Source of the DNA: a virus
Direction: 5' to 3' (one strand)
Length of the DNA stretch: 64,000 bases
Virus record (IMG/VR): IMGVR_UViG_3300009093_000043
Location: 1-64,000 of that record
Shown: positions 1 to 64,000 of the stretch, one piece after another
Position numbering within the stretch: the first letter of the stretch is position 1
Layout: each line of letters begins with the position of its first letter
Program-made: the position numbers and the translations under genes
The notes under the pieces: generated by a model
What the model was told of the DNA's origin: nothing
Databases searched by the model: none
Seen by the model: the letters and a program-made list of their open reading frames with translations, nothing else

Positions 1-54
1 CCGGTCGATGTCCGGGTAGTACTGAGCGAAGCGGGCGAGGTACAGCCGGACCAT
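1..54 (-). CDS. Partial gene, N terminus only
   Basis: An ATG at 54-52 opens a reading frame that runs out of the window with no stop (begins MVRLYLARFAQYYPDIDR). An AGG-containing weak ribosome site (cctcaggtc) abuts the start, and the gene begins 16 bases after the TGA of the Tad2-like gene, as expected for the next gene of the same minus-strand unit. Only 18 residues are visible, so no function can be given. Confidence 0.5.
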   Translation of the reverse strand, partial: MVRLYLARFAQYYPDIDR

Positions 55-70
55 GACCTGAGGTTTACTC

Positions 71-325
71 TCAACGCGAGAAGACTTCCCAGTCGTCCGC
101 GAGGACATCGGTCTGGGAAGCGAGCCACGGGATCAACTGGTTGCCCACGGTCTTCATGACGAGGAACGGGAGCCATGTCCCCTCGCATGGGTTGATCTCT
201 CGGACGCGGAACTCAGGATCTGAGTAGAGGTCGACGTGGCGAACCCACATCCCCCGACCGTTCCAACCCTTTCGGGTCATGCGCTCGCCCGCCTTCATCT
301 TCTCGACCGCTTCGCCGAAGGTCAT
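71..325 (-). CDS. DUF2829 / Thoeris anti-defence 2 (Tad2)-like protein
   Basis: This 84 aa protein has the layout of the DUF2829 family: an N-terminal TFGEAVEKMKAGERMTRKGW helix with WNGRGMW (residues about 3-27), a middle stretch ending VMK, and a C-terminal PWLASQTDVLADDW box (about 66-79). Family knowledge: phage Tad2 proteins of this fold sequester the cyclic ADP-ribose-type signal of Thoeris defence in the host cytoplasm. The length is normal for the family. Whether this copy binds a Thoeris signal is inference; many DUF2829 proteins are untested. The start is an ATG after a weak GGTAGG site. The gene diverges from the plus-strand gene at 355. Confidence 0.85.
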   Translation of the reverse strand: MTFGEAVEKMKAGERMTRKGWNGRGMWVRHVDLYSDPEFRVREINPCEGTWLPFLVMKTVGNQLIPWLASQTDVLADDWEVFSR

Positions 326-341
326 GGGCTACCCTACCGAA

Positions 342-348
342 GCGTAAG
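342..348 (+). promoter_or_regulatory. GCGTAAG motif upstream of gene at 355
   Basis: GCGTAAG ends 6 bases before the ATG at 355. It could act as a weak Shine-Dalgarno (TAAGG) or as part of a recurrent phage element. Confidence 0.35.
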
Positions 349-354
349 GGCCGG

Positions 355-969
355 ATGGCCACAGGGTTCACTCAAGACGTCGAAGATCTCAACGCCAAGC
401 TGCCCGAACTGAACGAGTTCGCTTGGAGGTGCGCCCGAGCCTTCGACATCTGGTGCAAAGACAACGAAGGGGATCCGCCCCTCTCCATTCCGCGACCCGC
501 TTCGCGACGGAAGGAGTCCCTCCGTCGCCTGAAGAAAGCCGAGGCGAAGGTCAAGGCGATCAAGGCGAAGCCGGCCAAGAAGCTGGAAGCCGAGCGCGAC
601 AAGGAGTACCGAGAGCGTCTGAAAGAGGCGGAGGAGTCTCTCCAGAAGGCCCAGGAAGTCGATCGTCGCTGCGCCGAGATGAAGCGTCGGGTCAACGCCT
701 GGCGTCCTTCGAGGAAGCTCTCCGGTCTGAAGAGGTTCATGCTCGATCAGCTCGGCATGAGCCGCTCTATGGTTCATTACTACCAGCGAGAGGTGAACTT
801 CTACTCGACGCGAAGCCCGATCTCCTTCTACCGCGCTGCGCTTCTGAAAGCCGCTCGGATCGAGATCCGATTCGCCAAGAAGGATCTGCAGAGAGAGAAG
901 GAGAATTGGGGCGAGGTGAGGAACGCGTACTTCGCGGCGCTGAACGCCAGCCTTCCTCGTCCGGCCTGA
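355..969 (+). CDS. Coiled-coil protein of unknown function
   Basis: A 204 aa protein that I do not recognise. Residues about 50-115 are rich in Lys, Glu, Ala and Arg in heptad-like order (for example KAEAKVKAIKAKPAKKLEAE), predicting a long charged coiled coil. The flanking segments contain Trp, Tyr and Phe and look globular. It has no signal peptide or membrane segment. It starts at an ATG preceded by AAGGG and ends with TGA four bases before the convergent stop of the lysozyme-like gene. It is the only plus-strand gene in the first 5.9 kb. Confidence 0.75.
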   Translation: MATGFTQDVEDLNAKLPELNEFAWRCARAFDIWCKDNEGDPPLSIPRPASRRKESLRRLKKAEAKVKAIKAKPAKKLEAERDKEYRERLKEAEESLQKAQEVDRRCAEMKRRVNAWRPSRKLSGLKRFMLDQLGMSRSMVHYYQREVNFYSTRSPISFYRAALLKAARIEIRFAKKDLQREKENWGEVRNAYFAALNASLPRPA

Positions 970-973
970 ATCC

Positions 974-1909
974 TCAGAGGTCTCGGGGCATCAGCGACTT
1001 CGCCATCGGAGCCGGCCACAGGTCCGGTCTCGCCCAGACGGCGAGTCGGGTCCTGTCGTAGCGATTCGAGCCGTCGCCCGGATCGTCCATCCAGTTCCCG
1101 TACCTTCGGGTTCCGAGGCTTCGGATCAGCTTCGCGGCGGTCTTCGCGGCGTCCGGATTCGACTGTCCGCGGAGACTCATGACGATCGGGTTGAGGACGG
1201 CCTTCGCGATTCCCGGCGCGTTCACGGAGAAGGCGTGGTACACGCACATCGCGAGTTCGATCTCCGGGGGAAGACGGGAGACGGGGATCCCGATGATCGA
1301 GTCGGGAGGCGGCTGAGGCTGGCCCATGAAGTCGAAGTACATCTCGTGTTCGTCGCTGGAGTTGCCCGCTGACAGCCACGCGCTCGCGAAGTCGGACTGA
1401 GCGGCATACGTCACCGGAAGCGAGAAGAGGTTGTAGAACCTCTCCGCCCAGGCCTTCGCTCGAAGCGAATCCGGACCCGCCTTCGGAACGTTCCCTCCGG
1501 TAGCTCCGCTGAACTCCAGTCGGATCGCGGCGCCTGGGACGAGGGCTCCGGTGGCCGAGATCCGAAGCTTCCCATCCGAGGTGAGCTTCCATCCGAGGCG
1601 GGTGAACTCCGCCGCGATCGGGGCGAAAGCCTGAGTCGCCCTCGAAGAGACGGTGAAGAGGAGGGAGAAGAAGTCGCCCTGGCTGAGGTCCTTCGGGCTG
1701 ACGGAGATGTTGTGGAGGATCCCCCCGCTCATTCCGCACCCGTCGTAGCTCTGAACCGTTCCCCAGGAACCCGCTTCGAGCTGACCCGCGAGGTAGACGG
1801 CTCGGTCGACGTGCATCGCCGGGTTCACCGGCTGGTCGATTCTCGGGCCGCCACGAGCGAGGTATCCGGAGAAGTTCTTGAACTGGACCCAGCGGCTTTG
1901 AACTGGCAT
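974..1909 (-). CDS. Putative lysozyme-like endolysin
   Basis: A 311 aa protein whose residues about 40-75 contain GQLEAGSWGTVQSYDGCGMS followed by GGILHN. This resembles the catalytic-Glu region of phage muramidase-like proteins, where a Glu is followed by a YDxxGxSxG strand; Glu46 would be the candidate acid. The rest is globular with no signal peptide, so release would depend on a holin, and a holin-like gene lies at 7253. The ATG is preceded only by gtagagtcgggg. Notably it lies in frame with the upstream gene, separated by one TAG and four codons. The lytic role is an inference from motif resemblance. Confidence 0.5.
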   Translation of the reverse strand: MPVQSRWVQFKNFSGYLARGGPRIDQPVNPAMHVDRAVYLAGQLEAGSWGTVQSYDGCGMSGGILHNISVSPKDLSQGDFFSLLFTVSSRATQAFAPIAAEFTRLGWKLTSDGKLRISATGALVPGAAIRLEFSGATGGNVPKAGPDSLRAKAWAERFYNLFSLPVTYAAQSDFASAWLSAGNSSDEHEMYFDFMGQPQPPPDSIIGIPVSRLPPEIELAMCVYHAFSVNAPGIAKAVLNPIVMSLRGQSNPDAAKTAAKLIRSLGTRRYGNWMDDPGDGSNRYDRTRLAVWARPDLWPAPMAKSLMPRDL

Positions 1910-1921
1910 CCCCGACTCTAC

Positions 1922-2497
1922 CTAGGTGAGCGCTTTCCTCACCCAGGCTTTCGCGTCGGTCAGCTTCGGGAAGTCTGGTGGGGAGTTCTTTCCCGTGAAC
2001 GCTTGGTCTTCCGATTCGAGGTGGATCGTGAAGATCTTCTCACGCTGGCGAGAGGAGCCTATGAACTCGCCGTCTCCGCGAGTGATGGTTCCGACCTCGG
2101 CGCCGTTGAGGAGGATCTCGATCGTGTTCCCGCCCGCGTTGCGGAACTCGATCCCCTCACCCTTCGTCTCAGCGACGAACTGGTAGAGCCCGCGGGAGGC
2201 GGCGGGGACGATCTTCTTCAGCTTCACGAGGGCTTCGAGTCGCTTTTCGAGCGAGGGTCCCTCCATTTGGACGTAGTCGGTCCCGTCGCGCTCGGCCAAG
2301 GTTCTACGGATCTCCATCGCTGAGAAGCGCTTCTTCGGGTCCTTCTTCGCGACGTCTTCGGCTGCGCTGAGGATCTCTTCGTCCGAGAACTTCCGAGCGA
2401 CCGGAGCGCCGGCTGACTTCAGTAGGGGGAGGAGGTGCTCCCGAAGCTCAGGCTTCTCGTGAGCGAGACGAATCAATTTCGATCTCAGCGGCTTCAT
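1922..2497 (-). CDS. Winged-helix-like hypothetical protein ending in TAG
   Basis: A 191 aa protein starting MKPLRSKLIRLAHEKPELRE, a basic helical N terminus of a kind frequent at the start of large-phage proteins. Residues about 38-105 (SDEEILSAAEDVAKK through AASRGLYQFV) look like a winged helix; the C terminus is beta-rich. It overlaps the upstream gene by ATGA, indicating coupled translation. Its stop is TAG, after which the same frame continues through four codons into the lysozyme-like gene without another stop. No specific function is assigned. Confidence 0.75.
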   Translation of the reverse strand: MKPLRSKLIRLAHEKPELREHLLPLLKSAGAPVARKFSDEEILSAAEDVAKKDPKKRFSAMEIRRTLAERDGTDYVQMEGPSLEKRLEALVKLKKIVPAASRGLYQFVAETKGEGIEFRNAGGNTIEILLNGAEVGTITRGDGEFIGSSRQREKIFTIHLESEDQAFTGKNSPPDFPKLTDAKAWVRKALT

Positions 2498-2889
2498 ACT
2501 TCCCTCTTAGGCCGAGCGTTCATAGACGTGAGAGCCTCGTCGAGGTTCTTGCACACGATGATCTCTAGGGGGGAGCCTCCTGCGCGAAGACCCATGCTCA
2601 CTACAGACGCGCCCATACGGACCGTAGGCGCTGTAAGGACGGCGTAGAGCTTCCGGAGACCGTTCTTCGACTGGAGATCGGTGAATAGCTCTACGGCTCG
2701 TTGGATCGCTTCCGGTCCGTAGGAGGTCGCCTTCTCGGCGAGGACCAACCAAACCCCGGAGCCCTTGTCGTTCGCTCGGTACCCCTTCACCATCTCTTCG
2801 ATGTGGGCGCCCGAGATCCGCCCGGAGATCGTCGTCTGGACGGCCCCCAGGGCGAATACGTAACGGGTGGAGGGCGCCTCAGGGAGCAT
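2494..2889 (-). CDS. Hypothetical protein
   Basis: A 131 aa alpha/beta protein (LPEAPSTRYVFALGAVQTTI at residues 2-21, GMRAGGSPLEII-type segments near the C terminus) with no motif that I recognise. It overlaps the next gene by ATGA. GGGGAG lies directly against the ATG at 2889, which is close for a ribosome site, so the start is uncertain. It follows the gene ending at 2913 by 23 bases and probably shares its transcript. Confidence 0.7.
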   Translation of the reverse strand: MLPEAPSTRYVFALGAVQTTISGRISGAHIEEMVKGYRANDKGSGVWLVLAEKATSYGPEAIQRAVELFTDLQSKNGLRKLYAVLTAPTVRMGASVVSMGLRAGGSPLEIIVCKNLDEALTSMNARPKREV

Positions 2890-2912
2890 CTCCCCGAGGC
2901 GGTTCTATAGGG

Positions 2913-3989
2913 TTACGAGGCCTTCGGGGACAAGGTGTCTCGGACGAAGTCGAGGGCCTTCGTCATCCCTTCGAGCGAGCGTTCGAACCAGAAGTCCTCG
3001 CCCTTCCCCTTGTCTCGGAAGACGATGATCTTCACCGGAGCGATCTTCCGGCCCCATTCCAAGTCGATCGTGAAGGTCGTCTCTCCGACGACTTTCCGAT
3101 CCGCGAGGCGTCGGCAGATCCGAGAGTCGGACCCAGTGAAGTCCGCACACCAGCCCGGATAGCACTGACCGATGGAGACGGATCCCCACGACGGGTTGTA
3201 GAGGTCGTCCGACGCGACCCGCTCCTTCACAAGCAAGAAGAGAGGATCCGTATTCTTGTACTCCTCCCACTCGGCTTCCCACTTCGCTTGGGCTGCGTCG
3301 CGCTCGTCGCGTCGGGCTTGCTCCTTCGGATCGACCCACTTCTCGACGAGTACGAGCTTCAACCCCTCGGGTCGGTAGGTCGTACGAGATACCACCTCCC
3401 GGATCTCCCTGTCCTCGTCTTCTTCGTCCTCGTTGAGGCAACGGGTCTCGAAGATCGTGATCTTCCCTTCGGAGATCTCCGGATCCTTCTCGTCGTCGTA
3501 CGCGTACATCTCCTCCGGGAACTCCAACTCGGCCCATCCCTTCTCCATCGGATCCGAGAAGTCGTAGAAGCGCGTCTCGTAAGGACACGCCCAGAAGCAG
3601 CCGTTCACGACGAGGAGCTTCAGCTCCGCGTTGAATGAGTACTGGACCCAGCAGAAGCCATGTCCCTTCTTTGCCGCTTCGGGAAGGAAGTCCTTCCGCT
3701 TCCCGGTGTCGAGTTCGATCACGGTCTGGCCTTGGTAGTCCGCCCCGCAGACGAGGTAGTCGTGTCCGTTCGGGTGTCCCTCGACCCAGGCGTAGGGGAA
3801 CGAGTGGTAGTTGCGATTGACGACCGCGATCGACTCTCCTGTGTCGACGCGGGTCAGCTCTCCGATCGTGTAGTTCCAGCACCCCGGCTTCGTCGCCTTC
3901 TCCGAGACCTGAAGGACGTAACGTCCGCTCGGGCTGGTGATGGGGTCTCGCTTCTTCAATTCGACGGGGGTCTCGATCGTCTCAGTCAT
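2913..3989 (-). CDS. Beta-propeller-like hypothetical protein
   Basis: A 358 aa protein beginning MTETIETPVELKKRDPITSP. I chose the ATG at 3989 because GGAG sits about 8 bases upstream; an in-frame ATG at 4067 lies inside the upstream hairpin. The N-terminal half has repeated Trp/Tyr strand patterns (GRYVLQVSEKATKPGCWNYT, WVEGHPNGHDYLVCGADYQG, VQYSFNAELKLLVVNGCFW) like WD/Kelch-type repeats. Residues about 150-230 are acidic and possibly helical, and the end contains several Cys. I see no catalytic motif. It lies downstream of the tRNA pair, separated by a strong hairpin. Confidence 0.75.
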   Translation of the reverse strand: MTETIETPVELKKRDPITSPSGRYVLQVSEKATKPGCWNYTIGELTRVDTGESIAVVNRNYHSFPYAWVEGHPNGHDYLVCGADYQGQTVIELDTGKRKDFLPEAAKKGHGFCWVQYSFNAELKLLVVNGCFWACPYETRFYDFSDPMEKGWAELEFPEEMYAYDDEKDPEISEGKITIFETRCLNEDEEDEDREIREVVSRTTYRPEGLKLVLVEKWVDPKEQARRDERDAAQAKWEAEWEEYKNTDPLFLLVKERVASDDLYNPSWGSVSIGQCYPGWCADFTGSDSRICRRLADRKVVGETTFTIDLEWGRKIAPVKIIVFRDKGKGEDFWFERSLEGMTKALDFVRDTLSPKAS

Positions 3990-4014
3990 GTTCAGTCTCC
4001 GGTGGAAGAAATGA

Positions 4015-4062
4015 GAAAGCCCCGGAGCCCACGAAGAGAATCCTCGTAGGTCCAGGGCTTTC
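4015..4062 (-). terminator. Long hairpin between tRNA pair and downstream gene
   Basis: The outer arms GAAAGCCC and GGGCTTTC enclose an inner ACGAgGA...TCtTCGT stem. On the minus strand the hairpin is followed by TCATTTCTTCC, which is only weakly T-rich. It lies 31 bases after the tRNA at 4093-4165 and before the GGAG/ATG of the next gene. It could end the tRNA transcript, attenuate the downstream gene, or mark a processing site. Confidence 0.6.
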
Positions 4063-4092
4063 CTCAAGAAGTTGTACAGAATCTACGTCACA

Positions 4093-4165
4093 TGCCCTCG
4101 ACTGGAATCGAACCAGCCTACACGCGGGGTTAGAAGCCGCTGTTCCGCCAATGAACTACGAGGGC
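4093..4165 (-). tRNA. tRNA with canonical anticodon CUA (amber-reading), copy 1
   Basis: The cloverleaf reads on the minus strand: acceptor GCCCTCG/CGAGGGC (7 bp), D arm GTTC...GAAC, anticodon arm GCGGC-TTCTAAC-CCCGC (four pairs and one C-C mismatch next to the loop), a 6-base variable region, T arm GCTGG-TTCGATT-CCAGT, discriminator A. No CCA is encoded. In the normal 5+7+5 arm, U33 is followed by CUA and A37. A one-base shift would give UCU (Arg), but that arm cannot pair. It is processed together with the second tRNA and Pth2. The amino acid carried is not predictable from this. Confidence 0.85.
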
Positions 4166-4173
4166 TCGATCGC

Positions 4174-4180
4174 TTTACGC
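4174..4180 (-). promoter_or_regulatory. GCGTAAA motif between the two tRNAs
   Basis: On the minus strand GCGTAAA ends 8 bases before the 5' end of the tRNA at 4165. Because a tRNA has no ribosome site, this occurrence favours a transcription or processing role for the motif. It is a single short match and could be coincidence. Confidence 0.3.
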
Positions 4181-4252
4181 CGCACCCGGTAGGATTTGAA
4201 CCCACGTACGTTCGCTTTAGAAGCGACTGCCTGACCGCTAGGCTACGGGTGC
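4181..4252 (-). tRNA. tRNA with canonical anticodon CUA (amber-reading), copy 2
   Basis: The minus-strand cloverleaf has acceptor GCACCCG/CGGGTGC, D arm GCCT...AGGC, anticodon arm TCGC-TTCTAAA-GCGA (four Watson-Crick pairs, with G-A at the top), a 5-base variable region CGTAC, T arm GTGGG-TTCAAAT-CCTAC, discriminator G and no encoded CCA. The 7-base loop places C34-U35-A36 after U33 and A37 behind it, so the anticodon complements UAG. It differs from copy 1 in every stem, so it is not a recent duplicate. It starts 6 bases after the Pth2 stop codon. Confidence 0.88.
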
Positions 4253-4258
4253 TGGGAA

Positions 4259-4570
4259 TCAACTGAAAGCCAAGGGGAGATCTCGAACTAGCTTCCGCCC
4301 GGTCGGGGCGATAGCGATAGCAGCGAGAACGTTCCCCAAGTCCGGCTCCTCGAACCGGGAGACCGGAACGCCTTCTTGGACGGCTCGATCTGCGAGCGCC
4401 GAGAGGGACGTCAGGTCCTCCGTTTCGAGGAGCACGAGGGTGTTCGAAGTCGTGTACCACTCGCGGTCGATCTCGCCGAACCCGGCTCCGAACTCTCGGA
4501 GAGCGTGGCACAGCATCGCGGCGCGGAGACCGGCGGAGAGGTCGCGACGGGTCACGAGGAAGAGCTTCAT
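4259..4570 (-). CDS. Pth2-type peptidyl-tRNA hydrolase
   Basis: A 103 aa protein matching the small Pth2 family (normally about 110-120 aa): N-terminal LFLVTRRDLSAGLRAAMLCH, where the family has a strand, RxD/KxD and a GK-type helix; a central TTSNTLVLLETEDLTSLSAL; and the C-terminal EEPDLGNVLAAIAIAPTGRK loop. Pth2 cleaves peptide from stalled peptidyl-tRNA in the cytoplasm. The ATG at 4570 overlaps the upstream TGA. It is followed after 6 bases by the two CUA tRNAs, a coherent translation-related unit. The family lysine-rich nucleotide-binding helix is reduced here, so activity is probable but unproven. Confidence 0.75.
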   Translation of the reverse strand: MKLFLVTRRDLSAGLRAAMLCHALREFGAGFGEIDREWYTTSNTLVLLETEDLTSLSALADRAVQEGVPVSRFEEPDLGNVLAAIAIAPTGRKLVRDLPLAFS

Positions 4571-5055
4571 GTCGCGACCCCGAGCCTCGCGGCCAGTTCG
4601 TCGCGTTCCTTCGTGAGCCGGGCGAGACGGTTCACCTCCTGGTCGCGGAGGAGCTTCCGCGACCGTTCGGCTTCTCGTTCCGCCTTCTCCTGAGCTTCCC
4701 TCTTCGCGGCTTCGATCTTCGCCAGGACCTGGGACTCGGCTTCGGCGAAGATCGCCTTCGCCTCGTTGTGGTAGGCTTCCTCTTCGCCGTCTTCGCAGTA
4801 GACCCAAGGATCATCAACCCGTAGATCTGCCTCGAAGCCGTCGATGAGGATGCGGTGTTCCCGAGGCTCGTACTCCGAGCCCGTCTCGTGAAGCCCGCCC
4901 CTCGCGAGGGATCCCGCGAGTGAGAGAACGATTTGTTCGCGATCCTTCGACGAAAGGACTTCGAAGAGCGCTTCGGTCTCGTCCTCGCGGTGTCCGCTAC
5001 AGCGGTCGTAGTTCCAGCCGTTCTTCCGGAAGGTGATCAGGACGTAGCGGCTCAT
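4567..5055 (-). CDS. Hypothetical protein with C-terminal coiled coil
   Basis: A 162 aa protein. Residues 1-95 are globular (MSRYVLITFRKNGWNYDRC, WVYCEDGEEEAY), and about 100-158 form a charged coiled coil (AEAESQVLAKIEAAKREAQE). The ATG at 5055 follows the upstream TGA by 3 bases, and its own TGA overlaps the Pth2 ATG, so it is translated in series with Pth2. I recognise no family. Confidence 0.75.
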   Translation of the reverse strand: MSRYVLITFRKNGWNYDRCSGHREDETEALFEVLSSKDREQIVLSLAGSLARGGLHETGSEYEPREHRILIDGFEADLRVDDPWVYCEDGEEEAYHNEAKAIFAEAESQVLAKIEAAKREAQEKAEREAERSRKLLRDQEVNRLARLTKERDELAARLGVAT

Positions 5056-5058
5056 GGC

Positions 5059-5511
5059 TCAGGCCGCCTTCCGACGCGCGGCCGATCGCTCGGCTCGTTC
5101 GGCCCGAGCCTTCACGTTCGCTTCCACGAGGTGAGCCTCGAAGGCGGCCCGCTCCTCCTCGGAGGGCTTCTCGGAGAGCCAGACCAGGACGGTCTCGGCC
5201 GACTCGGAAACGACTCCTACGGCCTGCAGAGCGTCGAGGATGCCATGGGCACTCGGGGTGTTCTCGGTCTTCCGCTCGGTCACCCAGTACCGGCGTCCGC
5301 GGAGGAAGGCGTAGGCGAGACCGGTCTCCCGGATCGACTCCTTCAGGTCCGAGTTGGTCCCCCAGAAAGAGGCCAGCTGTCGGAGGCGGGTCGGTTCGCT
5401 GACGGGCGTCGCCTTCTTGTATGCGACGCGCTCACGCGTGTTCGTCTTCTTGCTTTCGACGACGGTCGAGAGCTTCTTCTTCAGTCCCAGGATCTGTTCT
5501 TTCGTTTCCAT
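5059..5511 (-). CDS. Hypothetical basic protein
   Basis: A 150 aa protein beginning METKEQILGLKKKLSTVVES, with a helical basic N terminus and an Ala/Arg/Glu-rich C terminus (VEANVKARAERAERSAARRK). GGAG lies 9 bases before the ATG at 5511. The same frame remains open upstream to an ATG at 5616 except for two TAG codons (5590-5592 and 5518-5520), so in an amber-suppressing cell the protein could carry a 35-residue extension. It probably heads the unit that ends with the tRNAs. Confidence 0.75.
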   Translation of the reverse strand: METKEQILGLKKKLSTVVESKKTNTRERVAYKKATPVSEPTRLRQLASFWGTNSDLKESIRETGLAYAFLRGRRYWVTERKTENTPSAHGILDALQAVGVVSESAETVLVWLSEKPSEEERAAFEAHLVEANVKARAERAERSAARRKAA

Positions 5512-5623
5512 TGCGGTCTACTCCATCTGAGGTTTCGGGATCGTGTTGAGACGAAACCGAGACTTCGGAGGACCGCGAGCGGAACGAATCTACAGGTGGT
5601 GGTTCACGAGCGTCATGGTAACC

Positions 5624-5630
5624 CTTACGC
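5624..5630 (-). promoter_or_regulatory. GCGTAAG motif upstream of gene at 5511
   Basis: On the minus strand GCGTAAG ends 7 bases before an ATG at 5616 that begins the UAG-containing leader frame of the gene starting at 5511. It may mark the start of the tRNA/Pth2 transcript. Confidence 0.35.
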
Positions 5631-5659
5631 TTCGAACCGGCAAGAGGGGTCGATCATTT

Positions 5660-5893
5660 TCAGTATCGAGAGATCGCTCGGAGAGCGGCTTCACTCGGTT
5701 CCTCGTTCGGACGGATCGGCTCGATCACTTCTCCGGCCCTAGGATCTATGGCCGTAACCTGGAAGCCTCGGGCTCCGCAAGAGAGAAGGAGAAGACGCGC
5801 GGGGTCTCGCGAGAGCCAGCTCTCTACCAGCCCCCACTTCTCGATCTTGATCGAGGAAGGGCGTCTCGGGATTCGGGGGTCTGAGTCGCCCAT
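5660..5893 (-). CDS. Small hypothetical protein
   Basis: A 77 aa frame with an ATG at 5893 after a weak GAGGTC site, ending in TGA. The middle (IKIEKWGLVESWLSRDPARL, then GARGFQVTAIDPRAGEV) reads like a compact alpha/beta protein rather than an antisense artefact. I know no family. It diverges from the TM-protein gene at 5950 across a 56-base spacer. Confidence 0.55.
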   Translation of the reverse strand: MGDSDPRIPRRPSSIKIEKWGLVESWLSRDPARLLLLSCGARGFQVTAIDPRAGEVIEPIRPNEEPSEAALRAISRY

Positions 5894-5917
5894 GACCTCA
5901 AATTTAGAGGCTTGGGG

Positions 5918-5924
5918 GCGTAAG
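5918..5924 (+). promoter_or_regulatory. GCGTAAG motif upstream of gene at 5950
   Basis: GCGTAAG ends 25 bases before the ATG at 5950, which has its own GAGGAG ribosome site, so here the motif is not the ribosome site. It lies in the loop of a GGCTTG...CAAGCC inverted repeat. Confidence 0.4.
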
Positions 5925-5949
5925 ACAAGCCGAATCAGAGGAGAAACCG

Positions 5950-6414
5950 ATGGATCGCGTCTTCTGGCTGTTGGCGGTGGTGGTGGGAATCCTGTTCCTG
6001 ATCGAGTACGCTCGCGTCTACCTGAAGTGGAAGAAGGAGGAGCAGTACGCCCGAGAGATGAAGAGAGACAATTCCGAGTGGGTGAAGATCGTGAAGCTTC
6101 TCGCGGAACTGAATTGGATCTCCGATTCCGGCATGAGCAAGGAGACCCCCTACACCAGACTCTGGAGGAAGGAGGAGGGAGAGATCAAGTTGGAATTGGA
6201 GGTCTCAGGTACTTGGGAGAACCCTTCGGACCTGGTTCTCTGGGCCTGGGCGATGGAGGGCGAGGAGATGTGGGACACCAGTGTCTCCGTCGACTTCGAA
6301 GACCCGACTCAGATCGTCCCATATCTCCGCGACAACCTCCAGGACCGCGTCGATCGCGTCGCGAAGGTGGTTCTGGCTACCCGGCCTTCAGGACCGGCGT
6401 CCGAAGCGGCGTAG
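5950..6414 (+). CDS. Single-TM membrane protein
   Basis: A 154 aa protein with an N-terminal hydrophobic segment at about residues 5-20 (FWLLAVVVGILFLIEY) followed by a basic stretch (LKWKKEEQYAREMKR), consistent with a membrane anchor and a cytoplasmic C-terminal domain. The acidic C-terminal half has conserved-looking Trp residues but no recognised domain. GAGGAG precedes the ATG. It ends in TAG and overlaps the convergent gene at 6377 by 38 bases. Confidence 0.75.
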   Translation: MDRVFWLLAVVVGILFLIEYARVYLKWKKEEQYAREMKRDNSEWVKIVKLLAELNWISDSGMSKETPYTRLWRKEEGEIKLELEVSGTWENPSDLVLWAWAMEGEEMWDTSVSVDFEDPTQIVPYLRDNLQDRVDRVAKVVLATRPSGPASEAA

Positions 6415-6661
6415 CGAGTCGGGAGGGAGCTTCCGCGAGGTTCTCCTCCCACTCACAACAAGTCGAACAGTCGCACGGCTCGTCTTCCCAATCGTCCCAG
6501 ATGGACACGTAGGGATCGCCCTTGACCTGCTCGCGAGTAGCGATCTTCGCTCGAATCTCGCAGTGAGGGTCCCGGTCCTTCGCTCCGTTCGCCTTGTGAG
6601 GCTTACAGAACAAGCATCCGGCCCGTCGGTTCTTAGCCCGTCTTCTTTTGTGATGTGCCAT
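6377..6661 (-). CDS. Small basic CxxC protein
   Basis: A 94 aa protein beginning MAHHKRRRAKNRRAGCLFCK. The ATG at 6661 is chosen because GGAGG sits 5 bases upstream; an in-frame GTG 12 bases earlier lacks a site. The N terminus is strongly basic, with CLFC and later CEI and CDCSTCC cysteine groups, suggesting zinc binding and possibly nucleic-acid contact. Small proteins of this HKRRR...GCLxCK type are widespread and unnamed. It ends in TAG within the convergent gene. Confidence 0.7.
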   Translation of the reverse strand: MAHHKRRRAKNRRAGCLFCKPHKANGAKDRDPHCEIRAKIATREQVKGDPYVSIWDDWEDEPCDCSTCCEWEENLAEAPSRLATPLRTPVLKAG

Positions 6662-6992
6662 TCGATCCTCCACGAGCCGCCGTCAGCGGCGCGCTCATGG
6701 ATTGGATCTGGATCACATCTGAAGTTCGGCTATCGGCGGGAACGTGGGCCACGGGTCTCGTTACCCCTTCTCCCTCGTCGTCCATCTCGTTGTCGAAAGC
6801 GAGGTCGAGCTTCCGAGCCTCGGAGCAAGTTCGTCGACCTGGACAGCGTCCCAGAAGCATTCTCTTCGGGCAGACCACGCATCTTCGGGCCAGCTGAGCC
6901 TCGCGCTTCAGGAGGGAAGCGACAGGGAGGATCCCCGAAACGGAGTTTCGAACCGTCACGAGCGCTGCCGAGAATTCGGGATCCAGTGACAT
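6633..6992 (-). CDS. Hypothetical Cys-containing protein
   Basis: A 119 aa frame from ATG at 6992 to TAA, overlapping the next gene by 29 bases. Residues about 34-60 (ARRCVVCPKRMLLGRCPGRR, then TCSEA) hold a four-cysteine cluster that may bind zinc. The C terminus is Ser/Thr-rich and low in complexity. No family is recognised. A real gene is supported by orientation and continuity with its neighbours, but composition-based support is modest. Confidence 0.45.
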   Translation of the reverse strand: MSLDPEFSAALVTVRNSVSGILPVASLLKREAQLARRCVVCPKRMLLGRCPGRRTCSEARKLDLAFDNEMDDEGEGVTRPVAHVPADSRTSDVIQIQSMSAPLTAARGGSNGTSQKKTG

Positions 6993-6998
6993 TCAGCC

Positions 6999-7256
6999 CT
7001 ACTTGAGAGGGGGTCTTTTCATCCCCGGCCGCGAGGCCATACGAGTACGGCGTGATTCGAAGAGTAGCGAACGGGCCGCGTCCTTCGATTCCTTCGCGGC
7101 CTCCATCAGGGCATCCGTAGCGAGCGCGACGTCGATGCTCGCTTGGGAGGCGGTCTCCTGGATCGTGGTGCGGATCGTGTCGTCCTCGTCCCTCTTACGC
7201 ACCGTCTTGTGCGTAGCCGGACCAGTCGTTTCGATCACCACCACTCGCTTCGTCAT
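6999..7256 (-). CDS. Small hypothetical protein with tandem TAG/TGA end
   Basis: An 85 aa Thr/Ala/Arg-rich helical protein (DTIRTTIQETASQASIDVAL). It overlaps the upstream holin-like gene by ATGA. Its stop is TAG, followed one codon later by an in-frame TGA, so UAG suppression would add only two residues. Its function is unknown; its position suggests it is made together with the holin-like protein. Confidence 0.65.
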   Translation of the reverse strand: MTKRVVVIETTGPATHKTVRKRDEDDTIRTTIQETASQASIDVALATDALMEAAKESKDAARSLLFESRRTRMASRPGMKRPPLK

Positions 7257-7636
7257 GGGCGTCTCCTGATGTCGTCGCCAACCTCTCTCATCGTATCCCG
7301 AACCTCGATCAGGGTTTCCTTGTTCTGGTCCAAGAGCTGGGCGACGTTCGTTAGAGCCGTTGTGGCCCCTTTCGTGAGTTCGACCAACTGGGTCTGGTAG
7401 GCCTTCGCGTCATCGATTCGAAGCTGCTGAAGACGTTCGACGGTGACGGTGTGGGACCCGACCGAGGCGAGATGAGCCGCGCGCTCGGTGGTGAGGGTAG
7501 CCAGTAGTTCCTTCCGCTCCTTCGTACCTTCCTTCCAAAGGTACCAGATCACGACCCCGAAAACAATCGTGAGGATGCCGAGCACGCCGTACGAGGCGAG
7601 ACGCTCAGCTGAAGAGGTGACTAGTTGCTCGGGCAC
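7253..7636 (-). CDS. Single-TM holin-like membrane protein
   Basis: A 127 aa protein with one N-terminal TM segment (about residues 15-34, YGVLGILTIVFGVVIWYLW), then a charged KEGTKERKELL stretch and a coiled coil to the C terminus. This arrangement resembles BhlA/UviB-type phage holin-like proteins, although those are usually shorter. It uses a GTG start with GGAG about 8 bases upstream. Lysis function is inference; a membrane sensor or anchor is an alternative. It lies downstream of the virion block and upstream of the putative endolysin by several genes. Confidence 0.55.
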   Translation of the reverse strand: MPEQLVTSSAERLASYGVLGILTIVFGVVIWYLWKEGTKERKELLATLTTERAAHLASVGSHTVTVERLQQLRIDDAKAYQTQLVELTKGATTALTNVAQLLDQNKETLIEVRDTMREVGDDIRRRP

Positions 7637-7746
7637 TTCGCGGGCTCCAGAGAGGGTTGACGTTCCCCTTCCCTACTGGAACCCATCGAGTTCTAAGCGA
7701 GCTCACACCTTGGAATAAGCCTAGAATCTTAGCTTTCCCGGTGTTT

Positions 7747-8682
7747 TTATGCCAGCTCTGCCAACTCTTCGTGGCTCATGCCGAAGTCCTTTTGGAGCTT
7801 CGCATAGTTGAGCTTCACGGATCCGCCTTCGAAATCGAGGTATCTCGCCCCGGTCACCACCACGAGTCTCATGACGAAGGCGACCGGGAAGAGGGTGAAC
7901 GTTCCGAACCCGAGCGAGTTCATCATGAAGCCGAGAACGGACCCCGGAAGGCTCGCGAGGAGGTCGGAGAGAGTGATCGCTCCGGTTGCCGCGTCAAGCA
8001 TGTCCTTCAAGTGCCACTCGAACTCGACGACGTTGAACCAGATCCAGACGTAGATCCCGACCATGAGCGCCTTGCTGACGGTCGGAAGATTCTTCCGGAG
8101 CCAGACATCGAACTGGTCGACGTGGGGCTTGACATGGTCGTGGAGGAACTTCATGAACTTCGGAGAGAGCTTCACGAGCTTCTCGATCAGGGCGTTCAAG
8201 CTGATCATCTTCGCTTCGGGGAAGGTGTAGATCTTCAGAGGCCAGGTCTTGAAGGCGTGCTCCATGGCCTTTCGAAGATAGTGGTACCCTTCCTTCACCA
8301 GCTCCTTCAGTTTCCCGGGGAGTTGGTCGAGACTCTCGATCCCGATCAGCTTCTTGAGGTGGTCCCAGACGTTCGGGTTCGCCTTGATCGCTGAGGCGAT
8401 CTCCTTCATCTTCGTGATGAGGCTTCCGAGTCCTGCGACGCGAACCGAACCCTCGTCGGAGATCAGAGCCCCCTCGGCCATCGCTACGAGGATCTCTCGC
8501 GTCGAGTCGGACGAAGCCGTCTTCCCGGGGAAGACCTCCGAGCACACCTGAGAGGCGACTCGTCGAATCTCCATCCTCGCCACTACACGAGAGACCATCT
8601 CCGCGCGAGCCGCTACCCGCTGAGCGCTTTCGGCTCGACGGGTGACTCTCACGGACATCTCGTATAGGGCTTCGGAGTTCAT
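7747..8682 (-). CDS. Membrane-associated protein of virion block
   Basis: A 311 aa protein. The N terminus (residues about 8-45) is an Arg/Ala-rich amphipathic helix (VRVTRRAESAQRVAARAEMV); the centre is helical and basic; and the C-terminal third has two or three hydrophobic segments (ALMVGIYVWIWFNVVEF, LLASLPGSVLGFMMNSLGF, TFTLFPVAFVMRLVVV). ATGA overlap couples it to the 1037 aa virion protein upstream. It may be a virion-carried membrane protein or pore-related factor. No known family is recognised. Confidence 0.6.
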   Translation of the reverse strand: MNSEALYEMSVRVTRRAESAQRVAARAEMVSRVVARMEIRRVASQVCSEVFPGKTASSDSTREILVAMAEGALISDEGSVRVAGLGSLITKMKEIASAIKANPNVWDHLKKLIGIESLDQLPGKLKELVKEGYHYLRKAMEHAFKTWPLKIYTFPEAKMISLNALIEKLVKLSPKFMKFLHDHVKPHVDQFDVWLRKNLPTVSKALMVGIYVWIWFNVVEFEWHLKDMLDAATGAITLSDLLASLPGSVLGFMMNSLGFGTFTLFPVAFVMRLVVVTGARYLDFEGGSVKLNYAKLQKDFGMSHEELAELA

Positions 8683-11600
8683 GGGAGGACGAGCTGGATT
8701 CCGACGAGACCGCGGCAGGCGCTGGTGGAGCTGGTAGCGGGGACGTTCCGCCAGTTCAGAGCCTTACCGGTGGCGTTGTTGCGGAGGAAGACCTGGACCA
8801 AAACGGGGCACTTCCCTTCCCCGTTCAGGAAGAGGGCCCCCATAGGACCGAGATTGACCTCGACCTGGGCGTACTGAACTCCGCTCGCGGGGTCGATCCG
8901 ATCGAAGGTGTTCGGACCTGGGACGAGACATCCCGCCCCGTCGGACGCGGGGTCTTGCTTCGAGGGGCCCGACCCGTCCACTCGCCCGGCATCCATGAAC
9001 GTCGTGAGCCCGGGGACCTTCACCCCACAGGCAAGGCCGATCCCTCCGGGACCCGGACCGACGAAGGCGAAGTCCGAGAGCGTGACTCCCCAGAGACGGA
9101 GGATGATCGAGGTAGCTCCGACGTTCGCCGCCCCGGCGTCGAAGACACGCTGGTACGCTCGGGTGTTGGTAGCCGCCGAGTAGTCGGGACCGACGGGCTC
9201 GTAGCCCGTCGAGTAGTTGTCCTGGGGGTAGAGGCAGATACCGCGGGAGGGGAAGGGAGCCGTCACCCCATCCGTGTAGGGCGGGTTGCGCTCGGGAAGT
9301 CCCGCGACCTGGAGAGAGAGTGAGATCCCCGGGACCGCCGAGGTGACAAGGTTCTCGGCCGAGAGTCCGCCGAAGTAGTAGCCGACCCAGTTCGGATCTC
9401 CGCTCAGCGGACGAACCGGAACTGGAATCGCCCCGACTCCGTGAGGGAGACCCGGCCCGATCAGCTGACTGAGAAGCGTCGCGTCAGCGAGCGGGGCCCA
9501 GTTGAGGGGATAGCGGTAGATCTCATCGAGGAACCGCTCGTCGCTGTCCTTCGTGGTGTTCTGGACTGCGTTGGTGACGGCCGCCGGGTTCCCGTACTTC
9601 GGGAAGACGACACCGGTGACGTCCGCCATCGAGTGGAAGAGGATCTTCGGAGCGCCGCCCGCGGAAGATACCGCAGTGAGACCCGTCGCCGGAAGAGCCG
9701 GGAGCGGATACCCTGTCGACCCGTCCACGTTCTGAGGGCGACGAACGAAGACTCGAACCTTCGCGTTCTCGGTGAACGCGGGGGTGTTCGGATCGCCCTG
9801 GAAGGCGATCCGGTTCACGACGAGACCGACCGGGAGGTTCACGAACGCGGGGTCTCCGGGAGCCGGGTTCGTCGCCCCGCCGGCCAGAAGGTCCGCGAAG
9901 CCGAGTTCGATCCGCGAGCGCTTCGCCTTACCGAGACCTCCGGGAAGAAGGAAGGGGAGGGCTCCAGCGTTGATCGTGATCGTGGAGGTGTCGGGGGCCT
10001 CGGTTCCCTCGTAGCTGAACGAGGCGAGGGAGATGAAGACGGGGTTCTGGTTGAGAGCGAAGCTCCGCGGGTCTCCGAAGAGCGGGCCCGAGGTCGGGAC
10101 CGTGTCGTGGGACCGGTAGGAGGAGTTGAAGACGTTCGTGATCGCGAGATTGAGGGTCGTGAGACCACCGACCGGAGTTCCCGTCGCGGGGTTCAGCGGG
10201 ACCCAATAGTCCACGCCCGAGACCGTCGTCTTCTTTGAAGAGGTGAACCCGAACGTGTTCGTCGGACCGGGCATCGTCGGAACCGACAGCCCGTTCGGGT
10301 CTTCCTCGACCTCCGAGGAGTTCGTGGAGTACGTCGAGGAGATCGCGGGAGGCGAGGGGGTCGCGTTGATCAGGTTCGGGATCTCAGCCGCCCCCGACCA
10401 CGAAACGAGATTGATCGAGTAGACCTTGTCGGCCGTCGGGACGACCCCGCCCACGACGTAGGACTCGAAGAACTCCTCGCGGCGGAAGTGGACGAGGGCG
10501 TAGGAACCGTCTCGACGAAGAGCGCCAGTCGCTCCCACTGCGAGGACGAAACGGTGACGAAAGCGGGCGATCTGGATCGCCCAGTAGTCGGCCGTGAAGT
10601 CGTCGTACGCTCCGGCCTGGGGAACCGTTCCCGTCGAAGCCGGGGGGAGCGTGTTGAAGAAGCGGGCCGTCTCGTCGGTCGGGAGACGTGGGGTGTACTT
10701 CAGCCCGTTCGCTCCGGTGCTGTAGTCGTCGAGGTACGGAAGACGGTAGGCGAAGAAGTTGCCATTCGTGCCGATACCGCCGCGAGCGCTCGCGGTAGCC
10801 CCGAGAATCGGCATCCCGTTCGCCGTCGTGTTCGGAGAGAACGGGGTCGCGGAGGTGTCGGTGAGGAGTCGAACCTGACCCGCTCCCGGATTCGCCGTCG
10901 GAGCCGGTCCGCCGGTGCGGGAGGTCCCGGTCTGGATCTCGTTCAGATCGTACTGGCCCGCCGCCGCCCCGGGGAAGTCGTAGGGCGTCGGGGGACCGAA
11001 GGTCCAGATCCCGCCCGGATCACCGTCGCAGCCCGCTCCGCCGGTCCCGATGCCCGCGCCGAGCAAGAGAGCCGCCACGCAACGATTCGTGATGTCGGCG
11101 ATCGAAGTCGCGGCTACCGGAGCCGAGAGGTCTCCCGGAGCCCACTTCACGAGCGCGAGGACGCCTCGATCCGCCGGGGAGACGATCCCCGAGACGACGC
11201 AGGCGATGTTTCCGCCGACCGAGAGGGGAATCGTCCCCAGGGTCCGCCACGAGGGATACCCGTCCGCCGGAAGTGGGCCGCCTCCCGTGTTCATGGACAC
11301 GGTGGAGAACACGGCGTGGGCCTTTCCGATCCCTCCGCCCGTGTAGATGTTCGCCCCGTCCACGATGTTGAAGACCGGGTCGTTGTGGGGGTCGAAGCCC
11401 GTCGAATCGCGGGAGACCGGGGCGCGCCAGTAGTACGGGTAGATCGCCTCCGGATCGTTCACCGTCGAGAGATCGAGAGGACCGTCCCACAGCTTCAGGA
11501 TGCCCCAGTCCGGGACTCCAGAATTGGTCGAGCCCAGCCAAGGCGGGCCCGATGAACCGATAGGCCCGGGGGCGGGCGGGACGAGGGCCGCTAGCTCCCC

Positions 11601-11792
11601 GAGGGCACCCTCTACGTCTCCGGCGAGGTACCGCTGGAAAGCGTCCTGGATCGAGATCGCTTCGGCCGGGAGCGTGTTTACGATGCCTCCCGAGGCCACT
11701 TCCGAGGGCGTGACGGAAGAGGGGCTGACGGAGCCCGGGATTGCCGACCCGGCTCCGATCACGATCGTGGAAGGATCTACGCGACGCGGCAT
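8679..11792 (-). CDS. Large virion structural protein (1037 aa)
   Basis: A 1037 aa Gly/Pro/Thr/Ser-rich, beta-strand-dominated protein with no signal peptide, typical of phage tail or baseplate appendages. The N terminus (about 1-110) is Ala/Pro-rich; the rest has many aromatic strand patterns such as YPYYWRAPVSRDSTGFDPHN and VNRIAFQGDPNTPAFTENAK. No enzymatic motif is seen. It overlaps the membrane-associated gene by ATGA and begins 4 bases after the TGA of the 1095 aa gene. Exact placement (fibre, baseplate or adaptor) cannot be determined. Confidence 0.75.
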   Translation of the reverse strand: MPRRVDPSTIVIGAGSAIPGSVSPSSVTPSEVASGGIVNTLPAEAISIQDAFQRYLAGDVEGALGELAALVPPAPGPIGSSGPPWLGSTNSGVPDWGILKLWDGPLDLSTVNDPEAIYPYYWRAPVSRDSTGFDPHNDPVFNIVDGANIYTGGGIGKAHAVFSTVSMNTGGGPLPADGYPSWRTLGTIPLSVGGNIACVVSGIVSPADRGVLALVKWAPGDLSAPVAATSIADITNRCVAALLLGAGIGTGGAGCDGDPGGIWTFGPPTPYDFPGAAAGQYDLNEIQTGTSRTGGPAPTANPGAGQVRLLTDTSATPFSPNTTANGMPILGATASARGGIGTNGNFFAYRLPYLDDYSTGANGLKYTPRLPTDETARFFNTLPPASTGTVPQAGAYDDFTADYWAIQIARFRHRFVLAVGATGALRRDGSYALVHFRREEFFESYVVGGVVPTADKVYSINLVSWSGAAEIPNLINATPSPPAISSTYSTNSSEVEEDPNGLSVPTMPGPTNTFGFTSSKKTTVSGVDYWVPLNPATGTPVGGLTTLNLAITNVFNSSYRSHDTVPTSGPLFGDPRSFALNQNPVFISLASFSYEGTEAPDTSTITINAGALPFLLPGGLGKAKRSRIELGFADLLAGGATNPAPGDPAFVNLPVGLVVNRIAFQGDPNTPAFTENAKVRVFVRRPQNVDGSTGYPLPALPATGLTAVSSAGGAPKILFHSMADVTGVVFPKYGNPAAVTNAVQNTTKDSDERFLDEIYRYPLNWAPLADATLLSQLIGPGLPHGVGAIPVPVRPLSGDPNWVGYYFGGLSAENLVTSAVPGISLSLQVAGLPERNPPYTDGVTAPFPSRGICLYPQDNYSTGYEPVGPDYSAATNTRAYQRVFDAGAANVGATSIILRLWGVTLSDFAFVGPGPGGIGLACGVKVPGLTTFMDAGRVDGSGPSKQDPASDGAGCLVPGPNTFDRIDPASGVQYAQVEVNLGPMGALFLNGEGKCPVLVQVFLRNNATGKALNWRNVPATSSTSACRGLVGIQLVLP

Positions 11793-11796
11793 GAGC

Positions 11797-14700
11797 TCAA
11801 TCTCCGACCGTCAAGAGAAGGTTTCGCGTGCGGTACAAGGCTGCCGCCGTCCGAATCGAGGGCGAGTCGGTGAAGGCGAGCTTGTTGTCCTGGTCGAGTT
11901 CGGCGAAACGCGAGATCACCATGAGGATCAGTTCCCCACGGCGGAAGAGGAGGGTGTCCACGGCAGACCGTACGAGCATCGACTGGAACACCTTGTGGCG
12001 CGTCGGTCCGAAGAGGGGCTGGGCGATCGCGGTCGGCTTGTACCCGAGCGGGTTGGACGTGTCGTAGTAGACGCGGAACTCGGGGTCCACGACGGGGCCC
12101 CGTCCCGAGTCTCCGAGCTGGATGTCGTTCGTCCCGTCAACCTGGACGAAGGAGTGGAGGCTGAGGAGGCCCGTGTTCGAGGAGAAGTCCGAGATCGCGA
12201 TCTCCGCGAGCGCCGAGAAGTACCACTCCTTCGGAGTCGAGGCCGGAGGACGACCGGTCGCGATTGCGATCTGATCGAGAGGCGAATCGTACGGGAAGCC
12301 GAGGTCGGGAGATCCCTTACCAGCCTGACCTGACCAGATCTCCGTCGAGACCGCGATGGGCTCCACCGTGAGGGTCGTCGGGAGTTGGCCCGCGGGAATC
12401 GCTCCGGCCTGGACGCCTGCCGTCTGGGGAGCATTCGAGCGGTAGTAGATCGCCGTCTGGTAACCGGCCGCCCCGGCGTTCGGGACGGCGTCCTGGGGGT
12501 AGTAGTGGATCGTGATCAGCGTCTGGTTCGCGACGGCGACCGCGAGATTGATGAGACGCTCTGAGCTTCCGTAGGTCGTTCCGACCGCCGGGGCGACTCC
12601 GTTCGCCGTCATCGAGTCCGCGAAAAATCGACGCGGGGGATAGGCGGTCGAACCGGTACGAGTGACGATCGTGTCGACGACGATCGCTGCCCCCGGAGCC
12701 GACTTCTGTTCGAGCTTCACCTCTCGGTAGCCCTGGCGGAACTTCGGGTTCGGGATCCAGTTCGACTTCATCTCCGCCGGACGCTGAGTCGGGTCGTTCT
12801 CGACGATCGGACCGGCGTCGTAGCCCGTGTATCCTGAAGCGGAAGACGGGGTGAGCGTGATGTCGGGGGTCTGGGTGAGACCGGCTCCAGTCGGGTACGT
12901 GATCTCCAGCTCGATGAAGAGCCGACGCGTACTGCCGTTGTCGACCGCCGGGTCAGCGACGACAGGATGGTCCGCGGCCGTACCGCCGTCGTTCACGACT
13001 AGGTGATTCGCGTCGAGAGTGATCGTGAGGACGTTCGTCCCGACTCCAACCACCGAGCTGAGCTGGGTGGACTGGTTGATCGGAGAGACGCTGTGGCCGT
13101 CGTCGTGGTAGACCGAGAGGACGTCGGTTACCTTCGTACCAGCGGGCCAGAAGCTCGCGACGGCCTGGTTGGCGACGTCCGGAGTCGTCCAGTTCTGAAG
13201 CGTCGTCGGGTTCAGGGCGCCCGCCCCAGAGAAGGTGAACGTGACCTGATCGCCCTCGCACCACGAGAGGGCCGAGGGAGGCGCCTTCGTGACGACGATC
13301 CCGGTAGGATGGGACCCCGTCGGGAGAACTTCGAAGACGACCCGCTCCACGACCGACTGAGCGCCGAAGCGACGGGCGATGTGGTCGTAGTTGCGAACGT
13401 TGTCCCCGCGAAGAGTCGTACCGGAAGAAGGCGGAGCGCCTCCTTGGCCAGCGAGGCGTCCCACCTCGTCGCAGAGGAACGGGTAGGTGGACTGATCGCC
13501 CGAGCCGTTTCCGATCGTCGTGTAGTCGGAACCGTCGACCTGCCACGTCGCGGTCTTCTTGTCGAGGAGGCTCTGGGTTTGGTACTTCAGCTCGCTCCCG
13601 AAGTCGAAGCCGGGAGGAGTGACGTGGCGTCGAAGATCCAGAACGTCCGTAGCGGCGATGATGTCGGCGAAGAGACCGTCCGGACGATCGGACTTTCCCG
13701 AGGCGATCAGGTACGGACCCGAGGCGTTGAGGTTCCCGTTCGGGAAGTTGTTCGCGTGAGCGACAGGAAGGCCGCCGTTCGCGTTCGCGACGGGCGAGAA
13801 GCCTCCGGTCAGCGTCGTGTCGTTTCGGCGGAAGACGAAGGCGATCGGAATCGCGTAGACGAAACCGTCCACCGTCCCGAGCGCGAAGGCCGAAGCCTGG
13901 GTCCCGTTCCCCGCGATGTAGAGGCCGCCGTCTTCGAAGCCGTACGCCGAGGCGTCCGAGTTCCCCGTGACCGTCGTCGTGTTCGCCGGAACGAACGGGT
14001 ACGTAGCGATCGGGGCGCCTTGCGTCCCCTGGGCGAGGACGTTCGTGTTCGAGAAGCCGTCGGGCTGGGTCTTCGGATTGATCCCGCCTCCGCCGGAGGA
14101 CGAGAAGACGCGGATCCTGTACTGGACCTGGACACGCTGAGCGGTCTCGATATTGAGGACCGGATCGGTGATGACGTCGGGGAGCGCGACTCCGAGCGGG
14201 CTCGTCACGTTGCCGTGGCGGTAGACGGTGCTCTGGGAAGGCTTGTTCGCGCGGTTCGCGCCTCCAGCGAAGGTCGCACCGCTGAGGACGATCGAGTTCG
14301 CGATCGCCTGGGTGCGGGAGATCGCGATCGAGTTCCCGGCGGTCCCGCCGAACGTCGCGCTCGCCGTGATCTGAGCTGTCCCGAATGTGTTCGCCGCTAC
14401 GAAGTTCGGCGACAGGCCGTTCGCAGGGTTGTTGATCGCGTTCGCGAGGTTCGTAGCCGTGATCGAGGAGTCGCCTCCGATCGCGAACCCCGTCGGTCCG
14501 CCACCGTTCGCCGTGAAGACGACGAGAGGGCCGCCCGCACCAGTCGCGTCGATCGTGACGGTGTCGCCCGCGGAGACCGTCTGAGGAGACTCGATCGTGA
14601 TCGTAGCCGCTGCGCGCGGGCTAGGAGCGACGAGGGTCCGCCAGACCTCCAGGAAGACGAAGTCCGTGCGCTTCACGTCCGGAGCCGCGCCCGAGGACGC

Positions 14701-15084
14701 AGACGGGACCGGGAGGTCGATCTCATTCGTCCCGGGGGTCGTCGTGTTCGTGTACTCGATCGTGATCGGCATCCCCGCTACGAACGCGAGGCGCTTCTTC
14801 ATGAAAAAGCGGTTCACGTTCCCCGCGAGCGCGGACGGGAAGGTGAAGTCCGAGGAGGAGTCTCGGCTTCCCTGGCTCTTCATGAAGCCTGAGGGAAGCG
14901 TCGAACCGGTGAGGAGGAGGTTCGCGTACTCCGCAGCCCCGGCCGAGAGGTTCAGTTCGGCGTCGAGGACCGCCTTACCGCTCTGGTAGACGACGTCAGC
15001 CCACGAGTATTCCCCCGCGGGAATGTCCCGAGAAACCGTCGTGGGGTTCGCTGGGTCGTTGTAGTATCTGCGGTTGAAAGGCAT
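11797..15084 (-). CDS. Large tail/baseplate structural protein (1095 aa)
   Basis: A 1095 aa protein. The N terminus (about 1-60: MPFNRRYYNDPANPTTVSRD, then EYSWADVVYQSGKAVLDAEL) resembles the conserved start of large phage tail proteins in which a QSGKxVLDxELN segment precedes beta-rich domains. Residues about 160-270 look like a phage Ig/coat-type beta region (GDTVTIDATGAGGPLVVFTA). Thr, Gly and Asn are abundant throughout. It stands between the 210 aa and 1037 aa virion genes. A baseplate or fibre-attachment role is inferred. Confidence 0.75.
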   Translation of the reverse strand: MPFNRRYYNDPANPTTVSRDIPAGEYSWADVVYQSGKAVLDAELNLSAGAAEYANLLLTGSTLPSGFMKSQGSRDSSSDFTFPSALAGNVNRFFMKKRLAFVAGMPITIEYTNTTTPGTNEIDLPVPSASSGAAPDVKRTDFVFLEVWRTLVAPSPRAAATITIESPQTVSAGDTVTIDATGAGGPLVVFTANGGGPTGFAIGGDSSITATNLANAINNPANGLSPNFVAANTFGTAQITASATFGGTAGNSIAISRTQAIANSIVLSGATFAGGANRANKPSQSTVYRHGNVTSPLGVALPDVITDPVLNIETAQRVQVQYRIRVFSSSGGGGINPKTQPDGFSNTNVLAQGTQGAPIATYPFVPANTTTVTGNSDASAYGFEDGGLYIAGNGTQASAFALGTVDGFVYAIPIAFVFRRNDTTLTGGFSPVANANGGLPVAHANNFPNGNLNASGPYLIASGKSDRPDGLFADIIAATDVLDLRRHVTPPGFDFGSELKYQTQSLLDKKTATWQVDGSDYTTIGNGSGDQSTYPFLCDEVGRLAGQGGAPPSSGTTLRGDNVRNYDHIARRFGAQSVVERVVFEVLPTGSHPTGIVVTKAPPSALSWCEGDQVTFTFSGAGALNPTTLQNWTTPDVANQAVASFWPAGTKVTDVLSVYHDDGHSVSPINQSTQLSSVVGVGTNVLTITLDANHLVVNDGGTAADHPVVADPAVDNGSTRRLFIELEITYPTGAGLTQTPDITLTPSSASGYTGYDAGPIVENDPTQRPAEMKSNWIPNPKFRQGYREVKLEQKSAPGAAIVVDTIVTRTGSTAYPPRRFFADSMTANGVAPAVGTTYGSSERLINLAVAVANQTLITIHYYPQDAVPNAGAAGYQTAIYYRSNAPQTAGVQAGAIPAGQLPTTLTVEPIAVSTEIWSGQAGKGSPDLGFPYDSPLDQIAIATGRPPASTPKEWYFSALAEIAISDFSSNTGLLSLHSFVQVDGTNDIQLGDSGRGPVVDPEFRVYYDTSNPLGYKPTAIAQPLFGPTRHKVFQSMLVRSAVDTLLFRRGELILMVISRFAELDQDNKLAFTDSPSIRTAAALYRTRNLLLTVGD

Positions 15085-15148
15085 GTGGTCGTCGTAGTAG
15101 CGCTTGTCTCTGAGAGGAGGAGGTCAGAGCGTTCGGAGCCACACTCCG

Positions 15149-15781
15149 TTAGAAGGTCAACCGCCAGGTGATCGTCAAGATCGAAGTGTTCGGCTTCGAG
15201 ACGACCGAGAAGGTGAGGTAGTTCGCCTCGATGTCGTAGAGGGTGAGGTCGATCGTCGGGTCGTACGTCGGGAAGACCGACGGGACCGGGTTCGTGACAA
15301 GGGGGTTGAGGCTCTTCGTCCTCATGAGACCCATCTCGTTCAGCGGGCCGACCGCTTCCGACTCGCCGAAGATCGTGGTGAAGTCGACGATGTTCGTGGG
15401 AACCGCAGAGACCGCTCCGGCCTGGTTGCGGAAGGTCGTGCTGGAGAAGGGCTTCCGCGCGATCTCCGCGTTGAGGTGGCGCTGGCGCGGGTCCGGCGCG
15501 TCGGGGTTGAGGAGAGGTCCGGTCGCCCCGGTTCCGACCGCGAGCATGGTGAGACCCGAGGTCCCGGTCGAACCCGCCGCGAAGAGCATCGCCGCCAAGA
15601 CGCCTCCGTCACGGGTGATGATGTTGTCCAGCTCGCGGTAGTCCTGGATCTCTCCAGTCTTCGCGTCCTTCACTTCGATGAAGAACTGACCCCGAGCGCC
15701 CAAGATCATGTCCTGGTAGTGGGAGTTCAACCCGAACTTGAGGCCTTGGCGGGCGCGCTTTACGGATTCTCTAGCTCTCAC
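15149..15781 (-). CDS. Virion-type structural protein (210 aa)
   Basis: A 210 aa protein starting at GTG, with GGAG 5 bases upstream. A basic N-terminal helix (RARESVKRARQGLKFG) leads into beta-rich sequence, including GQFFIEVKDAKTGEIQDYRE, a Gly/Thr-rich loop (GSTGTSGLTMLAVGTGATGP) and a C-terminal strand pair ending LTITWRLTF. This pattern is typical of small tail or baseplate components. It is separated from the 1095 aa gene by 64 bases and diverges from a small plus-strand gene. Confidence 0.65.
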   Translation of the reverse strand: MRARESVKRARQGLKFGLNSHYQDMILGARGQFFIEVKDAKTGEIQDYRELDNIITRDGGVLAAMLFAAGSTGTSGLTMLAVGTGATGPLLNPDAPDPRQRHLNAEIARKPFSSTTFRNQAGAVSAVPTNIVDFTTIFGESEAVGPLNEMGLMRTKSLNPLVTNPVPSVFPTYDPTIDLTLYDIEANYLTFSVVSKPNTSILTITWRLTF

Positions 15782-15927
15782 GGTGTCTCCGTCTCTTCAT
15801 AGGAGCGGTAGCGCGGCCATGATTTGGCCACGTAGACGTTACCGGACTCGCTGAGGAAAAACGGACCTGTAACCCCGAGAGGTGGAATTCGATCGATGAG
15901 ATCTTTCCTTCAAGTACCATAATCTCC

Positions 15928-16185
15928 ATGAAGAAAGTATCAGACCCTATCGAAACCCTAATCCGAAAGGTGGAACTTGCGATCCAAGAACTTCGTGATG
16001 CCTTGTCCATAGAAGATCAGCCTCACGAGGAACCCGAAGCCGAGCCCGACTTCCACTCCCGCGCCTGGTGGGAGCGATACGACAAACAGGCGGAGGCTCG
16101 GGACCGAGCCCCGAAGGACGAGTACGGTCGCCCCGTCGACCTCTTCGGGAACCCGATTGAGCCTGACCCTTGGGAAAAGTGGTGA
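15928..16185 (+). CDS. Small acidic protein
   Basis: An 85 aa protein (MKKVSDPIETLIRKVELAIQ) with an N-terminal helix of about 25 residues, an acidic linker (EEPEAEPD), and a C terminus rich in Trp, Asp and Pro (EYGRPVDLFGNPIEPDPWEK). No clear ribosome site precedes the ATG; an AT-rich TACCATAAT lies just upstream and could be a -10 element giving a very short leader. Its TGA abuts the convergent TAG of the 1725 aa gene with no spacer. Function unknown. Confidence 0.65.
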   Translation: MKKVSDPIETLIRKVELAIQELRDALSIEDQPHEEPEAEPDFHSRAWWERYDKQAEARDRAPKDEYGRPVDLFGNPIEPDPWEKW

Positions 16186-19100
16186 CTACGGAGTGAGGAT
16201 GATGATGACTTCGCGATCGACGCCACCACCGCCAGATCCGGGAACGACCCCGGCCGAGGGCCAGTTGGGGGTCAAGATCGCCGGACGGAGGCCCGTAGGA
16301 AGCGGGTTGGGCCCGGAGTACGGGGTGACGTAGCTCGCCGGACCCAATAGGCCCAAGACCCCCGCCGCCCCTCCCGAGGCTCGAAGGAAGGTACTGAGGA
16401 CTCCGGGACCGGGTCCAGGGAACGGCCCGGAGGCGGTACCCGAGCCCGTGTAACCGAAGTTCTCCGAGTAGCTCGCTCCGTCGATCCCCAACTCTCGGAG
16501 ACCGGTTCCGTTTCCGGGACCGTCGCAGAAGGACGAGATCTTCCCCTCGGACCCTCCGTCGTCCAGTTGGAAGAAGTCCATCTGTTCGTAGAGGACGTTG
16601 GGGTCGTCGTTGAACTGACGGACGAGGTACTGATCTCGAAGGAAGTAGTTCGGGTCGACCGGGCCCGCGGGCGGGAAGGCCGGAGTCGGTCCGCCGTCGC
16701 CGGAGACCGTCGTCACCGTCGCCTCTCCCACCTGGCTCATAGGAACGGGAGGCGTCCCCTCGTTCAGGACAGTCTGGGACTCTTGAAGCGGTTGAGACTC
16801 CAGGTACGTGTTCGTGATCGGCTTCGAGACGGCGAAGACGATCGTCACGGGGAACCCGGCCGAGGGCAGGGCGTTCGAGAGAGTGATCTCTTGGCTGTCG
16901 GAGTTGAAGCGCCAGGTCGCGGGCGATAGTGGGACTCCCTCGACGATGACCTGGAAGACGCGGTTCGCGAAGATGTGGGCGGGTCGGATCGAAACGCGGG
17001 TCGTGGTGAGAGAGGCGACGACAACCTGCTCAGGCGTGAAGTCCTTCAGGTATTCACCGCTGGAGATCACGTTCCACTGGTTGAGCACCATCTTCTGAGG
17101 CGCTCGGTAGTCGATCGACGTGTGGGTGAAGACGCGGTACCGGACCTCATTCCAGAGCTGGAGAGAGGACGCCGCGGGGTTCAGCTTCCCGAAGAAGACA
17201 CTTCCGAAGCGAGTGTCGCTCGTGGAGCGAGGGAGACGCGCGTATTCGACGCGAGCCCAGGCGGCCGTCGGATCGAGGGACTGAGTCGCGAAGTCTCCAG
17301 TGTACCCGGAGGGTGGGTTGAGATCGGGGCGAAGGAAGATCGCGCCGAACGTCGGATCGACGAAGAGGCGAACCCAGCACTCACTCGTCCAGTCCATCTC
17401 GACGATCACGGAGGACGGATCGGAGTTCGGAACGGAGAGACCGTCGGTTCGGGGGATCTCCCAGTTGTCGAGGTCGCCGAAGTCGCCGCCCTTCCAGATC
17501 CCGAAGGTCCGGTGAAGGTTCGAGACCCCCACGATGTTCTCGAAGAGCGAGAGGCTGAAGAGCGAGGCCTCGAAGGACGCGCCGCTCTCCAAGTCGAGGT
17601 AGCCGAACGAGACGCCGTCCGAGGGGGCGATGAAGACGGGGAACGAGGCGAAGGGAGCCGTTCCCAGCAGGATGTCGTTCTCGTAGAGGCTGACGAGGTT
17701 CCCCGAGGGTGAGACGTTCAGTCGGTACGTCCTCGGGACGCCGTCGCTCCAGTTCGAGCCTACGAGGAGCGCGGCTCCCAGGGTCGAGGGGTCGCATAGG
17801 AGGATCGAGTCCGGACCCGAGAAGGCGACACCGATCTGACGCCCGCCGACGTCCGCGACGAACATGAGGCCGATGAAGTTCGCCCCCGAGCCCGAGACCA
17901 CGAACGAATCGACCGAAAGACGAAACTCGACCGTTCGATCTGTCGTCGTGAGAACCGGGAGAGACTTCGAGACGAGCCAGTCGGTCCCCGCGCCCGCGCC
18001 TGAAATCAGCGTTTCCGGACCGTTCGCGAACGTCACGGGCGTTCCGAAGTCGACCCATCCTTGAGAGGTGTAGGTGGTCGCGCCGACGAGGGAGATCGTA
18101 GCCTGGGGGAAGATCCTCTTCCCAGACCCGCCGTTGTTCTGGAAGAGGAGGTTACCCAACCGCGCTTCGCGGTGAGTGTCCTTCATGGAGATCGCGGCGC
18201 CGCCCGCTCCCGATGTATCTCTCGACAGCGAGAGGTGAGCGTCGAGAGCTACGACACGTCGACCGTCGAGGAACGGATCAATCAGGCCGTAGCCGTACTG
18301 AGTGTCGAGGGAAGCCTCGCCCGGAGTCCCGGTGAGTCGAAGGACACCCGAGACATTCGCCGAATCTCCGTACGGAGTCGTGAGGAACCACTCAGCGTCT
18401 TCCGGGTTCCCGGTCATCGTCGTGTCGACGACGGTTCCGCGAGAGAAGAGGGTCCCGCCGTCTGGCGTCGAGAGGTAGCGGACGAAGTCCCAGAGGGTCG
18501 TGTTCGTCGCCTTTCGGGAGAACGAGCCCCAGAGGTAGCGACCCGAGCCCATCGGGAGAACGTCGGGGCCGAGGTATGCGGGGGAGGAAAGGATCGGCCC
18601 GCCGATCACGGTGACGAGAGAACCTCCGGTGGCTCCGCCGAAGAGGAGCTGGACCGAGTCGTTCTTCGTGTCGGCGTAGAGGCGCCATGTGCACAGGCCG
18701 GCGTCCCACTCGGTCTCGAAGACGAGGTCCGCGAACTTGTTCCCGAAGAGGGCCGGATTCTCGGGGAAGCCCGGACCATCCACGACGATCGTGACAAGGT
18801 TCCGGGAGCTGTCGATGAAGACCTGGTCGACGGTGTAGACGCCCGTCTGGTTGCCGACGAGGATCTGGAATCGATTCCCCGCTGTGAGGAGCCTCGGGGC
18901 CGAGTCGAGCGGGACGGTGACGACGGTCGCGCTGAGGATCGTTCCCGGAGCCTTCGGGCCGACGATCCAAGAGGATACGTCACGAATCTCGCCCGGGCGC
19001 GCGAGGAGACCGATGTGCTTCAGTCCGTTCACGACGAGCGCGCCCGCGAGGTAGAGGCGGTGATCGTTGTGGAAGCCGAAGCCGACGCCAGTGAAGACGC

Positions 19101-21363
19101 CGTCGAGCGCGTAGTCCTGGATCTGGAACCGAGCCGCGGTCCCGACCATCGACATGACCGGAAGCTCGAAGTCCCGGCTCCAGTAGCCGACCGCGGTCGC
19201 GGAAGGGTTCGAGAGCAGGTAGCGATCGCCGTCCGACGTTCCGCTGACGGTTCCCTTCGAGACCCATGGTGAGGACGGGACGGCCGTTCCTTCGTACTGA
19301 ACGGTCGTCGGCTCGATGTCGGCCTCGGCGTAGGGGACCGAGATTCGAGCCGGGGACTGGTTGAGGAGGAGCGTCGTCGGGGAGTTCACCGCCGCCGTGT
19401 ACGCGCGCTCGAAGGCGAGGTAGCGGTGGGCGATTCGGATCGGGGGCTTCCGCGTCGGGTAGATCCCGAGTCCGATCGAGAGCGGGAAGCGGGTCGTGGA
19501 CGTACCGCCGCCGGGGAGGATCCCTGGCGTGGACGTGTTCCGGCCGTTCGCGAGGCTCCACTTGTTCAGCGTGAGGCCGGTCGTGTTGAGGGCCGTGAAT
19601 CCCATCAACGGTCCGGGGAACCAGTTGTAGGAGACTGTCACCGTGTGAGCACCCGAGGCGAACCGAGTGATCGGGGTCGCGAGCGTGATCTCGCCGGTGT
19701 AGGGGTTGACGCTCGCGACCGGAACCGGAGTCCCGTCGAAAAGGACCGTGACGTCCGAGCGCGTCGCCGGGGTCGCGTCGCCCCACGGACGAACGAGCGG
19801 GCCGTTCGCCGTCATGAGGGTCGAGGAGGTCCCGGCCGGGGGCGTGAAGAACTGAGATGAGATGTCCTCGTTCGCGACCGCGATCGGTCCGCGAATTCCG
19901 AGCCGATCGACCTCGACCGAGTATGAGTTCCCGGACGAGGCGACGGGGAACTTCGGCCCGAGGATCCGAAGGAAGTTCACCGCCGGGCGAACTGCCGTTT
20001 CTGGCCCAACGGCTTCCCCTACCGGGCCACCGTTCGCGCCGAGGACCGTCTCTAGGAGGTAGCGGCCAGCGTTCGGGCCCGTAGCGAACGTTAGGACCTC
20101 GTTCGGGGCCGCGAGTGACCAGTCCTGGGCCGAGTCGACGAAGGCGCCCTCGAAGACCGTAGCGAGCCCCGTAAGGGCCGTCGGGGACGTCACGTACGGC
20201 CGGGCCACTGGATCGTCGCCGAACGGGAAGGAAGCCGTCTCCCGGACCTGGTACCGGCCAGCGTTCGGGCCGGAGAGGATCGTGAGAGGGGCGCCAGGAC
20301 GGATCGGCCGGAAGCTGATCGCGTCGTTCAGCGTGTACCGATCGGCGAGGACGACTCCGGTCGCGGAGTCGAGTTCCTTTACGCCTGTGCAGTACTTCCG
20401 GAAATCGTCATAGTAGTACGTGTCGAGGTTGAACTGCTCGATCGCGTCTACGAAGACGTGGCGGTAGGTCTCGCGGAAGAGGTTCCGGTACTCGTAGAGG
20501 ACGTGGGCCGGGCGGAGAGCGCGGAGGACGATCCTCACGTTGTTCGCGAGGATCACCGGAAGCTCGGCGAAGTCCGAGAGGGGATCGTGGGTGTGGGACG
20601 GGAGGCCGACCGCCGAAGCGTCGTCCATCAGCCAGTTCTCGATCGTATGGACGTGAGCCGGGCCCGAGCCGTCGTCCCAGACGATCCCCGTCGTGACGCC
20701 TTCCCCGAGCGCGTTGATCTTCAACGTGTGGTAGTGGGGATCGACGAGGCTCCCCTCGGTCGAGCGGTGGTGGTTCGAGACGTTCACCTCGACCGTGAAT
20801 CGGTCGGCGATCGTCCACCCCACGCCTGGGAGGCCGATGAACTCCTCCTTGTCGAGGAGCGAGACCTCCGCGTCCGTGAGAGCCTCGACACCTTCGAGGA
20901 GGGTGACGTCCGTACTTCCCTGGAGAAGCAGCGTCACCATCTTGTGGAGGAAGGCGCGGTACGAGAGGTCCCCGTCGATCTGAGGGAGACCCGTCTGGGC
21001 GCTCGTCGGGAATACCAGGTCCGCTAGGAACTGAAACAGGACCTCGGGGCGCGTGAAATCGTAGAAGGCATCTTCGTACGCGTCCTCACCGGTGACCTGG
21101 ATCCGAGCGAGTTCCTCGGCGGCAGCCTGGAACTGCTGGACGTAGTTCGGGCCCTTCGTCTGAGAGACGTAGTTGGACGGGAGGGAGTTGATGAAGACGG
21201 TGACGATCTGATCCGCTACGGCGCGGACGCGCGACTCGTCAACCTGCCCTTCCTGGACGAAGGGGGCCGGGTTCTGGGCCGTCGGGCCTGTGACCGACTC
21301 CGGGAGGACGGTGATGAGGCCGTCCTCGGCTCGGCTCTTCGGGGGGATCTCGTCGGCAGCCAT
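16186..21363 (-). CDS. Giant tail/baseplate structural protein (1725 aa)
   Basis: A 1725 aa protein. Residues about 40-180 are helical (ESRVRAVADQIVTVFINSLP, FQAAAEELARIQV). About 190-260 contain three His-x-His pairs (210-212, 237-239, 257-259) like the metal-binding collars of phage fibre trimers. Residues from about 270 to 1700 are beta-rich repeats, some LamG-like (ARFQIQDYALDGVFTGVGFG), ending in a Gly/Pro-rich tail. GGGGAG precedes the ATG. It ends in TAG. A role as baseplate-attached fibre or host-recognition protein is inferred. Confidence 0.75.
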   Translation of the reverse strand: MAADEIPPKSRAEDGLITVLPESVTGPTAQNPAPFVQEGQVDESRVRAVADQIVTVFINSLPSNYVSQTKGPNYVQQFQAAAEELARIQVTGEDAYEDAFYDFTRPEVLFQFLADLVFPTSAQTGLPQIDGDLSYRAFLHKMVTLLLQGSTDVTLLEGVEALTDAEVSLLDKEEFIGLPGVGWTIADRFTVEVNVSNHHRSTEGSLVDPHYHTLKINALGEGVTTGIVWDDGSGPAHVHTIENWLMDDASAVGLPSHTHDPLSDFAELPVILANNVRIVLRALRPAHVLYEYRNLFRETYRHVFVDAIEQFNLDTYYYDDFRKYCTGVKELDSATGVVLADRYTLNDAISFRPIRPGAPLTILSGPNAGRYQVRETASFPFGDDPVARPYVTSPTALTGLATVFEGAFVDSAQDWSLAAPNEVLTFATGPNAGRYLLETVLGANGGPVGEAVGPETAVRPAVNFLRILGPKFPVASSGNSYSVEVDRLGIRGPIAVANEDISSQFFTPPAGTSSTLMTANGPLVRPWGDATPATRSDVTVLFDGTPVPVASVNPYTGEITLATPITRFASGAHTVTVSYNWFPGPLMGFTALNTTGLTLNKWSLANGRNTSTPGILPGGGTSTTRFPLSIGLGIYPTRKPPIRIAHRYLAFERAYTAAVNSPTTLLLNQSPARISVPYAEADIEPTTVQYEGTAVPSSPWVSKGTVSGTSDGDRYLLSNPSATAVGYWSRDFELPVMSMVGTAARFQIQDYALDGVFTGVGFGFHNDHRLYLAGALVVNGLKHIGLLARPGEIRDVSSWIVGPKAPGTILSATVVTVPLDSAPRLLTAGNRFQILVGNQTGVYTVDQVFIDSSRNLVTIVVDGPGFPENPALFGNKFADLVFETEWDAGLCTWRLYADTKNDSVQLLFGGATGGSLVTVIGGPILSSPAYLGPDVLPMGSGRYLWGSFSRKATNTTLWDFVRYLSTPDGGTLFSRGTVVDTTMTGNPEDAEWFLTTPYGDSANVSGVLRLTGTPGEASLDTQYGYGLIDPFLDGRRVVALDAHLSLSRDTSGAGGAAISMKDTHREARLGNLLFQNNGGSGKRIFPQATISLVGATTYTSQGWVDFGTPVTFANGPETLISGAGAGTDWLVSKSLPVLTTTDRTVEFRLSVDSFVVSGSGANFIGLMFVADVGGRQIGVAFSGPDSILLCDPSTLGAALLVGSNWSDGVPRTYRLNVSPSGNLVSLYENDILLGTAPFASFPVFIAPSDGVSFGYLDLESGASFEASLFSLSLFENIVGVSNLHRTFGIWKGGDFGDLDNWEIPRTDGLSVPNSDPSSVIVEMDWTSECWVRLFVDPTFGAIFLRPDLNPPSGYTGDFATQSLDPTAAWARVEYARLPRSTSDTRFGSVFFGKLNPAASSLQLWNEVRYRVFTHTSIDYRAPQKMVLNQWNVISSGEYLKDFTPEQVVVASLTTTRVSIRPAHIFANRVFQVIVEGVPLSPATWRFNSDSQEITLSNALPSAGFPVTIVFAVSKPITNTYLESQPLQESQTVLNEGTPPVPMSQVGEATVTTVSGDGGPTPAFPPAGPVDPNYFLRDQYLVRQFNDDPNVLYEQMDFFQLDDGGSEGKISSFCDGPGNGTGLRELGIDGASYSENFGYTGSGTASGPFPGPGPGVLSTFLRASGGAAGVLGLLGPASYVTPYSGPNPLPTGLRPAILTPNWPSAGVVPGSGGGGVDREVIIILTP

Positions 21364-21378
21364 CTCCCCACTGTACGG

Positions 21379-21876
21379 TCATCGGGGGGATACCGATCTC
21401 CCCAAAAAGAATCGGATGGAATCGTTGAGAGGTCCCGTCGTCAAATCCTCAACAGACACATCTCTCTTCAACCGCCGCGAGAGGCAGGTCAAGCAAACCC
21501 AACCGTGAGGAGAACCCGCTTCTTCCCACACTTGGGACGTAACCTCGTACTCGGAGGCGAAACTTCCGCAATCCATACACCCGATATTCATACGACTTTG
21601 AGTCGTGTACCCCATTCCCGCACAGTGACGACAAGTGATCAAAGATGGGTCGACCTCGGAGTGGACCACCTGCGTCCAGGTCTTTTGAAGACCTCCCAAC
21701 GAGTTCCAATTTCTCAAGACCTTCTCGACGTCGGGGGCGACCTGGTCGTCTGGTACACGCCCCAACCCAGCTTCCACCAAAAGCTCGTAATGGCGCGTGA
21801 GATGCTTGGTCAGCGCCTCGAACATCTTCATAGTGGAGCGGAAGATCGCACGCTCCCTAGCGTTGAAGTCTTTCAC
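21379..21876 (-). CDS. Zinc-finger-like protein
   Basis: A 165 aa protein using a GTG start that overlaps the upstream TGA. An N-terminal helical region (about 1-75) is followed by two CxxC pairs, CRHC and CMDC, about 18 residues apart, and a later CLTC (about 130-133), so it probably binds zinc. I do not recognise a specific family. It lies 15 bases upstream of the 1725 aa gene on the same strand but looks more like a regulatory or nucleic-acid protein. Confidence 0.7.
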   Translation of the reverse strand: MKDFNARERAIFRSTMKMFEALTKHLTRHYELLVEAGLGRVPDDQVAPDVEKVLRNWNSLGGLQKTWTQVVHSEVDPSLITCRHCAGMGYTTQSRMNIGCMDCGSFASEYEVTSQVWEEAGSPHGWVCLTCLSRRLKRDVSVEDLTTGPLNDSIRFFLGRSVSPR

Positions 21877-22484
21877 TTCCCAGCTGCCTCTCGCTTGGCT
21901 GCCTCTCGCTTGAGTCTCTTCACTTCAGTGATCTTCTTCGCCGTCTTGTACAGCGTTTTCTCTCGCCTCTTCGTCTCGGCAGCCTTGAGGGCAGCTTGGT
22001 GATATCGCTCTTTCTGTTCTTCCTCTTTGGCTTCCTTCTTCAGATTCTCGATAGCCGCGGGCCAAAGAAGGTGGATCATCAACGAGAGACGTTTCTCGAA
22101 CGAGAGGAAATACCGACCATTCTTTTTGCTGACCAACCGAGAGGGGGGTCGCTCGAACTGACCCACGTGAGCCACGCTCACACCGGTCGCCTTCGAGACT
22201 TGAAGATGGGTTTCCTGACGTTTCTCTCGCTCCTCTCGGAACTTCCGCCCGGGGTAATGGGCGTCCAAAAAGGCAGACCCGCATTCTTCCATGTGTCGAG
22301 CGAACTTCGGGTCGAGGTACGCCGCCTGTGCGTACAGCTTCGCGGTCTTCGCGATCGAAGCCGGGAAGGGCGAGTCCGATTCCAGATCCTCTGGACCGGT
22401 CGGCAGTTCTCGGGCCATTTCCGTCATATCTCTCACGAAAGCGGAGATCGCGTCGGAAATCGCCGGTGTGTCGTCGAAGCTCAT
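21873..22484 (-). CDS. Helical hypothetical protein
   Basis: A 203 aa all-helical protein. The N-terminal acidic half includes SFDDTPAISDAISAFVRDMT; residues about 95-125 (VSKATGVSVAHVGQFERPPS) look like a helix-turn-helix recognition region; the C terminus is a basic Lys/Ala/Glu coiled coil (KEEEQKERYHQAALKAAETK). It may be a DNA-binding protein. Its GTGA junction couples it to the zinc-finger gene. Confidence 0.7.
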   Translation of the reverse strand: MSFDDTPAISDAISAFVRDMTEMARELPTGPEDLESDSPFPASIAKTAKLYAQAAYLDPKFARHMEECGSAFLDAHYPGRKFREEREKRQETHLQVSKATGVSVAHVGQFERPPSRLVSKKNGRYFLSFEKRLSLMIHLLWPAAIENLKKEAKEEEQKERYHQAALKAAETKRREKTLYKTAKKITEVKRLKREAAKREAAGK

Positions 22485-22518
22485 ATCCAGGTAACGGACG
22501 AGGGGGACCGTTCTACAC

Positions 22519-22950
22519 TCACAAAGCGCCGAGAACGGAAAGGAGTCGGACGGTGGCGGATCGGACTCCGGCGGGGGTCTTGGCGTTCCTCTTGGCCTGA
22601 ACGAAGTTCTTCGCGGCCCGGAAGACCTTCGCCTCCTCTTCGGAGAGGCCCTTCGTGCCTCGAAGATGGAGCTGGGGGTTCCACATCATGGGGTGGGCCC
22701 CCTTCACAACGACGAAAACGTCAGCGAGATTGCCCTTCCGAGTAGGACGCTTACCCTTTCTCAGAAGCATCCCACACTCCACCAGTTCCTTCAGCCGAGG
22801 GCTGATAGCTTCGTGGCTGTGGGCCCCCTCGAAGAACTCGACTACCTCTTGGGTGATCACGCCCTCGGCGCCCCTATCGTTCGCGAAAGCGAACACCTTG
22901 AGCCAAAGCGGGGGACGGTTCGGGTTCAGGCGAAGATTCGACTTGGGCAT
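22519..22950 (-). CDS. Winged-helix DNA-binding protein candidate
   Basis: A 143 aa protein. Residues about 15-90 follow a winged-helix pattern: LWLKVFAFANDRGAEGVITQ, EVVEFFEGAHSHEAISPRLK, ELVECGMLLRKGKRPTRKGN, with an ADVFVVVK wing. The C terminus is a basic helix. It overlaps the 3' end of the methyltransferase-like gene by 25 bases. It could be a phage transcription or replication regulator; partners are unknown. Confidence 0.65.
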   Translation of the reverse strand: MPKSNLRLNPNRPPLWLKVFAFANDRGAEGVITQEVVEFFEGAHSHEAISPRLKELVECGMLLRKGKRPTRKGNLADVFVVVKGAHPMMWNPQLHLRGTKGLSEEEAKVFRAAKNFVQAKRNAKTPAGVRSATVRLLSVLGAL

Positions 22951-23645
22951 GTTCGAGAGTCCTGCTGACGAGACTTACGGCCGATCGTGAAAAACATCAT
23001 CATGGTCTTCGAATTCGGACCGGTTCCACCATAGTAGTAGGCGTCGTCTGGTTGTTCCCACCCCGTGGACGAAGCCAATTCCATCAAACCCGAGGTCGAG
23101 GCCACCTCTCGAATTTCGTCGAAGTCGAGGTCGAACCGATGGGGGTAAGAACGAGCCGCTATGAAGTTCGCCGAGATAACGAACTCGCCCGGAATTTCGT
23201 TGAGAAGGGAGACCGTACGACGAACTGCGCGGAAAGCGGCCTTCGGTTCCGCCGTCGAATCGAACCAAAGAAAGCAGGGCTTCAGCTTCTTTCGATTGGC
23301 CAGATCATGGAGTACGTCGAGCCACTCCCCATGTAGAAACCGGGCGGCCTGGTAGGGGGTTCCCTTCACGGCCGCCCGGTTCGCCTCCACAACTTCAAGG
23401 TCGCGGTCGATCCCGAGGATCCCTGAAGGGGAAACGAACTTCCGATCGACCAGGAAGGGGACTTCGGAGTTGCCTCGAAGTCGCCCGTTCGAATCGGACA
23501 ACTTCCCCGTAAGGGAGATCATCCTCCCCCCTGGGCATCGATCTGAACCGGTAAACGTTCGACAAGCCGCGATAGTGGCCTGTTCCCGAGAGAGAACCTT
23601 TCGATTACAGGACCAATCCTTCGTTCGGATCCGGTCGATCTTCAT
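22926..23645 (-). CDS. Rossmann methyltransferase-like protein
   Basis: A 239 aa protein. The ATG at 23645 overlaps the helicase TGA (ATGA); an in-frame GTG 12 bases earlier is less likely. SGILGIDRDLEVVEANRAAV (about residues 77-96) resembles the acidic-loop strand of class I SAM methyltransferases, and PCFLWFDSTAEP (about 127-138) could be the catalytic strand. The N terminus, where motif I should lie (KFVSPSG), is weak, so the enzyme may be divergent or inactive. Coupling with an SF2 helicase suggests a nucleic-acid substrate; this is inference. Confidence 0.5.
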   Translation of the reverse strand: MKIDRIRTKDWSCNRKVLSREQATIAACRTFTGSDRCPGGRMISLTGKLSDSNGRLRGNSEVPFLVDRKFVSPSGILGIDRDLEVVEANRAAVKGTPYQAARFLHGEWLDVLHDLANRKKLKPCFLWFDSTAEPKAAFRAVRRTVSLLNEIPGEFVISANFIAARSYPHRFDLDFDEIREVASTSGLMELASSTGWEQPDDAYYYGGTGPNSKTMMMFFTIGRKSRQQDSRTCPSRIFA

Positions 23646-25648
23646 GAGAGCTTCCACTTATCGAGCATGCGAAGCATCTCCCGCTTCGACTTATCCGGGT
23701 CCTTCTTGACCCCATAGACCTTCGAGTATCGAGCTTCCGGCCGAGGGCCGATCTTCCCGATCGCGGTTCGAACCTCAGACCAGGTCTTACACCCAAGCCC
23801 CGCCTTGAAGGAATCGAAGATTTGGTTGTAAGGATCCCTGGTGAGGAGAGACACCCCGTTAAGGAGCTTCCCGTCTTGGACTCGGGACGGGGAGAAGAAC
23901 CTCTCCAGGGCAGTCTTAGTCTCCCGTCGTTCCGTCTCGGTGTAAGAGGGGTTGGAGGAGAAGAACTTCTCGGCTTCCTCCTGAGCGATCCTAATCACAT
24001 CGTCGACACCTCGGGAGACCCCCGAATCCCCCTCCCTGAGGAGCGACCTCGGAATGGTCTCAAGGACTAGCTCAACCGCCCTGGTCACCTTCTCCGACGC
24101 GTTGTACCCCAAAATTTCGGACCGGCGCGACTGCCAATCGAAGGTCATGAACATGAGAAGCATGTTCAGGTAGTAATCCAGGTAGGTTTCGTCGATCTCT
24201 TTCCCGAAGGTCGGAAGGATCACGTTGAACTCCACCGACTCTTTTCCAGGAACGTCTCGGAGAAGTCGCCCGAGCATTTGGATCATGTCCAGCGTCGAGT
24301 TCCTAGGAGCCATGAGAATCACTTGACGAAGAGTGGGGAAATCGCTGCCTTCGCGAAACATGTTGTTCGAGAAGAGGACGTTCGGAGCTTTACGGCCTTG
24401 GTCGAGCCGAGCGAGAGAGATTTCCTTGCGGAAATACTTTGCTGAGTTCGAGATACCTTCGCGGACCTGATCGGCCAACTCTTGGCGTTCCATCAGGTTC
24501 GAGTCGTCGATGAAGTCCACTACCGTTACGGGCTCCCCCTCGATCAGGCCGACTCCGTTTTCGACCTTGAGGCACTGGAAGAGACGGTCCCGAACATCGA
24601 ACTTCGTCGGCTTCTTACCGTCTGTCCCGTAGGCCTTGTAGAAGTTGGAGTTGGGGGCGGGCAGGTAGACCAAATTGTGGTTATGGTTGTGGGCCTGAAG
24701 GGCGGCCTTGTCCTTCGACAAACAGTACAGGACGGCCTCGTAGGGGTTGTCGGCGAAGATCAAGTTGAGATGAACGCGCTTCAGGTACCTCATCGAAGCC
24801 ATGTGGTCGTCGAGGTGGCGGACATACCTGCCCGGATCGAAAAGCTCGCGAGCCCAAGAGGGGACGATCTCGTCGAGAGTCGAACGAAACCAAGTAGCCG
24901 TAACCAAGAGAAGGGGTCCCGGCTTCTTTTCGATGTACTGTAGGACGATCCGACCAATGCCGTTGTTGATGAGAATCAACTCCTCTTTGTTGTTCGGGTT
25001 TTCCCGAGCCGAACACAACGAGTGATGGGCTTCGTCGATAGTGAGAGAGACTCCCTTCCACGGATTTTCAGGTCGTCTCTCTCGAAGGATCTTGTCCACC
25101 GCCACGAGCATCGCGTGTGTGCAAACGATCAGGTTCTCCGAGAGTACCTTTCGGGGACCCTTGAGGATGCGGGCGACGATCTCCTCGGCGGTGGTCTCCC
25201 CAACCTTCATCTCAGCGTCGTAGACGAGAGTCTCGACCAGCGGGACCAGCTTGCCGTTCTCTCGAACGAAACGCTTCCTTTTCCCCTTCGGTTTGAACTC
25301 GAAGACGAGTGTCTCCGAGAAGTTGGTCCCGACCGAATGAGTGGGTCCGGCGATCACAGAGATGAAACCGGCCATCGCGTCCTTGACCGCGAGAGCCATC
25401 TGGATCCTCGACTTGCCGGCGCCTGTGGGGGCGATGAGCGTTCGGTACCGGTGGTCGAGAAACTTCTCGATCGCCTCGTTCTGGAAGCCGTCAATGTTCG
25501 AGATCCCTCGCCGCCGTCGGGTTTCCCGATTGGCCGAAGGAATTACGTACCGGACGAACTTCAATCCCTTTTCGGAGGTCAGCTCGGTACGGGTGGGGTT
25601 GTAGATGATAGGGCGACGAGCCGCCTTCTCGGACTTCTTTTTTCCCAT
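23642..25648 (-). CDS. SF2 DEAH-box helicase
   Basis: A 668 aa protein with ordered SF2 motifs: a Q-like segment FQNEAIEKFLDHR (55-67), Walker A APTGAGKSR (73-81), Walker B/DEAH at 205-208 (TIDEAHHS), motif III TAT at 250-252, a motif IV-V region around FSNNMFREGSDFP (426-438), and motif VI QMLGRLLRD (457-465). It should use ATP to translocate on or unwind nucleic acid in the cytoplasm. The C-terminal 190 residues are helical and unassigned. It is translationally coupled to the methyltransferase-like gene. Replication, repair or a modification-linked role are all possible. Confidence 0.9.
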   Translation of the reverse strand: MGKKKSEKAARRPIIYNPTRTELTSEKGLKFVRYVIPSANRETRRRRGISNIDGFQNEAIEKFLDHRYRTLIAPTGAGKSRIQMALAVKDAMAGFISVIAGPTHSVGTNFSETLVFEFKPKGKRKRFVRENGKLVPLVETLVYDAEMKVGETTAEEIVARILKGPRKVLSENLIVCTHAMLVAVDKILRERRPENPWKGVSLTIDEAHHSLCSARENPNNKEELILINNGIGRIVLQYIEKKPGPLLLVTATWFRSTLDEIVPSWARELFDPGRYVRHLDDHMASMRYLKRVHLNLIFADNPYEAVLYCLSKDKAALQAHNHNHNLVYLPAPNSNFYKAYGTDGKKPTKFDVRDRLFQCLKVENGVGLIEGEPVTVVDFIDDSNLMERQELADQVREGISNSAKYFRKEISLARLDQGRKAPNVLFSNNMFREGSDFPTLRQVILMAPRNSTLDMIQMLGRLLRDVPGKESVEFNVILPTFGKEIDETYLDYYLNMLLMFMTFDWQSRRSEILGYNASEKVTRAVELVLETIPRSLLREGDSGVSRGVDDVIRIAQEEAEKFFSSNPSYTETERRETKTALERFFSPSRVQDGKLLNGVSLLTRDPYNQIFDSFKAGLGCKTWSEVRTAIGKIGPRPEARYSKVYGVKKDPDKSKREMLRMLDKWKLS

Positions 25649-25660
25649 GAACCAGGTTTC

Positions 25661-25667
25661 CTTACGC
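25661..25667 (-). promoter_or_regulatory. GCGTAAG motif upstream of helicase gene
   Basis: On the minus strand GCGTAAG ends 12 bases before the helicase ATG. The TGA of the preceding gene (25672-25670) lies just upstream of it, so the motif starts a new unit or re-initiation site within 21 bases. Confidence 0.4.
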
Positions 25668-25669
25668 CC

Positions 25670-26356
25670 TCAGCCCACCGCGTCCAGGACGCGGATCGAG
25701 GCGGCCTCGTAGCGGGCGAGGACCTTCTTCAGGTCGGCGTGGCTCGCGATCAGGTTCTCTTCGGCCTCGGCGACCTCGGCCGTAGCCTCGACGAGAAGCG
25801 CGCGGGCGTCCTGGGCCTCGCGGAAGTTGGTCGTACCACGGATCAACTCGCGGGCCGCGTCTCGGTTCGCGCGGGCTTCCTCGACACGCTTCGCGTCGGC
25901 TGCGGCCGTTCGGCGCGAGCCTTCGATGAGGTCCGCCTCGCGGTCGGCGACGATCCGCTCCATCGCCTGGATCTCGGCCCGGCGGTCACGGATCGCGCGC
26001 TTCGTCTTGAGGATCGCGTCGATCTCCCGATCGAGGTCGTCCCGGTCGTCGATCTCATACTCGCCGGATTCCTCGGCGTGGCGGATCGTGTAGGTGAAGG
26101 TGCTGACGTCGATGGGCGGGAGAACAACACCTCCGACGCTGTAAGGCGTGTTCGCTCGGTGGCCCCAGATCGTATGCCACACCGGACAAGAACCGGTCTC
26201 CGCCCACTCGGCGCGTTCGATGCCGAACTCGTCGGAGAAGATCCGGGCGATCGTAAGAAAGGCGCCGCTTTCCGAGATCCAGACGGATCCGGGAACCTTC
26301 GCCGACATGCGCTGCTGCTTTTCCTGATCCGAGAGCCTGGGTCGCTTGATAGCCAT
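25670..26356 (-). CDS. Hypothetical protein with long coiled coil
   Basis: A 228 aa protein. Residues 1-90 are globular with WHTIWGHRANTPYSVGG; about 95-220 form an Arg/Ala/Glu coiled coil (DREIDAILKTKRAIRDRRAE, ARANRDAARELI). A GGAGG ribosome site lies ahead of the ATG at 26356. I know no family. It precedes the helicase on the same strand. Confidence 0.7.
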   Translation of the reverse strand: MAIKRPRLSDQEKQQRMSAKVPGSVWISESGAFLTIARIFSDEFGIERAEWAETGSCPVWHTIWGHRANTPYSVGGVVLPPIDVSTFTYTIRHAEESGEYEIDDRDDLDREIDAILKTKRAIRDRRAEIQAMERIVADREADLIEGSRRTAAADAKRVEEARANRDAARELIRGTTNFREAQDARALLVEATAEVAEAEENLIASHADLKKVLARYEAASIRVLDAVG

Positions 26357-26410
26357 CGTCGTAGCCTCCGGATACCTAACGGACGACTTCCAATTCGTTA
26401 CACTCGTTTT

Positions 26411-26746
26411 TCAGGCGGCGACGGAAACCCGAACGGAAACCTGGGCTTCCAGGTCTCGAAGATGGGTCTCGGCGGCGGCGCGGAGCGGCCCGGAGACTCC
26501 CTTCCGGTCGAGTTCCCGCAGCGCCTTCTGGGCCCGCTCGATTCGAAGGGCCAGTCGGCTCTTCTCGTCCGTTCGGTAGAAGGGGAGGATCGTCGCGAAG
26601 ACCTTGGGTCGGCTGGTGAGGTGGTAACCCCCGCAGAAACCACAGTCGTAGACGCGAAGTCCGCGCTTCTTCCCGAACTTCAAGGCCTCGTCTTCCGTGC
26701 GGAAACGACACTTCGACCCGCAGGAACGATGTTCTTCTCGGTTCAT
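26411..26746 (-). CDS. Zinc-ribbon-like small protein
   Basis: A 111 aa protein with CGSKC near residues 9-13 and YDCGFCGGYHLTSRP (about 33-47), a paired-Cys plus His motif common in small phage proteins. The C-terminal half is an Arg/Ala/Leu helix. CGGAGG precedes the ATG at 26746. It probably binds zinc and nucleic acid or protein partners; the target is unknown. It diverges from the plus-strand run beginning at 26813. Confidence 0.75.
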   Translation of the reverse strand: MNREEHRSCGSKCRFRTEDEALKFGKKRGLRVYDCGFCGGYHLTSRPKVFATILPFYRTDEKSRLALRIERAQKALRELDRKGVSGPLRAAAETHLRDLEAQVSVRVSVAA

Positions 26747-26812
26747 GGTAGCCTCCGTTCGGATAACGGGCGGAGGCGGGGTTTCTACACTCCTCGGGGG
26801 TAAGATCCGGGA

Positions 26813-27187
26813 ATGGACACCACGAAGCTCGACCGATTCGCTTGGAACTTCACCAGGGAAGGACTTTCTACCCAGGTGGCGAACCTCTTCACCTCCTACT
26901 CGGAGAAGGGGCTCTGGCCCTCGAAGTTCTTCATGAACTCGAACGACTACGCGACGGTTCGCCGGTTCGGAGCCGGGATCCTGGAGCTGTCGGTTCAGGC
27001 CGAGCTACTGAAGGAGGGCCTCATGGGCTTCTTCTTCGGCGCGAAGATCTACACGAGCCCGGAAGTGGAGCCGGGGTTCTACTACGTCGAGACCGAGCCC
27101 TCGATCCCGAGGAACGTCGACCCCTTCTACGACCTCGTGGCGGAGAAGCTCCACTACGAACGTCGAGAGCGTCGAGAGGAGGAGTAA
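26813..27187 (+). CDS. Small protein resembling a capsid-fold fragment
   Basis: A 124 aa protein. Residues about 40-95 (FMNSNDYATVRRFGAGILEL then EGLMGFFFGAKIYTSPEVEP and FYYVETEP) resemble the C-terminal part of HK97-type major capsid proteins, which often read xxPxDYAxLRxxG...LWGAKIxVSxxVPxGxxYV. At 124 aa it is far too short to be a complete capsid protein. It may be a divergent domain, a decoy, or coincidence. It heads the plus-strand run, ends in TAA, and has GGGGGTAAG upstream of the start. Confidence 0.6.
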   Translation: MDTTKLDRFAWNFTREGLSTQVANLFTSYSEKGLWPSKFFMNSNDYATVRRFGAGILELSVQAELLKEGLMGFFFGAKIYTSPEVEPGFYYVETEPSIPRNVDPFYDLVAEKLHYERRERREEE

Positions 27188-27196
27188 CTCCTCCGA

Positions 27197-27865
27197 ATGC
27201 CGGTGAAGTTCATCAAACTCGTTCGCCACGGTGAGTCCGAGGCGAACGAGAACAAAGAGGTCCTTCTCGAAAAAGCTGACCATGACATCAACCTCTCCGA
27301 GAAGGGGAGGGCTCAGGCGAAGGAGTGCGGTCAGTTCCTTCGCGAGTGGTGCCACAACCGTATCGTCTCCACGGACGGGACGGTCGGTCCGAAGATCCGC
27401 CTCTGGCACTCGCCCTATCTCCGTGCGATCCAGACCGCCGATCTCATCCGCGAGGAGATGGGTCCTCAGATCCTCGACGTCCGGGAGCACTTCCTCCTCG
27501 GTGAGCAGCAGTTCGGTCTCTTCGACGGGATCCACGATCACGAGATCGGCAACCACTTCCCGGTCGAGGACGCCTACTACAAGAAGCACATGAGGTCGCG
27601 GACGAAGTTCTGGGCGAAGATGCCGCTGGGCGAGTCGCGTTTCGACGTCACCCAGCGCGTCCACCAGTCCTTCGGGACGTTCCAGCGAGACGCGGAGCAG
27701 AACGGGATCGAGCACCTCGTGATCGTCGCCCACGGGATCGTGATCCGCGCCTTCGTCATGGCGTGGTGCCGGAAGACGATCGACTGGTTCGAGAAGGAGA
27801 AGAACCCGACGAACTGTTCGGTGAGACTGATCGAAGGGACCGAAGACCGGGGGTACATCCGATGA
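27197..27865 (+). CDS. Histidine phosphatase (phosphoglycerate mutase superfamily)
   Basis: A 222 aa protein with the superfamily signature LVRHGESEAN (R10, H11, G12), a second Arg at 76 (HSPYLRA), a proton-donor candidate Glu103 (LLGEQQFG) and the second His at 179 (VIVAHGIVIR). These enzymes dephosphorylate small molecules or proteins through a phosphohistidine in the cytoplasm; the substrate here is unknown. All core residues are present, so activity is likely. An ATGA junction leads into the next gene. Confidence 0.88.
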   Translation: MPVKFIKLVRHGESEANENKEVLLEKADHDINLSEKGRAQAKECGQFLREWCHNRIVSTDGTVGPKIRLWHSPYLRAIQTADLIREEMGPQILDVREHFLLGEQQFGLFDGIHDHEIGNHFPVEDAYYKKHMRSRTKFWAKMPLGESRFDVTQRVHQSFGTFQRDAEQNGIEHLVIVAHGIVIRAFVMAWCRKTIDWFEKEKNPTNCSVRLIEGTEDRGYIR

Positions 27866-28053
27866 TCACGGACCGAATGCTCGCAGCAGAGGTGATGATC
27901 CTGAAGCGCTTCCGCTCTGGTTGGCGCCAACGCCACCGGCTCGACGAGTTCGCTCGGGGGTTCGAGTCGATGAAGCTCGGAGGCTACGTCCAGGCGCTCC
28001 GCGCGATCCGCGAATCGAGAACTGCTCGCGAGCGTAAGAACCGACATGGCTGA
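27862..28053 (+). CDS. Small basic helical protein
   Basis: A 63 aa protein (MITDRMLAAEVMILKRFRSG through RTARERKNRHG). The ATG overlaps the phosphatase TGA, and its 3' end overlaps the next gene by 8 bases, so it is translated in series. It is all-helical and strongly basic at the C terminus. Function unknown. Confidence 0.65.
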   Translation: MITDRMLAAEVMILKRFRSGWRQRHRLDEFARGFESMKLGGYVQALRAIRESRTARERKNRHG

Positions 28054-28981
28054 CGACGGCGAGTACAAGAAGATCCTCCCTCGACTGAAGGCTCGACCCG
28101 CTCGGGCGAAGAAGATGAACGGGAGGAAGTCCTCCGTTCCGAAGTCCCCTTCCTTCATCCACTACAAGCGAAGGACTCCGATCCCCTTCGACCAGTTCCG
28201 ACTCCAGGGAGTGACGGCCCAGACGACCTACGCCTACGGGTTCGAGACGATCCCCGACACGCTCGATCAGAACGAGACGGAGGTCATGAGGGCGTACCAC
28301 CGGACCGTGATCCTCTCCCCCGACCACGGAGCGGAAGGTCTCGCGGACCGGCCGATCGGTGAGATCACCGCGATGGTCTACCAGACCTTCTGGTTGAAGC
28401 TCGTGAACGCAGGCGTCTCCGAGGTGTCGATTCGGAAGTACCAGGTCGAAGTGGCGAAGGTCTTCCGCTTCTTCAAGAACCTGGGCATCACCCACCCCTC
28501 GCTCGACCTGGTCCTCGACCTCAGGATGAAGGTCCCCTCGGGAAAGAAGGAGGTCGATCCGGAGATCCTCTCTCTCCTCGGCGCCTCGAACGACGTCCAC
28601 ACCGAGACCGCGTCGAAGATCTTCTCAACCCCTCCGAGCGAAGTCACTCCGGCTCAGCGCAAGTCGGCGATGACGGCGAACTTCGCGACGCTCTACGGTT
28701 CGGCTCGGCCCGAGGTGTCGACGGTGAAGAAGCGTCGGACCTCGAAGGAGCGCGCGATCGAGGAGAAGAAGATCCGCGTCGGGACTCGGATCCAGTACGT
28801 CCCGACCGGAGTCACCAACCGCGTCGCTCGGATCGAAGTCGAGAAGAAGCGCTACGGGGTGAAGGAGAAGATGATCTACTGGGACACCAGCCCCGGTCCG
28901 AACTGGACGGCTTCTCGAAGGAGCGTTCGCGTCGAATCGGTTCTCGGAAACCCCTCCACCTACAAGGTCCTCGACTCATGA
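28046..28981 (+). CDS. Hypothetical basic protein
   Basis: A 311 aa protein with a Lys/Arg-rich N terminus (RLKARPARAKKMNGRKSSVP), a central helical region (VSEVSIRKYQVEVAKVFRFF) and a C-terminal beta region (VGTRIQYVPTGVTNRVARIE) that looks like a small SH3-like barrel. Residues about 208-222 read RKSAMTANFATLYG, oddly similar to motif B of family A DNA polymerases, but no other polymerase motif is present. Probably nucleic-acid binding. ATGA overlap joins it to the next gene. Confidence 0.65.
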   Translation: MADDGEYKKILPRLKARPARAKKMNGRKSSVPKSPSFIHYKRRTPIPFDQFRLQGVTAQTTYAYGFETIPDTLDQNETEVMRAYHRTVILSPDHGAEGLADRPIGEITAMVYQTFWLKLVNAGVSEVSIRKYQVEVAKVFRFFKNLGITHPSLDLVLDLRMKVPSGKKEVDPEILSLLGASNDVHTETASKIFSTPPSEVTPAQRKSAMTANFATLYGSARPEVSTVKKRRTSKERAIEEKKIRVGTRIQYVPTGVTNRVARIEVEKKRYGVKEKMIYWDTSPGPNWTASRRSVRVESVLGNPSTYKVLDS

Positions 28982-29349
28982 TCCCTGACCGTGAAGTCGG
29001 AACGGTCTACCCGGGCCATCCTCTCACGATCGCTTCGTTCATCCTCCGGAAGTACGAGGGTCAACTGGACGTGGCGTTCGAGACTTCGAGCCATGGGTGG
29101 CCGAACGCTCTTTCTGATGGGGACATCCCCGGGGCCGGCGACGCCGTCTACTCGGCTCTCCAGCTCCTCAAGGAAGTCCGGGAAGGGGTCTTCACGCCGG
29201 ACGAGGCGGTGGAGGTCGCGATTGCTCGGTGGACGAAGGAACGGGAGACCTGCGGGTATCGAGATCGTCTCGAACCGGGGAACGAGGAAGCGCGTTCGCT
29301 CGCTCCCGATTTCGTCGATCTCGCCAAGCGCTGCCTCTCGCGGGCGTAA
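28978..29349 (+). CDS. Hypothetical protein
   Basis: A 123 aa protein starting with an ATG overlapping the upstream TGA and ending in TAA. It is mixed alpha/beta with several acidic segments (GDAVYSALQLLKEVREGVFT). No motif or membrane segment is recognised. It sits in the tightly packed plus-strand run. Confidence 0.65.
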   Translation: MIPDREVGTVYPGHPLTIASFILRKYEGQLDVAFETSSHGWPNALSDGDIPGAGDAVYSALQLLKEVREGVFTPDEAVEVAIARWTKERETCGYRDRLEPGNEEARSLAPDFVDLAKRCLSRA

Positions 29350-29357
29350 CGAGATCG

Positions 29358-29699
29358 ATGTCCAAGACCAAACAGAACCTCGACGACGAACTGACGAACG
29401 CCCTCCAGGAAGCCGAGGCCTGGCTGAAGGAGGCCTACCCGGCGACAGAGGGGTCAGTAACCCTTCCGAGCAACCTGGCGAACTCGCTCTGCTGGGAGAG
29501 CAAGCGCCTCTGGTTCTCGTCGAGCGTGACGGGGAAGATCCTCCTGGTCGAGACTTCGGAAGAGGTTCGGATCGCCGCCGCCTACGTCCTGAACGACCTC
29601 CGACTCATCCTCGACACGAAGTGGAGGGAGACCATCCACCGGTACGAGAAGGCGATCGAAGAGGCGACGAAGTTCGCGAGTTCCGCTCCGGGAGTGTAA
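29358..29699 (+). CDS. Hypothetical protein
   Basis: A 113 aa protein (MSKTKQNLDDELTNALQEAE). The ATG at 29358 is the natural start, 8 bases after the previous TAA; the frame is open further upstream but overlaps that gene. It is mostly helical with one strand pair (KRLWFSSSVTGKILLVETSE). Function unknown. The next gene begins 42 bases after the TAA, following a TAAGGTAGGT segment and a CCGGAGG ribosome site. Confidence 0.65.
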   Translation: MSKTKQNLDDELTNALQEAEAWLKEAYPATEGSVTLPSNLANSLCWESKRLWFSSSVTGKILLVETSEEVRIAAAYVLNDLRLILDTKWRETIHRYEKAIEEATKFASSAPGV

Positions 29700-29741
29700 G
29701 GTAGGTCCCCCCGGTCGTTAGACTCTCCGGAGGACCCATCG

Positions 29742-31259
29742 ATGAAGCTCGCTTCCGTCGCCCCGAACCTGAGACTCCTACAGCCGGCTCTCCCGCCGGC
29801 CCCGCCGAGTCTCCCCACCCGGAACAAGCGGGTCCTCTTCGTCACGAACCGGCCGGACGACTCGCTCCAGCGCGAGCTTTCCCACCTCTTCCAGACCTCG
29901 AAGCTCGAATTCGCGGTGATCGAGGGGCGCTCCCCCCGGACCGTCGATTCGATCTGCGTCGGGATCGAGTCGAACAGCTTCGACTACGTCCTCGCCGCCG
30001 TCGGGTTCATGGACCACTCGACCGACGGGCGCCTCTCCTCTTCGTGCCGGAAGGTCGAGACCCCCTACCTCCGGGTCCAAAAGGGCCGTCCGGCGGCATG
30101 CCTCCGGGCTTTCGAGAACTTCTTCCGGACCGAACTCGACAAGGGGAAGCTCCTCGAAGGGATGAAGGAGGCGAAAGCGCTCGCCTCTACGAAGCCCGAG
30201 GAGGCTTCGGCCGTCTCGGAGACGTCCTCGTCGGTCGAGGATTCGGAGAACGCCTCCGAGGACCGTCCGGAGGCCGCGACGGTGGCCGTCCCCGACCTCT
30301 CGTCGTTTGTCTTCCAGTCCAAGGGTCAGAAGTTCGAGGCCTGGTCGGCGGCCGAGGTCTACGCCCTCTACCTCATGAAGGCCGCGAAGACCTCGGCGAG
30401 CGACATCCAGGGGATCTTGCGGTCCGCGTTCAACACGAACCGGACCGAGAAGACGATCCACCAGACCTACTACAAATACTTCGTCTCCGAGAAGAGGGGC
30501 AACCTCCCGCCCGGGTACGAAGAACTGAAAGCGAAGGGTCTCTCTCTGAATGCGCTCCTCTCCTCGATCCCGGCCCCTCAGATCTCGACGTCCGCCGAGC
30601 CTGAGCTGGTCGAGACGAAGGCGGTTCCGAAGGCCCCGAGGCCTCCGAAGACGACCTCGGGGGAGAAGCCCGAGAAGCTGAACATCACCTACCGGACGGT
30701 CAGCACCCCCTTCCTGAAGGTCCTCTACCGCAACCGGGAGCGGGGTCCTCTCGGGACCGCGCCTGCGATGGTCGCGGCGCTGGTCGACATGGGTCTCGAC
30801 CCGGAACTCATGGGGCTCCTCCAGGTCCAGAACTGCTTCAGCAACGCCCGCTACGATCTGAAGATCCGAGGCCTCATCAAGAACGAGGGGATGAAGTGGT
30901 GGATCACGGAGGTGGGGGTGAAGGCGTTGGAGGAAGGGCGGATTCCGGAAGCGCCTCCCGTGAAGGTGGTCCTTCCGCCGTCGCCTCCGCCGGCTCCGAT
31001 CGTCGAGACCAAGGTGGAGGCCCCGCCGGTCGAGGTTGTCGAAGCTCCTCCCCCACCGCCGCCTCCTGCCTCTTCGCCGGTTCAGGCGATCGTCCCCGTC
31101 GCGCCGGCTCTGAAGGCGGCCCCGACGAAGATCGCGATCGAGATCATCTCCGACGGCGTGAAGATCGACTCGGTCATGATCACCGGTAGCTCGGGGAGCG
31201 GCGGCCTGATCGACACGAAGCGAAGCTTCGCCGAGATCCTCGCCTTCCTCTACGGCTGA
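29742..31259 (+). CDS. Modular DNA-binding protein with DUF2325-like N-terminal domain
   Basis: A 505 aa protein. Residues about 28-130 (NKRVLFVTNRPDDSLQRELS ... YVLAAVGFMDHSTDGRLSSS ... CRKVETPYLRVQKGR) resemble DUF2325, with its D-x-V...H...K...P pattern. About 200-250 (FEAWSAAEVYALYLMKAAKT) is Myb/SANT-like. About 325-400 (AMVAALVDMGLDPELMGLLQ ... WWITEVGVKALEEGR) resembles an Mrr-N-type winged helix. A Pro-rich linker and a C-terminal strand domain follow. Probably a DNA-binding regulator or sensor. CCGGAGG precedes the ATG. Domain calls are by eye. Confidence 0.6.
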   Translation: MKLASVAPNLRLLQPALPPAPPSLPTRNKRVLFVTNRPDDSLQRELSHLFQTSKLEFAVIEGRSPRTVDSICVGIESNSFDYVLAAVGFMDHSTDGRLSSSCRKVETPYLRVQKGRPAACLRAFENFFRTELDKGKLLEGMKEAKALASTKPEEASAVSETSSSVEDSENASEDRPEAATVAVPDLSSFVFQSKGQKFEAWSAAEVYALYLMKAAKTSASDIQGILRSAFNTNRTEKTIHQTYYKYFVSEKRGNLPPGYEELKAKGLSLNALLSSIPAPQISTSAEPELVETKAVPKAPRPPKTTSGEKPEKLNITYRTVSTPFLKVLYRNRERGPLGTAPAMVAALVDMGLDPELMGLLQVQNCFSNARYDLKIRGLIKNEGMKWWITEVGVKALEEGRIPEAPPVKVVLPPSPPPAPIVETKVEAPPVEVVEAPPPPPPPASSPVQAIVPVAPALKAAPTKIAIEIISDGVKIDSVMITGSSGSGGLIDTKRSFAEILAFLYG

Positions 31260-31270
31260 AAGGGAGTCCC

Positions 31271-31489
31271 ATGCGGTTCTACGTTCTCGAAAGCCTCTCG
31301 ACGGGCGAGCGCTCGTACACCACGTACCCGAACAAGGACACGCGAGACCCGACGCTCATGAGAGACGGCTCGGTCGGGTACAAGCTCCTGAAGGAAGTCG
31401 GGAGCGACTACGAGGCCCAGGCCTTCCTCTTCGGGACGACCTTCGCCGATCGAGAGCGTGACCGCCGACGAGCCGAGGGCCACGAGTAG
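31271..31489 (+). CDS. Small hypothetical protein
   Basis: A 72 aa protein (MRFYVLESLSTGERSYTTYP) with an AAAGGGAG site before the ATG, ending in TAG. If UAG were read through, translation would stop six codons later at TGA. The C terminus is basic and helical. No family is recognised. Confidence 0.65.
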   Translation: MRFYVLESLSTGERSYTTYPNKDTRDPTLMRDGSVGYKLLKEVGSDYEAQAFLFGTTFADRERDRRRAEGHE

Positions 31490-31497
31490 GTTTCCTC

Positions 31498-31800
31498 ATG
31501 GACTACCTGATCAAAACCCGGGAGTGGATCCCTCGCGAGGTCGCTCAATCTCGATTCGCAGTTCGTCGCGGAGGCACCCACTCTCGCGGTCGATACTCTC
31601 CGTGGCAAACCGTCGAGGTCTGTAAGACCTACGAGGAAGCTGTGGGGAAGATCGAGGCCTGGTTCCGAGCGACGGGCTACCCAGGGGTCTCTCGTCCTCG
31701 AATTCTCTTTCACGGGGGCGATCCCTTCGCCATCACCCCCGACGGAGTTCTCTCCGGGGACCGTGCCCGTTACTACTGGCTGAGTCGTCATCCTCCGTGA
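31498..31800 (+). CDS. Small hypothetical protein
   Basis: A 100 aa protein rich in Arg, Trp and Tyr (DYLIKTREWIPREVAQSRFA; EAWFRATGYPGVSRPRILFH). GTAGG precedes the ATG at a slightly short distance. No motif is recognised. Its TGA overlaps an alternative GTG start of the Panacea-domain gene. Confidence 0.6.
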   Translation: MDYLIKTREWIPREVAQSRFAVRRGGTHSRGRYSPWQTVEVCKTYEEAVGKIEAWFRATGYPGVSRPRILFHGGDPFAITPDGVLSGDRARYYWLSRHPP

Positions 31801-31820
31801 GCGAGGGGGGTAAAGCGGGG

Positions 31821-32417
31821 ATGTGGTTCTTCTTCGAGGTCGAGACCGCGACCCATGCCGCCTTCTTCTTCGTGACCCGAGCGGGAGGTTCCCTCTCGGC
31901 GGAGAAGCTCGGTCAGCTCCTCTACTTGGCAGATCGAGAGTCCCTCATCCTGGCCGGGAACACGATCACGGAGAGTCACTTCGTGAACACGACGACGGGA
32001 CCGGCGCTCGAAGAGGTCTCGGAGCTTCTCCGGGGAGTCCGGACGGATCCGATCTGGACTGCTTCTCTCCGACGAAACGGAGACCTGATCGAAGCGATCG
32101 GCGAGGTCGACTTCAGCGACTCGATGCTTTCTCAGTTCGACCTCTCGATCCTCGATCGGATCGCCTACGGCCACGCCTCCCTAGACTCGAAGGCAATGCA
32201 CCAGATCTTCCGGTCTCTCCCCGAGTGGAGGACGCCCTGGTACGGAACGCTTCCCCTCGACCCGAAGGACATCCTTCGGGAAGCTGGACTCACCGAGGCC
32301 GAGATTCAAGCCTACGTGGAGCTGAACGCCGGACCTGCGGCCCTCAAGATGGCTGTTGGAAGGAACAGATTCCGAATGAACTTCGCGGGGCGATCCTCCT
32401 CGCGCTCCTCTTCCTGA
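31821..32417 (+). CDS. Panacea (DUF4065, SocA-like) domain protein
   Basis: A 198 aa protein from the ATG at 31821 (GGGGGG-rich upstream); a GTG at 31797 would add 8 residues. Residues about 22-75 (GGSLSAEKLGQLLYLADRES, LAGNTITESHFVNTTTGP, EEVSELLRG) match the Panacea fold: K-L-x-K-L-L-Y-x-A-D, then T/S...GP...V. Family knowledge: Panacea domains act as antitoxins or proteolytic adaptors and occur in phages. No paired toxin gene is evident beside it, so it could neutralise a host toxin or bridge a protein to a protease; that is inference. Confidence 0.8.
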   Translation: MWFFFEVETATHAAFFFVTRAGGSLSAEKLGQLLYLADRESLILAGNTITESHFVNTTTGPALEEVSELLRGVRTDPIWTASLRRNGDLIEAIGEVDFSDSMLSQFDLSILDRIAYGHASLDSKAMHQIFRSLPEWRTPWYGTLPLDPKDILREAGLTEAEIQAYVELNAGPAALKMAVGRNRFRMNFAGRSSSRSSS

Positions 32418-32521
32418 TGATGAGCGCCACGAGGAGTTCTCCGAACGTCTCGAAGATCGAGTCCCTCCTGACCGAGATTCGCGACCTACTCCAAAGGATC
32501 GAGAGGAAGAACAAGCCATGA
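32417..32521 (+). CDS. Very small helical protein
   Basis: A 34 aa frame (MMSATRSSPNVSKIESLLTE, then IRDLLQRIERKNKP) starting within the TGATG at the end of the Panacea gene and overlapping the next gene by ATGA. Upstream the same frame is open and hydrophobic (AILLALLFLM), so a longer membrane-anchored form starting at a non-ATG codon (for example ATT near 32369, which has GGAAGG before it) is possible. Evidence is position and heptad pattern only. Confidence 0.4.
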   Translation: MMSATRSSPNVSKIESLLTEIRDLLQRIERKNKP

Positions 32522-32883
32522 AGCTTCCCGTCACCTTCCGCGCGCTCGGGGCTTCGATCACGATCGAAGAGAAGAAGATCTCGGCCCTCGGCCAGTGGGA
32601 CGAGAGGACCGGTTCGATCGCCCTCAACCCAGACCAAGAGGAGATGGGGAAGTTCATCATCCTGATCCACGAGGCGATGCACGTCGTCGAGACGATGATG
32701 CTCCAGAACAAGTCGCTGAAGCGTCGGGTCAACCACGACTTCATCAGCGGTGCGGCCTACGGTCTCGCTGCGATCCTCGTGCACGCCGGAGCGGTCGAGG
32801 GCTTCACGGCGAAGGATTGGGAGAAGTGGAACAAGAAGAAGTGGAAGACCGACGAGAGCCCGAAGAAGCGTAGGCGATCATGA
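32518..32883 (+). CDS. Small HExxH zincin-like protein
   Basis: A 121 aa protein with ILIHEAMHVVE (HEAMH at residues 51-55), the zinc-binding and catalytic motif of zincin metallopeptidases, followed by a helix and a Lys-rich C terminus. Small HExxH phage proteins of about this size exist but lack demonstrated substrates. No signal peptide, so it would act in the cytoplasm. A third zinc ligand (for example His72 or His84) cannot be assigned. It is coupled by ATGA on both sides. Confidence 0.7.
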   Translation: MKLPVTFRALGASITIEEKKISALGQWDERTGSIALNPDQEEMGKFIILIHEAMHVVETMMLQNKSLKRRVNHDFISGAAYGLAAILVHAGAVEGFTAKDWEKWNKKKWKTDESPKKRRRS

Positions 32884-33197
32884 GTGAGTTCCCGGTCCGC
32901 TACACGAGTCCTCGCTACTACTGGTTGAACGTGGAGCCTCCCCCGAACCACCTTCGCCTTCGAAACGCCTCGGAAATTCAGAAGGGGGACCTCGTCCGTC
33001 TCAGAGGGTCCATCGATTGGACCGAGACCCTAGAGGTAGACCACTCCAGGAAGGCCCTGACTACGGGGTTTCATGGGTTTCGACGTACGGGCGGGTTCGT
33101 CGGGATCATCGACGCCTGTCGAAAGATCGGGGAAGATTCGATCCGCGTCAGACTGGATAAGTTCCTCAGGAAGATCTTCAAGAGGAAGACCTTCTAG
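32880..33197 (+). CDS. Hypothetical protein with small beta-barrel
   Basis: A 105 aa protein; residues about 30-95 (SEIQKGDLVRLRGSIDWTET ... GGFVGIIDACRKIG) have the spacing of an SH3-like or OB-like barrel, followed by a basic C terminus (LDKFLRKIFKRKTF). It is the last gene of the plus-strand run and ends in TAG one base before the convergent stop of the baseplate gene. Function unknown. Confidence 0.65.
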   Translation: MSEFPVRYTSPRYYWLNVEPPPNHLRLRNASEIQKGDLVRLRGSIDWTETLEVDHSRKALTTGFHGFRRTGGFVGIIDACRKIGEDSIRVRLDKFLRKIFKRKTF

Positions 33198-33198
33198 G

Positions 33199-36100
33199 TC
33201 AGCCCTTCGGATCGACCGTGAAGGTGAACTCGATCACTCCAGGCGTCAGGTACTCGGCGCTCGTGGGGTTGATGTCCTGGACACCGGTGACGAACCCGAC
33301 GATGTACGTCGCGAAGTAGTCGTGGTTCTGAGGCGCGTCTCCGATCGCGAGCGAGACCATGACACGGTTCGCCGTGATCTCGACTCGACGGGCGAGGCGC
33401 TCCGCAGCTGTGACGTACCCTTGCGAGGTGAGTGTCGCGTCGTCCGAGTAGCCGGGGATCACGAGACCTTCGGCGCCGATGATGAAGGAGACGCCGGCCG
33501 CGTTCTGTAGGCGCTCGGGGAGCGTCGACTGAAGCGTGAGGAGGTAGTCGTCCTGGTAGACGCCCTTGAACTGGCCGTCGGGTCCGCCGCCCGTCGTCGT
33601 AGCGGCGGTGAGGGTCTGGGTGAGGAGCCAGACGCTGACGGTCGCGTTCGACCAGTAGTCGATTCGAACCGAGTCCCCGAGCTGGGACGAGTTCAGCGAG
33701 TCCATCGCGACCTGGGACCCGAAGGACCGGGCCATCTTCGTCATCGGTAGGACGACGTAGGAGACGCCGGTCGTGTCGTCGATCGAGGCGACGACGTCCG
33801 ACTGGCGGAGCGGCGTCTTCATCCGGAGCTTCGAGAACAAGATCCCGAGGTTCGTCCGGATCGCATCGTCCACGACGTTCTGAACGAAGTTCTTCTTCAG
33901 GACGACGGTCGCGGTGATGTCGACGGGAACCGCGATCGCGGACTTCCCTAGGACGTCGGCGGTGGAGTGCTTCGTCGTGTCGATCGCCTGCTGAAGAGCG
34001 CTCGTCACGAGATTGATCTGGTACGTCACCACGAAGTTCTCGTCGTAGGAGTACGAGATCAGGATGCTCTCGCCGTCGGTGATCGCGCTCGAAGAGGTGC
34101 GCTGGATCCCGAGCGGGTTCGTCTGGTCCCCTTCGATGATCGTGTAGTCGGGCGAAGACGACGAGAACGGTCCGTTGTAGGTCACGGTCCCGTCAGCGTT
34201 CGTCACGACGACCGTGAGGGAGTCGGCCCCAAGCCGGAGAACGAACTCGGGGTAGGCCCCGACGATGACGTGGGGCTCGTCCGTGACCGAGAGGATCGCC
34301 CCCGTCGGGACGGCCGTCGCTGGGTCCGCGCTTCCGGTGATCTGGAGGTAGTCGCCCGCCTCCGTAGACCGCCCGAGGCCGAGGGGGCTGTTCGGGTGGA
34401 CGAGGGTGTAGACGTTCGTCTGAAGGGTCCCGGACGCCTCTCCGACGACCGAGGCCACGCTCTCGACAGGCTGGCGGGTGAAGGTGAACTTCTCCCCGGT
34501 CCGGTACCGGTAGTCCCCAAGGATCACGTCGGTGAGGGTTGGGGGAACCCACGGCTGGGGGACGGTGAGGTCGAGGGCGATCGTGTTGTAGTTCAGAATC
34601 GCGACGTTCGTCAGGTTGTAGCTGACCCCCGTCGTCGCGTTCCGAAGCCCGAGGCCGAGGCTCGGGTAGTTCAGCATCGCTGCGATCGGATTCGTCGGCG
34701 AGAGGTCGGAGTCGAGGGCTTGGAACTGGTAAGCTCCCGGGGCTCCTACGACGACGAACTGGACGTCACGCTTCCGGACGTAGGTGAAGGCGAAGGTGTC
34801 CGTGACGTTCGAGAGACGAACGCCCTGCTCCCAGACGTCGGTCTTCCCGCCGATGTGTCGTCCGAGGCTCGGGTCGAAGTCCCGCATCATGAGCGGGTTT
34901 CCGGCCTCGATGACCTGGGCCTGGATCACGCCCGGAACGCGAGCGGCCGTCTGGTAGTAGCCCTGGGTCGTTCCGGTATCGACTGCGGAGATCTCCCCGC
35001 GCGCGACTGCTGCCAGCTGAGCGTTCGTCTGGGAGTCGGTTCCGCCGAAGAAGGCCGCGTCGTTCGTCACCGAGAGACCGAACGGGGCTCCGGACGAGAT
35101 CTGACCCCGGCCCACGTTCCCGTTCGAGCCGGGGGTGACCGCTTGGGCCGGGACCGTGATGCTGTACTGGCCGGTCGAGGGGTTGTAGTAGGAGGCGAGG
35201 CGGGTGATGCTGATCTCGGCCGCTCGCGTCGTACGGAACTGGACTCCGTTCGGACCGGGGAGGAGAGTCCCGAGGAGGATCTGCCTCGTGGAGGTCGGAG
35301 TCGTGCTGGTGAAGAAGCGAAGCTCGCCGATCGCGCGCGCTCCCGTATCACGAGTCACCCCGAAGTTCGAGGCGACTTTGTCGAAGGCCCCATCAATCAC
35401 CGACTGGACCACCGCGACGTTCGAGAGGTAGAGGGCCTTTGCGAGCGCGATCTTGTAGGCGGAGGAAGCCGGAGGGATCGAAGCTCCGGTTCCGGTCGGG
35501 TCATCGATCGCGAGGAGGGTGTCGAAGGACGACGCCCGGTACATGAAGTCGAGGAGGAAGCGGATCCGCTCGGCCTCGGTCGAGAACGGATCGAGGAAGG
35601 TGTCACGAGTGATCGAACCGGGCTGGACGGCGATGTCCTTGTTGGCGCGGTTGATTGAGACGATCGCGTTCTCGACGATCTGCTGACGAGAGACCGAGGG
35701 GATCACGGCGATCCCCACCCGAACGTTGATCGGGCCCGCTACGACTTCGGCCGAGAAGCTCGACTCGAACTCGACCTGGGCGATCGGATCGAAGTAGAGA
35801 GCCGTGACGACGTAGTAGAGGGGCTCCGTGTCCGGAAGAACGGCGAAGGTTCCGTTCGGGATCGTCGAGGGGACACTGGAGAGATTCCCTCGACGATCGT
35901 GAAGGAACTCGAAGTAGGGGACCTGCTCGATCGAGGAGATCGTGACGTCGGTCTGGATGTTGGTGACGATCTCTGGGATCTCGACCGCGCTGTTCACGTC
36001 CGTTTCGAGCGTGTCCTGGTTGGAGTTCTCCTGAGAGATCACCGCTCGAACGAAGAGAGGATCTGCCGTCGCCGCGAGGTTCTTCGAGACGAGGTTGAAG

Positions 36101-36627
36101 AGCTGGACTGTGTTCTCGCGAATCACCGGCGTCGTCACCGGCTGGGCGTTCAGCTTCGAGTAGCCCGTAGCTCCGCCGCCCGGGCTCGCCGACGCGTAGA
36201 AGTTGTAGCCGGTGATGCGAGAGTCGGAGAGACCCTGCGCGATCACGTTCACCGTCCCGTCGTTCCTCTCGACCGTGATCGAGGTCGGCGGGTTCGCTCC
36301 GGGAACGGCGACCGAGAGGAGCAGGACGCGAGCGGTGACCGGGGCGCTCGGAGGGCCGACGAGAGGGATCGAACGGACCTGGACGTCGTTCTCGCCCGCG
36401 AACAGTTCGAGCCCGTTCGGGTACGAGGTCGGGTTCGGGACGATCCAGCCACTGGAGCTGAATGAGACGAGGGACGGGTCCGACGAGAAGGCGCCGCCGC
36501 GGATCGAGACTTCGAGGTCTGCGGTGTCAGAGTTGATCGTACCGGTGAAGAAGCGAGTAGTGGTGATCGTCGAGAAGACGGTCGAGTCCACCAACGTTCC
36601 ATCCGGCGAAGCGATTTTCAAAGTCAT
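33199..36627 (-). CDS. Baseplate J-like protein (gpJ/gp6 type) with large N-terminal domain
   Basis: A 1142 aa protein. The baseplate_J-like core runs from about 310 to 1000: DPFSTEAERIRFLLDFMYRA (346-365), SVIDGAFDKVASNFG (409-423), VTPGSNGNVGRGQI (497-510) and GGTDSQTNAQ (528-537), the family's usual landmarks. Residues 1-300 form an added beta-sandwich region, possibly fibronectin-like, that standard gpJ (about 300-500 aa) lacks. In contractile tails this protein forms the baseplate wedge/ring. It overlaps the gp25-like gene by ATGA, matching the usual gp25-gpJ order. Confidence 0.85.
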   Translation of the reverse strand: MTLKIASPDGTLVDSTVFSTITTTRFFTGTINSDTADLEVSIRGGAFSSDPSLVSFSSSGWIVPNPTSYPNGLELFAGENDVQVRSIPLVGPPSAPVTARVLLLSVAVPGANPPTSITVERNDGTVNVIAQGLSDSRITGYNFYASASPGGGATGYSKLNAQPVTTPVIRENTVQLFNLVSKNLAATADPLFVRAVISQENSNQDTLETDVNSAVEIPEIVTNIQTDVTISSIEQVPYFEFLHDRRGNLSSVPSTIPNGTFAVLPDTEPLYYVVTALYFDPIAQVEFESSFSAEVVAGPINVRVGIAVIPSVSRQQIVENAIVSINRANKDIAVQPGSITRDTFLDPFSTEAERIRFLLDFMYRASSFDTLLAIDDPTGTGASIPPASSAYKIALAKALYLSNVAVVQSVIDGAFDKVASNFGVTRDTGARAIGELRFFTSTTPTSTRQILLGTLLPGPNGVQFRTTRAAEISITRLASYYNPSTGQYSITVPAQAVTPGSNGNVGRGQISSGAPFGLSVTNDAAFFGGTDSQTNAQLAAVARGEISAVDTGTTQGYYQTAARVPGVIQAQVIEAGNPLMMRDFDPSLGRHIGGKTDVWEQGVRLSNVTDTFAFTYVRKRDVQFVVVGAPGAYQFQALDSDLSPTNPIAAMLNYPSLGLGLRNATTGVSYNLTNVAILNYNTIALDLTVPQPWVPPTLTDVILGDYRYRTGEKFTFTRQPVESVASVVGEASGTLQTNVYTLVHPNSPLGLGRSTEAGDYLQITGSADPATAVPTGAILSVTDEPHVIVGAYPEFVLRLGADSLTVVVTNADGTVTYNGPFSSSSPDYTIIEGDQTNPLGIQRTSSSAITDGESILISYSYDENFVVTYQINLVTSALQQAIDTTKHSTADVLGKSAIAVPVDITATVVLKKNFVQNVVDDAIRTNLGILFSKLRMKTPLRQSDVVASIDDTTGVSYVVLPMTKMARSFGSQVAMDSLNSSQLGDSVRIDYWSNATVSVWLLTQTLTAATTTGGGPDGQFKGVYQDDYLLTLQSTLPERLQNAAGVSFIIGAEGLVIPGYSDDATLTSQGYVTAAERLARRVEITANRVMVSLAIGDAPQNHDYFATYIVGFVTGVQDINPTSAEYLTPGVIEFTFTVDPKG

Positions 36628-37742
36628 CGGCCGAAGCTCCCGAGGGACAACCTATTCGTTCCCGGAAGCGCATAGGCTCCGGGAGCGGTGTAGACGATGG
36701 TGATGTTGATGGGCTCGAAGGAGTAGTTGCGAACGGTGACGTCCACAAGGAACACCGTCGGGTCCTGGGGCGAGGGACGAACCCCCACGTTGTCGATCGA
36801 GTAGAGGCGCTCCTTCGGGGAGATCCTCTGGTACTTGGACTGGAGCGCCTGCTGGTTCTGAAGGTTCGCGAGCGCCGTTCGAATCGACTGCTGGATGTCG
36901 TTCGCCGTAGAAGGGTTCGCCTTCGAGCCGATCGAGGAGGAGATCGCCGACCCATACCACGGGTAGTAGATGTTGGACTTCAGCTCGGTGAGGACGATCT
37001 TCAAGCACGACTGGTAGAGAAGGTTCTCGTCCTTCACCATGATCGTCTTCCCGAAGGCGTCGTAGCGGAAGTCGTTCTCGACCTCGGTCGCTCGGCACCT
37101 CAGGCACGTGTTCCAGAAGACCGTGTACGTTAGAGCGAAGTAGTAGTTGGGGCGGATCGGCCGCTCGAACCGGATCAGGTAGCCCTCGTCGAACGTCGCT
37201 TCCTCGTTGGAGACAACGATGTTGAAGAGGTTGAACGGGGGGAGGACGATCTGACCGACGGCCCCGACCTGGTCCAAGAACCCGAGCCCCTGGATCGCGT
37301 TCCCCGAGACCCGAATCTGAGACTCGGCGCCCGAGGCGAGGTTCTCGCTGAGGGAGAGAATCCCATTCGCGACCGAAGCGACGAGGTAGGGACGCTCGGT
37401 CGGATTCGCGACCGCCGTGTTGATGATCGAGGCAATCTGATTCGCCGTCTGGTACCCGCTCGGAAGAGTCAACGAGAGGGTCCGAGCCTGGGTCTTGATC
37501 GTGAGGTCGGCGAGTCCTGGGGAGACCAGGTAGGGTTGGGCCTTCGCCGACGATAGAACGGCCGAGGACTGGACTCCGCGCGTCGGGCTCACGACGTACT
37601 GATCGTTCGCGAGGAGCTTCAGGAGCCCCGTCCCGGCGATCGGCTTCTGAGTTTGGAGCGTCGTCCGGTCGGCGGACAGAGTAACCCGTTCCTCCCCGAT
37701 GACGTGGGGGCAGGTCCAGCCAAGTTGAAGATCGGTAGACAC
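36624..37742 (-). CDS. Baseplate wedge gp25-like protein with N-terminal extension
   Basis: A 372 aa protein starting at GTG with AAGGGG upstream. The C-terminal part (about 226-350) matches GPW/gp25: FRYDAFGKTIMVKDENLLYQ, CLKIVLTELKSNIYYPWYGS, and final strands VDVTVRNYSFEPINITIVY. Normal gp25 is about 130 aa, so residues 1-220 are an extra domain with strand-rich sequence and a CLRC pair (213-216). In contractile phages gp25 links the sheath initiator to the baseplate. Its neighbour is the gpJ-like gene. Confidence 0.75.
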   Translation of the reverse strand: MSTDLQLGWTCPHVIGEERVTLSADRTTLQTQKPIAGTGLLKLLANDQYVVSPTRGVQSSAVLSSAKAQPYLVSPGLADLTIKTQARTLSLTLPSGYQTANQIASIINTAVANPTERPYLVASVANGILSLSENLASGAESQIRVSGNAIQGLGFLDQVGAVGQIVLPPFNLFNIVVSNEEATFDEGYLIRFERPIRPNYYFALTYTVFWNTCLRCRATEVENDFRYDAFGKTIMVKDENLLYQSCLKIVLTELKSNIYYPWYGSAISSSIGSKANPSTANDIQQSIRTALANLQNQQALQSKYQRISPKERLYSIDNVGVRPSPQDPTVFLVDVTVRNYSFEPINITIVYTAPGAYALPGTNRLSLGSFGR

Positions 37743-37808
37743 TTCCCCTTACTGTACGCATAGGTGAGGTACGGGAAATCGGTCGAGACTCTATTGGGAA
37801 GAGCAGGT

Positions 37809-38141
37809 ATGGCGACTCGAAGTCCAGATCCAAGTTCCGTAGCGCGCCGCTTCGCGAATCGGTCTTGGGAACGTTCTCCGAAGGCTCTGACGCCTGCTCA
37901 AGTCGGAAAGATCTACGAAGCAGGGAAGAAGAGCTACCAGTCGTCCTACGCGAAGATGGTCGATGACATCTTCGCCGGGATCAAGAAGGCCACCGCGAAG
38001 CTCGGTTTCGAGCCCTTCTACGACGTCGAATGGTTCCGGTTGATGGGGAGCGGGATTCGCGAGTCTTACTCTTGGTCTTCGCTCCCTCCCGACATGAAGG
38101 AACGAATTGTCCGGGCGATCAATCCGGCCGTAGACGAGTGA
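37809..38141 (+). CDS. Hypothetical protein
   Basis: A 110 aa protein beginning MATRSPDPSSVARRFANRSW; the ATG at 37809 is preferred over a GTG at 37764 because AGCAGGT precedes it. The N terminus is basic and helical (SVARRF, ALTPAQVGKIYEAGKK), and the C-terminal half is alpha/beta with FYDVEWFRLMGSGIRESYSW. It diverges from the gp25-like gene. Function unknown. Confidence 0.65.
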   Translation: MATRSPDPSSVARRFANRSWERSPKALTPAQVGKIYEAGKKSYQSSYAKMVDDIFAGIKKATAKLGFEPFYDVEWFRLMGSGIRESYSWSSLPPDMKERIVRAINPAVDE

Positions 38142-38146
38142 TTCCG

Positions 38147-38153
38147 GCGTAAG
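38147..38153 (+). promoter_or_regulatory. GCGTAAG motif upstream of gene at 38177
   Basis: GCGTAAG ends 23 bases before the ATG at 38177, and a separate GGAGG ribosome site lies between them. Confidence 0.4.
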
Positions 38154-38176
38154 GTCGGATCGGAGGTATCCCACCT

Positions 38177-38617
38177 ATGTCCAGCAACATGTCCCTGTTC
38201 ACCGAGATCAGCGAGTACCGCGACGGAATCAAGCATCGTGTGCATCGCCTCCGGCGCAATCTCGCGAAGTGCGACAAGGCTCCGGAGATCCTCAGCCACG
38301 ACGAACTCGGGAAGCTGGAGATCCTCCGCGGAAAGATGCTGAAGGAAGTGAATCGCTTGGAGACGCTTTTCCGCGTCGTGTCGGAAGACCTTCGAGTGAC
38401 TGGAAGCGCTCTCGCCCACGAGATCGTCGAGACCGAGAACGAACCCCTCTACCAGCCCAATCGTTCCAGCGGAGGCAACCTCGCTCTCATGGTCGACGAC
38501 CGCGACGGAGACACGGACGAAGAAGAGGACTACCGTCCGGAGGTGGTGGAGGAGCGTCGGAAGGCTTCGCTGAAGAAGATGTTCCTCGGTTGGATCGAGA
38601 CCGGTCGAATCACCTGA
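38177..38617 (+). CDS. Helical hypothetical protein
   Basis: A 146 aa protein, helical in residues 1-75 (ISEYRDGIKHRVHRLRRNLA, LEILRGKMLKEVNRLETLF), with an acidic segment near 108-118 (DDRDGDTDEEED) and a basic C-terminal helix. CGGAGG precedes the ATG. It is followed by a strong terminator, so it closes a short transcript. Function unknown. Confidence 0.7.
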   Translation: MSSNMSLFTEISEYRDGIKHRVHRLRRNLAKCDKAPEILSHDELGKLEILRGKMLKEVNRLETLFRVVSEDLRVTGSALAHEIVETENEPLYQPNRSSGGNLALMVDDRDGDTDEEEDYRPEVVEERRKASLKKMFLGWIETGRIT

Positions 38618-38636
38618 ACCGCCAGTAGTGAAAGAG

Positions 38637-38673
38637 AAAGGCCCGGGGCTCTGAGGAGCATACCGGGCCTTTC
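38637..38673 (+). terminator. Rho-independent-type terminator
   Basis: AAAGGCCCGG pairs with CCGGGCCTTT across a 16-base loop, 20 bases after the TGA of the gene at 38177. The descending arm ends in TTT; the run of Ts is short, but the stem is very stable. Confidence 0.8.
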
Positions 38674-38696
38674 CCACATCTCATCCCAGAGACTCG

Positions 38697-38712
38697 GTGG
38701 AGGCGCCTCCAC
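38697..38712. repeat. Perfect 16-bp palindrome
   Basis: GTGGAGGCGCCTCCAC is perfectly self-complementary. It lies between the terminator and the first fibre-like paralogue, about 135 bases before its ATG. It could be an operator for a dimeric protein or a cruciform; nothing else marks it. Confidence 0.6.
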
Positions 38713-38847
38713 AACGTCGCTCTGGTTCCCTCAATGAGAGTTCGCTCGAACCTCAACGGGGACCTTCCGCCGCCGCAAATCGCGCGCAAACGGGATTGAG
38801 GTACCTTACGCCGAGGCCGGTGACTTGGTTATGGGTCGTTGTTTGCA

Positions 38848-40536
38848 ATGACGACCCCTCGAAAACTCTACCAGGCTATCGGAGCTACCCCTTCCAGCGC
38901 TCGCGACGCCATCGGAGCGTTCGGGCCGACGTCTTCGGTACCGGGTCCGGTTCTCGACGCGAATACGACGGCTTCCGCCTTGCTGGCGTACCCGTTCGCG
39001 ATCTTCGAGCCCACGGCGACTCGTACGATCGACGTTCCGGGGACCGGAGGGACGGCTTGGGATCTTTCGAAGTCCGCCGTGATCCGCGTCATGAAGGGCA
39101 CGCGAGTCGCGAGCGGGATCGTGATCGACGTCGCGACGAACGGAGGAGGTCTCTGGACTACTCCCGCCGGTCTCAACCAGAACTACACGCTCAACACGAG
39201 CGACGACTACTACTCGGGCTCGTGGGACGTGATCATCAACGGCCCCGCGAAGACGGTTCGTGTCGTCACGTACCCGTTGGGAACCCTGGAGCCGATGTGT
39301 CCGGCCCCGAGCGCTGGCCCAGGCGATACGATCGACATCTTCACCACCGGTGTCTTCTCGAACCAGGGTAGTACGGCCGGAAGCTACCAGACCGGCGCCC
39401 CCCGTGCGGACGGGGCCGCCTTCATCGCCAACCAGGTCTCGAACACTCGTCGCCTCCAGGATCTCGGGGACGGCAACGGTCAGCGACTCCTCATGGAGTC
39501 TTCCCACACGAACCTGATCCTTCAGAGCGAGACGCTCTACACGGCGGGGGCGATCACGGCGCCATGGGTGGCGATCGGAGCTACGACGGGTCTCGGGGGC
39601 CAGGGAGGCTCTCCCCGAGGCGACGCGACCACGACGAACCTGATCTTCTCGGCTTCGGCCGCAGACGGTATCAAGCAGCCGTTCACGATCGCGGTCGACA
39701 CGTCCGCCATGTTCTCGGTTTGGGCTCGGGTTACTTCCGGGACCGGGCTGGCCCGCCTTCAGATCTTGAAGAAGGACGCCACGACCCAGACCACGACCGA
39801 CTTCACCCTCACGACGACCTGGCAGCGCCTCGAAATCCTCTGCCCGATCATCGGAGTGGACGGGGACGGGGGTACAGCCGAGGTTCGGATCCTCAACGGA
39901 TCCGACGGCGCGGCGCGTACCGTTCAGGTCTGGGGGGCTCAGTGCGAAAACGCCGCCGCTCCGTCGAGCTACATCAAGACGGTCGGAACAACCGTCGCCC
40001 GTACGCAAGAGACCCTCTACATCCCGACGGCCTCGGTTCCGGCGAGCTTCGGTACGCGAGGAATCCAGTTCGACGTGACGTGGGATTCGAGCACCGCCGA
40101 AGTCCTTCAGGTTCAGGGAGCGGTCTCGTTCTTCCTGATCTCGATGCTGAGTTCCGCCATTGCGCCGACCGTCTCTCAGTCGATTCGATGGGGCTCTCTT
40201 CTACAGGGACCGGGGGCGCGCGTTTCGATCGTCGACCTCAACACCTACCCCAGTACCTCGAACACCCGGACGGCTCCGAAGCAGTTCACGTCTCCCTTCG
40301 TCTGGAGCCGGAACCAGAAGATCACCTGCACCGCCCAGTTCTATCGAGGTGCGTTCGTGATCGCAAACGCGGGTACGGGCGTCACCACCACACACGTCCT
40401 CGGGGGCGGTCCGCTCACCTGGAACGTCGGAGGCCCTCTCTACATCGCAACCACCGCGCCCGTTTCGGCCACCTCCAGTACGTTCGGCGCTACAGGTCCG
40501 GCCTGCTCCTTCGGCCGTCTCATCACCAGCGCGTAA
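38848..40536 (+). CDS. Fibre-like virion protein, paralogue family member A
   Basis: A 562 aa protein. The ATG at 38848 is chosen because the N terminus TTPRKLYQAIGATPSSARDA aligns with the starts of the proteins at 42971 and 53966. After this roughly 25-residue segment comes a beta-rich body; residues about 285-370 (FSVWARVTSGTGLARLQILK ... VQVWGAQCENAAAPSSYIKT) match the carbohydrate-binding-type jelly roll common in phage tail fibres (W-GAQ-E...SSYI-T). It is probably an exposed adhesin or decoration protein. It stands alone on the plus strand, with a weak ribosome site. Confidence 0.75.
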   Translation: MTTPRKLYQAIGATPSSARDAIGAFGPTSSVPGPVLDANTTASALLAYPFAIFEPTATRTIDVPGTGGTAWDLSKSAVIRVMKGTRVASGIVIDVATNGGGLWTTPAGLNQNYTLNTSDDYYSGSWDVIINGPAKTVRVVTYPLGTLEPMCPAPSAGPGDTIDIFTTGVFSNQGSTAGSYQTGAPRADGAAFIANQVSNTRRLQDLGDGNGQRLLMESSHTNLILQSETLYTAGAITAPWVAIGATTGLGGQGGSPRGDATTTNLIFSASAADGIKQPFTIAVDTSAMFSVWARVTSGTGLARLQILKKDATTQTTTDFTLTTTWQRLEILCPIIGVDGDGGTAEVRILNGSDGAARTVQVWGAQCENAAAPSSYIKTVGTTVARTQETLYIPTASVPASFGTRGIQFDVTWDSSTAEVLQVQGAVSFFLISMLSSAIAPTVSQSIRWGSLLQGPGARVSIVDLNTYPSTSNTRTAPKQFTSPFVWSRNQKITCTAQFYRGAFVIANAGTGVTTTHVLGGGPLTWNVGGPLYIATTAPVSATSSTFGATGPACSFGRLITSA

Positions 40537-40537
40537 G
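40531..40537 (+). promoter_or_regulatory. GCGTAAG motif upstream of lipoprotein gene
   Basis: GCGTAAG overlaps the TAA of the preceding gene and ends 34 bases before the ATG at 40572. As it is partly coding, it may be coincidental here. Confidence 0.25.
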
Positions 40538-40571
40538 TAGGCTATCGGAGCGCCTCCCTTGAGGTGACCCG

Positions 40572-41147
40572 ATGCGTCTAGGACTGCTGTTCGTAACCCT
40601 GGTCGGGCTCGTAGGGTGTATCCCTGAGGCTGGGTTCATGTCCCGTCGCGCCCACTGGGACAACCACGAGTTCCCCCTCACGGTCTGCGCCTCTCCGTAC
40701 GTCGCGGCGGAAGACGACATGCACGCGCTCGACCTGACGGACCGAGTGATTCGCCAGGTCAACGACCGCCTCGGGTTCAAGGTCTACTCGATGGGTACCA
40801 CCGATTGCGAGGTGGTAGCGGTGATCGGGGAGCCGGTGGACGTCAACACGACCGGGGCTCCGGACGCTGACGGCAATACGGACCCGGGCGGAGCCGCGGA
40901 CGTCAATTACGTCCTCACCAGCGGGATGAGGTGCTCGGTTCACACCTTCAACACCGGTACGTCTGAGTTGACCTTCTACACGATCGAGCACGAGCTGGGC
41001 CACTGTCTCGGCCTCGCCCACGACGATTGGGACGGTAGCATCATGCGTCGCGTTCAGATCCCTACGCCGTTCGAGTCGTTTCCGCCCTGGATCGACGACC
41101 ACGACCGGTCTCTACTTCGCGACACGTACCTGACGCCTCAGCAGTGA
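40572..41147 (+). CDS. Lipoprotein with metzincin (matrixin-like) zinc site
   Basis: A 191 aa protein. The N terminus is a lipoprotein signal: a hydrophobic stretch and the lipobox LVGC, with Cys16 as the predicted acylated residue. The mature part holds HELGHCLGLAHD (140-151), the full HExxHxxGxxHD zinc motif of metzincins, and a Met-turn candidate SIM (156-158). Family knowledge: matrixin-type metallopeptidases cleave proteins outside the cytoplasm. For a phage this implies action at the host envelope, for example superinfection exclusion or receptor processing; that is inference. The TGA abuts the convergent TGA of the next gene. Confidence 0.85.
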   Translation: MRLGLLFVTLVGLVGCIPEAGFMSRRAHWDNHEFPLTVCASPYVAAEDDMHALDLTDRVIRQVNDRLGFKVYSMGTTDCEVVAVIGEPVDVNTTGAPDADGNTDPGGAADVNYVLTSGMRCSVHTFNTGTSELTFYTIEHELGHCLGLAHDDWDGSIMRRVQIPTPFESFPPWIDDHDRSLLRDTYLTPQQ

Positions 41148-42017
41148 TCAGCCGATTCCCGTCCAGTCCTCTTCGCCTGTAGGGGCGTCTTCCAAGAGGA
41201 CCGGATAGGGCGGGTTCAACGTACTGGCTCGGGGGGCGGCGAAGTTGTAGTCGCCCTCTTCGGTCAACGGATAGAAGATCTGATCGATCGAATTCACGAT
41301 CGTCGAGAGGTTGAACGAGATCGCGAAGTCGTCTCCGTAGGGGAGGTCCGAGATCACGCCTCCAACGGCCGTCGGGAGAATCTCATCGCGCTCGATCAGA
41401 AGCTGCTCCCGTAGATCGGCGAGCTTCAGAATCCGAGCTTCGAGGTCGTTCCGCTTCGTTCTGATCTCCGCCGACACCCACTCGCGGGCCGCGTTGATCA
41501 CCGGGGTCATCTCCGCCGACTCGCTGACGTAGGTGATGTTGCTCCCGAGCTTCCGGGGTGGGTAGCGCCAAAGAGGGAGCCAGCCGCCGGTATAGAGCCC
41601 CACGGTGACCGGGTCGGCGGAGCGGGGCGATACGATGCCCCCGTAGGGCTCGGTCTCTCGAACCACGACCGTCTCGGTTCCGTCCTCCGCCGTCGTCGCC
41701 TCGATGATCTGGAAGCTGTCCGGGTGGAGGAACATCGAGATGTCGAAGGGGTTCCCCCCTTGGGCGATGTACGCTTGGAGGAGGCGCTCCATCGAGGAGT
41801 TGGGGGAGACGTCGATTCCGACCCGCTTCTCGCTCATCGGGGAGTCGACGTCGCTGAGGTCGGTCCGCGAGTAGAGGACACGAATCTCTCCGATCCTCAC
41901 CAGCTCCGCGTTGATCGCGCGGATCCGGGCGAGGACGTCTCTCCGTTCGTTCAAGACGAACGAACGGAAGACCTGCCAGGCTCCCTGACGAAAGATCCCT
42001 GTCCAGCCGAAGCTCAT
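41148..42017 (-). CDS. Virion-type structural protein (289 aa)
   Basis: A 289 aa protein with helices at about 20-45 (FVLNERRDVLARIRAINAEL) and about 165-215 (AAREWVSAEIRTKRNDLEAR) and beta regions elsewhere (YTGGWLPLWRYPPRKLGSN). It is in the style of tail or neck components in this window, but no family is recognised. It shares a TGATCA palindrome with the convergent lipoprotein gene, both genes ending there without a spacer. Confidence 0.65.
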   Translation of the reverse strand: MSFGWTGIFRQGAWQVFRSFVLNERRDVLARIRAINAELVRIGEIRVLYSRTDLSDVDSPMSEKRVGIDVSPNSSMERLLQAYIAQGGNPFDISMFLHPDSFQIIEATTAEDGTETVVVRETEPYGGIVSPRSADPVTVGLYTGGWLPLWRYPPRKLGSNITYVSESAEMTPVINAAREWVSAEIRTKRNDLEARILKLADLREQLLIERDEILPTAVGGVISDLPYGDDFAISFNLSTIVNSIDQIFYPLTEEGDYNFAAPRASTLNPPYPVLLEDAPTGEEDWTGIG

Positions 42018-42060
42018 GTATCGACTCTACGAGAGGAGTCGATAGCCTACCGCGAGAGCG

Positions 42061-42534
42061 TTACGTGGTAATGGCCTTCGTCTGGAAGCTGTTCCCCTGC
42101 AGACAGAGGTTCTTGTCGAACCAGACGGCGTCCACGAAATTCCCGTAGGCCTCGGTCACCGTCATCGGACAGCCCTTCAAGAGGTCGCCACGAAGGTAGA
42201 TGACGCTGCCGGTCTTGATCTCCGAAGATCCAGGGATGTTCCTCATCCGACCGGTCTTCACTCCCTCGTGCTTCGGGAGGGTCTTCACGACTTCCGGCTT
42301 CGGATCGTCGCTCAGGAGCTGGGAGATCATCTTCGTCCTCCCCATGGAGTAGAAGCGGATCTTCTTCAGATCGGGGGAGACCGCCACCAACGCCGAATTG
42401 GCGTAGAGCTGCCTCTGACGGATGGTGAGCTTCAGCCGAGCGTTGTAGGCGAACTTCTCGCTGGCGGTGATGTTGTTGTCGTGGTCCTTCACGGTCCACC
42501 AACCCTTGGGCGGATTCAGCTTCTTGTTCTTCAT
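42061..42534 (-). CDS. Hypothetical protein
   Basis: A 157 aa basic protein (MKNKKLNPPKGWWTVKDHDN), mixed alpha/beta, ending in TAA. TCCGGAGG lies 6 bases before the ATG, a strong ribosome site, and a GCGTAAA motif lies 22 bases upstream. No catalytic motif is recognised. Confidence 0.7.
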   Translation of the reverse strand: MKNKKLNPPKGWWTVKDHDNNITASEKFAYNARLKLTIRQRQLYANSALVAVSPDLKKIRFYSMGRTKMISQLLSDDPKPEVVKTLPKHEGVKTGRMRNIPGSSEIKTGSVIYLRGDLLKGCPMTVTEAYGNFVDAVWFDKNLCLQGNSFQTKAITT

Positions 42535-42556
42535 CGATCTTCCTCCGGAGAACCAC

Positions 42557-42563
42557 TTTACGC
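42557..42563 (-). promoter_or_regulatory. GCGTAAA motif upstream of gene at 42534
   Basis: The motif on the minus strand ends 22 bases before the ATG at 42534; a perfect CGGAGG ribosome site lies between, so the motif is not needed for ribosome binding here. Confidence 0.4.
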
Positions 42564-42568
42564 CGAGA

Positions 42569-42922
42569 TCAGGAGTCCCCTCGACGGATTCCTCCGTGAG
42601 GTCCCTTATGACCAGAGACCTTCCAGCAAAGGATCATGGAGGACGGACCCGTGTAGGAGACTACGGCCCCACAGGGGGCCTGGTCTTCGGATACGCACTC
42701 GTCGTCCTCGCCCGTCAGCTCGGCGATCTTCTTCTGGGCCGCCGCGAGGATGATTCGAACCGCAGCGAGGGCGAGCTTCTCCTGTTCCTTCAGCTTCTCT
42801 CGAAGGCGGAGGACTTCGGCGGCGAGACACTCTGCGTGAGATCTCCCGGTATCCTCAGGAGAAGCCTCCATCTCGGCCAGAGCCTTGAAAGCGCGCGCCT
42901 CGGTCCACTCGTCCCTCTTCAT
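42569..42922 (-). CDS. Coiled-coil protein with C-terminal Cys/His motif
   Basis: A 117 aa protein. Residues about 5-70 are helical (AECLAAEVLRLREKLKEQEK), and the C terminus has C-x(17)-C-x(5)-GH-x-GPH (CGAVVSYTGPSSMILCWKVS, then GHKGPHGG), a probable zinc site seen in small phage proteins. It starts at ATG 7 bases after a GCGTAAG motif. Function unknown. Confidence 0.7.
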   Translation of the reverse strand: MKRDEWTEARAFKALAEMEASPEDTGRSHAECLAAEVLRLREKLKEQEKLALAAVRIILAAAQKKIAELTGEDDECVSEDQAPCGAVVSYTGPSSMILCWKVSGHKGPHGGIRRGDS

Positions 42923-42929
42923 GACGTAC

Positions 42930-42936
42930 CTTACGC
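42930..42936 (-). promoter_or_regulatory. GCGTAAG motif between divergent genes
   Basis: On the minus strand GCGTAAG ends 7 bases before the ATG at 42922. Its reverse complement lies within GTACCTTACGC, which also occurs about 40 bases upstream of fibre-like paralogue A, and here lies 35 bases upstream of paralogue B. Confidence 0.4.
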
Positions 42937-42970
42937 GGTAGATGTGGTATGAAGCGCTAAGAACACACCT

Positions 42971-43390
42971 ATGGCCGCCCCGCGTAAACCACTCTTCCAG
43001 TCGATTGGCGCTTCAACTCAGTCGGCCCGAGAGGCGATTGACATCATCAGCGGAGTCTTCGCCCCGACCGTTTCCGTCTTCAGTGGCACCAGCGTTTCGG
43101 CGGTAACTACGCCTGGCTCTTGGCTTCGGCAGAAGGTCGGTACGATCGTGACGATCTCCGGCCAGCTCCATCTGACCGTCGCCTCTTCGGGGTTGAGCGT
43201 CATCCACGTCGACAACCTTCCGGACCACAACAGTAGCTTCCTGGGCTACTTCGTCGTGACGTCAACGGATGCCACCAAAGCGACGGGGGCTCCGGGCTCG
43301 ATTCACAACAACACGTTGAATTTGGCTGCGACCGGAGTCGCCTCCGGAGCTTGCGACCTTTTCATCGTCGCTCAGTACTCGGTCGACTGA
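42971..43390 (+). CDS. Fibre-like virion protein, paralogue family member B
   Basis: A 139 aa protein. The N terminus AAPRKPLFQSIGASTQSARE aligns with members A and C, and the rest (FAPTVSVFSGTS ... VGTIVTISGQLHLTV) aligns with member C over its length. VG(N/T)xVT(V/I)xG strands are typical of small trimeric fibre or decoration domains. It is likely a virion surface protein attached through the shared N terminus. The gene stands alone on the plus strand between minus-strand genes. Confidence 0.7.
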   Translation: MAAPRKPLFQSIGASTQSAREAIDIISGVFAPTVSVFSGTSVSAVTTPGSWLRQKVGTIVTISGQLHLTVASSGLSVIHVDNLPDHNSSFLGYFVVTSTDATKATGAPGSIHNNTLNLAATGVASGACDLFIVAQYSVD

Positions 43391-43391
43391 G

Positions 43392-43574
43392 TCAAGCGGT
43401 ACGGAAGAAGACGAGGTGGGGTTGATCGTTCGAGATCTTCCCCTCGTACCAGACTCGCCCCGTCTTCAGCGTGTCGATCGCGAGGTCGACTCGCGAATCG
43501 GCGGCCTGGTGGCAGCGGAGGTACTTCTTTCCGCTGCCACACCAACAAGGTTCGTTACTGCCTAGAGGCTTCAT
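43392..43574 (-). CDS. SEC-C motif small protein
   Basis: A 60 aa protein starting at the ATG that overlaps the TGA of the TET/JBP fusion gene. EPCWCGSGKKYLRCHQ (about residues 9-24) is a clear SEC-C zinc motif (CxCxSGxxxxxCH). SEC-C motifs bind zinc and, in SecA, contact SecB or the ribosome; free-standing ones are mostly uncharacterised. Translational coupling suggests an accessory role to the fusion enzyme or shared timing only. Confidence 0.8.
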   Translation of the reverse strand: MKPLGSNEPCWCGSGKKYLRCHQAADSRVDLAIDTLKTGRVWYEGKISNDQPHLVFFRTA

Positions 43575-45742
43575 CCGCCCCCCAGGCTGGAGAGGAAGTC
43601 CGCCCCCGGATCTTCCTCCTTCATCGACTCGACCTTCTCCCCTCGAATCCACGAGTTGACCTTCGCCGCGAGGCTAGCGACCGACTCCTGAGCGTCTAGC
43701 ACGAGCCGTCTCTCCGTAGGGAAGTAGTTGGCGAACTTCGCGCTCTTCGTCTTCCGACCCTTCAGCCAGGTCGCGTTCTGATTCGATCCCCGCTGCTTCC
43801 GACGAGCCTCTACGACTTCCTCGGGGGCGAGGAGGAGAACCACGTACGGGTCCGCGCTCTCGTCGATCCTCGTCTTCTTGTTCATGTCCGAGAAGCGATC
43901 GCCGTCGAAGATCGTGTAGGGCCTCCAGAGGAGGTTCGCCTCCCAATACGTCAGCGTGGGGCCGACGTCGTGGCTGACCGTGTCGCCTCCGTCGAAGGTC
44001 CCGCCCGTGTAGTGACCGGCCAGGACGAAGTCCCGAGCGATCGTCCACTTCTGGTTCGGGACGAGTTCGAGAGGGACGTCTCCGACGATCGCCCGTACGA
44101 GGGTCGTCTTCCCCACCCCGGGCTCCCCTACGATCCAGATCGCCTTCGGACGGGGTCCGGTGTAGGTCGAGACTCGATGGCCGTCTGCAGCCTTCGAGGG
44201 GTCCCTATCGTACTCCTGCCCGGCCTCGACGTAGGCCTTCGCCTCGGCTTCTCTCTGCTCTTTCGAGGGCGGATTCTTCCGGTGCGAGGCGATGTTCTCG
44301 TTCGCCTTCTGGATCGTCTCCGAGGCCGGCTTCCCGGTCCACTCTTCGAGGTGCTTCATGATCCTCGCGTCTTCGGCGTCGCGAATGGATTCGACGGCCT
44401 TCGCCTCTATCTCCATTTCCGAGAAGTCTTTCGAGATCTCAGTCATCATGGACTTGAAAGCCGGGGACTTCTTGAGGGACGAGGGCTTCGAAGCCGGAAC
44501 CTCTTCGGCGGGAGGTGCTTCGACCCCGAAGAAGGCCAGGAACTCGTTCTTGTGGGCCTCGTCTGCGGCGTCCTTCGCTACGAGGTTTGCGTGGCGCTCC
44601 TTCGGGTTCTTGAAGCGAGTGTCGAAGAAGTTCTTCTCGCGGACCTTCTCCTCCGAGACGGTTCCGCACTTCAGCATGTCGACTCGGACGTAGCAGACGA
44701 CCGAGATCCGCTCCCAGTTGTCCTTCCCCTCGACCGCCGACTTCATCTCCGTGTTCCCGTGCCACTCGTGGACGTCCATCCCGAGGAAGTCCCCGGTCCG
44801 GAGGTCGACGGCGCAACGGTACTTCGGGAAGATCGTCCGGCCGCCCTCGTACTTGTCCTCGCCTTCGAGGACGGTGAGGTTGCCGAAGCCGTTCGGGAGG
44901 TCGCCCGCGTCCTTATGGACGCCCGTTCGGTAGTTCTTGTTGACGGTGATCGTACTGAAGACCGTGTCCCCGATCATCCACCCCTTCTTCGTGAGGGAGT
45001 CGGTGACGATCGACTCGACACCCTTCTGGACGGAGACCTCGTCCGAGACGAACTGGCGTTGGTTCTCCCAGCGCTCCGGGATGCACTCCTTGTACTTCAC
45101 GTTGATCGCTTCGAAGAACGGGATCGCCATCGCGAACTCGGTCACGTGTTCGCGCGTGAAGGCGGTCTGGCGGCAGTAGGGGTTTCGCGGCGTCCAGTTG
45201 AAGTTGCCGACGATCCCGCTGAGGACCTGGTTCGACTCGCTCGTGTTCGAGATGTGACCGTCTTCGGTGAGGTAGCCGGCGGTCGAGCTCCCTCGGCTGA
45301 TGAAGCGAGAAGGATCCTTCCCGAGCCCTTCGGCAGTTGCGATCCCCGCGGCCATCCCGCGATTCTTCGAAGTCCCGGCGGCCCGGCGGAGGATCCCGTA
45401 GGCCGGATCAGTGATCCGCTTCGGGAAGACCTTCTTCCGGAGGCACATCAAAAGACGGCTCTCGCGATCGTCGAACGGGTTCTCTACCCCCTCCACGACC
45501 TTCTTCATCGGCTTGTAGATGTCGACGTCCTCGTTGTGGGCGAGGATCACGTAGGCCGAATCGTCGAGGAAGTGTCCCCCGAGCTTGTCGGTCTCGACGT
45601 CGGAGAGGACTCCCTTTCCGGTGAGCTGGATCTGGAGGACGCCGTCTTCCGGACGCTTCCACTCCCACCACTCCAAGCCGTCTCGGTTCTTCAGTTCGGC
45701 GAAGTCGGGATGGGGGGGATCGATGAACTCGTTTTCTGACAT
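43571..45742 (-). CDS. TET/JBP-type 2-oxoglutarate/Fe(II) dioxygenase fused to P-loop kinase-like domain
   Basis: A 723 aa protein. The dioxygenase part (about 165-360) has GVHKDAGDL (H276, D278), a central GGRTIFPKYRCAVDLRTGDF, DVHEWHGNTE (H328) and ERISVVCY (R345). The H-x-D ... H ... R order and spacing fit TET/JBP enzymes, which oxidise 5-methyl groups of pyrimidines in DNA. About 400-520 is a charged linker. About 530-700 is a P-loop domain (GEPGVGKTT, 539-547) that could phosphorylate the new hydroxymethyl group, as phage DNA-base kinases do. AGAGG precedes the ATG. Base specificity and kinase role are inference. Confidence 0.82.
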   Translation of the reverse strand: MSENEFIDPPHPDFAELKNRDGLEWWEWKRPEDGVLQIQLTGKGVLSDVETDKLGGHFLDDSAYVILAHNEDVDIYKPMKKVVEGVENPFDDRESRLLMCLRKKVFPKRITDPAYGILRRAAGTSKNRGMAAGIATAEGLGKDPSRFISRGSSTAGYLTEDGHISNTSESNQVLSGIVGNFNWTPRNPYCRQTAFTREHVTEFAMAIPFFEAINVKYKECIPERWENQRQFVSDEVSVQKGVESIVTDSLTKKGWMIGDTVFSTITVNKNYRTGVHKDAGDLPNGFGNLTVLEGEDKYEGGRTIFPKYRCAVDLRTGDFLGMDVHEWHGNTEMKSAVEGKDNWERISVVCYVRVDMLKCGTVSEEKVREKNFFDTRFKNPKERHANLVAKDAADEAHKNEFLAFFGVEAPPAEEVPASKPSSLKKSPAFKSMMTEISKDFSEMEIEAKAVESIRDAEDARIMKHLEEWTGKPASETIQKANENIASHRKNPPSKEQREAEAKAYVEAGQEYDRDPSKAADGHRVSTYTGPRPKAIWIVGEPGVGKTTLVRAIVGDVPLELVPNQKWTIARDFVLAGHYTGGTFDGGDTVSHDVGPTLTYWEANLLWRPYTIFDGDRFSDMNKKTRIDESADPYVVLLLAPEEVVEARRKQRGSNQNATWLKGRKTKSAKFANYFPTERRLVLDAQESVASLAAKVNSWIRGEKVESMKEEDPGADFLSSLGGG

Positions 45743-45750
45743 GGCTACCT

Positions 45751-45757
45751 CTTACGC
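45751..45757 (-). promoter_or_regulatory. GCGTAAG motif upstream of TET/JBP fusion
   Basis: On the minus strand GCGTAAG continues into AGGTAGCC before the ATG, ending 8 bases upstream; AAGAGG may itself be the ribosome site. The upstream gene ends 47 bases further up, so the fusion gene may start its own transcript. Confidence 0.35.
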
Positions 45758-45803
45758 GCGCGGTTTCGAAACTCTACTCACAAACAGCGAATTCAGTCGC
45801 GCG

Positions 45804-46043
45804 TTATCTCACCCTGTCGTGTTTCACCAGCTCATCCGGCTCCAAGGGACATAGAGGCGGGAAGGGGGTACGATCGGGTGTCGGATCGTCGCCCCTCTGG
45901 CCCGGCTTATTCGGACACCAGGAGTGGGTCCTCTTTGGGTGGTTGCACCGAGGGACCTGAGGGCCCCAACCGTCCGAGGATTCGTCCGGAAAGGAACGGT
46001 ACGGACAACCCTTCCGGGACAACACTTCGAGACGAACGATCAT
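45804..46043 (-). CDS. Small Cys-rich protein
   Basis: A 79 aa protein (MIVRLEVLSRKGCPYRSFPD) whose ATG overlaps the upstream TGA. Four cysteine positions (GCPYR, PRCNHP, SWCPN, LCPLEP) with an HP pair suggest a zinc-binding fold. It ends in TAA. No named family. Confidence 0.6.
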   Translation of the reverse strand: MIVRLEVLSRKGCPYRSFPDESSDGWGPQVPRCNHPKRTHSWCPNKPGQRGDDPTPDRTPFPPLCPLEPDELVKHDRVR

Positions 46044-46438
46044 CGGGTGCTCCGGAGCTTCTTCACCACTGTTGCGTAGCCTCCGCCCTCGGCGTCCAGC
46101 TCCACGAAAGAACGCATCGTCCTCGCGAAGAACTTCCAGTCCTTCGTCCCCCACTTCTCCGATTGAGTGAGGGAGGGGCGATGGGAGAGAGGGATCACGC
46201 TCCTCGGGGGGACGTTCCGGTTCACGAACGCCATCCACGCCGATCGAAGAACCCTCCACGAGGTCTCAGGATCGTGCCCCTCGGAGAGGAGCTTGAACTC
46301 CATCGCTTGGAGGAACTGAGTCTCCACGGCGAGCGGGGTCCCGTACATCTGAGGGGTCTCGATCGCCCCCTTCAACGTCTCGTTCGCGTAGGCGAGAACG
46401 TTCGAGAGTCGTTGCTTCGCGGTCAGGCTTGAAGGCAT
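46040..46438 (-). CDS. Hypothetical protein
   Basis: A 132 aa helical protein (MPSSLTAKQRLSNVLAYANE) starting at the ATG at 46438, with GAGG 8 bases upstream, in preference to an in-frame GTG 9 bases earlier. It overlaps the 3' end of the preceding gene. A central Trp-rich segment (ETSWRVLRSAWMAFVNRN) is notable. Function unknown. Confidence 0.65.
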   Translation of the reverse strand: MPSSLTAKQRLSNVLAYANETLKGAIETPQMYGTPLAVETQFLQAMEFKLLSEGHDPETSWRVLRSAWMAFVNRNVPPRSVIPLSHRPSLTQSEKWGTKDWKFFARTMRSFVELDAEGGGYATVVKKLRSTR

Positions 46439-47013
46439 CTCGCCCACCTCAGCCCCATCCGAAGGGCCTCCACCGCCGAAACCTCCGCCTGGGGAGGAGA
46501 GGCGATGAAGGAGGGTTCGAGCGGAGGTCCGGCCTGGATGCTCTGGATCCCTTCGAAGTAGCCGGGATCTGGTTCGTCTTCCTCGGCGAGCTTCGGGAGG
46601 GTTCCGATCGCGACCGTAGTGAATGTCACCTTCTGGCCCGACGAGACGTACACCCCCGCTTCGGAGTAGTCGGTGCCACTCACGTTGAGGAGGCGAACCA
46701 TGAGATAGGGACTCACCGTTCGAAGGTCGACGACTCCCATCTGTCCGTGGATGTCGAACGTTCGGACGTACTCCAGGGACGAAGGCTTATCCGGCTTGTA
46801 AGGACACCAGAACTCGGTCGCCCGGAAAACGTTCTCCAGGGGACCGTGGTAGTCCGGACGGATTAGAATCCGATTCCCGAAGGCTTCCGGGAGACGGGGA
46901 TCGATCCGATCGAAGAGCATCTTCAGATACGAGGGGTGAAACTGAAGTGTCGCTTCGAGCGCCGTCATGAAGCGCGTGTACGAAGCCGGGTCCGGTGCAA
47001 TCTCCGAAAGCAT
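46423..47013 (-). CDS. Hypothetical protein, possibly virion-related
   Basis: A 196 aa protein with a helical N terminus and a beta-rich centre (MVRLLNVSGTDYSEAGVYVS, SGQKVTFTTVAIGTLPK) like small tail or head-completion proteins. It is coupled by ATGA to the gene upstream. Its neighbours are small accessory genes, so a virion role is only a guess. Confidence 0.6.
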   Translation of the reverse strand: MLSEIAPDPASYTRFMTALEATLQFHPSYLKMLFDRIDPRLPEAFGNRILIRPDYHGPLENVFRATEFWCPYKPDKPSSLEYVRTFDIHGQMGVVDLRTVSPYLMVRLLNVSGTDYSEAGVYVSSGQKVTFTTVAIGTLPKLAEEDEPDPGYFEGIQSIQAGPPLEPSFIASPPQAEVSAVEALRMGLRWARCLQA

Positions 47014-47228
47014 CAGTAGTCGTTCCTGTTCCGTTCAGGGTCTTCCGATTCGACGTAGCACCCCGAGTCGCTGATGTCGTTGATGGGGTCCCTGTACGCG
47101 TCCGCGTGGAACTTCTCGATCGAGTCCCAGCAGACGCAGTCCCCCTCCTCCGACGGAGAGACTTGGAGGAAGTCTGCCTCCAACCCTGAGCACGCCTCGA
47201 TACAGGCCAAGATCAACCAGGTCTTCAT
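47013..47228 (-). CDS. Small exported, possibly lipidated protein
   Basis: A 71 aa protein starting at the ATG at 47228 (TGATG overlap with the upstream gene). The N terminus MKTWLILACIEACSG looks like a short signal peptide with one or two possible lipobox cysteines, followed by an acidic Cys-containing mature part (GDCVCWDSIEKFHADAY). It may be an envelope-located phage protein. Weak family evidence. Confidence 0.55.
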   Translation of the reverse strand: MKTWLILACIEACSGLEADFLQVSPSEEGDCVCWDSIEKFHADAYRDPINDISDSGCYVESEDPERNRNDY

Positions 47229-47773
47229 CACCGAGGGGGGTTCTTTCGATCGTCTTCGGAGAGGATGTACTCCAGCCTCTCCCGTTCCTCGGACGTTACC
47301 CCTAGGACCTTCATCCAGGTCCAGAAGTACCAGTTCAGGGGCTCGGGGTCTATCTTGGGGAATCTCGGGAAGAGGTAGACCCGAGCGTCGCGCCAGTTGT
47401 GGACCTTGTCCGCGATGAGCATGAGGTTCACCTCTCGGATTGGACTGATCCGAGGGAGACGAGAGGAGTGAACGTCCGGAGTGAGGTACGCGTTCGCGAC
47501 GGATCGATACTCCATCGTGAGGACCAGAGCGTCGGGGTCACACAGAAGGGGTCTCGGGTCGGGGAACTCCCCTTGCATGAGCGAGGTGAAGCTGTCTTCG
47601 AGCTGAAAGATGGGGTGGAGGCACCAAGCCTCCTTCGTAGCTTCCTTCGCCCCCAGGTCTTCGAGAAGGAGGAGCCCTTGGTCGATGTGCCTCATGTAGA
47701 GCAGGCACGTCCGCTTCGCTCGGCGGATCCCGTAGAAGTCCCGGATGACCTGGTAGGGGAGAGTGTCCTTCAT
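47228..47773 (-). CDS. Hypothetical protein, possibly HD-like
   Basis: A 181 aa helical protein (MKDTLPYQVIRDFYGIRRAK). The segments AWCLHPIFQLEDSFTSLM and REVNLMLIADKVHNWRDARV recall the H...D and K-x-AD-K-x-HN landmarks of HD-type nucleotide hydrolases (RelA/SpoT-like HD domains), but the fit is partial. The ATG overlaps the upstream TGA. If HD-like, it could act on nucleotides; confidence in that is low. Confidence 0.65.
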   Translation of the reverse strand: MKDTLPYQVIRDFYGIRRAKRTCLLYMRHIDQGLLLLEDLGAKEATKEAWCLHPIFQLEDSFTSLMQGEFPDPRPLLCDPDALVLTMEYRSVANAYLTPDVHSSRLPRISPIREVNLMLIADKVHNWRDARVYLFPRFPKIDPEPLNWYFWTWMKVLGVTSEERERLEYILSEDDRKNPPR

Positions 47774-48159
47774 CGGGCGATCGCGTCCATCAGAGCGAGA
47801 ACCCGGATCACGCCCTTCGAAGGAGTCCGAAGGTGAACGGGGACGAGAGCGTTTCGGACCTCCGCCACGAGGAGAGACCTCTGCTCTTCGGAGAGTTGGA
47901 GCTTCTCGGCCAGGTCCCTTACGTGGTCGGCGAGAGGGCGACCACCTCCGTCCACAGGACCTTCCGGGAAGGTGTCGTATCGGAGCTGGGCGCGTCGAGA
48001 CAGCTCTTCGATCTGGAGCTTCGCTTCGTACCCGCATTCACACGGATGGTCGGGGTACGAAGGAGAACGAGGACAGTGCTTGTCGTGATCTACGATCCCG
48101 CACTCGTTGGCCAGCTTCAAGGCTGCGGCGGAGATCTCGTCCGCCCAATCATTCGACAT
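47770..48159 (-). CDS. Hypothetical Cys-containing protein
   Basis: A 129 aa protein. The N-terminal half has CGIVDHDKHCPRSPSYPDHP followed by CECG, a likely zinc-binding site common to small phage proteins. The C-terminal half is helical (ADHVRDLAEKLQLSEEQRSL). It begins 8 bases after the TAA of the upstream gene and overlaps the next by ATGA. Confidence 0.65.
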   Translation of the reverse strand: MSNDWADEISAAALKLANECGIVDHDKHCPRSPSYPDHPCECGYEAKLQIEELSRRAQLRYDTFPEGPVDGGGRPLADHVRDLAEKLQLSEEQRSLLVAEVRNALVPVHLRTPSKGVIRVLALMDAIAR

Positions 48160-48166
48160 GAACGGA

Positions 48167-48173
48167 GTTACGC
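48167..48173 (-). promoter_or_regulatory. GCGTAAC motif upstream of gene at 48159
   Basis: On the minus strand GCGTAAC overlaps the TAA of the upstream gene and ends 7 bases before the ATG at 48159; part of it is therefore coding. Confidence 0.25.
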
Positions 48174-48785
48174 TTTTCGGTTGGCCCGAACCTGACGAAG
48201 TCTTTCCTCCAAGACCTCCATCTCACTCCATGTGATGCTCTTGTAGAGGTTCCCGACGAAGCGATGGTAGATCCAGTAGTGACGAGCCGCGATCTGGTCC
48301 TTCAGCGTCTTCGCCGAAGCGTCGACCGGGATCTGATCCATCGGAATCAGCTCGATCTCCGATCCGTACGGAGAGGAGTTCGGCTCGATGAGGTCCAAGA
48401 TCGGAGGCGCCTCTTCTCGGGGCTCGGTCTCGAACCATAGCTCCGGGTCCCAGGGAGAATCCCCGGACATCGACTGCTTCGCCTCTTCGGCGGTCAGCTT
48501 CCGGTACTCGCCTTCGAGAAAGGAATCGGGCTCCCCTTCGTAAGGAACGTGGGTCTTGTACATGCCCTCCCACATCCAGATCCCCTCGCTCGGAGGCGGA
48601 TTGTCCCGAAGGAACGCGTCCGCGAGAGGCTCGACGCCCCTCAGGAATTCCAAGCCGGGTCCGATGTGCTCAAGAACCGCGATCAGCTTTCCCGTTGAAT
48701 CGGCGGCAACTACGGCTCGATCCTTGGGGCAGTTCTTTCGGTACTTCAGGCGCTCCACGTCATCCTTCCGGGGGGTTAGGTTCAT
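48168..48785 (-). CDS. Hypothetical acidic protein
   Basis: A 205 aa protein (MNLTPRKDDVERLKYRKNCP) with an N-terminal alpha/beta part containing VVAADSTGKLIAVLEHIGPG, an acidic Pro/Glu-rich middle, and a helical C terminus. It heads the minus-strand run that leads to the TET/JBP fusion. No family is recognised. Confidence 0.65.
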   Translation of the reverse strand: MNLTPRKDDVERLKYRKNCPKDRAVVAADSTGKLIAVLEHIGPGLEFLRGVEPLADAFLRDNPPPSEGIWMWEGMYKTHVPYEGEPDSFLEGEYRKLTAEEAKQSMSGDSPWDPELWFETEPREEAPPILDLIEPNSSPYGSEIELIPMDQIPVDASAKTLKDQIAARHYWIYHRFVGNLYKSITWSEMEVLEERLRQVRANRKA

Positions 48786-48798
48786 CAGGTTCGAGATA

Positions 48799-48805
48799 CT
48801 TACGC
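48799..48805 (-). promoter_or_regulatory. GCGTAAG motif at head of minus-strand run
   Basis: On the minus strand GCGTAAG ends 13 bases before the ATG at 48785, with no coding sequence on either side, making it one of the cleanest examples of the motif in an intergenic position. Confidence 0.45.
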
Positions 48806-48817
48806 CCCCTGAATCTT

Positions 48818-48846
48818 TAGTCGCTACCTATGTTTCTAGTCGCTAC
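48818..48846. repeat. Direct repeat TAGTCGCTAC in divergent intergenic region
   Basis: Two identical copies of TAGTCGCTAC start 19 bases apart (48818-48827 and 48837-48846), between the divergent genes starting at 48785 and 48904. A T-run follows at about 48853. Two copies roughly two helical turns apart could bind a regulator. No other copies were noticed. Confidence 0.45.
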
Positions 48847-48903
48847 GTCGATTTTTTTACCTCGGCGCGAGCTTCGTGTAGGGTCCCCCTTCTGGAGGTT
48901 CCT

Positions 48904-49062
48904 ATGGAGCGAACGAGGTTCATGGAAGTCTTGCTGGCAGCCCGACAGTTGGGGCGGATCGACGCTTTCACTATTCAAGTGGCTTCCCACTACGTACGTG
49001 AAGAATCACGAAACGAGAAGGAGAAGCAGGTCAGTAATGAGGGTAGGGAGCCCGCCCGCTAG
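48904..49062 (+). CDS. Small hypothetical protein
   Basis: A 52 aa protein (MERTRFMEVLLAARQLGRID). It is supported by a perfect GGAGG 5 bases before the ATG, despite its size. It is helical with a charged C terminus and ends in TAG, overlapping the 3' end of the 863 aa gene by 57 bases. Function unknown. Confidence 0.6.
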   Translation: MERTRFMEVLLAARQLGRIDAFTIQVASHYVREESRNEKEKQVSNEGREPAR

Positions 49063-51597
49063 GATAACGAGACCCCCAGCGTGAGCCCCGGGTCCGTCGG
49101 TCGGCTTGTTCGTCGAGGACGTCAGGCCCGAGACGACTCCGTTCACCCCATTCGCGACGAGGGCGAGCCCTACCGCGTCGGGGATCTCGATCGACAGAGG
49201 GATCGAGAGATACGAACGGATTCGACGAATGATCTCCTGGATCTCTCGAACCCTCTGCTGGAGCATCGAGATGAAGTTCAGGATGAGATCTTCTCCGCCC
49301 TGGAGCCCGGCCGCGATGGACTGGAGGAAGCTCTGGATCATTGAGGCGACGTTCTGCGGACCGGAGAGGAGCCCGACCGACTGGAAGGGGCGGATCGCGA
49401 TCCACCCTCCGACCGACGTCATGTCAGCCGCTACTAGGCCCAGGACGTCCGCAGAGATGTTGTAGATGTCCTCCGTGAAGAGGGAGCGGGCGTACCAGGC
49501 GGAGGTACCCCCGCGAGGTACGACGATCGGAGCGGCCTTTGCTACCTTGGGGATCCCCGGGACGGCGTAACCGAACCCAGAGGTGTTGTAGGTCGCGAGG
49601 ACCCCGAGGTCCCGAGCCGCCGCGAGAGAGGCGCTAGGGGCCGTCTCCGTGCCGTCGAGGCTGTAGGCGTTCTTCGCGACGTAGGTCGTGAGCTGGTTCC
49701 CGTCCTCGTCGGCCGGGGTGAGGCTCTGGAGAATCGTGACGTCGAGCGCGGGAAGGTTCGCCGCCCCTTCGGTACGAGTGTCTGACCACATCCACTCGGT
49801 GAGGGTCGCGAAACGAGCCGCGCGAGCCGCCATGACCGAGTCCGGGAGGTTCCCCTGGCGCTCGATGATCTGGTCGGTGAGGACGCCGATCTTCGTGAGG
49901 AGGTCCGAACCGAAGGCCACCGGGTTCGCCGAAGACGTGAAGTAGTCCTGAGGATTCCCGAAGAGCGGGAGGATGTTCTGGGCGAACGATTCGAGCCCCG
50001 TCGGGGCGAACGTATCACTCCGAGTGATTGAGGTCCCGTTCGGTCCGGTAACCGGCTGGGCGAGCGTATCCGTGAGGGTCGAGTCGAGCGTCTTCGAGGG
50101 AAGGTCGAGATCCGAACGCGACAGAATCATCACGGCGAGCGCGGTACTGACGGCCTGGATGTAGTTGTTCGTGTTCGCCGAGGGGAACGAGACCTGGACC
50201 ACCGAGGAGGGAAGCCCTCGATCGGAGGCCGACACTTCGCCTTTCGGCGCGACCATGACCGATACCGGGGTCTGGACCGGGAGGATGTTCCACTGGAACG
50301 AGTTCTTCGAGGTCACCTTGTTCGAGCAGGACATGACTCGAACGAAGACCGTCTGGGGCTGTACGGCGTGAGCGAAGTCCGGGGTGCCGTCTTCGAGGAT
50401 CGGCGTCTGCCACGGAAGGTCGGTCTGGGACAGCTCGAACGAGAAGACCCCGCCGACGAGGCTCTGAGCGAGGACCTCCTCGTGGGGGATGTAGATCGTT
50501 CGCTGGTTGTAGAACCGCGAAGGGTCGGAACCGTCCCCCGGGCCGAAGACGTTCGACTTGATGGACTGGGTCGAGGAGAGGTTCGTGATGAAGAAGGCCG
50601 GACGGGCTCCGTCGTTGAGGTTCCCGTCCGCATCGAAGGACGCGTTCCAGTCCACCCCCGAGTCGAGAGCGATCGAATCGGCGCCCCCGAAGATCTGAAG
50701 AACACGTCCCGTCCCGCCTTCCTCATAGAGGCCGGTCTGGTAGGAGGAGGGGGTAGAGGAGCTTCCTTCGTCGGGGACCCCGCCGACGCCGCCGGTGCTG
50801 CCTTCGATCGGGGCGAGGTAGCCAGCGTAGAGGCCTTCGGGGAAGACCGAGATCTCGATCAGAAAGCCGTCCGGAGGAACGACGGGAGAGGAGATCCCCG
50901 GGCTCGAACCGGCGCTGGGGGCGAGGCTCCACTGGAGGATTGTGCTAGTCCGCCCTAGGAGGCGCGAGGTGGCCGCTCGGAAGGTCGCGACGGCCGAAGG
51001 GGGCGCCCCGCCCGTCGGGAGCCTCGTAGAGCCCCCGGCGAAGTTCGCGAGAAGGCCCACCGGGGTCGGGAGGGACGAACCGTTGATGTTGAAGCCGAAG
51101 AATTGGGCGAAACCGGAGAGGAGCTGGTTGATCAGGTTGAACTGATCAAAGTTCGCGAGGCGATTCGTGAACGAGACGTCCACCCCAACGTAGAGGAAGA
51201 GGGCCAGGACGGTCGTCGAGTCGGTGAAGGTAGGTCGTTCGAGGTCGGTCCGGTCGAGGAGCCTCGAAAGCATCCGCCGCTGGTACCCTTGGTATCCGCC
51301 GCGAAGCTGATCGAACGTCGTGTCTTCGAGGAGGTACCAGTCCCCGTTCACGTAGATCCCGGCTTTCCGGAAATCCAAGACGAGGTTCTGAAGGGTCTGG
51401 ATCAGTTCTTGGACGAGCGCCCGGATGGGGTTCAGGAGGCTCGAAACGAAGCTCTTGATGATGTTCAGGACGGTGAGAGCGATGTCCAGGGCGGTGATAA
51501 TGAGGTCGAAGATCCCATTGACGACCGCGACGGCATCCTGGATTTCTGGGATATTGAAGCGGACCTGGAGCCCGCCCCACTGACCGGTAGTCGCCAT
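49006..51597 (-). CDS. Large virion-type protein (863 aa)
   Basis: An 863 aa protein. Residues about 15-75 are strongly helical and partly hydrophobic (IPEIQDAVAVVNGIFDLIIT, LNIIKSFVSSLLNPIRALVQ), about 200-640 are Gly/Ser/Thr-rich and beta-like, and the C terminus is helical again, ending in a hydrophobic LLLLLVS. The combination fits a tail or baseplate component, or part of a membrane-contacting injection apparatus; no domain is identifiable. GAGGA precedes the ATG at 51597. Confidence 0.7.
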   Translation of the reverse strand: MATTGQWGGLQVRFNIPEIQDAVAVVNGIFDLIITALDIALTVLNIIKSFVSSLLNPIRALVQELIQTLQNLVLDFRKAGIYVNGDWYLLEDTTFDQLRGGYQGYQRRMLSRLLDRTDLERPTFTDSTTVLALFLYVGVDVSFTNRLANFDQFNLINQLLSGFAQFFGFNINGSSLPTPVGLLANFAGGSTRLPTGGAPPSAVATFRAATSRLLGRTSTILQWSLAPSAGSSPGISSPVVPPDGFLIEISVFPEGLYAGYLAPIEGSTGGVGGVPDEGSSSTPSSYQTGLYEEGGTGRVLQIFGGADSIALDSGVDWNASFDADGNLNDGARPAFFITNLSSTQSIKSNVFGPGDGSDPSRFYNQRTIYIPHEEVLAQSLVGGVFSFELSQTDLPWQTPILEDGTPDFAHAVQPQTVFVRVMSCSNKVTSKNSFQWNILPVQTPVSVMVAPKGEVSASDRGLPSSVVQVSFPSANTNNYIQAVSTALAVMILSRSDLDLPSKTLDSTLTDTLAQPVTGPNGTSITRSDTFAPTGLESFAQNILPLFGNPQDYFTSSANPVAFGSDLLTKIGVLTDQIIERQGNLPDSVMAARAARFATLTEWMWSDTRTEGAANLPALDVTILQSLTPADEDGNQLTTYVAKNAYSLDGTETAPSASLAAARDLGVLATYNTSGFGYAVPGIPKVAKAAPIVVPRGGTSAWYARSLFTEDIYNISADVLGLVAADMTSVGGWIAIRPFQSVGLLSGPQNVASMIQSFLQSIAAGLQGGEDLILNFISMLQQRVREIQEIIRRIRSYLSIPLSIEIPDAVGLALVANGVNGVVSGLTSSTNKPTDGPGAHAGGLVILAGGLPTLITDLLLLLVS

Positions 51598-51635
51598 TTC
51601 TCCTCTGGGTCCTCAGAGGAACGGTACCGGAGCGG

Positions 51636-51642
51636 GCGTAAC
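51636..51642 (+). promoter_or_regulatory. GCGTAAC motif upstream of gene at 51653
   Basis: GCGTAAC ends 10 bases before the ATG at 51653 in a 55-base divergent spacer; no better ribosome site is visible there. Confidence 0.35.
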
Positions 51643-51652
51643 TTCGTCTTGA

Positions 51653-52510
51653 ATGACCAAGTTGATCCCAGCCTCTCCTGAAGAGACCGAAAAGGTGCTC
51701 ATCGCCGCGAAGGTTCTCTTCGCCCTGAATCGGCTGGTACTTCACCCGCTGGGGTACGCGATCGCGACGAGCTATCCGGACGAGGGTCCTCACGATCTTC
51801 CCACCCACCTCATCCTCATGAAGACGGACGACGGTTCTCCGCTCGTCTTCGAGGAGAGCCCGTTCCTCGATCAGTGCAACGCGGACCTCGCTCGGTTCGT
51901 CGAGAACGTCCGCCCCCCGAATCGGGGTGTCTTCGATTCGATCCTGCCTCACAAGGCTCGCTTCGCGGCGTTCCAGGAACGTGCGTTCGGACCTGAGGCG
52001 CCGCCGGAGACGAAAACTCTCGTCGAACAAGCTGCCAAGGTGATGGAAAAGATTCGCCTCGGGGTTCGGTTCGACGATCCCTACGACTCGATCCTCGACG
52101 ATGGGACCGAAGACGACGATGTCGCGTACGAAGCGGCTCGGGCTCGACTCGAAGCGGACGGGGTGGACGTGGAAGCGTTCCTCGTTCGTCTCCGCAAGTT
52201 CCTCGCCCTCCATCGCCAGGTCGAGCCTCCGACCGACGAAGACCGAGAGGTCATGGCCGAGGCCGGAGGGATCGCCGTCCGGGACCTTCCATTCGGAGCC
52301 GCCGAGGCCTCGCGAGACATCCGCCTTCGAGACGACGATCCGGTTCATCCGGATTCGGATGAACCGACTCCTCCCGAATTCAGCAAAGAGTTCATGAGTA
52401 CCAACAAGATCTACCGCGAGTGTGAGCACCGTCTCTCGACGGGTCCGGGCGCGGGGAAGTCCACCTTCACCACCCCATGCGCCCAGTGCGACGCGAGGAT
52501 TCGATCATGA
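51653..52510 (+). CDS. Hypothetical acidic protein
   Basis: A 285 aa protein; helical N terminus (SPEETEKVLIAAKVLFALNR), an acidic central region (DDPYDSILDDGTEDDDVAYE), and a C-terminal CEH...CAQC group (about residues 258-281) that may bind zinc. An ATGA junction couples it to the next gene. No family is recognised. Confidence 0.65.
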   Translation: MTKLIPASPEETEKVLIAAKVLFALNRLVLHPLGYAIATSYPDEGPHDLPTHLILMKTDDGSPLVFEESPFLDQCNADLARFVENVRPPNRGVFDSILPHKARFAAFQERAFGPEAPPETKTLVEQAAKVMEKIRLGVRFDDPYDSILDDGTEDDDVAYEAARARLEADGVDVEAFLVRLRKFLALHRQVEPPTDEDREVMAEAGGIAVRDLPFGAAEASRDIRLRDDDPVHPDSDEPTPPEFSKEFMSTNKIYRECEHRLSTGPGAGKSTFTTPCAQCDARIRS

Positions 52511-53241
52511 GATACGTCGCCAGGTTCCACTTCTGGGAGGCCGGAGAGTTCGAAGCTCTTCTCGATCGGAAGAAGGCCGAGAGCGAAGCGGCGAAGCAGA
52601 AGGGGGAGAAGTTCTCCTGGGGGGACCGAGAGATCGACGAGAGTTTCTTGGCCCACACGAAGGAAGTGATCTTCACCTTCCCGGAGGAGGACTCCGAGAA
52701 GGTGTTCGAAGAGGCGTGGAGACTCTCAGGTCTCCAGCGCGAGAAGTTGGATCCGAAGATGTCTTCGATCCGCGTCTCTCCCCTTCCGTACCTCACGATC
52801 CGAGAGCTTCTCTCGGCTCCCGTCCTTCACACCGAGTACGACTTCTGGAGGATGGAGGCCTCGTCTCCGTTCCCCGAGGACCTCCGGTACGAGAGGATCG
52901 ACGAGGAGAAGCTGAAGGCCTCGGGCCGCGTTCGGATCGACTACTACGCCGACCACTATATCGACGGCGAACGGGGTTGGTCGATCGCGTGCGTCTTCTG
53001 GGACAACCTCCCGGTCTTCATCTACCAGTGCGCCGGCCGAAGCGGTCGAGACTTCAGCCGTACGATCATGATCTCCTACGATCGTCTTTCGGAGATGACT
53101 CAGTTCCTCCGGACGCTCCTGGATGACTCGGAACGTCGGGTGAGGGAGACCCCTCTCGACGAGGAGAACCTCGACCTCACCTTCTTCTACAGCGACTCCA
53201 TCTCGCGAGAACTCCCCCAGCCGAAAGGAGCAAATACATGA
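52507..53241 (+). CDS. Hypothetical protein
   Basis: A 244 aa protein starting at the ATG overlapping the upstream TGA (MRYVARFHFWEAGEFEALLD). Residues about 10-35 are a charged helix, and the rest is alpha/beta with several aromatic strands (RIDYYADHYIDGERGWSIAC, VFWDNLPVFIYQCAGRSGRD). No catalytic motif is evident. ATGA couples it to the next gene. Confidence 0.65.
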   Translation: MRYVARFHFWEAGEFEALLDRKKAESEAAKQKGEKFSWGDREIDESFLAHTKEVIFTFPEEDSEKVFEEAWRLSGLQREKLDPKMSSIRVSPLPYLTIRELLSAPVLHTEYDFWRMEASSPFPEDLRYERIDEEKLKASGRVRIDYYADHYIDGERGWSIACVFWDNLPVFIYQCAGRSGRDFSRTIMISYDRLSEMTQFLRTLLDDSERRVRETPLDEENLDLTFFYSDSISRELPQPKGANT

Positions 53242-53666
53242 CCTGTCGCTGCGCCTCCGCCGAAATTCACGCCCAACGAGCCCTCGACCAGGCCTACGAT
53301 TCCTCGCGCGCGACTCAGGAGTCCATGAAGAAGGAGATCGACAAGCTGAAGGCGGAGATCGCTTCTCGAACGGCGGATCCAACGAAGTATGTGATCCTCG
53401 ACGCCTACGATTCAGCCCCCGGGTTCCTCGTCGTGAAGGCTCAGTTCCCCTCGTGCACGAAGTGCTCGTTCGAGGGAACGAAGATCCTCGTGTACCGCAA
53501 CGTTCGTCCGATCGACGCGATGAAGTGGAAGAACCTCGACCCCCACTTCCGTGAGGCGGACAAGAAGCTGGAGATCAACAGCGCCCCGAGCCCGATCGCC
53601 CGCTTCCCCGGGAACAAGGAAGGGTGGGACGACGCCATCCACTTCGCCAACTTGAAGGCGAAGTGA
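53238..53666 (+). CDS. Hypothetical Cys-containing protein
   Basis: A 142 aa protein with CRC near the N terminus and SCTKC at about residues 71-75, separated by a coiled-coil-like helix (ESMKKEIDKLKAEIASRTAD). It probably binds a metal. GGAG lies upstream in the preceding gene. A TGATG joins it to the next gene. Confidence 0.65.
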   Translation: MTCRCASAEIHAQRALDQAYDSSRATQESMKKEIDKLKAEIASRTADPTKYVILDAYDSAPGFLVVKAQFPSCTKCSFEGTKILVYRNVRPIDAMKWKNLDPHFREADKKLEINSAPSPIARFPGNKEGWDDAIHFANLKAK

Positions 53667-53911
53667 TGAGCGATCGGAACCGCTCCAGCGCTCGGTGGAC
53701 TCGGGCTCAACGCGAGCGGGCGAAGCGCGAAGGAAAGACCCTCTTCACGATCTCCTTCAACAGCCAGTACGTGAAGCCTCCAACGAAGGGCGCGGGCGAC
53801 TTCATCGAGTACAGCGGCCAGTGCGGAGAAGACTCAGCGAAGGAGATCGGAGACTTCATCGTGAAGCTCCTGAAGAAGCACAAGGCCGAGGAAAAGGCCG
53901 AGAAGACTTGA
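53666..53911 (+). CDS. Small basic protein
   Basis: An 81 aa protein (MSDRNRSSARWTRAQRERAK) starting in the TGATG overlap. The N terminus is strongly basic, and the C terminus is a Lys/Glu helix (GDFIVKLLKKHKAEEKAEKT). It may bind nucleic acid. Last gene of the short plus-strand unit before paralogue C. Confidence 0.65.
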   Translation: MSDRNRSSARWTRAQRERAKREGKTLFTISFNSQYVKPPTKGAGDFIEYSGQCGEDSAKEIGDFIVKLLKKHKAEEKAEKT

Positions 53912-53965
53912 AGGGCTCAAGACCGCAATAGGTACGTTTTCGCCCCTATCCGCCTTCTTGAGGAT

Positions 53966-54415
53966 ATGGCACCCCCTCGGAAGCTCTTTCAAGCCGTTGG
54001 CGCTACGCCTCAGAGCGCGTGCGACGCGATCGGGGCGACTTCTTCCGACGTACTCAACAGCGGGACGTACGTCCCCAGCATCACGATCTTCTCGGGCACC
54101 GTACTGTCGATCAACGGGCCGATCTCCCCCTTCATCTACTCCCGAGTGGGGAACGTAGTGACGGTCACCGGGGGGTGTAACGTGACCTCGACCGGAGCCG
54201 GAAGCGTAACGCTTCAGATTTCGGTTCCGATCCCCACTACCGTGGCGACGGGGTCTGGAGTCCTTACTCCCACCGCAGCCACTGCGAATCTGGGTCGGAG
54301 CGTGATCATGGGGGCGGTTTCCTTCCCTCCCGTATCGATGATCGCCAACATCACTACGGTCGGGGCCGTAGCGGGAGTGGTCGTCCAGTTCACCTTCCAG
54401 TACGTGGTGGGCTGA
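53966..54415 (+). CDS. Fibre-like virion protein, paralogue family member C
   Basis: A 149 aa protein. APPRKLFQAVGATPQSACDA aligns with the N termini of members A and B, and YVPSITIFSGT ... SRVGNVVTVTGGCNVTSTGA aligns with member B. The fold is predicted to be all-beta and trimer-forming, like small fibre or decoration modules. TTGAGGAT gives a good ribosome site. It is the last plus-strand gene of the window and converges on the minus-strand cluster. Confidence 0.72.
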   Translation: MAPPRKLFQAVGATPQSACDAIGATSSDVLNSGTYVPSITIFSGTVLSINGPISPFIYSRVGNVVTVTGGCNVTSTGAGSVTLQISVPIPTTVATGSGVLTPTAATANLGRSVIMGAVSFPPVSMIANITTVGAVAGVVVQFTFQYVVG

Positions 54416-54422
54416 TTCGGGC

Positions 54423-54659
54423 TCAGAGACCCCCGCCTCGTTTCAGGCGGGCTCGGTTCTCTTCGAGCACAACGATCTGAGCCTGGTCGGAAGCGACCTG
54501 AGCTTCGAGGAGCAGGGCGATCTTCTCCATCGCCTCCCTCTGGGAGACAATCAGAGGGAGCTTCCCGAGGTCGACCGACTTGGATTTCTTCCACGTCGGA
54601 TTCTCGGGGTCGAATCCGAGGTCTTTCAGCTTCTGCTTCAGATCGTCTTCTTCGGTCAC
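54423..54659 (-). CDS. Small coiled-coil protein
   Basis: A 78 aa protein read from a GTG at 54659 that overlaps the upstream TGA (GTGA). The sequence TEEDDLKQKLKDLGFDPENP is followed by a heptad-rich helix (QREAMEKIALLLEAQVASDQ). The frame is open further upstream but overlaps the preceding gene. Last gene of the minus-strand run. Function unknown. Confidence 0.6.
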   Translation of the reverse strand: MTEEDDLKQKLKDLGFDPENPTWKKSKSVDLGKLPLIVSQREAMEKIALLLEAQVASDQAQIVVLEENRARLKRGGGL

Positions 54660-55015
54660 CGGATCCTCACGCCCTTCTGCTCGGAGTTCCGGTAGTTGCT
54701 GAAGTACGTTACTTCGAGAGGCTTGAAGGCGAGCGCCCCCTCGTGGATGAACCACGTCCCAGGGCCGTCGTAGATGTGGTCCTCTCCGGAAGGGTCCGGA
54801 AGGAGAGCCGTCTCGTCATCGACGAGGATCTTCATCACCCACGCCTGAGTCGACTGAGCGTCGCCGAAGACGTCCATCGAGATCCAGTTGGGGAAGACGG
54901 TCGAGACGTGGACGTAGTGCTTCCCGTTGTAGACGTTCCTCCCAGGCTGGATTCGCCACGAGAGGAGGAGAGACTCCACGGCGCGCTTCGTCTTCGTGGT
55001 GTGGTAGAGGATCAT
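54656..55015 (-). CDS. Small ADP-ribosyltransferase-like protein
   Basis: A 119 aa protein beginning MILYHTTKTKRAVESLLLSW. The LYHTT strand followed by a helix, then a Gly/Tyr segment and HVSTVFPNW, resembles the H-x-T and S-x-x opening of ADP-ribosyltransferase (ART/DarT/Tpt1-like) folds; later strands (AWVMKILVDD, TWFIHEGALAFKPLEVTYF) fit a compact mixed fold. The usual ExE or catalytic Glu is not clearly placed. ART-type activity on DNA, RNA or host protein is a hypothesis only. Coupled by ATGA. Confidence 0.55.
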   Translation of the reverse strand: MILYHTTKTKRAVESLLLSWRIQPGRNVYNGKHYVHVSTVFPNWISMDVFGDAQSTQAWVMKILVDDETALLPDPSGEDHIYDGPGTWFIHEGALAFKPLEVTYFSNYRNSEQKGVRIR

Positions 55016-55215
55016 CGTGAGGTGTGAAGGCTGATCGCTCGTTCGAGGGAAACGCCCGAGTTGGCTGTCTCCGCGATCGCGGTAGCCCTCTCATGGGTGT
55101 TGACGTCTGCGCACTCCGGAGCGTGGAGGACGCTCGTGTAGATATCTCCGCGACGTTGGATCCGCCACGGAAGGAAGTCGTCCCCCGAAGGGACTACTGT
55201 CCAGGGCTCACTCAC
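55012..55215 (-). CDS. Small hypothetical protein
   Basis: A 67 aa protein from a GTG at 55215 overlapping the previous gene. It has a short strand pair (DFLPWRIQRRGDIYTSVLHA) and a C-terminal helix. No family is recognised; it is supported by its place in a tightly overlapping minus-strand run. Confidence 0.55.
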   Translation of the reverse strand: MSEPWTVVPSGDDFLPWRIQRRGDIYTSVLHAPECADVNTHERATAIAETANSGVSLERAISLHTSR

Positions 55216-55480
55216 TTCGGAAGCGCCCGAGGTTCGCCGATAGGGTGAAGTTCGTCTTGATCACGCGGGCCCCGTCGTTACTCCCCACCACCATCGCCCC
55301 CGTGGGCGGAAGCTTGTCGCCGGGCCCCGAGGGGTTCGTGTAGATCCGAGCCTCGCTTCCCAGCTCGCTGTTGAGGTCCGGTTCGGATTTCCAGAGAGCT
55401 TCGAGTTCCTCTTCGGAGAGTTCGAGGCCCTCTTCGTCTTCGCCAGTAGCCAACCGGAGGTGTCTTCTGTCCACAGTCAT
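55208..55480 (-). CDS. Small acidic hypothetical protein
   Basis: A 90 aa protein (MTVDRRHLRLATGEDEEGLE) with a Glu-rich helix at about 15-35. GGAGG sits directly against the ATG, closer than ideal. The frame is open upstream, without TAA or TGA, through the TAG of the preceding gene, so UAG readthrough would fuse the two products. Confidence 0.6.
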   Translation of the reverse strand: MTVDRRHLRLATGEDEEGLELSEEELEALWKSEPDLNSELGSEARIYTNPSGPGDKLPPTGAMVVGSNDGARVIKTNFTLSANLGRFRSE

Positions 55481-55513
55481 CCTCCAAGAATAGCGCCTGA
55501 GTTGGGGAATGGG

Positions 55514-55828
55514 CTAGACGTCGGTCTCGATATTGACGGTCGTCCCGTTCGCGCTCGATTCGCTGACGAGCTTTCCATCCACGTAGACCTTCACGCAGAG
55601 GAGACCTTCCTCGTCCACTCGCGAGACGACGCGAAGACGGCGCTTCTCGTACTCATCGGGAGGGGGCGGAGGGTCGGTGTCGTGGTCGGGGAGAGGCGCC
55701 TCCAAAAACTCCTTCGTCTTCTCGTGAGACATGGCTTCGAGCTTCTGGATCGTTTCCTTCTTCGCCTTGGGCATTGAGGGCGGTCCGCCGTACACCATAC
55801 TGATCCCACGCTCCGGTCTGCGTCTCAT
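55514..55828 (-). CDS. Hypothetical protein ending in TAG
   Basis: A 104 aa protein (MRRRPERGISMVYGGPPSMP): basic N terminus, a Lys/Glu helix, an acidic Pro-rich hinge (PDHDTDPPPPPDEYE) and a C-terminal beta region (VSRVDEEGLLCVKVYVDGKL). ATGA overlap with the upstream gene. Its stop is TAG, followed in frame by 11 sense codons and then the ATG of the next gene. Confidence 0.6.
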   Translation of the reverse strand: MRRRPERGISMVYGGPPSMPKAKKETIQKLEAMSHEKTKEFLEAPLPDHDTDPPPPPDEYEKRRLRVVSRVDEEGLLCVKVYVDGKLVSESSANGTTVNIETDV

Positions 55829-56286
55829 ACCCCCGATACGCCCTTCTCTGACTTGAGGCCCAACTCCTCGCCGGGCTTCAGCAGCGTCTTCGCGTACTCC
55901 ACGAACTTCGGATCGTCTCCCTTCGGATCCGTACAGCGGACCGTCATCATTCGGTTGAACTCAATCGTCGCCTTCAGTTCCTCCCGAGTCTTGGGGGCGT
56001 GGTCCGCCTCTTCGTAGGGAACGAAGTCGCCGAAGGCCCTCCACTTTTGGAGGGGCTCGGGGTCACTCATCTCCCACATGAAGGCTCGCCCCGAGTTGAT
56101 GTTCCTCATGTAGAAGTCGACGTCCGAGTCCCACCCGGAAGACTCCAGGAAACCGATGAACCGAAGGGCTGCCTCTTCCGACCCGTCCGCCAAGACGTAG
56201 TAGGAGATCTCGCGCATGATGTCGGCGCCCGGCAACTTCTCTCCGAGAACCGCTACCGCTGGTGCGTAGCCTTCTTCGAGCTTCAT
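55825..56286 (-). CDS. Hypothetical protein
   Basis: A 153 aa alpha/beta protein (MKLEEGYAPAVAVLGEKLPG) without recognised motifs. It begins at the ATG overlapping the TGA of the giant gene, so its translation depends on that gene. Confidence 0.65.
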   Translation of the reverse strand: MKLEEGYAPAVAVLGEKLPGADIMREISYYVLADGSEEAALRFIGFLESSGWDSDVDFYMRNINSGRAFMWEMSDPEPLQKWRAFGDFVPYEEADHAPKTREELKATIEFNRMMTVRCTDPKGDDPKFVEYAKTLLKPGEELGLKSEKGVSGV

Positions 56287-59200
56287 ACCTTCGCTGTACC
56301 CTTCACCATCGCCAGTAGCCGGGCCTGCTCAGCTCGACGCCTCGGAAGTTCGGCGTCGAAGCGGCGGATCGCTTCAAGCGTACCCGTTACACGATCGGCC
56401 CGAAGGGTCAGCCAAGCCCAGCGAGAGTCGCGGAGCTTGTCACGTTGCTGGAGAGCTTCCTCGATTCGATCCGGAAGAACCGGGCGACCCACCCCATTCG
56501 CGAAGTCCGCGTACGGAACCGCGAGCGAATGGTAGGGGGGTCGGAGGTAGTCGAGCCGGAAGTCGAGCCCCCAGAAGCGACGATCGAGGATGGAGAGACA
56601 ATCCTTGTCGTTCGTGAAGGGACTGAGCTCAGTGCGACCTTCGATGTCGTCGATCAGGGCGCCTGAGAGAACCCCGAGGCCAGCGAAGGGATCGTCCGGG
56701 TCCCCGACGTCCGAGATGTGTTGGTCTCTCTGGAAGACGAAGTAGGAGCCGCCCTTCCGCGTTTCGAAGAGGAGGAGAAGCTCTTCGATCCACGAGAGGA
56801 TCCTCTCCCGGTTCGCGAGGATCAGTTCTACGGTCTCGGCCGTGAGGAACGAGGTCGGCCGGATCACACGGTAGGCGAACGGCGCGATCGAGAGGAAGTT
56901 GCTCTTGAAGGAGTTGGTCGAATCGGCGAAAGCCGTCGGGCGAAGATCCATCTGACCTTCGAGACCGTCCGCCGTCCCGGAGAGGTTCGAACCGTGGACT
57001 GTCGGGTAGATCGCATACTGGTCGTCGAACACGACGTCCCCACCCGTTCGGTTCCCGGCGAGGGTTCCGCCGTAGGTAGAAACCCCGAGCGTCGAGGGCG
57101 ATACGGTCTCGATCTCGTAGTAGCCTCGATTGTCGTCGGTACGGAGGGGCGATCCCGGGTCGTAGAAGGGCGCTCCGCGGGGGAGGACGCCCTGATCGCC
57201 GAACGGCCGGGCTCCGGTCTCCGAGGTCGGAGGGAAGCCCGTAGGGCCGCGGAGGACCCCCGCCGGGTCGATCACGAGGATGTCTCCCTTTTGGATTCCG
57301 AGGGAGGCGAAGTCAATCGTGGGGTCAGTGTCTCGGAGGAGGTTGATCGACTGATCGTAAGCGACCTGTAGATCCGGGTCCGAGACGTAGTTCACCTTCC
57401 CGCCCGTCTGGGCGACGAGATCCGCTCGACGGTCGAGAAGAACCCGGTCCGTGGCGAGGGCGAGAAGCTCCTCCGCGGATTGCTCCTGGGGGATCGGAGC
57501 GGACCGGAGGTAGATCTCGAACCGGGTCCCGGGGGCGACCGAGGGCAACGAGTTCTTCGAAAGCGTCAGCGTCTTCCCGTCAGTCTCCACGACGAGGATC
57601 TCCGCTTCCGCAATCACTTCCCCCGAAACTCCGAGGAACCGGACCTGGTCCCCAGAACGGATGTTCTGATCCGGAAGAGTGAAGTCACCGAGTTGAGTGG
57701 CGGTCCCTCCGGCGAGCGGGAGAGGCGGGACACTAGAGTCCACCGGACGCGCCGTGAGGAGACCGGCGGTCCCGGTGGAAACGAAGCTGTCGACGATCCC
57801 GCGACGGATCTCATACGTGAACCGAAGACGTTCGATCGCCCCCACGACCATGTCCAACTGGACGTGGAACCGACGGATTCGACGTACCTCGACCTGAGCC
57901 ACTTCGAGGTAACTGCCTCCGACTGGTCCGCCGGAGGGGAGGTACGAAGTCGCGTCTCGCGTTCCGATTTCCGAGAACGTCAGCGAGTGAGCCGCATCCA
58001 CGACGTTCACTCGGGGCGCACCCAGATCGTTCCCCGAAAGAGGGAACGACGGTTCGACGTAGATCCCATTCTGAGCGTGGTAGCGGAGATCGAAGAGGTC
58101 TCCGGGGAAGAGGCAAGCTGGTCCGGCGCCGTGGATCGCGGCCCAGTTGAATCGAGTGACGTCGAGAGCGCCGGGGATGTTGTCGTAGACGGGGATGTCG
58201 AGCGAAGGAAGGAACGAAGTGGAGACCACCTTCACCTTCGAGTACACCGCAAGCGTTCCAGCTCCCGGACCGACGACACCGGAGAGGGTTCCGGCTGAGG
58301 CGTCGTACGAGACCGATCCGAACGGAGCGCGCGATCCGGTCACCGTGCGGAAGCCGAAGTAGAATTCCGAACCCGCCGGGGGCGAAGGCCAGAGCGTGAC
58401 GCCTGGGTAGTTCAACGGAACGCCGGCCCCTACCGGCTTCACCGGAAGGATCGTCATGCCCGAGACGGGTGTCCCGTTCGTCGCGGCGGCCTGGAAGGCG
58501 GAGAAAGAGATCGCTCCCCCCACTCCATCTTGGAAGTTCGAAAGGCCGAGGAAGCGATTCCCCGGAAGGTCGAGGGAAGTGTACGACGCCGAGACCGCGG
58601 CTCCTGCCGTCCCTACCACCGACTCGTCCACGATCAGGTAGACGCGTCCGGTCGCCGGGAACGCAGAGGTAGCCGAGACGGGCGTGTTGTTGAGGTCCTG
58701 GAGCGGGACGAGAGGAAGGAGGGACGTGACGGTGAGGTTCGGGGAGAGGTCGAGACCGACAACAGTCGGGAACTGGAAGTCCAACCAACCGCCCGGAGAT
58801 CCTGCCGCCCCCGAGAGATCGAGACGGTGTCCGGGAGGAGTCGAAACCGTAGCGGCGATCGCTCCGCGAACGAGGTACGTCCCCGTCTTCCCCGAGCCCA
58901 CGGGGATGGAGAGACCGAGAGTGGGGTTGAACTGGCCACGGATGAACGCGACATCTCCGGGCTGGATGCGGTCCAATCCTCCCGCGTGAGTCGCGAAGGG
59001 AAGGAACGCGTTCTCGTTGAGGAACGAGAACGGAGCGCCCGGGCCTCGGATCTCTCCCGCGATCACGGCCCCGTCGTAGATGGGTCCCGCCTCATCCTGA
59101 CGCGAGGAGGGAATCGCGGTGAAGAGAACCCCAGTTGCGTCGATCGGAACGTTTCCTCGACCCTCGAACCCGAGGACACGAAGCGTCCCCGAGTTGGCGG

Positions 59201-62200
59201 AGAAGGTTCCCACTCCGTTCACCGAGGGGAGGAGCGTCGAGCGCGTTGGGAAGGTGAACGGAAGGCCTGCGTTCACCGCAACGATGTCGTTACTGGTGTT
59301 GTCGAGGATCGTCGCAGTGAACGTGTTCGAGTCGATCACTGCGGAGGAGAACGCGTGGGTGGAGAGCTGGCACTCCATCAGAGATCCACCCGGGAAGGAC
59401 GGGTGAGTGAACCCACGAGGGAGAGCCGTCCGGAAGTCGACACGATCTCCGAACGTCAGTCGATCTTCCCCGATCGAAGCCGTGTTCCCAGCGAAGGAGA
59501 GAACGGAGATCGTGAAGTCGTGGAACCCGTTCGTTGTCGTGACGCCGACCGGTCCGACCACCGGATCGAACGGAGTGAAGTTGAAGAAGACGTCGGGAGC
59601 GGTCGTCTTCACGACCACCTGACTCGTCAGGAAGTAGAACCCACCCGCAACTACCGGAACGAAGGTGGCCCCGTCGTCTCCGGAAGCCTGGAAGGTGCTC
59701 CCGAGGATCCCCGAGCCCACCCCGACCTTTCGGATGATCACGCCAGCTCCCGGGACGAATTGACCCGAGGTCTTGTCGATCAGACGGATCCTCAGCTCGC
59801 TGCCCTTCCCGTTCGATCCGAAGATGTCGTTCAGCCCACCGATCGGAGTGGGGAGGACTCCGCCGCCCAAGCCATCGTCGAAGACGATCGAGGAGGTCCC
59901 CACAGAGGTGACATCGAAGGTCGTCTCGGTCGGGATCAGCGTCGTGTCCTGCTTCACGACGATTCCCGCGGCGTACGCCGGGTACCCCACCCACGAGATC
60001 GCGTTGTCCGTGAGATACGAGAAGGTAGAGAACCCCGCGTTCACCGGTGAGACGAAACGGGGAAGGTCGATCTGATTCGGAGCCCCCGACGTGAAGTTGG
60101 CGATCGAGTGGATGCCCGTGGCGCCGAGGGGGAAACCATCCGTGCCTGGTGTGGCCGGGTTCGGAGCCTGGATCATGAGGAGGTCGAACGGCTCGACGTT
60201 CCCCACCCCTCCGTGTCCCGGAGGAGGCGGGTAATCCCCGGAGGTCGTACCCCTCAAGAAGTCCTCGAAGGAGGCGAGGGTGGCCAGTTGGGCCGGCGCT
60301 CGGGAAACGGCCCCGTCTCCGGCCAACGTCTCGTCCGGGTAGACCGCCTGGGTCGCGTACGGAAAGACGAACGGGCTCGGCGGAGGGGGCGGAGGGTTCG
60401 GGCTGTCGATCAGAACGAGCGTCGAGAGACTCGACGAGGCCGCGCCGAGGAGTTCCAGCTCGGTGGTCGGAGATCCGTAGTAGGGCAACGAGTAGTCACC
60501 CGAGTCAAGAGTCTTCCCGCCGTCGAGCGCGGGGAAGCGAGTGGGAAGACGATTCCCATTCTGGAACCGAACGACCGCTTCCAACGTGGACAAGGGGCTC
60601 GGCGGGTTCTGGCCGGTGATCTCCTTCAGGCCGAAGAGAGTCGGATCACTGAACGAGGGAAGCGTCGCGTCGGTCAGCTCACCGGTCCGCGAGGAGTAGT
60701 TGAGGTCGGTCCCAGTGCGATACGTCGGGGTGGTCGCGACGTACGTCTGAAGCTCGGCGATCGTGGGGGGGTCCGAAGGTGTCGCGACGACCGATCCTGT
60801 CCCCGTGACGACGAAGACAGTATCTCCCTGCTCAGGGTCGAAGATCGAGCCCGAGGCGGGTCCGGTGAGTGAGAGAACGAGATTCGGGTCCGTCACCGGA
60901 ACGTCGGCCCCTGAGAGGTCGACGCTCTTCAGCGTGATCACACACCCCTTCAGAATCGTGTCGACGAAGATCCCCGCGTAGCGGAACGCCGATCCGACCG
61001 GAAGAAGCGTTCCGCCGTAGCCGAGGCCGGCGGCGTTCCCCGCCGGGTAGCCGAGAGCCAACTGGGCTCCAGAGGCGAAGGGGGGCGTGTGGAGGTCGGG
61101 ATCACCGGTGAGGAGATCGTTCAGACCCGTCGGCGTCGGAGTGACGCTCTGGGACGCGAGCTTCGAGGTGTCGGGAAGACCCGTATCCGAGAGAATCGGG
61201 AAGTCCACGAGCGAGAGAGGCGTCGCGATGATCGAGGGACGTCCCGTCGAAGCCGGGTCGACGTCGGGGAATCCAGTGGGGCTGTAGGCCCAGATTCTCG
61301 CCCGAGCGAGGCGCCCGCGCGCCTGGACACCCTGGACGTTCTGGATCGGCCCGAGGACCGGATTCTCCAGCTGACCGATCGTGGAGTTCGTCGTCGAGCG
61401 GATCGAGAAGGGGGCTCCGTAGAGGAAGCCGAGCGGATCGAAGCCGAACTTTCCGGCCGAGTAGACGCCCGGGGCGCCCGTAGCTTCGTCACCGTCGAGA
61501 CCGGGGCCGAGGGTCGTGAAGCCCATCGTCTTCTCAGGGAAGAGACGGGAGAAGGGACTCGCTTCGCTCTGGCTCGCGTAGAGACCGAAGGCGGTGACGC
61601 GGAAGGTGATGAACCCGGAGAGCTTCCGTTCGACACCCGTACGGGTGAGGAGGGCGACGTCATCCACGTCGTTCTTCGCGAGGATCTCCTGGTAGTCCGT
61701 GAGCGCCGAGAAGGACGACGGGTCCTGGTAGGTACCGACTGGGCGCCCGTTCGAGTCGAGGGACGTCGAGAGGGGGTCAGTGATGGGGTCGGTCGCGAGG
61801 AGACGGATCGTCGGAAGACCTCGGCGGGCCGACATCCACGCGTCGAACCAGAGCACGCGCGGGTTCAACGCACCGGTGATCTCATCCTCGTAGCCCGGCG
61901 GGACCCATGGGTCGTTCTTCCCGATGTAGAAGCGAAGCTTCCCGTCTCGCTCTCCTACGAGCGCTCCGTTCAGCGTCTCTTCGATCTGTTCGAAGGAGGA
62001 GATCGTGGAGTTGTAGAAGCCGAGGAACGCTCGGGCGGCCCGATCGCGATCGAGAAGGTTCTGACGCTCGGTGACGAGGCCCGCGCGCCCGAAGTCCGAG
62101 TTGGACTTCGAGGTGTTCGAGGAGATCGTGGGACCGTTCGAGGGCTCGCTCGCCGTAGCCTGCTTCTGAAGGTCCGTCGCGACCTCTCCAACGAAGTCCA

Positions 62201-64000
62201 GGAACGGTTGGGCCTTCACGTAGAAGGCGTCCGGGCTCTCGAACGTGTACGTGGCCTGGAGGACTCCGCCCTGACGCCCGTTCGCCTTCGAGGGCGGATC
62301 GGTGAAGTGGAACCCGCTCGACACTCTCGGGTACTGGACCTCGCCCTTGTAGAGGAAAGGTCCGATCGAGCGCGTGTCCGTACGTGAGAAGACGAGCTTC
62401 TGGTTGGAAGAAAGACCGGCCTGGCGCGGCGCCGTGAACGAGAGATTCCCATTGTTCGGGGAGACCGTGTAGTCGGGACCCTGAACGAGGGTTCGGCCCG
62501 GGAGCGCATTCCCGTTCTCGTCCTTCTCGCCGAAGAGCACCACCTCGGTCGGCTCGGTCGGAAGGAAAGGGGAAGTCCCCAAGAACGCCGTTGTGCCTTC
62601 GGGGTAGATCGGACGAACTGAGATCTTCACCGAGTCGTTCGCGATCGTCGAGGACCAAGAGAGGTTCTCCTGGATCGGAGAAGCGACCGTCACTGTCGTG
62701 ACGCGGCCGTCCGAAGAGAACTCCCCCTTCACGATCGCGAACGGATTCCCGAACAGTTCGAGCAGGTGTCCAGCGACCGCGTAGCGGGTGAGGTCCCCGT
62801 CGAACTTGATCTCAACCTGACCCTTCGTAACGGGCTCGAAGTGAGGGGTAGCGGAGAGACCGAAGGCGTCGGCCATCGTCGGAAGGAAGCCCGAGTTCGT
62901 CACGATCGGACGATCGGTGAGGAGGCTGAGCGCGTTCGCTCCGGGGTTGAGGGAACCGGCCCCGTTCGGAGGAGCCGGGAAGACCGTCACCGTTGTGATG
63001 TCGGTCGTCGAATCGTAGAACGAGGAGACGACGTAGGTCGTGAAGGCTCCGACTCGAAGCGCCTTCCCGGCAACCACTTCTGAAGTGCGGTCCGTATCGA
63101 GAAGGAAGATCGCCTGACCCTTGTCGAGGCGGAACGGAGGACGCCAGACCGGCGGGTTCGAGACCGTGTAGGAGGTCTCACCGCCGAACGCTTCGTACAC
63201 GGCATACGAGATCGTGACCTTCGTCGCCGAGTCCACCTCGTCATTGAAGGAGATCGTGTTGCGTTCGAAGTCGACCGTACACCCCTGAGGGACCCCGTAG
63301 GTCTGCTGAGTCGCCCCCGTGTACACGGAGGGAGGGACGAGCGGATCCGTCGTTCGACCCGTGGGGTTGAACGAGTAGAGCTGGCTGGAGATCCTTGTCG
63401 CTACTTCAGCGCGGATGAAGAGCGGAAGGAACTGCTTGATCTGGACCGGGTTCCCGTTCGTGTCGCGGAAGAGGTCGCCCGTGTTCGGGACCGCTCGGAA
63501 GTAGGTGACCTCCACGAGCTGTCGCTCTCGAATCGGATTCGCGAGGAAGGTGAACGAGCCGAGGACGGGGTTGACGGTCGCGTCAGTCGTGCCCTCGACC
63601 GACAACTGTTCGACGAAGTAGACGGGCTTCCCGAGGTTCGCGTTGAGGTCGACCGCGGACAATCCGATCGTCCCGCTGTCCGGATCGATCTCCGCTTCTC
63701 CTGTCGCGAGGTCTGCGCTCGAAAGGAGCGTCTGGACGTAGGAGACCGTGGAAGCCGCGTACGAGTCGAGCAACCCGCTGTTGAACTTCAGCTCGCCGGT
63801 CGTCGTGAGGTACTCGATCGAGACCGGATCCGAAGAGAACGTCGCGACGGGAAGGAGGTCGACGCCGTTCGCGAACTCGGTCGTACCGATTCGAAGGTTG
63901 AAAGCTCCTGACGTGAAGCGTACCCCCGTCGTCGGGACGAAGAGCTTTCCGTTTGCGATCGCCCCAATCTCCGACCGAGTGAGGACGGTGAGGGCGAGAT
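56283..64000 (-). CDS. Giant virion protein, 5' end beyond window (at least 2571 aa)
   Basis: The frame has no stop from 56285 to the window edge, so the visible 2571 codons are the C-terminal part of a longer protein; a TTG at 63773 is only an internal codon. The sequence is Gly/Thr/Ser/Pro-rich and overwhelmingly beta, with many strand-loop units (for example GTYQDPSSFSALTDYQEILA, TGRVYLIVDESVVGTAGAAV). About the last 250 residues are helical (VELILANRERILSWIEELLL; DRIEEALQQRDKLRDSRWAW). It is probably a tail/baseplate fibre or another very large virion protein. No enzymatic motif was noticed. Confidence 0.75.
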   Translation of the reverse strand, partial: LALTVLTRSEIGAIANGKLFVPTTGVRFTSGAFNLRIGTTEFANGVDLLPVATFSSDPVSIEYLTTTGELKFNSGLLDSYAASTVSYVQTLLSSADLATGEAEIDPDSGTIGLSAVDLNANLGKPVYFVEQLSVEGTTDATVNPVLGSFTFLANPIRERQLVEVTYFRAVPNTGDLFRDTNGNPVQIKQFLPLFIRAEVATRISSQLYSFNPTGRTTDPLVPPSVYTGATQQTYGVPQGCTVDFERNTISFNDEVDSATKVTISYAVYEAFGGETSYTVSNPPVWRPPFRLDKGQAIFLLDTDRTSEVVAGKALRVGAFTTYVVSSFYDSTTDITTVTVFPAPPNGAGSLNPGANALSLLTDRPIVTNSGFLPTMADAFGLSATPHFEPVTKGQVEIKFDGDLTRYAVAGHLLELFGNPFAIVKGEFSSDGRVTTVTVASPIQENLSWSSTIANDSVKISVRPIYPEGTTAFLGTSPFLPTEPTEVVLFGEKDENGNALPGRTLVQGPDYTVSPNNGNLSFTAPRQAGLSSNQKLVFSRTDTRSIGPFLYKGEVQYPRVSSGFHFTDPPSKANGRQGGVLQATYTFESPDAFYVKAQPFLDFVGEVATDLQKQATASEPSNGPTISSNTSKSNSDFGRAGLVTERQNLLDRDRAARAFLGFYNSTISSFEQIEETLNGALVGERDGKLRFYIGKNDPWVPPGYEDEITGALNPRVLWFDAWMSARRGLPTIRLLATDPITDPLSTSLDSNGRPVGTYQDPSSFSALTDYQEILAKNDVDDVALLTRTGVERKLSGFITFRVTAFGLYASQSEASPFSRLFPEKTMGFTTLGPGLDGDEATGAPGVYSAGKFGFDPLGFLYGAPFSIRSTTNSTIGQLENPVLGPIQNVQGVQARGRLARARIWAYSPTGFPDVDPASTGRPSIIATPLSLVDFPILSDTGLPDTSKLASQSVTPTPTGLNDLLTGDPDLHTPPFASGAQLALGYPAGNAAGLGYGGTLLPVGSAFRYAGIFVDTILKGCVITLKSVDLSGADVPVTDPNLVLSLTGPASGSIFDPEQGDTVFVVTGTGSVVATPSDPPTIAELQTYVATTPTYRTGTDLNYSSRTGELTDATLPSFSDPTLFGLKEITGQNPPSPLSTLEAVVRFQNGNRLPTRFPALDGGKTLDSGDYSLPYYGSPTTELELLGAASSSLSTLVLIDSPNPPPPPPSPFVFPYATQAVYPDETLAGDGAVSRAPAQLATLASFEDFLRGTTSGDYPPPPGHGGVGNVEPFDLLMIQAPNPATPGTDGFPLGATGIHSIANFTSGAPNQIDLPRFVSPVNAGFSTFSYLTDNAISWVGYPAYAAGIVVKQDTTLIPTETTFDVTSVGTSSIVFDDGLGGGVLPTPIGGLNDIFGSNGKGSELRIRLIDKTSGQFVPGAGVIIRKVGVGSGILGSTFQASGDDGATFVPVVAGGFYFLTSQVVVKTTAPDVFFNFTPFDPVVGPVGVTTTNGFHDFTISVLSFAGNTASIGEDRLTFGDRVDFRTALPRGFTHPSFPGGSLMECQLSTHAFSSAVIDSNTFTATILDNTSNDIVAVNAGLPFTFPTRSTLLPSVNGVGTFSANSGTLRVLGFEGRGNVPIDATGVLFTAIPSSRQDEAGPIYDGAVIAGEIRGPGAPFSFLNENAFLPFATHAGGLDRIQPGDVAFIRGQFNPTLGLSIPVGSGKTGTYLVRGAIAATVSTPPGHRLDLSGAAGSPGGWLDFQFPTVVGLDLSPNLTVTSLLPLVPLQDLNNTPVSATSAFPATGRVYLIVDESVVGTAGAAVSASYTSLDLPGNRFLGLSNFQDGVGGAISFSAFQAAATNGTPVSGMTILPVKPVGAGVPLNYPGVTLWPSPPAGSEFYFGFRTVTGSRAPFGSVSYDASAGTLSGVVGPGAGTLAVYSKVKVVSTSFLPSLDIPVYDNIPGALDVTRFNWAAIHGAGPACLFPGDLFDLRYHAQNGIYVEPSFPLSGNDLGAPRVNVVDAAHSLTFSEIGTRDATSYLPSGGPVGGSYLEVAQVEVRRIRRFHVQLDMVVGAIERLRFTYEIRRGIVDSFVSTGTAGLLTARPVDSSVPPLPLAGGTATQLGDFTLPDQNIRSGDQVRFLGVSGEVIAEAEILVVETDGKTLTLSKNSLPSVAPGTRFEIYLRSAPIPQEQSAEELLALATDRVLLDRRADLVAQTGGKVNYVSDPDLQVAYDQSINLLRDTDPTIDFASLGIQKGDILVIDPAGVLRGPTGFPPTSETGARPFGDQGVLPRGAPFYDPGSPLRTDDNRGYYEIETVSPSTLGVSTYGGTLAGNRTGGDVVFDDQYAIYPTVHGSNLSGTADGLEGQMDLRPTAFADSTNSFKSNFLSIAPFAYRVIRPTSFLTAETVELILANRERILSWIEELLLLFETRKGGSYFVFQRDQHISDVGDPDDPFAGLGVLSGALIDDIEGRTELSPFTNDKDCLSILDRRFWGLDFRLDYLRPPYHSLAVPYADFANGVGRPVLPDRIEEALQQRDKLRDSRWAWLTLRADRVTGTLEAIRRFDAELPRRRAEQARLLAMVKGTAKV

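What the first reader, a model, noticed from the sequence alone, without database searches (positions are those of the whole stretch)
4093..4252. Two adjacent, non-identical tRNA genes both with a CUA (amber) anticodon
Both cloverleaves fold well, and in the standard 5+7+5 anticodon arm both place CUA after U33 (loops TTCTAAC and TTCTAAA). The stems differ throughout, so the shared anticodon is not due to a recent duplication. Amber suppressor tRNAs are known from phages that recode or suppress UAG, but two at once is unusual, and UAG is still a normal stop in this window.
Basis: partly seen in the sequence, partly recalled or inferred. Interest (0 to 1): 0.8.

Follow-up and report, generated by a model that had tools for sequence, protein, structure and literature searches.

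The report
Phage amber-tRNA and peptidyl-tRNA-hydrolase cassette
This phage carries two tRNAs that read the stop codon UAG, placed directly behind a gene for a peptidyl-tRNA-recycling enzyme, and the same enzyme-plus-stop-reading-tRNA pairing recurs in dozens of diverged phages, which points to an unreported unit for handling stop codons.

Summary
Confirmed: both tRNAs are real and are the only tRNAs in this 97.6-kb virus record; both carry anticodon CUA in a standard 7-base loop and are not recent duplicates. UAG is still an ordinary stop here: conserved genes swap TAG and TGA terminators between this phage and a relative, and no conserved in-frame TAG was found. The tRNAs follow, after 6 bases, a peptidyl-tRNA hydrolase 2 (PTH2) gene; a relative has the same PTH2-tRNA(CUA) pair. 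Among 108 diverged phage PTH2 clusters, the tRNA nearest PTH2 has a stop anticodon in 73 of the 99 with any tRNA, against 16 of 382 other tRNAs in the same stretches and 2 of 118 control viral tRNAs. The link holds for amber, ochre and opal tRNAs and at 50%-identity clustering. A new small helical protein (window 5059-5511) flanks PTH2 in about half of these loci and in none of 179 controls. I found no paper linking the parts. Likeliest reading: the tRNA promotes stop-codon readthrough and PTH2 recycles peptidyl-tRNA that drops off. The linkage is shown; the mechanism is inferred. Phage PTH2s lack the usual lysine, so even hydrolase activity needs testing.

The parts
4181..4252 (-). T1: tRNA with anticodon CUA, discriminator G73, 27-43 G.A mismatch (4-bp anticodon stem)
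   Evidence: orthologous position to the CUA tRNA of G001
4093..4165 (-). T2: tRNA with anticodon CUA, discriminator A73, 31-39 C.C mismatch (4-bp anticodon stem)
4259..4570 (-). PTH2-family peptidyl-tRNA hydrolase gene (103 aa), ending 6 bases before T1; its ATG overlaps the stop of the upstream ORF
   Evidence: Pfam PF01981 23.9 bits over cut-off 23 (22.5 bits in a six-frame genome search); AlphaFold pLDDT 98.1; Foldseek TM 0.82 to archaeal PTH2; 80% identical orthologue in G001
4567..5055 (-). ORF of 162 aa between helper and PTH2, function unknown, probably co-transcribed
   Evidence: ORF list; no Pfam match
5059..5511 (-). Helper protein: 150 aa, all-helical, motif R-x4-AY-x2-LRG; family recurs beside phage PTH2 genes
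   Evidence: profile built without it hits at E 2.8e-12; none of 179 control loci hit; near PTH2 in 52 of 108 clusters; AlphaFold pLDDT 95.8
4012..4066 (-). Stable hairpin with T-rich tail downstream of T2, probable transcript end
   Evidence: fold z-score -5.0; terminator-like pattern (expected by chance 1.3 per region)

Best explanation
The two tRNAs are amber suppressors inside a conserved phage cassette: helper protein, PTH2, then one or two stop-reading tRNAs. Most likely mechanism: host synthetases charge the tRNAs and they decode UAG in competition with host RF1. Readthrough, and stop-codon reading by tRNAs with a loosened anticodon stem, raises the number of ribosomes that abort and release peptidyl-tRNA. 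The phage's own PTH2 hydrolyses these peptidyl-tRNAs, which keeps the scarce suppressor tRNA in circulation and limits toxicity. Shown: the tRNAs, the PTH2 fold, the linkage across many phages, and the absence of detectable recoding in this phage. Inferred: charging, readthrough, PTH2 activity and its substrate, and the role of the helper. I put functional coupling of PTH2 with stop-reading tRNAs at about 0.9 and this particular recycling mechanism at about 0.45.
For: PTH2 fold. PTH2 and tRNA(CUA) 6 and 8 bases apart in two diverged phages. Nearest tRNA to PTH2 has a stop anticodon in 73 of 99 clusters against 16 of 382 other tRNAs, p 7e-48; still 22 of 31 against 3 of 93 at 50% clustering. 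Controls 2 of 118. All three stop anticodons occur, so the link is to stop reading rather than to one tRNA lineage. 74 of 76 suppressors within 2 kb lie on the PTH2 strand. Open end pairs in the anticodon stem in 35 of 89 suppressors against 73 of 379 sense tRNAs, p 1e-4. Helper family absent from controls. PTH enzymes recycle peptidyl-tRNA (established knowledge).
Against: The phage PTH2s never have the conserved GKxAAQ lysine, so activity is unproven. Peptidyl-tRNA from readthrough need not be on the suppressor tRNA itself. Most amber tRNA loci lack PTH2 nearby (13 of 16), so suppression alone does not require it. No readthrough target was found in this phage.
Confidence: 0.45

Rival explanations
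1. Release-factor-independent stop handling. The tRNA enters the A site at a stop codon, takes the nascent chain, drops off easily because of its weak anticodon stem, and PTH2, perhaps with the helper, cuts the peptide off. tRNA plus PTH2 would then act as a substitute terminator or rescue device when host release factors are limiting.
For: Explains why PTH2 partners with any stop anticodon, why phages keep the standard code, and the weakened anticodon stems.
Against: Efficient suppressors normally continue elongation; no direct support; the enzyme's altered active site.
Confidence: 0.13
2. Counter-defence. PTH2 clears peptidyl-tRNA on ribosomes jammed by host tRNA-cleaving or tRNA-modifying toxins, and the CUA tRNAs are decoys or replacements that those toxins do not recognise.
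For: Iyer et al. 2021 propose PTH2 for rescue after tRNA cleavage in jumbo phages (PMC7824862); Pth detoxifies acetylated tRNA in a M. tuberculosis toxin system (PMC9241777, title and abstract).
Against: Does not predict a preference for stop anticodons over sense tRNAs.
Confidence: 0.14
3. Recoding kit. The tRNAs serve readthrough of in-frame stops in the phage's own genes.
For: Some relatives have TAG inside the PTH2 gene itself, together with CUA tRNAs (L166, L192, L200; LR756501).
Against: In this phage and G001 no conserved in-frame TAG, TAG is a working terminator that interchanges with TGA, and TAG-ended genes show no excess of in-frame coding continuation.
Confidence: 0.15
4. Hitch-hiking. 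PTH2 and tRNAs sit together because tRNA-related genes travel as islands, without functional coupling.
For: Some PTH2 genes lie within large tRNA arrays.
Against: The proximity is specific to stop anticodons, decays to 3% beyond 2 kb, and in 39 of 99 loci the suppressors are the only tRNAs.
Confidence: 0.08

Closest known systems
Suppressor tRNAs of recoded phages (code 15: crAss-like and Lak phages)
   Same: Phage-encoded tRNA with anticodon CUA in an apparently standard-code host
   Different: Here UAG remains a working stop and no recoded gene was found; the tRNAs are tied to a PTH2 gene
Jumbo phages XacN1 and Atu_ph07 (PMC5852040, PMC6102473)
   Same: Reported to carry peptidyl-tRNA hydrolase genes and suppressor tRNAs; XacN1 has two CUA genes with no target found
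   Different: The passages read mention the two separately; no tRNA lies within 6 kb of the XacN1 PTH2 that I examined
Cluster C mycobacteriophages (Bixzunavirus, Myrnavirus)
   Same: PTH2 followed within 130-310 nt by a CUA tRNA; PTH2 in the array noted in PMC5966550
   Different: There the pair sits in an array of many tRNAs, with tmRNA in cluster C1; here it stands alone with two CUA tRNAs. PMC5966550 has no mention of suppressor tRNAs
Archaeal/eukaryotic PTH2 (2zv3, 3erj, 1q7s, 1xty)
   Same: Fold, TM 0.82
   Different: About 24% identity; GKxAAQ lysine replaced by Y/L/Q, DAGxT replaced by EPD, loops shortened
tRNA-associated theta ribozymes beside phage suppressor tRNAs (PMC10879173)
   Same: Another element enriched at phage suppressor tRNAs
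   Different: A ribozyme rather than an enzyme gene; no Rfam ribozyme match here

Membership tests
Amber suppressor tRNA | Canonical tRNA cloverleaf with CUA at 34-36 after U33 | tested here: met
Amber suppressor tRNA | Aminoacylated and inserts an amino acid at UAG | not testable with these tools
   needs tRNA charging and reporter assays; nearest-tRNA isotype guess inconclusive
Pyrrolysine tRNA | Encoded with pylS and pylBCD | not tested
   ARAGORN prints 'Pyl' for CUA anticodons; no Pyl genes were seen in the families scanned, but no dedicated search was made
Code-15 (UAG-recoded) phage | Conserved genes with in-frame TAG; TAG not used as terminator | tested here: not met
PTH2 (PF01981) | Curated Pfam score | tested here: inconclusive
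   23.9 bits over cut-off 23 for the window protein and 27.3 for the relative; 22.5 bits, just under, in the six-frame search; NCBIfam Pth2 equivalog cut-offs are far from met
PTH2 (PF01981) | PTH2 fold | tested here: met
   model pLDDT 98.1; best matches all PTH2, TM about 0.8
PTH2 (PF01981) | Conserved GKxAAQ lysine and DAGxT motif of canonical enzymes | tested here: not met
   so it is filed as a divergent PTH2-fold subfamily, not as a proven hydrolase
PTH2 (PF01981) | Hydrolyses peptidyl-tRNA | not testable with these tools
   needs an enzyme assay

The most novel reading that the evidence does not exclude
A widespread phage-specific system in which a dedicated PTH2-fold protein with a remodelled active site and a new helical helper act together with a stop-reading tRNA to take stop codons away from host release factors (readthrough with peptidyl-tRNA recycling, or tRNA-based termination), in phages that keep the standard code.
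Probability: 0.35. Interest if true: 0.9.

Novelty: new variant of a known kind. Interest (0 to 1): 0.78.

Why it matters
Suppressor tRNAs in phages that do not recode have had no clear purpose: authors of the XacN1 and Summit genomes found no targets (PMC5852040, PMC9022506). Linkage to one enzyme family, whichever stop codon is read, gives a concrete handle: the partner protein and a helper can be assayed together with the tRNA. It could show how phages manipulate translation termination, and it offers natural suppressor-plus-hydrolase pairs for genetic-code work.

Tried and rejected
Arg-UCU or pseudogene reading of the tRNAs: rejected, register and scores are good. Recent tandem duplication: rejected. 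UAG recoding in this phage: not supported. Programmed readthrough targets: candidates such as 2497-1922 followed in frame by 1909-974 have no family support, and TAG shows no excess over TAA. Locus-wide recoding test across the survey by conserved in-frame stops: too noisy, because alignments cross gene ends and shadow frames, so not used. Release-factor gene in G000/G001: none found. Ribozyme beside the tRNAs: no Rfam match at the permissive threshold, though theta ribozymes may not be in that library. Isotype from nearest sense tRNAs: inconclusive. tmRNA as a general partner: rare, 3 of 108 clusters by ARAGORN plus L079 by Rfam. DNA similarity of window 1-20000 to known phages: none. PTH2 in cellular genomes: two pattern scans gave only two relatives, both in metagenome-assembled genomes. 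Fold of the helper: no significant PDB match.

Full report
ARAGORN finds two tRNAs, 4252-4181 (T1) and 4165-4093 (T2), both on the minus strand with anticodon CTA; Rfam scores them 59.1 and 46.4 bits. In both the anticodon follows U33 in a 7-base loop. The window is part of a 97,639-base virus record, and these are its only tRNAs. T1 resembles the CUA tRNA of a related phage more than it resembles T2, so the pair is not a recent duplication. Both tRNAs have an open end pair in the anticodon stem (T1 G27.A43, T2 C31.C39). Such 4-bp stems make up 5.6% of bacterial tRNAs (PMC13092985), and 27-43 mutations are reported to enhance first-position wobble (title of Schultz & Yarus 1994 as cited there).

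UAG is an ordinary stop codon in this phage. I compared G000 with the related 76-kb virus G001 (large proteins 62-77% identical) and found no conserved in-frame TAG; the only internal TAG lay at the unconserved end of one alignment. The 1,725-aa ORF of G000 (16186-21363) ends in TAG, whereas the homologous frame of G001 ends in TGA; the 1,142-aa baseplate protein of G001 ends in TAG, whereas its G000 homologue ends in TGA. TAG makes up 12% and 15% of stops in the two genomes by a simple home-made gene caller, and TAG-ended genes are not followed in frame by coding-like sequence more often than TAA-ended ones.

The surroundings are the informative part. The ORF ending 6 bases before T1 (4570-4259) is of the PTH2 family: Pfam PF01981 just passes its cut-off, a profile of the phage family hits solved archaeal and human PTH2 chains, and an AlphaFold model with pLDDT 98 matches those structures with TM 0.82. 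The phage subfamily is unusual. In a 43-member alignment R8, H22, W38, E75 and P76 are invariant and D77 nearly so, but the usual GKxAAQ lysine is Y, L or Q and DAGxT is replaced by an EPD motif. The relative G001 has the same order, PTH2 then tRNA(CUA), 8 bases apart. Downstream of T2 a very stable hairpin (z -5) with a T-rich tail probably ends the transcript.

The pairing is general. Named phages show it: Myrna, ScoobyDoobyDoo, Grungle and Cane17 have a CUA tRNA 130-310 nt after PTH2; a 485-kb uncultured phage has a UUA tRNA 33 nt after it; pT24, CBB, GAP32, XbC2 and an Erwinia phage have CUA tRNAs within about 4 kb. In two IMG/VR jumbo-phage contigs an opal tRNA sits 0.3 kb away while nearly all of the other 35 tRNA matches lie 37-60 kb off. 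Scans of IMG/VR gave 155 loci which, with the window, fall into 108 clusters at 80% identity. Of the 99 clusters with any tRNA in the fetched stretch (usually 6 kb each side), the nearest tRNA has a stop anticodon in 73, against 16 of 382 for the other tRNAs (odds ratio 64, p 7e-48). The suppressor share is 56% within 300 nt, 35% to 1 kb, 14% to 2 kb and 3% beyond; CUA 78, UUA 8, UCA 3. With 50%-identity clusters it is 22 of 31 against 3 of 93 (p 3e-14), and in loci with several tRNAs the nearest is the suppressor more often than chance. Control viral tRNAs: 2 of 118. The reverse test is weaker but agrees: PTH2 lies within 3 kb of a CTA tRNA in 3 of 16 loci and of a sense tRNA in none of 140. 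Several 'exceptions' carry TTTCAAC loops, which look like opal tRNAs that ARAGORN reads in another register, or 9-base loops with core TAATGA.

A third part emerged. A small protein family (motif R-x4-AY-x2-LRG) lies within 3 kb of PTH2 in 52 of 108 clusters, 47 of them within 1 kb. The window's member is 5511-5059: a profile built without it hits it at E 2.8e-12, and 179 control loci give no hit. It has no Pfam, PHROG or PDB relative, and its model is a confident all-helical protein. Of 53 helper hits, 44 lie in loci where a suppressor is the nearest tRNA.

Interpretation. I am confident that PTH2 and stop-reading tRNAs are functionally coupled. I commit, at about 0.45, to recycling: the tRNA reads UAG, and PTH2 cleaves peptidyl-tRNAs that fall off. 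Shown: genes, fold, linkage, standard code. Inferred: charging, readthrough, enzymatic activity, helper role. Rivals are a tRNA-plus-PTH2 substitute for release factors, counter-defence, recoding, and hitch-hiking. The lost lysine is the strongest reason for caution about the enzyme.

Literature. PTH2 in jumbo phages (PMC7824862), in cluster C tRNA arrays (PMC5966550), and alongside suppressors in XacN1 and Atu_ph07 (PMC5852040, PMC6102473) are known; in the passages I read none links PTH2 to suppressor tRNAs. The main paper on stop-codon recoding in phages (Nature Microbiology 2022) was not held, so the novelty claim is limited to the library searched.

Limits. Clusters are not a full phylogenetic correction; ARAGORN anticodon calls are imperfect; IMG/VR contigs are often fragments; hosts are unknown; the survey was seeded by PTH2 similarity, so it says little about how often suppressor tRNAs occur without PTH2 (most of the 16 control amber loci lack it).

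Noticed in passing
L395:4784-4980; L067, L071, L072, L098, L112, L113, L114: A second class of tRNA close to phage PTH2 genes has a 9-base anticodon loop with core TAATGA (called Ile-AAT by ARAGORN); what it decodes is unknown.
   Followed up: partly
L176, L183, L195, L201, L214: tRNAs with TTTCAAC loops near PTH2, printed as 4-base or Glu anticodons, look like opal (UCA) readers with an irregular anticodon stem.
   Followed up: partly
L079:4548-4902: A locus with PTH2 and the helper but no tRNA has a tmRNA about 1.1 kb upstream of PTH2.
   Followed up: no
L146:4975-5336: Over-long or intron-bearing tRNA-like pieces just upstream of a phage PTH2.
   Followed up: no
L046:5956-6900 and L051:5443-6294: In Tenacibaculum phage pT24 and Xanthomonas phage XacN1 the PTH2 domain is fused to an HD-like domain, in opposite orders; a similar stand-alone protein follows PTH2 in L140.
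   Followed up: no
window 974-2497 (-): Two in-frame ORFs (191 and 311 aa) are separated by a single TAG and a few codons: a possible readthrough pair, or simply adjacent genes.
   Followed up: partly
window 43571-45742 (-): Large protein with a Tet/JBP 2OG oxygenase domain and a weak nucleotide-kinase match, suggesting modified DNA bases in this phage.
   Followed up: no
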